Source: Agelas oroides (taxonomy: Eukaryota > Porifera > Demospongiae > Agelasida > Agelasidae). From it: a DNA stretch of 64,000 bases. This document shows positions 1-64,000 of the stretch, piece by piece. The stretch is taken from the NCBI GenBank assembly GCA_949130485.1, contig OX422188.1:2937722-3001721 (forward strand), in the 5' to 3' direction. The notes beneath the pieces were generated by a model, which searched no databases, had not been told where the DNA came from, and worked only from the letters and a program-made list of their open reading frames with translations. How positions within the stretch are numbered: the first letter of the stretch is position 1; each line of letters opens with the position of its first letter. The position numbers and the translations under genes were made by a program.

Positions 1-498
1 TTACTGGACTACAAAGCATAATGAAAGCATAATGAGATAGTTTCAAAACCACAATAAGCAATGAAGCACAGCATAAATATGATAATGAGGAGCATAATAT
101 ATGCTGTACATATGCAGTTACATCTCTGGAGAACGTTCTTGTTATGTTGGATAACTTCCTGTTCAGAGACTCTAAGTTAACACAAAAGTTATGTCATTCC
201 TCTCCTATATATAGTTAGCAGCAGCAAATTGACAATAGCTTCAATTCCAATATACAAGTGCCTGCTGTTTTGTAACACGATGCTGCTACTGTTTATTGGT
301 TCAACACACAATTGTTTCATGAAGCACATTACATGTAATTGTTTAAGCAGGAAGTGTAATGTCTGGTGAGACAGTGACCTAACATGAAAGCAAAGTGTTT
401 GCTTTTGGGGAGGTTAGTGAATCTTTAGCTTTTGGATAGGGAAAGTGACAGAAACGACCTGTGAATGAGGCTAGATAACATTATGTGACATGTTAGAG
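1..498. other. No recognisable gene
   Basis: AT-rich sequence ahead of the first recognised transporter exon. Probably intron of the same gene. No convincing exon seen. Confidence 0.4.
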
Positions 499-3400
499 GT
501 TTGTTTGTTGTTGTCCTAGTACTTTGGCTGCTACTGTACTCTTCTAAACTGCAGTTTCATCTCAGTGTGGGCATTATAGGAGTTATCTACTTTGCCATGC
601 TAGTAGCATATTCGGGGAGCACCATACCTTATGGACTACTAACTGATAAACTGGTGAGATATTATTATATGATGCATCAGTAACAGAGAAAGGCTTGCAA
701 GTAAGGCTGCAGCAAATGGACACTTATCAGCATGTGGAGGAGAGAGATGCCAGGCTGCATGCTAATATTAAGCCTCACCAGGTTACACTTGATGTATCCG
801 TGCTGTTGCAGCTTACTCAGCCTCACCTCACTATGCCATGCATTTTCCTTGTCCCAATCATTTAATTCCACCTTCCACCATGCCCACCACCCACAGAGGA
901 TACCGCGATGTCTGATCATAGCTGGTCTGGTGGTCAGTTGCATTGGATTTGAGTTCATTGGTCCGGCAAAGTTCATCACCACACCGTAAATGCGCTCATA
1001 CCGTAAACTTTATTACTGTTATGCCCCAAGATATTAATGGTGTGCTGCACTCACTTGCTAAGAGCTAAGGGATCAAATAATTCCGGTGCTCTAGCCTCAG
1101 ATCCATCATCATCGTCAAGATATGATATACGAAGTAAGCAACCAATACTTGGATACCAACAATAATCGTACACTAGAACTATATAAGCCATGCAGATAGT
1201 TGGTTATACAATGGCCAAGTCCACTGTATCTGACAATGGAAAAATAGAACTCGAGTGTCAATTCCTGCTTGGGCTACATGCAATTAACAGGAAATTTTTG
1301 TGATGGTGCAAATATTTTGCGAAAATGCCTCCAGACCTTTCAGAAGAAATTTTCGCGTTTTTTTTCATTTCGCAGAATGGACGCACACGCTTGGACTACA
1401 CACCCAACCAGTTGATTGCCACACACCACATGCAACTCACAGAAACAATGCAACAAAGAAGCAAGCTGGTGCAACAGCAGCTGAGTCTTCCTTTTGTATG
1501 GAAGCCATCGTGTTTACGAAAGTATCTGGGCTGCCACTGTGGGCGAGAAAATAGCTTGTCGAACAGAAGGAGTCAGTGCTGCTGAACTCAACTTAGACGG
1601 CTTCAGAGTGTCTCCCAGGCTTTGTTGGCATCCTATATAGTAGCAGGCTGATTCTCAGCAGACATTTAGGTAGAGAACTATCTTGTTCACACAGGTACTT
1701 GTTCATATTGGCATGCCATAGATACTTTATACCATAAGTGGATGTGAAACGGTATGCATAGTTCACCGCAATTTATTGAGCCAGTCCCTGCACCGCTAGA
1801 TCATGGCAGAATAGCCAAAATTGTTGTGTATGCACAACACTCTTTCAGTCTTGGGACAAAGTGAGTGCTATGATAGCAGTGTACATACAATTTCAGAGGA
1901 TCACCAAGTACAATCATACTCTACAGATTCAAGGTTACAGGAAGTCTACACTTCACTACTAACTTGCAGTATTCACCCTCACATCTGTTGGAGGCACTGT
2001 GCTATGCTCTTTATGTGAGATTATCTCTGGAGATGTTTTGCTTTGAATCAGATGTTGGCTTGATACAAATGTAGTGTAGTTCCATCTACTGCGATATAAA
2101 GCTGTGAATTTTTTTTTGTTTGCTCAAAATCAGGCTCACATTGTGCAAGATTGAAATTTCAGGATACTTTGTGTGAGATTATCACCGCCTATAGATCAAG
2201 TTACTGTTACAACTGTGTGCTATACTAGAATGTACACTGGGAGAAAATATAAGTGTTCCATTGAAAATGTTGACATGAAAACGGTGTGAAATCTCGCATC
2301 ATTCGCACATGATGGTACCTTGTTGCGTCTACATAGTAGATGCATTCTCCAGTTGGAGTACTATGAGGGTGAAGCAGCATGAACTCAAGCTTCCTGTAAT
2401 CTTCTAGCTGCACAGTATGTACCTTGTCCATCCTATGTATGCTCTGTTCCAGCTGCCGTCACACCGCTCAACTGAGGTAAAATGACATTGACATCCATAT
2501 ATTCCTCCATTTCATCCGTGGCAAGGATTGTTTCCGTCAAAATTTTAGTATGTGGAGATGTTTCGCATCCACCTCCGTGTATATATATGAACATTGTGGG
2601 GCGAGTGTAAGCAAGCAATAAACTGTTATAATTATAGCTAAGGCTTTATCAGCTCATAGTACACAGGCCATAGCATGTAGCTAAACAAAGTTTGTCACTC
2701 TACTGTCTACAAAAGTACTTAATAAAATCATTGCAGAGAACAGCTTGTCACAGTAAATTAGCCAGAGTAACTGCTAGGTTGGACTAATAGTTCCATTGTA
2801 TGGTACCTGGTACCATACAATGGAACATACAATGGAACTGTATTAGTCCAACCTATTAAAGTAGCTACTATGGCTGACTGTAGGCTAAGTCTAAAAGCAC
2901 AACCTGGCTTGTCATGCATAGTCCTTACTTGAGGTATCTTAGAGAAATAGCAGATGGGATTCGCCACGCATCAGCCATGAATTGAAGCAGAATCTCCGCC
3001 GCCTTCTGCTTTCAGCCTGTCTACACAACTGTTAGCCTTGTATACATACAGTACATACTCACACTCAGGAAGCTGTCCTTCCTGGCTGTCTTTCATAAGG
3101 GTTATCTTTCAAAATCACCTTGGAGCTAGCTGGCTGCTAAGTTGTGCAAAAATCTTACTGTCTGCATGCGGCCCGTAGCTATCATGTTAAATTACAGCGT
3201 CAAAAATATACAGAATGATGCACAACAGATAATGGTGATGATGATGATGATAATGGTATATCAATTCAACTACTGGTGTGGGGCTCGTTCACGCTTGCCC
3301 CAATTATCTATTGACATATGCACACCTATGGCCAACATAATGACATCAATTTCCACCATGGCTCACTTTTTCACAGTTTTTATTTTCCAGAAGCAGGTCA

Positions 3401-6400
3401 GTCCACGCAATTGCGAAGATTTGCACTCATCGAAAATTTCCCACTATACAGTAACTGTCCGAAACATTCGATAATCGGCTTAGAATCATGTCATTTTAGA
3501 TACAGATTCCTGTTGCAGTTCACTTTCTGAAGCAAATCTTTTTGCACTGTTGGGGAGCTACAAGACCCTGCTTCTACACACCTGATATTCGCTTGTTTGG
3601 ATACAGAGGGATGTTGCTGAAATTTTGAGAGGGTTGTTCCCTCAAAGATCAGACAGTAAACTTGCACATTTTTTCACTGTTGGACACTCCAGCTACCCAT
3701 TAGGCCTACGATACTGGCATCATTGAAATGTACAGGTCCTTGAGCTGGTTCATATGTGAACAGTGCAAAAAGAACAACGAAAAACTTTAAAAGTTCACTG
3801 TCCAGGGAGTGATCCTCTCAACATTTGAGCAATACCCCTCAGCACCCAAACAAACTACAAGTGACAAATATCAAGCATGCAGAGCAGGATCTTTTGGCAC
3901 CCCAACAGTGCAAAACTGAAGAAAGAGAGTTGCTTCAGAGAGGGAAACATCCGAAAATACATGATTTTTAACCAATTATCGAACAGTTATGTTAATCATA
4001 TGCAGCGCAAGCAGGAATTGACGCTGAAGCTCCAATTTTCAGCTGTCAGAGACGGTGGACTTAGTCTCCATTTATATGGTAAAACCAAGTATCTGCATGG
4101 CTTAGTTCTCCATGTACAGTTAAGCGTCTGACTGTTGGTGGTGTCTAAGTATTGATCACTTACTCTACATATTGTATAGCATAATAATATAGGTTGTATT
4201 CACCTTGTATTTAATGTCATATACACTTTCAACAGTAAATTATGGCTGTCAGTTCTAGCCTGTACACTTCTTGGAGCAGGGTGGTCACTTGCAATTGTAC
4301 CCACCTATTTGGCTATGATTGAGACTGCAAAGTAAGCAACATATTGTATACCACATCATGGGTACTATCTTTACTAATGTTGAGTGTGTCTACTACCCAC
4401 CTAGTAATTCCAGGATATTACACGAAGAGGCAGCAGCTATTATAGGTACACTTTCTGGGATTCTTGTTGGAGGTCTTTCTGCAGGGTAAGGAATTTCTAT
4501 AGTTTATTGGGTAATTCTTGTGTACTAGAAAACAGTTAATATTGAGCACTGAACAATAGCACAGAAATCAGTTAAGAATGTCATGCAGAATTTTGTTGCG
4601 ACAAACAATGCAAGAAGCAGTAAAAAAAAAACTTGTGCAGAACTGAGCCTATCATTGTAATGTAAAATATTTTATTGCATGTTCATATCAGCATAATTAT
4701 CCTTAATGGGTGGTTGGCTGCTGTACATTGCACACGTTCATCACAATCAATTTGCTATTTACAAACATGTTTATTATCTCATTTGCAGAGAGTGTTTAGG
4801 ACCTATCATTGGTGGAGCACTTGTTTACAGAGTGGGCTTCCGAACAATGACAGCAGTAAGGCGTATTGGTGTACCTAAGCCTGTTATATTGATGTTAACA
4901 GTAAAACATCACCCAGATGAAGTATAAATACGTGTCTTTTGCATGCTCAGTAGTGTTTGAGTACTCATGCAATGTTGTGGCCACTCATGCTATGTGGTGG
5001 TTTTAGCCTCATTCCGAGGCCTTTGCCACCTCCAATATTTGACTGCTTTCAGCATGTGGCTGATGTTCATTGAAGTAATGTTGCTAAAGTACAGTATCAG
5101 CTAGCTACATGTGTTGATCACGTTGGAGCAGGGTCATGGCTCATGCTTACAAGACTAGGAGAGTTTTCAAGATGTGAACACATGCTAGATAACATGACCA
5201 TGATTATGGAGGTGAGGGGGGAAGCCATCATTGTTCACAAATTAGCCACAACTGGACAAGGACCGTGACCTTTCATTTTTGTTATGTGTCAAGGCACCAA
5301 TATACAGAACAAAATAGCATTCTACAGGGCCGTAGCCATCAAATTTGGAGTGGTCAGGTTAGTGGTACGTGCGTAAGCACGCAACAGCTAGGGGGGTCTG
5401 GGGGCATGCCCCCCCAGAAATTTTTGGAATTTAGAGGCTATGAGGTTGCTTCTGAGACCATTTTTGGGCCAAAACAATGCTTCTCGGAGGCCAGACGACA
5501 GAGTTTTACATGCATAAACATCTACCCTTTCTGCCCGTTGCGCCATATAGCACTGCATGGTTTCGGCTTTCCGATCGTTCGCCAATCTCACAAGCCACAC
5601 CCTTCGCAGATCGTTCGGTAGGAAGAACGGAAAATTGTTGGAAGACTTGGTCATTCGCACTGTTTGCAGCCATCTCGTACTATGTTGCAGCATGTCACCA
5701 CGCTGTGTGCGTGCCATGGGCGTTTGCCGAGCATTGGCCCTATTTGGCGACGCCAAGCAAGCCATGGGTAAGGGAAAAAGTGGTCCGGTTGAAACCGGAC
5801 TAACCAGACGGGTGGCTATGGCCCTGTTCTATCCCAACAGGGACCTCAGAAGTGAGCTCAGAGCACCTTATTTTGTAAGAAAACATGCTCTCAGACTTTT
5901 CTACCTGCTGTGTTCTTGTGCACTCATTGCCACGTAGATGGCCTCACCACTTTGGAGATGCTTTCTTCACCGCAGGCAGTGCCCAACTGTCTCTTTGCAT
6001 ATTGATCACTGCCAAGTGTTTAACAAACAACAATAATTTGATGTTGGCAATACGTTCTGAACATTCAGGCCGCTGGCCACCAGTTCTCGGACTGACAAAA
6101 AAAGCCTCTAGATTCTTCATCAGGTAACGCTCTCCATATGTTTACCTTCTGTTTACCCAACGTAACCGCATGTAATGAGATCTGCCAGGCCTCCCCTCCT
6201 TACTTGCATACTGAAAGCAATCAAATACATTGTAGATCTACTTGAAGCAAAAGAGGCCTGGGAACAAGGCTGCTGTGCTTTCACATGATAAGTGTATATC
6301 ACTGTGCATGTGTACTCATGCAATAGTTTACACTATCTTAATGCAGTAAGGATGATATCTATACCAATTAAGCCATAAACTAGCATGCTGTAGCCACGCT

Positions 6401-6645
6401 ACATCCATGAATGATTTCTGTTTCTCCTTGCAGATACTTGGTCTTATTGCCCTGGTATACGTAAGTCATGCAAAGTTAATTTAATCCTACCAATGGTAAC
6501 TGTAGTCAATCTGTGTTAGTCACTGCAAAACAGCCTTCTTTCACTGCAGGCCCTAGTATTGGTGACTGCAACAGTGATTCAGAGAGTTTGGAAGGAATGC
6601 TGGAAGTTTAACGGAAGTAACAAAAACAGTGAATGCTGTTGCTAA
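499..6645 (+). CDS. SLC18B1-like MFS transporter, 3' exons
   Basis: Seven exons join in phase: about 499-653, 897-985, 4236-4331, 4405-4485, 4789-4855, 6434-6460 (27 nt) and 6550-6645 (stop TAA). The product is mostly hydrophobic helices: LQFHLSVGIIGVIYF and PYGLLTDKL, then CLIIAGLVVSCIGFEFIGPA, LWLSVLACTLLGAGWSLAIV, IIGTLSGILVGGLSAG, GPIIGGALVYRVGF and a last helix ending in a Cys-rich tail. The loop DKL plus the GPA and GPIIGG motifs are those of the major facilitator superfamily, and the order resembles the C-terminal half of SLC18B1 (vesicular polyamine transporter type). The substrate is inferred only. Every junction keeps the frame (phases 0,2,2,2,0,0), so this part is intact. The N-terminal half should lie upstream of the window. 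The intron between 4855 and 6434 carries a transposon. Confidence 0.75.
2774..2856. repeat. Short near-perfect palindrome
   Basis: Arms starting TAGGTTGGACTAATAG and ending CTATTAGTCCAACCTA (allowing one indel) meet at GGTACCTGGTACC. The right arm contains an extra partial copy of the CATACAATGGAAC motif. Looks like a miniature foldback element. Confidence 0.8.
3420..4090. repeat. Old imperfect long inverted repeat
   Basis: The segment from about 3420 to 3665 reappears, reverse-complemented and diverged, at about 3780-4090. Shared blocks include GCACTGTTGGGG, ATTCGATAAT/ATCGAACAGT and CAGTGAAC. Consistent with an ancient foldback transposon or a decayed head-to-head duplication. Confidence 0.55.
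5325..5826. mobile_element. CAGGGCC-type DNA transposon, non-autonomous
   Basis: Begins CAGGGCCGTAGCCAT and ends with the inverted copy ATGGCTATGGCCCTG-like (GTGGCTATGGCCCTG). Directly flanked by TTCTA at 5320-5324 and 5827-5831, a 5-bp target duplication. The interior contains the G/C-run palindrome GGGGGCATGCCCCC. No transposase frame. A second copy of the family lies at 58691-58898. Confidence 0.8.
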
Positions 6646-8859
6646 TAGAGTCTGAACCACTAGCTAGAACTGCTTCTTCTGTTATTGCATTAAGATTCTG
6701 GCCAGAATATTAGAGACTTGGCTACCATGTGGCATGCCTGCATAAAAGATGCATATTGAATTCCACCATTATCATGAAAATATTACTACAAACAAGAGAA
6801 TGGGCAAGTGGAAAACACTGAAATGCAGAATTGTAAGTATGGAAGTGAGAAGAAAAGCCACCTGTCAATGATTGCGCCTCGAATACAGAAATAGTAATAG
6901 TCAATGTGTGACATCCGTTTCAAAAACCTGTTGCACTGCCAGATGTACGGTAGTACGCCATATGTAGGGATGGCCCCGAAAAAAAATGGCGGCCACATTA
7001 AGGTAGGACAACCTTGAATCACAAATCTCCGAGTCATGTGGATGAGAATCGAAGGCCTGGGAATGAGGCGATAATGGTGCTATCATCACAATATATTGAG
7101 ATGCTCGCATAATTTTAGAAGAAAAGAAAAAGGAGAAAAGATTACCTTGTTGTTTCGGTAAGTATCATGAATGTCCCTATACTGCACTGTGCTGAACCAA
7201 ATCCATTTCTAGCAATGACCCTAAAGTAGTAGGTAGTCCCTGGGAGCAGAACATCCAAGACCAGTGTATGAGTTACGTTCACAACTGATATGTTCTGGTT
7301 CCCATCCACTGTGGTGCTAGTTTCATTAAGCATGTTTTTTCTGAGCCCAAACCGGACCATGTACTGTTTAGGAGTGTATGAGATGAGAGGCATAGTCCAT
7401 TGTATGATAGCAGATCTGGAGGACACATTGGCCACTGTGACATAGGTAGGTTGTGCTGGAGCCTGGGCAGCTGCAATAATACAACGATAATATGTCTAAT
7501 TCACCACTGCACTTCAGGTATCATGCTAATAATTGCCTAGCACCTTAGTATACAACTACTAGTGCACTGGTTAGTTCTCAGCCAATTTTCATCATCCCAC
7601 CTCCACCTGCTTAGGTGAGCTCAGTTGGTATGTACATATTGTGCATTGTCTCTCTAAGTGAGAATGTCTGATGTGGCAGCAGAGAGGCTAAGGAGAGTAT
7701 TGCCATGCTGATATGCTGATGCTGATATATGGCATGCTAATATGGTGATCCTGATATCCCAGGATAGTGATGCTATACTATAGCAAGAAAAGTGGCCTAT
7801 TAAAATGGCAGAGACTGCCAGCAGAAGCAGTCAGCTCACCTGATCAACTCAAAGGCCTTCTTCATTGTGCGTGAGACATACTATACACGTGTATTCCAAG
7901 CTATGATAGAAGCAATTAATGAGATGTACTCAGTGTCCTACCTCTGACAGTCACATTTGCTGAACTAATGGTTGGCGCATTGAGATTTATGTTAATGATC
8001 AAGGTTCTGTTGCCATTTGATGATACATTCATCTCCTGCATGCCCACCAAAGTGCACTTTCCAGTGAAATGTTTTTGGAACAAGTATGGTATCATACACA
8101 CTGGCAGTGCAGTTCAGTGTGAACGTGTTGTACGGAGGTGTCACAAAGGCTGTGACTGTATGTGGCTGCACGCACGCTCACACCAACTACAGGTCCTGTA
8201 GATGAGAAGCAAGATGGTTCAAACCAATTAAGTAGAAACATGCAATGCCAAAAATGCATCTCAACATGTACAAAAGAAGCAATGACCAATTGTGCGTATA
8301 ATCATCTACAGCATACTTATCAGATAAGTATCACAGTCTGTAAGTACTCACTGTCAACAATAAGGTACCATTCAGCAGACTTGGTCAGTTGCTGTGGAGG
8401 GGTGGGGCTGGTAATGTTTGCTCTGCAAGTAAATTCTCCACGGAAAACACGGTAGTGGGCTAAACACCAGAGCAAGAGTGGTCATGGTACCTGATGTCAT
8501 TGCACTACCCACTGTAATATCTCCCCCAGTTGTGACTCGATTACCAGTTTCATCCAGCCACTCAACTATTGGTACATTCTGCAGACCATCAACAGTTCTG
8601 ACAGTACAGGTCATGTTGAACATTTGTCCAGCTAGTATGGATGCATTGCTTGTACTGGTCGAAATTGTAAAGTCGACTGCATTTGTAAGAAGCAGGAACA
8701 ATATTCTGAAGCAGAGCAAATAGCTAGATTTTGGTGTTATGCCAGTGTGCAACTGCAAATGTGCAGTTTCCCTTGTGAATTTTACCTGTACTGTACCATT
8801 GGTTGTGTAGCTATCTATGTACCCCACTTTTTATACAAAAAACCTCTCTCAATCTCATG

Positions 8860-9251
8860 TATAGACCTTATTCAGGGGGTGTGGCTTCAAGGTTAGCAAC
8901 CGCTATTTATGTTGCCATGGTAACACCAATTTTATATGACAATTCTTACAGTCCAAATTACTCAAATCTCAAATATGAAAGTTATCGGCCTTATGGTTGA
9001 TTTTTTAAAAATCATCAAACTTTGACTGTTAAGTCTATGGTGAGTGGCAAAAAGTTGCCACTCACCATAGAACTCAATACTTAAATGCCAGTTTGACAAT
9101 TTGTTTAAAATCAACCATAAGGCCGACAACTTTCATATTTGAGATTTGAGTCATTTGGACTATAAGAATTGTCATATAAAATTGGTGTTACCATGACAAC
9201 ATAAATAGTGGTTGCTAACCTTGAAGCCACACCCCCTGAATAAGGTCTATA
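8860..9251. repeat. 392-bp full-length palindromic MITE
   Basis: TATAGACCTTATTCAGGGGG at the left is mirrored by CCCCCTGAATAAGGTCTATA at the right, and the arms continue to a centre near 9055 (GGTGAGTGGCAA / TTGCCACTCACC). The terminal TA pairs (8860-8861, 9250-9251) fit a TA target duplication. A few mismatches separate the arms. Confidence 0.85.
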
Positions 9252-9736
9252 GTTTAAATATTCACCTAGACTAAAACCCATATATACCCCTCTCCAAAGA
9301 GGAAAGGGAGGTGTGGCAAATGTATACACAACATGGTCTAGCTGATGTTAAATCGTAATCCTTTGAAGTTGCTTGCTGGACTTTAGTAAATTAGAAGTGT
9401 GCTATAGCTAAGTGGATAGTGTGGATTCGTAAAAGTAAAGCTGCAGTGAAGAAGCCCATGCACACAATAGAGGTGAGATAATTGCCAAATCAGCCAATCA
9501 GGTCATGTACTGAAATTCTGCTATACCCACAAAATGTTGTACTACATTTACAAGACCCCCCTTTCTGGGTTTGAGACTAATATTTGCCTTAATAATTATA
9601 TCAATTTGATACCAGAACAAATTACTACTAAGTATGTATGGCAGCCATTCCACTATCATACTTTATCGTACAGTTCTGTAATAGAAGAACAGCTAGCTCT
9701 GTTGATACTTGATGCAGCTACTTAAACCTACCTTCA
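9252..9736. other. Remainder of Ig-gene intron
   Basis: No exon recognised except the last five bases (9732-9736), which with the donor GTAGGT on the minus strand are the displaced end of the Ig exon at 19293-19535. Confidence 0.5.
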
Positions 9737-9749
9737 CACTGCAAAAACA

Positions 9750-10440
9750 AAATTGTCAATTTGACAAAAAAAAAAGTGTTATGGTAATGAATCTCAGGTA
9801 ACAAATGAATATTGTGTTGAAACAACAAACAACACAATGTGTTGTATTAACTAACAAAGTGTTCAATTCAACACATAAAAATATGTGGCAAGAACACATT
9901 TATTTGCCAAACTCAATAATGAAATTGTAGAAACAACATTGCTTTGTAAAGTGTTGTTTGCAATTGTAACAATAGTATTTGTTGTTTTATAAACACATTC
10001 ATGTGGATACCACAAAACATGGTATGTTGTTATAACTGAACAGTTGTTAAAAACAATTACTTTGAGTTGTATTTACTAATAGAATATTGTCGTAACAACA
10101 CATGAATTTGCCAAACTTACTAACAAAAATTGTAGAAACAACATAACCTTTGTTAAGTGTTGTTTGCAATTGTAACAATGAAATTTGTCATTAATAAAAA
10201 TGTATATGTGGACACCACATAATAAACTATGTTCTTATGACTGAACAGTTGTTAAACTACAATTGCTTTGTAACATGGATATTTGTAATTTCAACAAAAC
10301 TTCCTGTAACTTTATAAGCACATGTATGTGAACATTACATAACATACTGTCATTATCACTGAGGCTTTGTCAGTTATTACTGCAATGCATTTGCTAAACC
10401 ACACAATACAGATTCGCTATATTGATAAATCACTTTGTAT
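9750..10440. repeat. Left subterminal tandem repeat of the CACTA element
   Basis: A unit of about 205 bp recurs. The block AAATTGTAGAAACAACAT is at about 9923 and 10128, each followed by GTGTTGTTTGCAATTGTAAC, an ATGTGGA..CCACA stretch and CTGAACAGTTGTTAAA. Very rich in AACAA/TTGTT words, likely binding sites for the element's own protein. Confidence 0.75.
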
Positions 10441-10730
10441 CTACACATGTACATACTAACTGTAAGTTGTCTTAACGTGTTTATGAAGTGTTTTTTTTGC
10501 TATATCTGAAAATTGAAGAATCAACTTTAATGGACATGTACAACGTACAAATCAGAGAACACCAGAGCACACTGGCGTGTACCATTGAAAAGTAACACCA
10601 GTATAAGAAAACCCATTGGTATACTGATACATTGTAGTATACAGCTCAGGAAACACAACCATGCACGTAGTATATAAATGCCAAAAATAAGCATGAAAGA
10701 ATGTTTTGTACTTGGGAATCAAGGAAAGTT
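10441..10730. other. 3' flank of the SAMD3-like gene
   Basis: AT-rich sequence between the left subterminal repeats and the SAMD3-like stop codon. Presumably 3' UTR and terminator of the minus-strand gene. No separate feature seen. Confidence 0.4.
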
Positions 10731-11442
10731 CTAGTCGTCCTTCGAATTCCTCGCAAGAGTCTCGTGCATGCGTGAAATTCCACTGAAGTGGGTAAGGTTT
10801 GAGGGATGGCGCTTAGTGCCTGCCTTAGATGGTACACCCAGAACTTTTTCTTGAATAAACACCCACACGTCACCTGTTTTTGTGTGGTAGGAGAGGTTGA
10901 AAATGTAGTGAGCTGCTATGCAGAAGAATACGGATGCCACGATAGTCGACGTCTCCAAAATCAGGCCTTGCTCTACTGAAATGAAGTGCTGCTCTGCCAA
11001 GCAATCTTCGTCCTCTTCGTCAGAGAACAGAACCATGTGTGGTTGGTTGTTACCCTTCTCCATGGCATCTGCAGGTGGAGTGCCGCGCTACAGCGACAAG
11101 AAAGAGGAAATTAATGACATTGTGTATCATTTATATGAAGCAAGAAAAGTTAATCTGTCAATTGCCTCCTATTTTAATTCAAGTTCATAAGCAGCAAAAA
11201 GCAGTAAGTGAAGGTGTTTGTACACCTTTTAAACCTGTCAATGTCACTACTAATGATAACAGCACCTTTCCATGCAATTTTGGGTACACAAGAATCATTG
11301 GCATATCCTTACAGGCACAATCTTGAGGACGTATGGAATACTGGATGATTCCAACTTCTTCGTCTTCATGGGTGCAAATAGCAACATCAGGCAACGTAGC
11401 GCCATGTGTACACAACGATCTGCAATGAACATAATCACGTCA

Positions 11443-11475
<33 letters not shown>

Positions 11476-13045
11476 ACCACCACCACCACCAACTTCACAT
11501 GTTCAGGTGTGGATTAAATGGAACAGCTTCCTATACATGTAACTTAGCCATAAACAGACCTGTCAACCTACAGATTTGCCTCATTGTCACATGCCTGTAA
11601 ATCGTCCCCACCATAAGGTGACTCACAACCAGACCTTCACTGATGAGTACCCTTTGAACTAAGTTCCTTACATATAATTTGGCAGTTCGAAGCTGACACT
11701 GAAATGTGAGCCTCGAGTGTCGGAATGATAATAGCAGCATACACAGCATTCGAAGCACTCAGATAAATATATGTGTGCATATACTAGCTGTTACGTACAA
11801 GCATTGCAAGTAAGATACTAAGCTGTTGGAATTATATGCATGTAAGACTGAAGGTCAGTCACTTACCATGAGAAATGGCTAGCTATCTTGTTGTTAGACC
11901 GTGAGAAACACCAGCCTTGTCCCAAGGCCTCCACAGACTACTTTGTCGCACCCTTGTACGAATAAGTGGCTAGGCCTGGTCAATTTCATGGTGTAAACAT
12001 TACGTAAGGTCTTAAGGTAGACACGGTTTATTTTAGGTACGGTAACGTACATTTGTGGCTGACGATCGTGGCAAGGATGGCTTGAAAAGGACATGAATCG
12101 ATATCGATGAGCAAATAAGTTGCAAGCACCGTTCAGCAATAACACGAGGTAGCTACTGCGATTGCACGCTATAAGTGCACGTTAAAGTAAGCGGTGTCTA
12201 CCTTACGTAATGTTTACGTTACAGAATCATACCAGGTTGCGACAAAGAAGTCTGGGGAGGCTAGGGACGAGGCTAGAGGAACACATTGAAACCATGTACC
12301 ACACAACAAATTCTTGAGAGTTGACAAGTCTGCATGAAAAGCTTGTGACATACCTTCTGGCAGATCGTCAGTGTAGCTGGCGGTCTCTTCCTGCAGTGCT
12401 GACGATTTGATTTGTGTGTTCTTGCAGTACATGATGACAGCTCTCACCCACAGAGGAAACTGCTCCTCGAACGTTTCCCGAATGTTTTCCTTATCGCACA
12501 CAAGAGCGAAGTCCAAAGCAGCCTAAATCAAGATGTGCAAGAAAGTATGTGGATCGATACAAAAAATAAAAGAGTGACTACGATTTTACTCACGTAAGTA
12601 GCTTTCTTGAGCAACGGAAAGTCCACAATATATTCTGATAGGGTTGATGGCTCGGACTTGGTGACATATCCATCCCACCGGTTTGGAAAGGTGCGGCGCA
12701 TCAGCTCCTTCAAGACATCTGAAGAGGGTTTTGCCTTTTCCGTCTCCGCTTTTAGCAAGTCTAAGTTACGCTGATATGACACGTCATCATCAGCATGCAC
12801 AGGAGGATAGAAATGCGCCCCTCGGCCATCTAGCTTTTGTCGCTTTCGAGGAGGCCCATCGGTTTTCTGAGTTTTGCGATTCACGTTCTGGGTCCGATAG
12901 TAGATAAACCACTTCCAGGAGTTCTATACAAGCAAGAACAATTAAACTATCAAGTTACATGTGCTGGTACAGCAAGCTCCCTAGTAGTAATCACTTAGCA
13001 ATAACCTTGTTTGTATACTCAAGACACACACACATGCGCATGCAT

Positions 13046-13101
<56 letters not shown>

Positions 13102-14409
13102 ACACACACGTGCACACACACAAGTACAAACAACCTATGTACTTACTTCGCCATCTCCCTCGTCATCGTTCAAGAAATTGAACTTTTCCACCAAACTTAG
13201 TGCCACAACTTCACAGTCAGCAAGGGATGGGCGCTGGATATGCGTCATGAGGACCGTGGCCAAAGTTTGCACCATGTAACGTCTATCAGTGTCAGTCAAA
13301 CACTTCTCCTTCAAGTTGTCCTCAGTCTCTTGCCGAAACTTCGGTATTTGGAAAGGATGGGTGAGTGAACTCACCAGCTGTGTTCAAACAAAGGGACTGT
13401 GAGTATAGTAATTTCCAAGCTATACCTTAAACATTATAATATAGCTACGTACCTTTCTGTTAGGTGTTGAAGTCGATCCCTTTGAGCGAACTGACCCACT
13501 CTTCAAGCTACCACCAAGAGACACCTGAAGGCACCGCAAAACCAGAAAAAGCAATGACACTAATATTCTTCCACTCCCATGTACCTACAAAAGCAGAAAA
13601 CCTTAGATTGGCATAGCACTTGCCCACTTGCATGAAATGCTATGCAGATCAGTTCAACCTCTTCAGGGAACATTATTAATGCCTACCTGTGCCTGCTAAA
13701 ACTTGCACTGCTAACAAAACCACACAATGTAAACAACACGTCAACATCAAAGTCTGCTGGCAAGGAAGTTACAAGCCAATTGCTTTGCTAAAAAGTTCAC
13801 TGAGAGTTGACTCACTGTTGAAGCTGTTGGGCTTCGAAGGCTACTGCCTTCACCAGAGGACAGTGGACTAAGCTCACGAGCGGCCTGTGACAAACCAAAG
13901 TTGGGCTCCGGGGAAGACAGCTGGAAAAAAGCAACAAAAAAAATGACCATGTAAAGCCTGCTGCTAAACTAGGGACACTAAAGGGAGCAAACTGAGCTAA
14001 CCTCGCCAGCAGCATTCCAGGATCGCAAAGCATTGTGCACCTTCAACCTTAGACCTAGTGCAGGTACCACATCCTTCAGCCAATCTGGACTAGGGGTTGT
14101 GCCAAGTCCAAAGGCAATAGCACTGCCGTCCAGATCTTGTTCTGAACAAAGGTCATGCACAAAGGTCACATACGGTTTTATAATCCTTGTCCAGACACAA
14201 CTTAAGTTAACTACAGCAAAATACTTTTTTTTTTTGCATGTTTCCTTACCTCTGAAGGTGCTGACAACCGAGTCAGGAAATCCTTCATCCTCCAGCCATT
14301 CACAGACTTCGTCCAACGACTTGCCCTCGAGACGGCTCGTCATCCCGACTTGAACAAACGTCTTGTGCTTGTAGATGGGATGCCCAGAATCCTGGTCCTG
14401 AGTCGCCAC
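10731..14409 (-). CDS. SAMD3-like SAM-domain protein encoded by the transposon
   Basis: Nine exons join without a frame break: 14409-14250, 14141-14002, 13920-13816, 13524-13453, 13377-13147, 12923-12594, 12522-12354, 11419-11313, 11087-10731. The sum is 1671 nt, 556 residues plus stop. An N-terminal SAM-like domain (about residues 28-95; SLDEVCEWLEDEGFPDSVV, DLDGSAIAFGL) is followed by a Ser-rich linker. Next comes the conserved block of sterile alpha motif domain-containing protein 3-like proteins (YMVQTLATVLMTHIQRPS, FLNDDEGDGE, SWKWFIYYRTQNVNRK, SYQRNLDLLK), and a C-terminal block ending FNLSYHTKTGDVWVFIQEK. It lies head to head with the transposase, 269 bp apart and inside the same TIRs. 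An accessory, repeat-binding role like plant TnpA is inference. Function of the family is unknown to me. Confidence 0.82.
11446..11491. repeat. (CA)n then (CCA)n microsatellite
   Basis: CACACA run followed by ACC trinucleotides, in the intron before exon 8 of the SAMD3-like gene. Confidence 0.9.
13023..13121. repeat. (CA)n microsatellite
   Basis: Long CA run with a few interruptions, inside the intron between exons 5 and 6 of the SAMD3-like gene, just downstream of the exon 5 donor (minus strand). Confidence 0.9.
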
Positions 14410-14678
14410 ACGTTCGACAAACGCTGAAGTGCACGGAGGAATCGAGGATAGAAGTTTGACCGCGTTCTAACTCCTGGCGCCAAGTTCTGCACGGAGCTTT
14501 TAATAGCCAGCCAGCTGCACGTGGCGCCAAAATATCAAAGTTGAACTTTCACCCTGTGAGTCTGAGATAATGAAGTGTGCTCTAATAGGAAGATATGCGC
14601 TTGCCTCTGTAGTCTCTGTCTGAGAACGAGAGGAGACGCGTTTACATGTGAGAGTCAGAGAAGGATCCGGATTAAAAG
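14410..14678. promoter_or_regulatory. Bidirectional promoter region of the transposon
   Basis: The 269 bp between the two start codons must carry the promoters of both divergent genes. A CACGTG E-box is at 14518-14523. No convincing TATA box was identified. Confidence 0.5.
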
Positions 14679-17600
14679 ATGTTGTTCTCCTGTACGTTCT
14701 GTACCTTCCGCTGCAATCTTCGACTAGATCTGATAAAACATCTATTTGGTTCGCACTCAATGGAACCCAGATTTCTGTATCTTTGTGGAATCAAAGGATG
14801 CCCGCACACGTTCAAGTATGGCTCTACGTTCTCTTCATTTAAGACACATGCAAGTCGAAAGCACCCAAACTGGCAGGATCATGTGAACCAAAATAATGAT
14901 GGTGTAGCAGTGGTCTCAGGTCTGGAGCCTAGGCCTGGACCTGTTGCAGACTCCTCAGCTCCTGGTGTTGGGCCCAGTGCAAATAGTGCAGAGATGGAGC
15001 CAGATCCGCATGCCGAATCATTTGAACCTGACTTACACTGTGATACTAACACTGAAACGCCACCAAGTTCCTCAACCAAGAAGGCTGCTGCATTGTTCAT
15101 TCTAACCTTCCAGGAACGGTACAAGTTATCCCAAAAGGCGATCAACTTTGCGGTAGGCACTGTTGACGCAATTGTTGATAGTGCCTGCGAAGCAATTCAC
15201 AGTTCCCTTCAAAAGAGGTATCCTGCCGCTGACATAGCTGAATGCTTTGACAATCGCGAAAGTCCATTTACTGATCTTGATACAGAGTATATGCAATCTA
15301 AGTATTACAAGCAAGAGTTCGGATTAGTGGTAAGTGTGTCATGTGTTCCTGCAATATTTTGCATGCAAATTGGATACCATGCCTAGCTAAAGCAATCCCT
15401 GTCGCAACTCACTGGCTATAATACTCCCTACACAGGAGCCTGTAACCGTGACATTGGGCACAACATATGAATATGAGAGGAGAGGAACAAAGCGCCGGCT
15501 TGTGGAGAAGGCTCATACATTCCAGTATATCCCTCTGATTGAGAACCTTCAGTGGATATTACAAAATACAGAAGTGTATCAGGAGGTATGACAATGACAT
15601 GGTTATAATAATGAAATATTATGCATAATGTACAGCAAGACCAAAGTAAGGCTAACAAAAAAGAAGAGAAGAAACACTTTAAAAATTACACATGCAAAAA
15701 CTAATGAAAACAACACAAGCACAAACAAAAGTACCATGAAAAAAAAAACAAAGAAAACAAATTAAGTAGGGATATCCCACAAAGGATTGTCCATGTTACT
15801 TGTCAAGTTATTATATTTTTTTTACTGTAGGTTTTCAAGGAACGGCCCTCCACTCCAAGTGGGTACTTATATGATTTTTGTGATGGTGAGACCTTCAAGC
15901 AACATCCTTTGTTCAGTACCGAAAATGATGCTTTGCAAATAGTAATATATTACGATGAAGTTGAAACAGCAAACCCACTTGGTTCCTATCGTGGAAAACA
16001 CAAATTAGGTATGCAATTTGTGTATGAGTTTGCTAGGTATGTCACATTTATCCTCTTGTCACGTTGCTTGTACAGGTATGTTTTACTACCTGTTGGGAAA
16101 TATTACGCCCAACTTGCGATCAACTCTAAAGGGTATACAGCTGATAGCCTGTGTTACTACAGAGAACCTGGAGAAATACGGCTTTGAAATGGTTCTGACA
16201 CCATTTATCAAAGATGCCAATGCCCTTTCAAATGTGAGCAAAATTGATGTTTTTAGGCTGCATGCTGACAGTGCATTCTGGCCACAGGGTGTTGTCATGA
16301 CGATCAGAAGTGTGCAAAAGACTGTGAAAGGTGCAGTTCTGTTTGCACTGGCTGATACATTGGCTGCACACAGCATGGGAGGTTTTAAGGTTGGAGTAGG
16401 CTTCTCCTTGCGCAAGTGCAGGATGTGCCTTGCTACTGCAGATCAATTGTCGACTAAGGTTAGCTGGCTAGATTATAGTCTGGCACCCACACACGTTTCT
16501 TGGGTGGGGTAATATGCAGTTCCCTGCATGAGTCTACTGTGGCTTGCATAAATCGAAGTGTACCATTTTCTTGCAGTTCCGGGCTAGAGACTTCACCATG
16601 CGAACACCTGAAACGTATGATTACCATTGTGCACTACTCGACGGGCCTTTGTCGTATGAGGATTCAGTGACATATGGTGTCAACTTCTACAGTCCATTGA
16701 ATTGTCTTGACAACTTTCACGTTGTTACCCAGTTACCACAAGATATAATGCATATCTTGCTGGAAGGTGTCATTCCATATGAGCTTTCATTTTTGCTTAC
16801 GTACTTCATTGTGAACCAAAAGTACTTCACACTTGATCACCTCAATGACAGCATATCTTGCTATGACTACTCTGTTCAAGAAGCAAATGACAAGCCTTCT
16901 CCAGTACGACCTCAAGTCATTTCGTCGAGAGGTGCACGTTTGAGTGAAACATGTAAGTTCTTGAATGCATGCAATCTTCAACGCCACATGCAACACTCAT
17001 GTTTCTTTCTTTCTTTACGTATAGCTGCACAGATGTGGAATTTAGCAACTAACCTTCCTTTGATGATTAGTAGCAAGATACCAGTGGATGACGAGCACTG
17101 GGAGTGCTTTTTGCTTCTTCTTGACATACTGCAGTTGTGCACAACAAGATTTGCATCAGCTGGCCAAGCAGGATACTTGGAAGCCCTCATTCATGACCAT
17201 CACCACCTATTTACTCGATGTTATCCTGATGCTAACATAACTCCAAAAATGCATTATATGGTGCATTTTCCTCGCCAGATTATTCGGTAAGATGTCCTGC
17301 ATTATACAGCCTATCATCTGCTTGTAATTGACTATACATGTATTATTCCAATGAAATGCATAGGACCGGGCCCCTGATCACTACGTGGTGCATGCGTATG
17401 GAAGGCAAAAACTCCTACTTCAAGCGAATCGCCCAAATCAGCAATTTCAAGAATGTGCCATACACAGTTGCGAAAAGACATCAACGCCTCCTGTGTGCGT
17501 ATCTACATGGTGGTGTGTTCTTTGATACCGAAGTTGAATGTGGTCCAGGTACATGTACACACATTGTCTGCATGCACTAAATCACTCAGTATACTGATAG

Positions 17601-18144
17601 TAACATACATATTTTTTACCAAGTAGCTAAAGCTGCCAAGCAACTGTGTGTTGAGGATCCAGACATTATTACCAAGCTGAATGAGATCACAGGGAACAGT
17701 TCACATTCAACTGCTTTGGTACACAGGTGAGATCCTTGAATGCTCTATAGTAGGCCTCTGTGTCTAATGTACTTACAACCTATCTCCTTGTTTTCCTTGT
17801 TTTCCCCATGTATATACATCAGACCTAGATGGATCGTCCACATGGGTGTTAAGTACACATTTACGGAGTATGTCCTTATTGGATGGCAAGATGACGATCT
17901 ACCGGCTTTTGGACAGATTCAGTGCATTGTTGTCATGGATAGCATAGTATTATTCAAAGTCACAAAGTACCACACACTTGGCATTGACCGACACTTCCAC
18001 AGCTATGTGATCAGCAGGAGCAATGGAGTAGAACTCTGTTCACTCTCAGAGCTAGTCGACTATCACCCCTTTCGGGCTCACAACTTGAATGGTCATCAAT
18101 ACATCACATTCCGCTCTCATATTGAAAATGTACTTGGTGTATGA
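14679..18144 (+). CDS. CACTA/EnSpm-like transposase with C2H2 zinc fingers
   Basis: Nine exons join in phase: 14679-15329, 15436-15585, 15831-16008, 16076-16458, 16577-16952, 17025-17286, 17364-17548, 17627-17726, 17823-18144. The sum is 2607 nt, 868 residues plus stop. Two N-terminal zinc-finger patterns are visible (C5-C8-H21-H26 and C36-C41-H57-H62). The core has IYYDEVETANPLG (Asp309), a NITPNLRS block, ALADTLAAHSMGGF (Asp420), the RKCRMC cysteine pair, QDIMHILLEGV, and late MHYMVHFPRQIIR..GPLITTWCMRMEGKNSYFK. This succession, including the late GPL..W...E block, resembles Tnp2-type transposases (Transposase_21 family). The 72-nt intron 16953-17024 is divisible by three and lacks stops, so naive ORF calling reads through it. 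The assignment rests on motif memory. The role as mobiliser of 9737-19292 is inferred from position. Confidence 0.75.
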
Positions 18145-18600
18145 GTTTTGTGTCTATTCTACTAATTGCCACAGCATGTGCTTAGTGAACTATGGGATGG
18201 CTTGAATTGTGCTTAACCTCTGATGCAATATGTTGTTTCCTGTGGCTTTGCTTGGGGACTGTATATATGTGAGGGATTACAAGAGTAAACATTGGCGTAC
18301 GTCATGAAGTGTGTCACAACATTAAGCGTAGTTTTGTGCAATACATCATTATGAGCCTTTTATTGAGATGGACTTTTTATTCGGGCAACATTAATCATAG
18401 CATAATAATAATATATCTACACTGGTAACTTAAATTAACTGACACCAATCAACCTCTGTAATGTTCACATTGTAAGGTTATGCAAAAACAACAATGAATT
18501 TATAATGCAAAATAAACCTTGCCGATGCTGTATACTAACAAACCCTAGCAAATACAACCTCAATGTGTTTATACTTAACAACAATAATTTGTAAATACCA
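18145..18600. other. 3' flank of the transposase gene
   Basis: AT-rich DNA with many AACAA words between the stop codon and the right subterminal repeat. AATAAA is present near 18511. No gene seen. Confidence 0.5.
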
Positions 18601-18609
18601 CCGACATCA

Positions 18610-19292
18610 GTGTGAAAACAACACAAAGTTTGCTTGAAAAACAAACTGTTATTTCAACACTGCTATTGGCTTATCTAACAATTTGCTTTGCCGTTTTAAC
18701 AAATGTGAGTACATACAACTGGTCTGTGTTGTGTTGGCAGCATTGTCTGTGTAATACACTAACACCTGTGTGGAAACAGCATACAATTGTTATAATCACA
18801 TTGTCATTTCTATATTTACATTTTGTTACAGCAACAATTTTTGTTAGAGGAACAAATTGCTAATTTAACAAGGCCATTTGTCATCTAAATTTTTGGTTTT
18901 GTCATTTCAACAAATATAAGTACATATAACTAGTCTGTGTTATGTTGGCAGCATTGTCAGTGTAATGCACTAACACCTATGTAAAAACAGCATACATTTG
19001 TTATAATCACATTGTAATTGCTATACTTACATTTTGTTACCGTAACAATTTTTGTTAGAAGAACAAATTGTTACTTCAACAATGCTATTTGTCCTCTAAA
19101 GATGGTTTATGTAGTATTAACAAATGTGAGTACATACAACTTGTCTGTGTTGTGTTAGCAGCACTGTTTGCAAAATGAGCTCACAGTTGTGTGGAAGTGA
19201 CAGACGATTGTGATAATCACGTTGTTATTGCTATAATTACATTATGTTACCATAACAATTTTTGTTAAAATAACAAAACTATTTTTGCAGTG
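18610..19292. repeat. Right subterminal tandem repeat of the CACTA element
   Basis: About three copies of a 210-211-bp unit. AAATGTGAGTACATACAACT begins at 18701, with its variants at 18912 and 19122. Each is followed by GTCTGTGTTGTGTT, a ..CACTAACACC.. stretch, ATAATCACATTG and TAACAATTTTTGTTA. A partial copy precedes the first full one, and the terminal inverted repeat follows the last. Confidence 0.85.
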
Positions 19293-20319
19293 CAGCAGTG
19301 ACAGTAATAGTCTGCTGTTGAGCACCATATGTACTGGTGACTCGGCAAGTGTATTGTCTGTTGTGGATGGTGTCATTGACTGGATTAAACAGCAGCTGTG
19401 TCTGGGGACCAGTGGAGCTCTGAACCACTCCCCCATTGTACAGCCACTCTGTCATGGTTACATCCAGGTCAGAGGAGCAGGTAAGTGTGGCTGCTCTACC
19501 AACAATCAGCACATCTGGCATTGTAACCTGCAGACCTGAGTTCAGAATATTCAGATAGAGAGAGATAATTGGGGGAATTATACAGAAAATGGATCACAGG
19601 ATATATACAAGAGTGTACATGGGAGACAGGTTAAAGGAAGGAATAAATGATTGCTGGGACAAATGTTACATAAAAATGGAATGGATGAAGTAGCTAACCA
19701 TGAAAGGCATGCAGAACACTCACCATTAATTGTAATATTCCTTGTCACTGTTCCAATCTCATTCAGAATGCTACACAAGTAAACACCAAGAAGCGCACTT
19801 GGAGTACCACTGACAACCAATATATTCTCGTAGGTTGCAGTTACCCCATCTTGCAGTGTCTGTGTCATCTCATACTGTCCTCCACTGCTGAGCACCATTT
19901 CATCTCTCCTCCATGTCACAGTGGTGGCAGGAGAACCCGTGAAAGTGCAGTTCAGAGTGAAGTTTGGTGAGTGCCCCATACGTGGTGCGTTGCAGTGAGA
20001 CAAACTGACACAGGAGCTACAGAATGAGTACAGAAGACATAAATTGTCATAGACAACTAGCCACCTGACTGCATTTTGCGCATGAGATGGCAGTCACCGT
20101 CTCCCGGTCACCCCAGCACATCTGATGAGGCCTGGTATTGGCTGAAATGTGTCCTGCGCAGTGGGTGGCTTTGCATAACACCTTATACAGTGCAGACTTT
20201 GCAACCTAACAAGTTATAAACCCTCAATCTAATTTATGTCTGAGAATCACTAATGCACAGTCATATTATGTCTGGACTCTGCAGGTGCTGGTTTGTGGGG
20301 GACAACTCAACCTATCTCA

Positions 20320-20566
20320 AACAACAGTGCACTGATTGCTGACTCAGATTGGCACAATATACTGCCATTCTGCATCAGAGCAACCCCACATAGGCCGCTG
20401 GATCTCTCCAGCTGGAAATGGCATCACATTTACCTCAACAGATGCATGCGTTTGATGTTGGCCTACATAGTGGGTCATTCCACAGTTACACCACCAGTCT
20501 TACAATATCAAATGGTTTCTCACTGTTGGGTGCTGACCAGGGAGTGCATGCATGCATGACTGCAAA
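20320..20566 (+). pseudogene. Relic Ig-type exon
   Basis: In shifted frames the plus strand reads GRWISPAGNGITFTSTDA and then SYTTSLTISNGFSLLGADQG ending in VHAC, the W...L...D.G.Y.C skeleton of sponge Ig domains. A stop (GTT TGA near 20451) and at least one frameshift separate the halves. The exon end runs straight into a sequence identical to the CACTA terminal repeat. Confidence 0.5.
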
Positions 20567-20600
20567 AACAAAATTGTTGTTTTAGCAAACTATTTGGATA
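20566..20600 (+). mobile_element. Second CACTA-family terminus
   Basis: ACTGCAAAAACAAAATTGTT matches the left end of the 9.56-kb element over its first 18 bases but lacks the leading C. The other end was not found, so this may be a solo or broken copy. Confidence 0.5.
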
Positions 20601-20601
20601 C

Positions 20602-20895
20602 TACAGTTGCGTAACTATCCTTCCAATGCTAATCAGTGCTTGTAAAATATCTATAGTAGGGTTTACTCAAGTATCAACTACCATGCATTACCGTACAGTT
20701 GTGTGACTATCCTTCTCATGCTAATTTAGTGCTTACTCAAGTATCCTCAAGTATCAACTCCCACTGAATCATTACTGTATACAGTTGTATGACCGTCCTC
20801 ATGCTAATCCAAAACAGTGAAGTGCTTTTGAAACAGCTGGAGGGCTAGTTCAAGAATCAGCTCCCACTGAACTACAGTTGTGTGACTATTCAAGT
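20602..20895. repeat. Minisatellite, about 85-95 bp unit
   Basis: TACAGTTGTGTGACTATCC-like starts at about 20603, 20695, 20780 and 20874, each followed by CATGCTAAT..AGTGCTT and then ACTCAAGTATCAACTCCCACTGAA-like text. Diverged copies with internal deletions. Confidence 0.7.
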
Positions 20896-21218
20896 TGCAG
20901 ATGAATGAACACACTACATGCATGCATGGGACAGAGCTAAGAGACACAATGGGGCAACTATATGGAGGAGTTGGGCAAGAATGCGGAAAACACATTAGCA
21001 ACATATTTACCTACTCATCTGCATTGGAAATAAATAAACAGATGGGCAGCCACCTGATGCAGATGGGTAAGCATATAGTGGATGGCTGGCAGGGAGTGAT
21101 ATTCCACATTCTTGACCATCTCCCACCACATACTCATACAGACTTAGCACTAAGCTGTGTCCATGTATGTATATAACATGTTTCATCTGCAACTCAACTA
21201 ACAATTTTACTGTGCAAC

Positions 21219-21236
21219 ACACACACACACACAGAG

Positions 21237-21312
<76 letters not shown>
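21219..21312. repeat. (AC)n/(TG)n microsatellite
   Basis: A short CA run, then ATATA and a long TG run, giving hairpin potential. Confidence 0.95.
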
Positions 21313-21313
<1 letters not shown>

Positions 21314-21402
21314 TGTACAGTAAAATTGTTAGTTGCAACTTATCGGGGGTCATAGGCCGCCCCCTACCGTTGCAACTGACCAACCAAATCCCCTTAGATA
21401 TA

Positions 21403-22168
21403 CAGTAAAACCTCCGAACAAAGGACACATTGGGGACGGGGCATTTGTCCCTTGTAGAGAGGTTGTCCTCTTCTCGGAGGTTTTCTTTTAAACCTATTGG
21501 AAAGTCATTAAAGACAAAACAACTAACACTTACAGGCTTTAAAATGTATTATTACAATATATTCTGTGCATATATTTTCATTTTCAATTGCAAGATGGCA
21601 AGAGCAATACTACTTGTATATTAAAGAAATGCAGAATGATGCAATTATGACGTGTATACAGTAAATACTCGATTGATATCTGTACGAAAGTTTTCGTTTG
21701 CGAGTACAGTGACCGCTCTGTATGCGGAATACGGAGGTATCCGTTATGGGCATTCGGTATACTTCCGGTAGGCGTGGTAATGTGTTAGGTCGCATTTTCG
21801 GACCGGTCCGTTGCTGTACCATGGCGAGAAAGGCTAGCAAGAAGAGCAACAGTGCTAATATAATTCCCAGTCTTTGAATCCAGCGATGGTGGCGCACAAT
21901 CTTACGAAAGCGGTCGACAAGCGTTCGCATTATGTATACAAGACTATTGGTGGGTGTAGTTTCACTGTCCGCTTTCGGAGGTAATTCTGTATTGGCTAAG
22001 GTACGTCTGGGGCTCATCAGTGTCCGTTGTTCGGAGTTGAGAGGTGTCCGTTTCTCGGAGGTTCGAAATGTATTAGTTCTATGGTAAAATCAATCGGGGG
22101 CAAGTGATCTGTCCGCTGTACAGAGGTTGTCCGCTTTTCGGAGGGTCCGTTATTAGAGGTTTTTACTG
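21403..22168. mobile_element. Pogo/Tigger-like non-autonomous transposon
   Basis: Starts CAGTAAAACCTCCGAACAAA and ends GAGGTTTTTACTG, flanked by TA on both sides (21401-21402, 22169-22170). The end type CAGT..AACCTC with a TA duplication is that of pogo/Tigger elements. Interior shows several repeats of GTCCGTT/CTCGGAGG. No transposase. A related copy lies at 37632-38057. Confidence 0.8.
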
Positions 22169-22496
22169 TAATTATTGATTCAGCTTGACACAGGCTTAAA
22201 AAAAAAAATTTGACTTGTATAGCTAGCTTTGTTAAATTTTCAGCTGCATGCATGCAGATGAAATTACATTACAATAACCGATGCTGCTAATTCCCAAGAT
22301 GGCATGGTCATGTGCTGGGAGACCGGTAAGAACGCGGAAAACAGGCGGAAGCAATGATGACTCCCACTTACCGTAGGCGCCGGACGCACTTCGAATTTGG
22401 GGGGGGCACAGTTGAAGCGCGGCGGCCGCTTAGCGGCCGTAGGGGAGGGGCGCAGGACGGGGTTTCCCCCTCCGGTGCGAAGCGCGGTAGCTCAGA

Positions 22497-22847
22497 GGGG
22501 TTCACTAAGTTCACCCAGCTCCATCTGGTGACGTCATAAACTGTAAACTTAATTTTGGTCATAGTAGGTAACAGGTTGCTCACAAGCTAGGGACGAGGTT
22601 TTTATACGAGTCCAGCATCAGCTACATAATTTTCTTGCTCTAAAATTAAGTTGCACAATCTCTTTGAACACAATACAGACTGGTGTTTTGTTGCTGCATG
22701 CCCTCCAGCAACATGTGCTACAAGTCTTTACCCTTCGCAGAGAGGTGTGGCTTGCGGGACTACATGTCTGGATGGCCTACATGGCGCTCTGCGCACATTA
22801 CAGTTTATGACGTCACCACATGGAGTTGGGTGAACTTAGTGAACCCC
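22497..22847. repeat. Inverted-repeat element with ~50-bp arms
   Basis: GGGGTTCACTAAGTTCACCC..TGACGTCATAAACTGTAA at the left is inverted at 22797-22847. The arms include a CRE-like TGACGTCA palindrome. The left flank (22395-22500) is unusually G-rich and CpG-rich. Full element limits not determined. Confidence 0.7.
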
Positions 22848-23219
22848 CGGCCCCCCGCTTCCGTCGCCTATGCTTACTCACTCGTATCTAAACCAGCACA
22901 GCATAGGCAGCCTATGTACAGTTCTGTTACAGATGATGATCACACCTGGAATGTTTACTGTGACTTAGACCAATATCCCATGCAGTATACTTGTGCCATC
23001 TCATGACAGGTACTCCATGCATATCATTCCAAAGTAGTGTTGCACTCCAAATGTAGATAGTAAAAAATACGTGAGGTTTTATAATATACATGGAAGCTGC
23101 ATGCGGGTAAGTTTTGTGCTCATCTGTAACAGAAGTATACAAAGCTTGCATATGTTATGCTGGTTTGAATGAGTAACTATACACGTATATATATAAATTA
23201 ATGCGCGCGAGCGCTAGCT

Positions 23220-23428
23220 CACAGTAAAAACGGACTGGTTGTTTTAACCACAGAGTGGTTACCTTGGTAGCATGGCTTATTTTGTATCAGAGGCTAAGGT
23301 ACAGTTTCCTTGTTGTTTCCTCCTCTTTTCCTTATTCCAGAATGAGGAAAAGAGGAGGAAACAGGCTGTCTTATAATGCAACCTGGGTAACCACTATGCA
23401 GTTAAAACAACCAATCTGTTTACAGTGA
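23220..23428. repeat. MITE with internal hairpin
   Basis: CACAGTAAAAACGGACTGGT..GTTTTAAC is mirrored by GTTAAAACAACCAATCTG..ACAGTG, and the middle (TTTCCTCCTCTTTTCCT / AGGAAAAGAGGAGGAAA) forms a second perfect hairpin. Confidence 0.75.
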
Positions 23429-23652
23429 TATAGATACCGTGTGGTATTTGTGGCGGTAACTATCATAGGGGAGGAGCATCCGTGTTGCCATTCTTAGCTC
23501 TTAGCGACATGCAAGCACAGCCTAATTGTTCACCTACGGTCGCAGAATATAAAATTTCTGGAGTCTACGCTAATTTCTATAGTTCACTGCATCCTAATAG
23601 AATTTACTTCCACCGTTCTTGGGCGGGGGACTCATGCAGTGTCAATTGCGGA

Positions 23653-24114
23653 ATGGCGCAAAAGAATCCTGGAAAAACATATCCCTCAAGGCATGCGGCT
23701 TATAGAGGAGCTAAGAGAGATGCTGGTATAGCGATGGACCACCCCGTGTTTATGAAGCATCCTGATAAAAAGGCAGGTAGACCCGGTATAGAATATGACG
23801 ATCCGGATCCTCGCCACATCAAATCTGGACAGGACCCCACATTTGGAAGGGAGGAGTACAATGTTGGGACCAGGAACAGTCCTCGCTATGTCGCAATTGA
23901 CGATCATCATGCAGGCCATGCCAATCCACGTTTTAAAGAGGAGCGGCCCCACATGCACGCAAGACCTGGAACGGGAGCTGATGGTCGTGACTACCGGCAT
24001 GGGACGGCTGGCGGAAGTGATCATCATTACTATGAAGAGAAAAAAAAAGAGGGTAGTGGATCTACCCCAAGTGGATCTAATCGTGGTGGAGGGTCAAAGC
24101 CAAGTAGTAGCTAA
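23653..24114 (+). CDS. Intronless ORF resembling a polymorphic-toxin C-terminal domain
   Basis: The frame is open from 23482, but the Met at 23653 best fits the conserved start, giving 153 residues. It reads PSRHAAYRGAKRDAGIAM, then Asp/His-rich stretches (DDHHAGHANPRF, RPHMHARPGTG, HHYYEE) and a low-complexity Gly/Ser tail. The order SR..A.R.AKRDAGI, a charged middle, then G.H..PHF/HMH and HHYY resembles a small His-rich C-terminal module I associate with bacterial secreted polymorphic toxins. This is recognition by pattern only. No intron, no signal peptide and no obvious neighbour gene. Alternatives: a lineage-specific animal gene, or an acquired bacterial gene kept for another role. Confidence 0.5.
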   Translation: MAQKNPGKTYPSRHAAYRGAKRDAGIAMDHPVFMKHPDKKAGRPGIEYDDPDPRHIKSGQDPTFGREEYNVGTRNSPRYVAIDDHHAGHANPRFKEERPHMHARPGTGADGRDYRHGTAGGSDHHYYEEKKKEGSGSTPSGSNRGGGSKPSSS

Positions 24115-24694
24115 TTGTGGAGTGTATTAAATAACGTTCTGAACTTTAATTGTGTACTTCCTTGCCATGTGACTTGATATTAGGTGACTTACGAATTGAC
24201 TGCAGCAGCTATGTTTTAACTGCCTGCTGATTGATACAGTAGGATTATTGGTGCATGCTCATTACTGGTTTGCTGCATAATTATGGCAGTGGGGAGGGAA
24301 GGAAATACTCAGTCAAAACAAGAGTGGTCTCATCAATTTTGTTATTTGAATGAGTGAACACATTACATACACTCCATGCATGTACATTGTGGGTGACTCT
24401 GCCTCCATAACATGCACAATTACAAATGCTACAAGAATAGAGTGGCTGCATAATGCATAGTGACACAGGATCTCAACTGACAATTCAGATCTCAGTCAAT
24501 GACAACATTATAATTCACTACAACCTGTATGTGTGCAGAGGGCATAGTGGCGTCAGTATACTGAATAGTCTCAATGTTACCACAATCGTGAATGGTGTAC
24601 ATATCATATAAATTTTGAAGGTATAACTTTGAGCACTCATGCAGAGAAGAAAACACCACCATGGAGAGGTAGGTGTGGCTGCCATTCTGAGCTA
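24115..24694. other. Intergenic, nothing recognised
   Basis: AT-rich. No exon, repeat unit or RNA gene identified between the small ORF and the next MITE. Confidence 0.5.
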
Positions 24695-24906
24695 CCTTAA
24701 TGTTACTTTTAATTGCGCGTACTAAATTTAGCGATTTTAGCAATCAGTCATTATCGCTAAAATAAGTACTCGCAATAATAAATTCATAATGTATGAATGT
24801 CATTATACTAAACTTTCTGTTAAAAAATGCTAAAATTAATACATGCTAAACGAGGCATATTCAAAATCGCTAAATTAAGTATGCGCAATTAAAAGTAACA
24901 TTAAGG
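24695..24906. repeat. 212-bp MITE with TA duplication
   Basis: CCTTAATGTTACTTTTAATT at the left is inverted as AATTAAAAGTAACATTAAGG at the right. TA sits at 24693-24694 and 24907-24908. The arms continue through TTTAGCGATTTT. Confidence 0.9.
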
Positions 24907-27103
24907 TATGCATTGCTAGCAGACAATCCTTCCACAACTGTACTCCTTTTTTCCACATGCAGTTCCAACACCAACAGTCACTATATTTTCCCCGACAGTT
25001 GGCACACCATATGCCGGTAGCAAATTCATTCTGCATTGTACCATGCAGTTAAACCAAACAGTAGATTCTCCTGTTACTTTCATGGTATTCTGGAGGAGAT
25101 CAGGGGTACTGATCTTGAATGACATACAAACCACTGTGTACAGAATGGCAGCCATGATTGTTATTTCCACTCTGAGCCTGACCCTTGATTCAGGGCAGTA
25201 CACTTGCGAGACATCTGACAGTGCTAGTCCATCATCACCGTACATCAGAGGATCCTTTTCAGCCACTTCTACTGCATACTCCCTTACAGTTGAACACCCA
25301 AGTGAGCTGTTGTAAGGAAATGTATTGCTACTTGAGTCAATAATTAGTGCAAACAAAGTATTCTTGCAGTTTCCAAGTATGGTTATAATGCCTACAGTAT
25401 ACCAAGGTGTACTTGACCTATTAAGGATATTTGCATGCCATCTAGTGCTACTTTCCCACACTTGATGTCTATTGTACTTAGAATAAGTATGGTAGTGAGA
25501 CTTTAGTTCACAGTTCAGGTGTGCCATTGACCCACTAGCTAACCAATATGCACTCAGATAGATAGGAATGCCCATTGTCTCCTCTAGTCTGTGTATTACT
25601 ATATTATCCTCTTGCATTCTTGAGTGTAATATTTCCCAACTATGAAACTGTTATTTGGAAAAATGTTCACTTGCAAAGATATGCAAAAAACAAAACACCA
25701 TCAAAATCTTCTTAGTAGGCAAAGTGTCCAGTTATCCCCTGCTTTGCTATAAGTTAAAACATGATATAAATGCACAATAGACTCATTCCTAATACTCAAC
25801 CCCTGAGATCATGAAGAAAGGGGGTGTGATCCTTTGGCACATGATGAAAAGCCCACCTCACACCAGGCCACATGTGCAATGCCCATTTACCACACCAACA
25901 TAGGTGACTCATCAGCAATTAATTTAGATGCACAATAGAATGGGTCACACCTATTCACACACGATTCCTACGTTAAGCTGATACTTAACCACAGCTACCT
26001 TTTGATAGCTTCCAAACTTTGAGACTGCCTGTAGTAGTCCAATGAAAATTCTGAAATTAGTTTGGCACTATGGCAGTATCTGGTTCCATTTATTTTTGTG
26101 AAAGTACGCTGAAAGTGAAGTTTTGGAAGTAATTATGGGATTTGTATGAGAGTTGCCTGAATGCAGCAGGGCTTTTGCACCCAATTCCATTTTCATTCCC
26201 AGTCACACAGCTTTCTCAAGCATAAGCATGCATAACTTTCTCTGAAATAATCTTGCTTTGCCATGTTGCATACTCATGACCATCTGTCTGTCTACCTCAG
26301 AATGTATATTTTCATCCGTGCAGTGATGTTTGGTTTGAGTGACATCTCTGAACTACTGGATGAGATGAAGACATTCTCCCATCCAAACATCATCAGTCTG
26401 ATTGGAGTCTGTGTAGATGCAGGCCCCGCCCCCTATGTTGTGATGCTGTACATGGAAGAGTGAAGTCTGCTGCAATATCTGAAGAAGGAACAACCACACT
26501 TCACTATTGCAGAGGGTGCAGACTCCAGCCGAGCTGGTCAGTTTCATCCCAGGACACCCTTAATTTTATTCCAAGATTTATTCCATTCTTGGGGCAACAT
26601 TCCATTCAGTGTTACTCAGTTTTGGATCACTGCATTGGTCTCAGCTTGTATCTCAATGCTATTGGGCATTTGTTACAAGACTCAACAGCTGAGCAACTAC
26701 AGAGCTGTCTTTTTAAGTCCAATCAAAATTACTGCCTATAGTAGCCTCATTTCTAGACTTTCCTACATAAACATCAGAGTTTCTGGGTAATCTGGGGGAG
26801 CTAGCCTACCAACGGCACTACTGTGATGTCATCATTTCATCATCAATAGAGTGCAATGTCCTACAGGGGTCATTCCAAGTCATGTCAACAAAAGTTTTGA
26901 CTTGACCATCTCAGAATTGGACAAAACTTGGTATGCAGGTAGTACCTTTGGTTTTGTGATGCCAGACAAAATTTCAGTCCCATTCATTGTATGGTTTCCT
27001 GGTTAAGGCCAATGAAAAATGCAACTTTAAAAAAATAAATTCTGCGCTGACTGCTATTTAATTTCCTGTAACTTTTCCATTTTAAGTCGCTTTGCAAAAT
27101 AAA

Positions 27104-27410
27104 TTACATCACCTTGCAGCTTAAAGAATGGGCTTTCACATGGTGTATTATATATCTACTGATAATGGTATGTTTCATTGCTTCAGTGATCTTTTCAACC
27201 TTTTGTCTGGAGTACTTCTTCCCACAGGCTTTAATATGAGAGTAAGGTGTCTCACCAATGTCTGCTAAGCACATATTGAGTGAGGCAACTGCTTCTGGGG
27301 TGTGAACGTACACTTCAGGTTCTTTGGCTTCTGAACTGGGAGAGTCTGGCTCAGGGATGAGAACTGGCGGCTGCTTGCTCAACTTCTTCCTGCAGGTGTC
27401 ACAAATCTTT
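27104..27410 (-). CDS. Transposon-borne ORF fragment, unidentified
   Basis: Minus-strand exon read after a CTGCAG acceptor near 27394: KLSKQPPVLIPEPDSP, then VYVHTPEAVASLNMCLADIG and a basic stretch KKYSRQKVEKITEAM. The pattern YV..PE....LN..L..IG..P resembles the end of proteins found in animal transposons, but I cannot name it. The next exon would have been near the nested insertion, so it is probably broken. Confidence 0.4.
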
Positions 27411-27736
27411 GAACCAATAGAAATTTATGGAGTTCTTTCACACATCCACTCTGTGACAGGTCTGAGGTTCTTCGTACGACTACTCCAGCTATGTCCAGGT
27501 ATATCGTGCAACACCATTGAGCCATGTAGACCAAAACAAAGTCAGTAGACACTAGTGTGAGCCACAAGTTGTGATGCACAGTTTCAAATCAACTTATATG
27601 ACAATATCTTAACTGGACATGATAGTGAACTAGCTACTTATATGCAGAACAGTAAACCACAAAGTTCTCGAATGGAAAGGAAGTTCTAGAAAATGCGGAA
27701 AATCAATAAGAGTGTTAGATCATAACTAATAATTAA

Positions 27737-28745
27737 GGTGGCAGGTAACCCTACATTTTCAAGGTCGACAAACCTGGAATCCAAGCCCATAGAACTCTTT
27801 GTCTTGGTAAAATTTTAGCGCACAGTCCGTTTTAGGAGTCTCAAACCGTTCACTGTCCGTAAAATTGGGTATTTTCCCCATTTCCTGTCGGCATTGGCAT
27901 CCAATAATCAGTTTATAATTAAGTTAGTTAAGATGTGGCCTGGCGGTACCCTTCATGTGGTGGTCGGAACTTTGAAGATAAGCTTAGATCGACTTAAAAA
28001 AAAAAAAAAAAAAAAGAAGGAGTTTAGTAGAGTGCTGTAGTGTCAGTAGCTGTGAGTAGTACGTAGTGCCTGCTTGTGAAAGCAAGCTTGCGTCTAGAAG
28101 CAGCAGAAAAGCCACAGTGGCCAAGACTGTACTCATTGGGCAGGCCCAGGTCTTGCGATCGTATGCCTAGCCTAGTTGGTGACCGTGGCCAGGTGCTTCG
28201 AGTGCTGGGCTGGGCTTTAACTAGAATACGCAATTTATCGTTGGTGCTACACTCTGGTACCCAAGGGAGCTGAACGGTGGTTGTGTGTGGAACAGAGCCG
28301 TGAGTTGTTTAGCGACATAAGGGGGAGAGGTGGGGCTAGTAATGCTTGCTTGCACTCGTGAATGAGCCCCTCCCGTAGACAAGCTGTGAATTTTTTGAAA
28401 CGTGCATTCATTTTGGTGCAGTCAAAGTTGTCCATTCCAAGAGTAGTGACAAACATGAGTCTAGCCTGACTTTGGGAGTAGCTCTGAACAAAAGCTGGCA
28501 CAGACTGATTTGAGATACATTGGTGGTTAGGACGCTACCTACAGTGAGCGTGTAGATGCGTCCATCGAGTGGCAATTTTGGTTCATGAATATATTAATGA
28601 GCTACTAAAACCCTTTTTTAAAATTAGGGAAAGCAAGATTGCCCTAAACCAAACCCTAACCCTGAAACTAGGAGTAACACTGGTCCTGACTGTAACCCAG
28701 GTTTATGTTTTCGTTAACCTCCGCCGAGTGACTTCCCCCGCCACC
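27737..28745. mobile_element. TTAA-flanked 1-kb non-autonomous transposon, copy 1
   Basis: Ends GGTGGCAGG and CCGCCACC are flanked by TTAA at 27733-27736 and 28746-28749. Nearly identical to 36481-37483 in the opposite orientation. Contains short open frames but no transposase. TTAA targets are those of piggyBac and Kolobok. Inserted inside the 2.86-kb element, so younger than it. Confidence 0.85.
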
Positions 28746-28763
28746 TTAAAGCAACTGAATAAA

Positions 28764-28950
28764 GTAATGTCCTAGGTACCCAACTATGATCACATACTGA
28801 ATATACAGTATCATGTAAGGTAAAGTAATAATCCTATGTACCCAGCAAAGATCACATACATACTGAATACAATATCCTGTAAGGTAAAGTAATATCCTAT
28901 GTACCCAGCAAAGATCACATACATACTTAATTCATTATCCTGTAAGGTAT
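28764..28950. repeat. Three-copy tandem repeat, ~63 bp
   Basis: TCCTATGTACCCAGCAAAGA..GATCACATACATACTGAAT..TATCCTGTAAGGTAAAGTAA recurs three times with small changes. Confidence 0.85.
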
Positions 28951-30679
28951 TATGCAAATACAAACCAAAATTCTAGAAAGCTCCTAAACATAAATGGTAA
29001 AGGTTCAAGTTCACTGCATATTTACATCAGTTTGTTACCATTACATCAACAGCCCCCCAAAAAACTAGGCTCTTCTTGAATGGAGATACTGAGGTATAAA
29101 AAACAGCTGCTACAAATGTGCTAATTATAAATATTGGACACTTATGTTGACTAATTTCACTCTTATCTAACTTGTCATTGACTTGTTTTGACTTCAAATT
29201 GATTGTATTGTTCAAACTCTTGACAAAAGGCCATAATGGTGGGGAAAATGTAGTGACGTTGACTGAAATAGCCTACATACCACTCTATACTGGTATGTAT
29301 CTCCTGATCCCAATGAAGCCCCAAAATAAAATTTATACAGCTGTTAGAGAAGGTTCTAGAGAGTATCCACACAAATTATCCGGGAAAAAAAAAAAACAGC
29401 ACTTTTTGAGAGGTCAAAGACAAAGCTTAAAGAATGTGGTCTTTCTGTACTTTTATTGGATGAAGCCATATAATATACCATGTGAAAGCCCATTCTTTAA
29501 GCTGCAAGGTGATGTCATTTATTTTGCAAAGCGACTTAAAATGGCAAAGTTACAGGAAATTAAAAAAGTTGCATTTTTCATTGGCCTTAACCAGGAAACC
29601 ATACAATGAATGGGACTGAAATTTTGTCTGGCATCACAAAACCAAAGGTACTACCTGCATACCAAGTTTCATCCAGTTCTGAGATGGTCATGTCAAAACT
29701 TTTGTTGACATGACTTGGAATGACCCACAGGTCATTGCCACCCAGCGTAAGCTGCTGCCAATGTGTGTGCAAATAGCCAAAGGAATGGAATACCTTGCTA
29801 ATGAGAGGTTTGTACACCGAGACCTGACCACAAGAAACTGCATGTGAGTGTGTGTATGTATGTGTGTGGCTGTGTGCAGACCTCTCAAGGTCAGCAGCCT
29901 CACGTAAGTAAGACTTCATCTCATAATGTGTGAGATTTGTCCAAATGAGTGGGATCCCATCAAACATCCTTACTGAGACATTCACTAAATGTCATAATTA
30001 GAATGGTCCTTTCCCTTCAGGATTGACTCCAGTGGAGTGATCAAGGTGGCAGACTTTGGGCTCTCTGAAGACATCTACGCAAAGAACTACTTCCAACAGG
30101 GCAAAAAGGATACAGGGGTGCGACTGCCCATCAGGTGGATGGCACTTGAAAGTCTACAAGATGGCATCTTCTCTGAAAAGACAGACGTGGTGGGTAGATT
30201 GATTGGTAAGCTTTCCTTTGCTCAGTTTATTTAGCTGTATCAGTTTATTTAGCTGTATCAGTTTAAGGTCTGGTATTTTTGTGTTAACATAGTACTATAC
30301 TGAAGCACAAGAGCAGCAGAGGAGAGGCCGGCCCACGAATGATGCTACAGTATAGTGCTACACTGTACCAATGAAACTTAACCATACTGAAAGTACGTTG
30401 TGCAGTTGCACTCAGGCTCTGTAGGTACCCACTTCATGTTAACACTTTCCCACTCTCCTCATTCCCACAATTAGTGGTCATTTGGTGTGACATGCTGGGA
30501 GATATTCAGTCTGGGTCGGACACCATACCCTGGAGTAGACCCCTTCTCCCTTGTCAAGTTTTTGGAGGCAGGACAGTGACTGGAAAAACCCTCCAACACA
30601 ACGTGCACAGATGAGATGTATGTCACTTGCTGCAGCACTATTTGTTGTGCAAGCAGGATATTCTTCCATTGATAAGTAC

Positions 30680-30903
30680 TCCTTCTCCTTCTTACGTACC
30701 CCTTCCTCTTCTTCCTCCTCTCCTCTCCTCTTCTCCCTTCTCCTCTACTTCCCTTTTTCCTTTCCCTTCCCTTTTTTCCTATTCCTTCAACTCCCATGCT
30801 CTCTCTCCCCCCCCCCCCCCCCTCCTCTCTGCTCCTCCTCCATCTTCTCCTATTCTCTTCCTCCTTCTCCTGTTCCTCTTCTCCTCTTCTTTTCTTCCTC
30901 CAG
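30680..30903 (+). repeat. Long polypyrimidine tract
   Basis: About 220 bp of almost pure C/T with an unbroken C run (about 30809-30823), ending in the CCTCCAG acceptor of the last exon of the dead kinase gene. Mirror-like CCTTCTCCT words give triplex (H-DNA) potential. Confidence 0.9.
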
Positions 30904-31593
30904 ATACTCCATTATTCTGCGCTGCTGGTGTGAGAATGCTGAGAAGAGACCATCATTCTCTGAGCTAGTGACAGACATAACAACTTCCCTGGAGACCATT
31001 GCTGGCTACATTGACTTTAGCTGTTTGTCTGTTGTGAACAAGGAGAGGCACCCGTATGACCACCTTGCAGAATAAGATGAAGACACTTAAAAGATATCTA
31101 ACGTTACTACTTGAGTTGTTATGTAGTAGTTACTTCTATGTGAATATTGCATGTTTAATATTTGCAAACTAGCAAAAGCTCATATTTGATGTTTCTTTTG
31201 CCTAGAATATACGTAGCTAGTCAACAGAAGATCATGTGCTGATTTTATATTGTATAGTGCTTCAACAGGAATACATAACACCCGTGTTTGAGCTTTGACA
31301 ATGCTAAGTGATCAATTGCACTGGTGTTTAATTAAATGTACTTGTTACCATAGAGTGTTATATATATTATCAGCTATCTACTTGTTATTTAAAATTTGTA
31401 CTTACCCTAGGTTGGCAAAAAAACTAAATGATGAAATGATGCTTAGCGTAGTTTTAATAGACAAAACTGTGCATAGTCAGCAGTTCGCAGAATTGTAATA
31501 CAAAATTAACAAAGTTTTAGCAAAAAAGGGCCTATAGCTAGCTAGCAGCAAAGAGCACAAAATACCTTTTCATATGTTGGCATGTGCATGCCT

Positions 31594-31866
31594 TACTTCA
31601 GGTTCATAATATTCACTGGGCCACTGAGAAGGCCCCATCTTTTCATATAGAGAGTCTCTTCCTTGAAGTTCCTTCGACCCCTCCTTCCCATAAAACTCAT
31701 CATCTTGTTCATCAGAAACTGAGCCCATTTTGACATACAAGGCTTCACTACTTTGATACGCAATAGGATGACTCAAGCAGGGAGGGAGAGGTGGGTTAAT
31801 AGGTGACTGGTGAAGTTGGATCTGCTGATAGGGCTCATTGTAGTAATGAGATACAAGCTGGTGCAC
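31594..31866 (-). pseudogene. Orphan tyrosine-rich receptor exon
   Basis: Open on the minus strand up to a good donor (CCTGAA|GTAAGG). Reads SHYYNEPYQQIQLHQSP, EALYVKMGSVSDEQDDE, DSLYEKMGPS and EYYEPE. Repeated Y-x-x-M-like and acidic YYEPE motifs look like a juxtamembrane or tail segment of a sponge receptor kinase. It lies downstream of the intact kinase's stop, and no matching kinase core follows on this strand, so it is either an orphan or an alternative 3' exon. Confidence 0.45.
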
Positions 31867-32402
31867 TTATTTTCTTGTGTCTGTATTATTCACTATCAGG
31901 AGTTTAAAATCATTGCCTCCCGCATGGTAACATACTGTGACTGTGTATGAAGCAAGTGCACCAGCATGAACAAGCACGTTTTTGTTTTGCACATCATTCT
32001 TAAAGTGGAAGCTAATTTCTGCATGAGAATCAAACAACACCTTAATTGTAGAAAAGGCAGGTCTTGCACATTACAAAGTTAGTAGGTATGTACAGTAAAA
32101 CATAACAGCAAGTAACATTTACCATTACTACATATACAGTGAAAGTAATCACAGTGACATTTACTAGCTTATACCTTAAAACTTAATGTCTAAGAAACAG
32201 TTGTGTGTTTTTATCAAGTGGTTTGCATTTACAAAAATGAACGATAATGTTGCATGGTGATGATTCTTACGAACTTTGTACAGACTGTCAAACAGTGTTA
32301 CAGCCATTGGCTTTAACATGGTCAAAAGGTGAACTCGTGTTTTGAAAAGTGTACAATGTTAATGGTTTGCAGAATTTCACTTTATCTTTTGTGGTTTATT
32401 TC

Positions 32403-61779
<29,377 letters not shown>

Positions 61780-62327
61780 CTGTGAGAAAACAACAATCAT
61801 TGGGTCAAATGTGAGTAAGACCCACACTAGTGATTTGAACGGCTGAATTTCTCAAATATATATCATAAGTCATACGTCCAATGCACGTGTAGCTACTGTG
61901 ATGAAGTGCTATCCCTTGGTCCTGAGAGCTGTTGACATAATCTACTGAGACAGTATGGTTATGTAATTAGTAGTGCACATTATACAATTTGAGGTGGATA
62001 CCAGTCATGCATTATGATGTGATGTAACTTTTTAGCATTGAGGATGGAAAAAGAAAGAAACACAATACCACAATACTGTAGGCTGTGAGGGCAATTGGAC
62101 GCGTAATACTAATCACTTTCTTGTGTGAAGATGTTAATACTGAGTTTGGTTGCCCCCCACAAGTACTGTATACATGTACGATAATCTCTTGAAAATATGC
62201 CCATGGGTGATGAACTTAAGTAGCTCACAAAGAGGGAGGTGGGTGTATTTTGAGAGTTGCAATATTTCTCTCAAAAATACACCCACCTCATATGCAGTTA
62301 GTCTGGCCCTAGTTGTGTACGCATGTA
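61780..62327. other. No gene recognised; contains a hairpin
   Basis: Upstream flank or intron of the receptor gene. At 62235-62288 GAGGTGGGTGTATTTTGAGAG and its inverted copy form a hairpin with an 11-nt loop. Confidence 0.6.
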
Positions 62328-63081
62328 GCCTCGTACCCAGGCCACTCATCAAAAAACAGCCAGGTAATCCACTCTTTGCGCATGTGTGACCATCCGCACA
62401 AAAAACCTGGGGATCCAGAATAATCCGCAAATGGCTCGCATAATTGTTTCGTATATGTCCATTTCATGGCTGTATCGTCGAAGAGGGCAACTGAACGAGC
62501 GAGAAAGTTGGCGGTTCCAACGAACTTTCATGAGTTGGAGAACCAAACTTCACTCTCAATCTGCTACAGTTGAGGGCTGTGCATCACGTATCAGGGGAAA
62601 GACGTTTTGGGTACACTCACACCTCTCATTTAAGTCACAAATTCAAAATGTTAGTAATGTTCAGGCTGTAGTGAGCATGAGCCTGCTCTCAAAGTACCAC
62701 TTGCACTCGACAATTTGCACTTTGCCAAGCAGGAGCGGTATATGTGAAGGTAAGCCATCTCCTCTAGAAACAGACAAAAGAAGTATAACCTAACCGAGAA
62801 GGCTAACCGTGCTGTAGTCTCACCTCATTGAAGGGAGCGGTGGCACACTTAGATGTCCTTAGACGCTAATCGTTGTAGACTCAGCCCTTGAAAGGTAGAG
62901 TCAACAGCAAATAGCTATGTCTCTACGTATACTACATTGCAGACTTCCTCCAGATATGATCCACGAGGAGTTAGCTACGTGAACCAAACAATTTTGCGAA
63001 AGTGTACTGTGACTGCAGCATGTGCGCAAACAGTGGATACCAGGCCATTATTTCTTCTGACGAGCGCCCTGGGTACGAGGC
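62328..63081. mobile_element. TA-flanked element with GCCTCGTACCCAGG ends
   Basis: GCCTCGTACCCAGG at the left, CCTGGGTACGAGGC at the right, TA at 62326-62327 and 63082-63083. The interior has open frames without recognisable function. Confidence 0.75.
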
Positions 63082-63083
63082 TA

Positions 63084-64000
63084 GTATGCATGCAGTGATT
63101 CTACAATGCCTCTTTTGTCATGCGCTTGCTTCACAACCACAACAGCAACTTCCATTTACAATTATGGATCTACCAGTGATATACCGTGGATCTGATAATT
63201 TTCATGTTGTAAATTTCTGTGTTTCAATTTGTCGTGGTCTAGCTAGGATACCCACGAAAAATTTTTATATGGTGTTAAGTCGATTCTACGTTCCCAGGTT
63301 TAGTCATCTGGGGAATGAGACTATGCATGCCAAAAAAATGTGGAGGAATTGGAGTAGAAACAGCTTGCTACATTCGTGGCTACCACGCAGTTGAACTACT
63401 CGCTTGCGAAAGAATTAAAGAACGCTCTAGGCACATACTGTGGTAGTAAAGACAGACAATTTATCGGACACTGAGCGGAAAGTTGTTACGCTTTTGCCAT
63501 GAGTCACATGCGGGTATCGAAGAAGAGGCCGTCTTACATGAAATAACTAGCTAGCTGTGCTGTGAAACCATGTGTATAAAATTGTGCTGACTGTAATGAT
63601 TATCCGTTGTAAAATATATTTATTTTCATTGTTTACGCAAATCACAAAAATATTACAAAAATTTCTAGATCTGCGCTAGTTGACTACATGATCAGCTCAA
63701 TATTTACCTCAATAATGTTCAATCAAAAATCTTAGGCAATGTTATGTCTACTTTACAGACCAATTATTGCTTCCTGAAGACATGGCATTGTAAGTACAAC
63801 AAGCTGACTGTATGCACATTTAGACATTACATCATTATACATCATAAAGTCATCGTCATTGAATTGCACATGCATCAGAAAACTTCAGCACAACAAAGAT
63901 GTCAAGGTAGACAACACAGCAAGAGTGAGAAAGAGACAATTGAGGCAGTAGTGGTCACTAAACAGAAGTGCAACAAACATGATCCCACGCCAGGCAGCAG
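63084..64000. other. No gene recognised
   Basis: AT-rich. One open frame crosses 63002-63394 on the plus strand but has no recognisable domain and starts inside the preceding element. Nothing else supportable. Confidence 0.4.

Follow-up and report, generated by a model that had tools for sequence, protein, structure and literature searches.

Evidence for a young, structurally intact CACTA/EnSpm-type transposon carrying a SAM-domain gene divergent from its transposase gene

The window, the whole 64-kb stretch of DNA that was analysed (contig C6:2937722-3001721 of a genome of 259 Mb in 141 contigs, which was searched), contains a transposon of 9,556 bp at 9737-19292, and this element is exactly absent from an empty paralogous site. 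The left terminal inverted repeat is CACTGCAAAAA at 9737-9747 (plus strand), with a weaker match on to about 9770, and the right one lies at 19282-19292 (minus strand), where the element ends with TTTTTGCAGTG. These sequences form perfect 11-bp inverted ends, each of which occurs only once in the 64-kb window, and over 34 bp the ends are 79% complementary. The element is flanked by CCTACCTTCA and CAGCAGTGAC, which gives a 2-bp target-site duplication, CA, with the left copy at 9735-9736, seen as the 2-bp flank overlap in the empty site, and the right copy at 19293-19294, placed by the empty-site alignment. Tandem repeats lie inside both ends, a 205-bp unit repeated 1.8 times on the left (9893-10270) and a 211-bp unit repeated 2.8 times on the right (18687-19277). 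Thus, the inverted ends and the 205-211-bp subterminal repeats that an earlier note on this DNA had reported on both sides are borne out. The end regions are rich in the hexamer TAACAA/TTGTTA, with 26 occurrences in 1.36 kb of ends versus 5 in 7.1 kb of genes, and its shared count of 10 is reached only as the maximum among 200 first-order simulations. This enrichment is partly due to AT-richness and repetition.

Two genes occupy the interior of the element, and both gene models are built on reading frames and splice signals judged by eye, not on RNA. The transposase gene (14679-18144, plus strand) encodes 868 aa in nine exons (14679-15329, 15436-15585, 15831-16008, 16076-16458, 16577-16952, 17025-17286, 17364-17548, 17627-17726 and 17823-18144) with GT-AG introns and a single, terminal stop, which reproduces the 868-codon transposase of the earlier note, and relatives of it are found. 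Its N-terminal region gives weak matches to C2H2-type zinc fingers (14679-14880, plus strand). The C-terminus, encoded by exon 9 (17823-18144, plus strand), is predicted to form a BAH-like domain, according to a model with a pLDDT of 91 and to BAH matches. The signature residues are D309, D420, C441, C444, H656, H660 and E680. A RAG1-type fold is indicated for the relative P0001 only, for which the VIA lists also leave room for other folds. The earlier note had proposed a check against the Transposase_21 profile. At E<=10, none of 10 proteins matches this family, in a search whose HMMER filters discard most weak matches. DUF4218 is weakly matched by 5 of the 10 proteins (best 0.036), and PF18759 (Plavaka) is matched by 3 of the 10 aligned proteins (best E 7.8e-6), with no match from the window's own protein. 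When viral contigs were scanned with alignment A1, 32 stretches fitted a pattern, none of them encoding a relative.

The partner gene (10731-14343, minus strand) encodes 534 aa in nine exons (14343-14250, 14141-14002, 13920-13816, 13524-13453, 13377-13147, 12923-12594, 12522-12354, 11419-11313 and 11087-10731) with GT-AG introns and no internal stop. Thus, the divergent layout and the 868 codons described previously are retained, but the SAM gene is modelled with 534 rather than 556 codons. Exons 1-2 (14002-14343, minus strand) encode an N-terminal SAM domain, which is split by a phase-1 intron. SAM_2 scores 21.5 bits for residues 1-78 (cut-off 20.5) and 16.7 for the whole protein, and four of the five weak PDB matches of residues 1-78 (E 0.05 to 1) are SAM domains. 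The assignment of a SAM-domain partner is therefore supported by this SAM_2 score and by the conserved pairing described below; outside the SAM domain, the likeness to vertebrate SAMD3 that gave the partner its SAMD3-like name is one that we presume. A word-based protein search for relatives of the SAM protein scored 7,995 candidates, none at E<=1e-3, and a second one with residues 140-380 gave 610 candidates, none at E<=10. The 335-bp stretch between the two gene starts (14344-14678) is probably a shared promoter region, judging from their positions. Intron 7 of the SAM gene contains a 335-bp sequence at 11927-12261 with 35-nt inverted arms (86% complementary), possibly a nested MITE, which is older than this insertion because fragments of it also occur in copies C and D of the element (see below).

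A duplicate of the flanks without the element lies on the same contig, about 254 kb distant. It is 98.9% identical to window 5827-9736 (25 mismatches in 3,913 columns) and 98.6% identical to window 19293-24696 (24 mismatches in 5,436), and the two flank matches overlap in it by exactly 2 bp, with the element missing between them. In the base-level alignment the empty site reads TTCA|GCAG, of which CA is duplicated at the element. Because this empty site is known, the end structure and the target duplication are fixed, not guessed. Three further paralogues (92, 92 and 88%) are likewise empty, the 88% one having just 14 bases left of the junction. The earlier note had proposed an intact extent of 9.56 kb and a search of the genome for empty sites; the search returns this exact empty duplicate plus the three paralogues, and the extent is confirmed by the former and by the CA duplication. 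Since the duplicate lacks the element and differs by ~0.5% substitutions beside the site, the insertion probably postdates the duplication of the flanks, barring gene conversion or clean excision. The suggestion of a complete, possibly recent element is supported by the same two observations as regards recency, not present activity.

The element has inserted at the 3' end of a minus-strand exon that encodes an immunoglobulin domain (Pfam ig 24.7 bits against a cut-off of 21.8). In the empty site, the reading ...QTITVTAEG leads into a possible splice donor. The duplicated segment is an immunoglobulin-domain gene region (window 26-25632 versus C6:3.202-3.217 Mb), the outer parts of which are less similar (97.6% over 26-5324, with 84 mismatches in 5,319, and 92.2% over 24747-25632). 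The exon has at least three further paralogues on the contig. Elsewhere in the window, a 226-aa open frame with a low-complexity C-terminus lies at 23434-24114 and matches no Pfam or NCBIfam family at E<=0.1, an open frame at 30539-31075 finishes in a weak, sub-threshold match to the last part of the tyrosine-kinase domain (16.4 bits; cut-off 23.1), and a 202-bp unit is repeated 2.1 times at 51072-51493 with 95% matches. Nothing in the window matched Rfam at the gathering threshold.

Four other copies of the element were found by DNA search, a lower bound, all on contig C2 and none complete. Copy A retains portions of both genes and the right repeats. Copy B comprises sequence downstream of the transposase stop, as far as the right end region. 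Copy C retains the left end, at which it starts to within one base, and portions of both genes, and its flanking DNA is unrelated. Copy D retains portions of both genes in the same order, with a match that spans element positions 397-8263 only. Non-coding divergence of the copies from the window copy is 2.0-6.6%, and the perfect CACTGCAAAA end is present in none of copies A, B and C. The search for copies with the same ends, also proposed previously, thus succeeds as regards copies with a left end within one base (C) or with right repeats (A, B), but both ends occur in none of the four. The earlier note had named single-copy host genes, or a lack of copies sharing the ends, as results that would speak against a transposon; instead, the genes are multi-copy and the ends are partly shared. 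Synonymous and nonsynonymous counts in the damaged copies give no selection signal.

Copies C and D are scrambled in place, with 6 of 14 and 5 of 17 blocks inverted, deletions between the blocks, and blocks that are 90-100% identical. None of six blocks is inverted in copy A. These counts leave out one block of D, three right-end blocks of A and all of B. The host duplicate beside the insertion site has one 88.8% inverted-repeat match only. Breakpoints are not shared between the scrambled copies (one close pair, versus 2.0 in random placement). TCCA is the most enriched tetramer at the breakpoints (z 4.2, uncorrected for the number tried), which were taken from imprecise blastn block ends.

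The genome was searched with three exons of each gene, the SAM exons giving 12, 10 and 17 hits and the transposase exons 23, 26 and 47, and hits were joined at 15 kb. This gave 21 SAM loci and 58 transposase loci. A transposase locus lies within 20 kb of 14 of the 21 SAM loci, in divergent order in 14 of 14 cases; the chance expectation is about 1% per locus by a simple density estimate. Seven of the 21 SAM loci lack a transposase hit inside this distance, and a SAM hit is absent at this sensitivity from 44 of the 58 transposase loci. The window's own pair and those of the three partial copies with both genes retained are among the 14, and the other ten probably represent about seven further families, judging from scores and identity; copies inside one family are not independent in these counts. 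In family F (C2:14.63 Mb), tblastn gives transposase pieces that are 34-65% identical and SAM pieces that are 35-59% identical, with matched N-termini starting 306 bp apart and one stop in SAM exon 6. The SAM match of this family breaks in tblastn at the same residue as the phase-1 intron of the window gene, and its N-terminus scores 13.8 bits with SAM_2, under the cut-off. A right end TTTTTACAGTG with one mismatch is suggestive in this family, and a left-end candidate with two mismatches is within chance by a rough estimate. Family G (C2:13.29 Mb) has N-terminal transposase pieces of 37% and 27% and an N-terminal SAM piece of 38% identity (E 0.002), with matched N-termini starting 358 bp apart; its exon-1 piece weakly matches Ish1 and SAP, not SAM. 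The diverged locus E, of which the transposase part was read, is swollen by insertions, and tandem repeats are absent from its first 10 kb but form four short rows in the next.

Elements of the CMCT clade, the CACTA/EnSpm-type clade, have 5'-CA...TG-3' termini, a duplication of 2-5 bp and a DDE transposase whose second D and E are separated by the motifs C(2)C and H(3-4)H (PMC12730594, in excerpt). The window element has termini CACTG...CAGTG and a CA duplication within this range, and its transposase carries both motifs in that place. A complete young CACTA-like element is supported because the empty site, the target duplication, this clade signature, the fold of the relative, the SAM domain and the conserved pairing are found together. 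We conclude that, in identity and anatomy, the locus is very probably a cut-and-paste DNA transposon that belongs to the CACTA/EnSpm-type (RAG1-fold) clade and is both young and structurally intact.

SAM domains are common host modules. The SAM gene may therefore have been captured once from the host and be carried as a passenger without a role in transposition, as the 44 transposase loci without a nearby SAM hit and the lack of a selection signal between copies would also allow. This reading is unlikely, because the divergent layout recurs in about eight families, whose protein identity spans from nearly complete down to about 30%, because the 335 bp between the gene starts compare with 306 and 358 bp between the matched N-termini of families F and G, and because the break in the SAM match of family F falls on the position of the intron. 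It is considerably less likely still that the element is an old, inactive one that survived by chance or is now domesticated: its copy number is low and the other copies are damaged, but its flanks differ from the empty duplicate by ~0.5% substitutions, and its terminal repeats and target duplication are intact. A KDZ-type element (Zisupton, Dileera, Kyakuja), with which the large multi-domain transposase and the partner gene would agree, is very improbable and is rejected, because the duplication is of 2 bp rather than the 8 bp of Zisupton (PMC12730594, in excerpt) and because the transposase has the CxxC/HxxxH residues of the RAG1 clade, with the fold seen on its relative. That two host genes merely adjoin repeats is hardly credible, although only one complete copy was found in the genome, and is rejected by the exact empty site with its 2-bp duplication, barring misassembly of that locus, and by the three empty paralogues, the dispersed repeated pairs, and the transposase signature and fold.

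For a CACTA/EnSpm-type element, both genes would be expressed from the 335-bp divergent region. The N-terminal zinc fingers of the transposase would bind the element ends, and its D-D-E site would cut at CACTG and join the ends to a target staggered by 2 bp. The zinc fingers and/or the SAM protein would read the subterminal repeats. The SAM protein may bind these TAACAA-rich repeats or the transposase, and may self-assemble through its SAM domain, so that the two ends are brought together, like TnpA in maize Spm. Such a role in end assembly, proposed by analogy, is about evenly balanced; the SAM protein would then be the functional counterpart of TnpA, with which no sequence relation is claimed. 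The C-terminal BAH-like domain may tether the complex to nucleosomes, a role that we hold to be possible, with the balance slightly against it. In maize Spm, TnpA and TnpD are both needed and interact (PMC1636069, in excerpt), and plant CACTA elements have a second ORF, which in specific families aids excision and transposition (PMC4158355, in excerpt).

Contig C2, which makes up 10% of the genome, holds 13 of the 21 SAM loci, 10 of the 14 pairs and 23 of the 58 transposase loci (5.9 expected), at 6.2-22.9 Mb, although binomial figures overstate this concentration because copies are not independent. The concentration could be due to targeting or to the survival of old copies in this region. 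A more speculative and rather doubtful reading is that the element belongs to a distinct animal RAG1-fold lineage, in which a divergent cassette of a BAH-fused transposase and a SAM assembly factor steers insertion to particular chromatin, in keeping with the 10 of 14 pairs on this one contig, and of which vertebrate SAMD3 is a domesticated partner descendant. We take RAG1, as a domesticated Transib-type transposase, to be the parallel for this descent. Should SAMD3 stem from the partner, this would be one more case of domestication.

A conserved SAM partner is unusual, and so is a BAH-like reader attached to a transposase of RAG1 fold. Judged from titles, the openings of abstracts and counts of terms, none of the literature matches listed reports the SAM-partner pairing, in agreement with the earlier note, to which no description of this pairing was known; Repbase lay outside this search and may list similar families. 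BAH occurs together with CACTA or EnSpm in none of the matches listed, and the one match listed that concerns SAM domains and EnSpm transposons is, by its title, on a piRNA protein. The locus thus provides a CACTA-type element that is young and intact, with a known empty site, in an apparently animal genome, and its SAM and BAH parts lead to a testable model of end assembly and chromatin choice, a question common to the evolution of RAG1/RAG2.

RAG2 is a kelch-PHD protein, whose PHD is a chromatin reader, and the target duplication of Transib is of 5 bp. The window element resembles the Transib/RAG1-RAG2 system in its RAG1-type fold, as seen on the relative P0001, in the C(2)C/H(3-4)H motif and in having a putative chromatin reader, but its duplication is of 2 bp, its reader is fused to the transposase, and its partner is a SAM rather than a kelch-PHD protein. 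Plant CACTA/EnSpm elements have subterminal repeats. Elements of the plant En/Spm (Tnp2) type share with the window element the CAC...GTG ends and two proteins (PMC4158355, in excerpt), and also a DDE transposase with CxxC and HxxxH. Membership in this type is rejected, because the window element has CACTG rather than CACTA ends, a 2-bp rather than 3-bp duplication (PMC4158355, in excerpt) and no Transposase_21 match; its divergently transcribed SAM partner and the BAH-like C-terminus of its transposase also differ. Plavaka elements of fungi are alike in their duplications of 2-3 bp and in belonging to the same wider clade, but membership is rejected because their ends are TGT or CATCA, not CACTG (PMC12730594, in excerpt). 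CACTA-type elements with 2-bp duplications are already known from animals (PMC1636069, PMC4298943, in excerpt). The ends of SmTRC1 and Spongebob (TRC/CACTA) start with CCC, SmTRC1 carries Transposase_21, and the excerpts mention no SAM partner, but both resemble the window element in being animal elements with a 2-bp duplication, and SmTRC1 also has tandem repeats (PMC1636069, PMC4298943).
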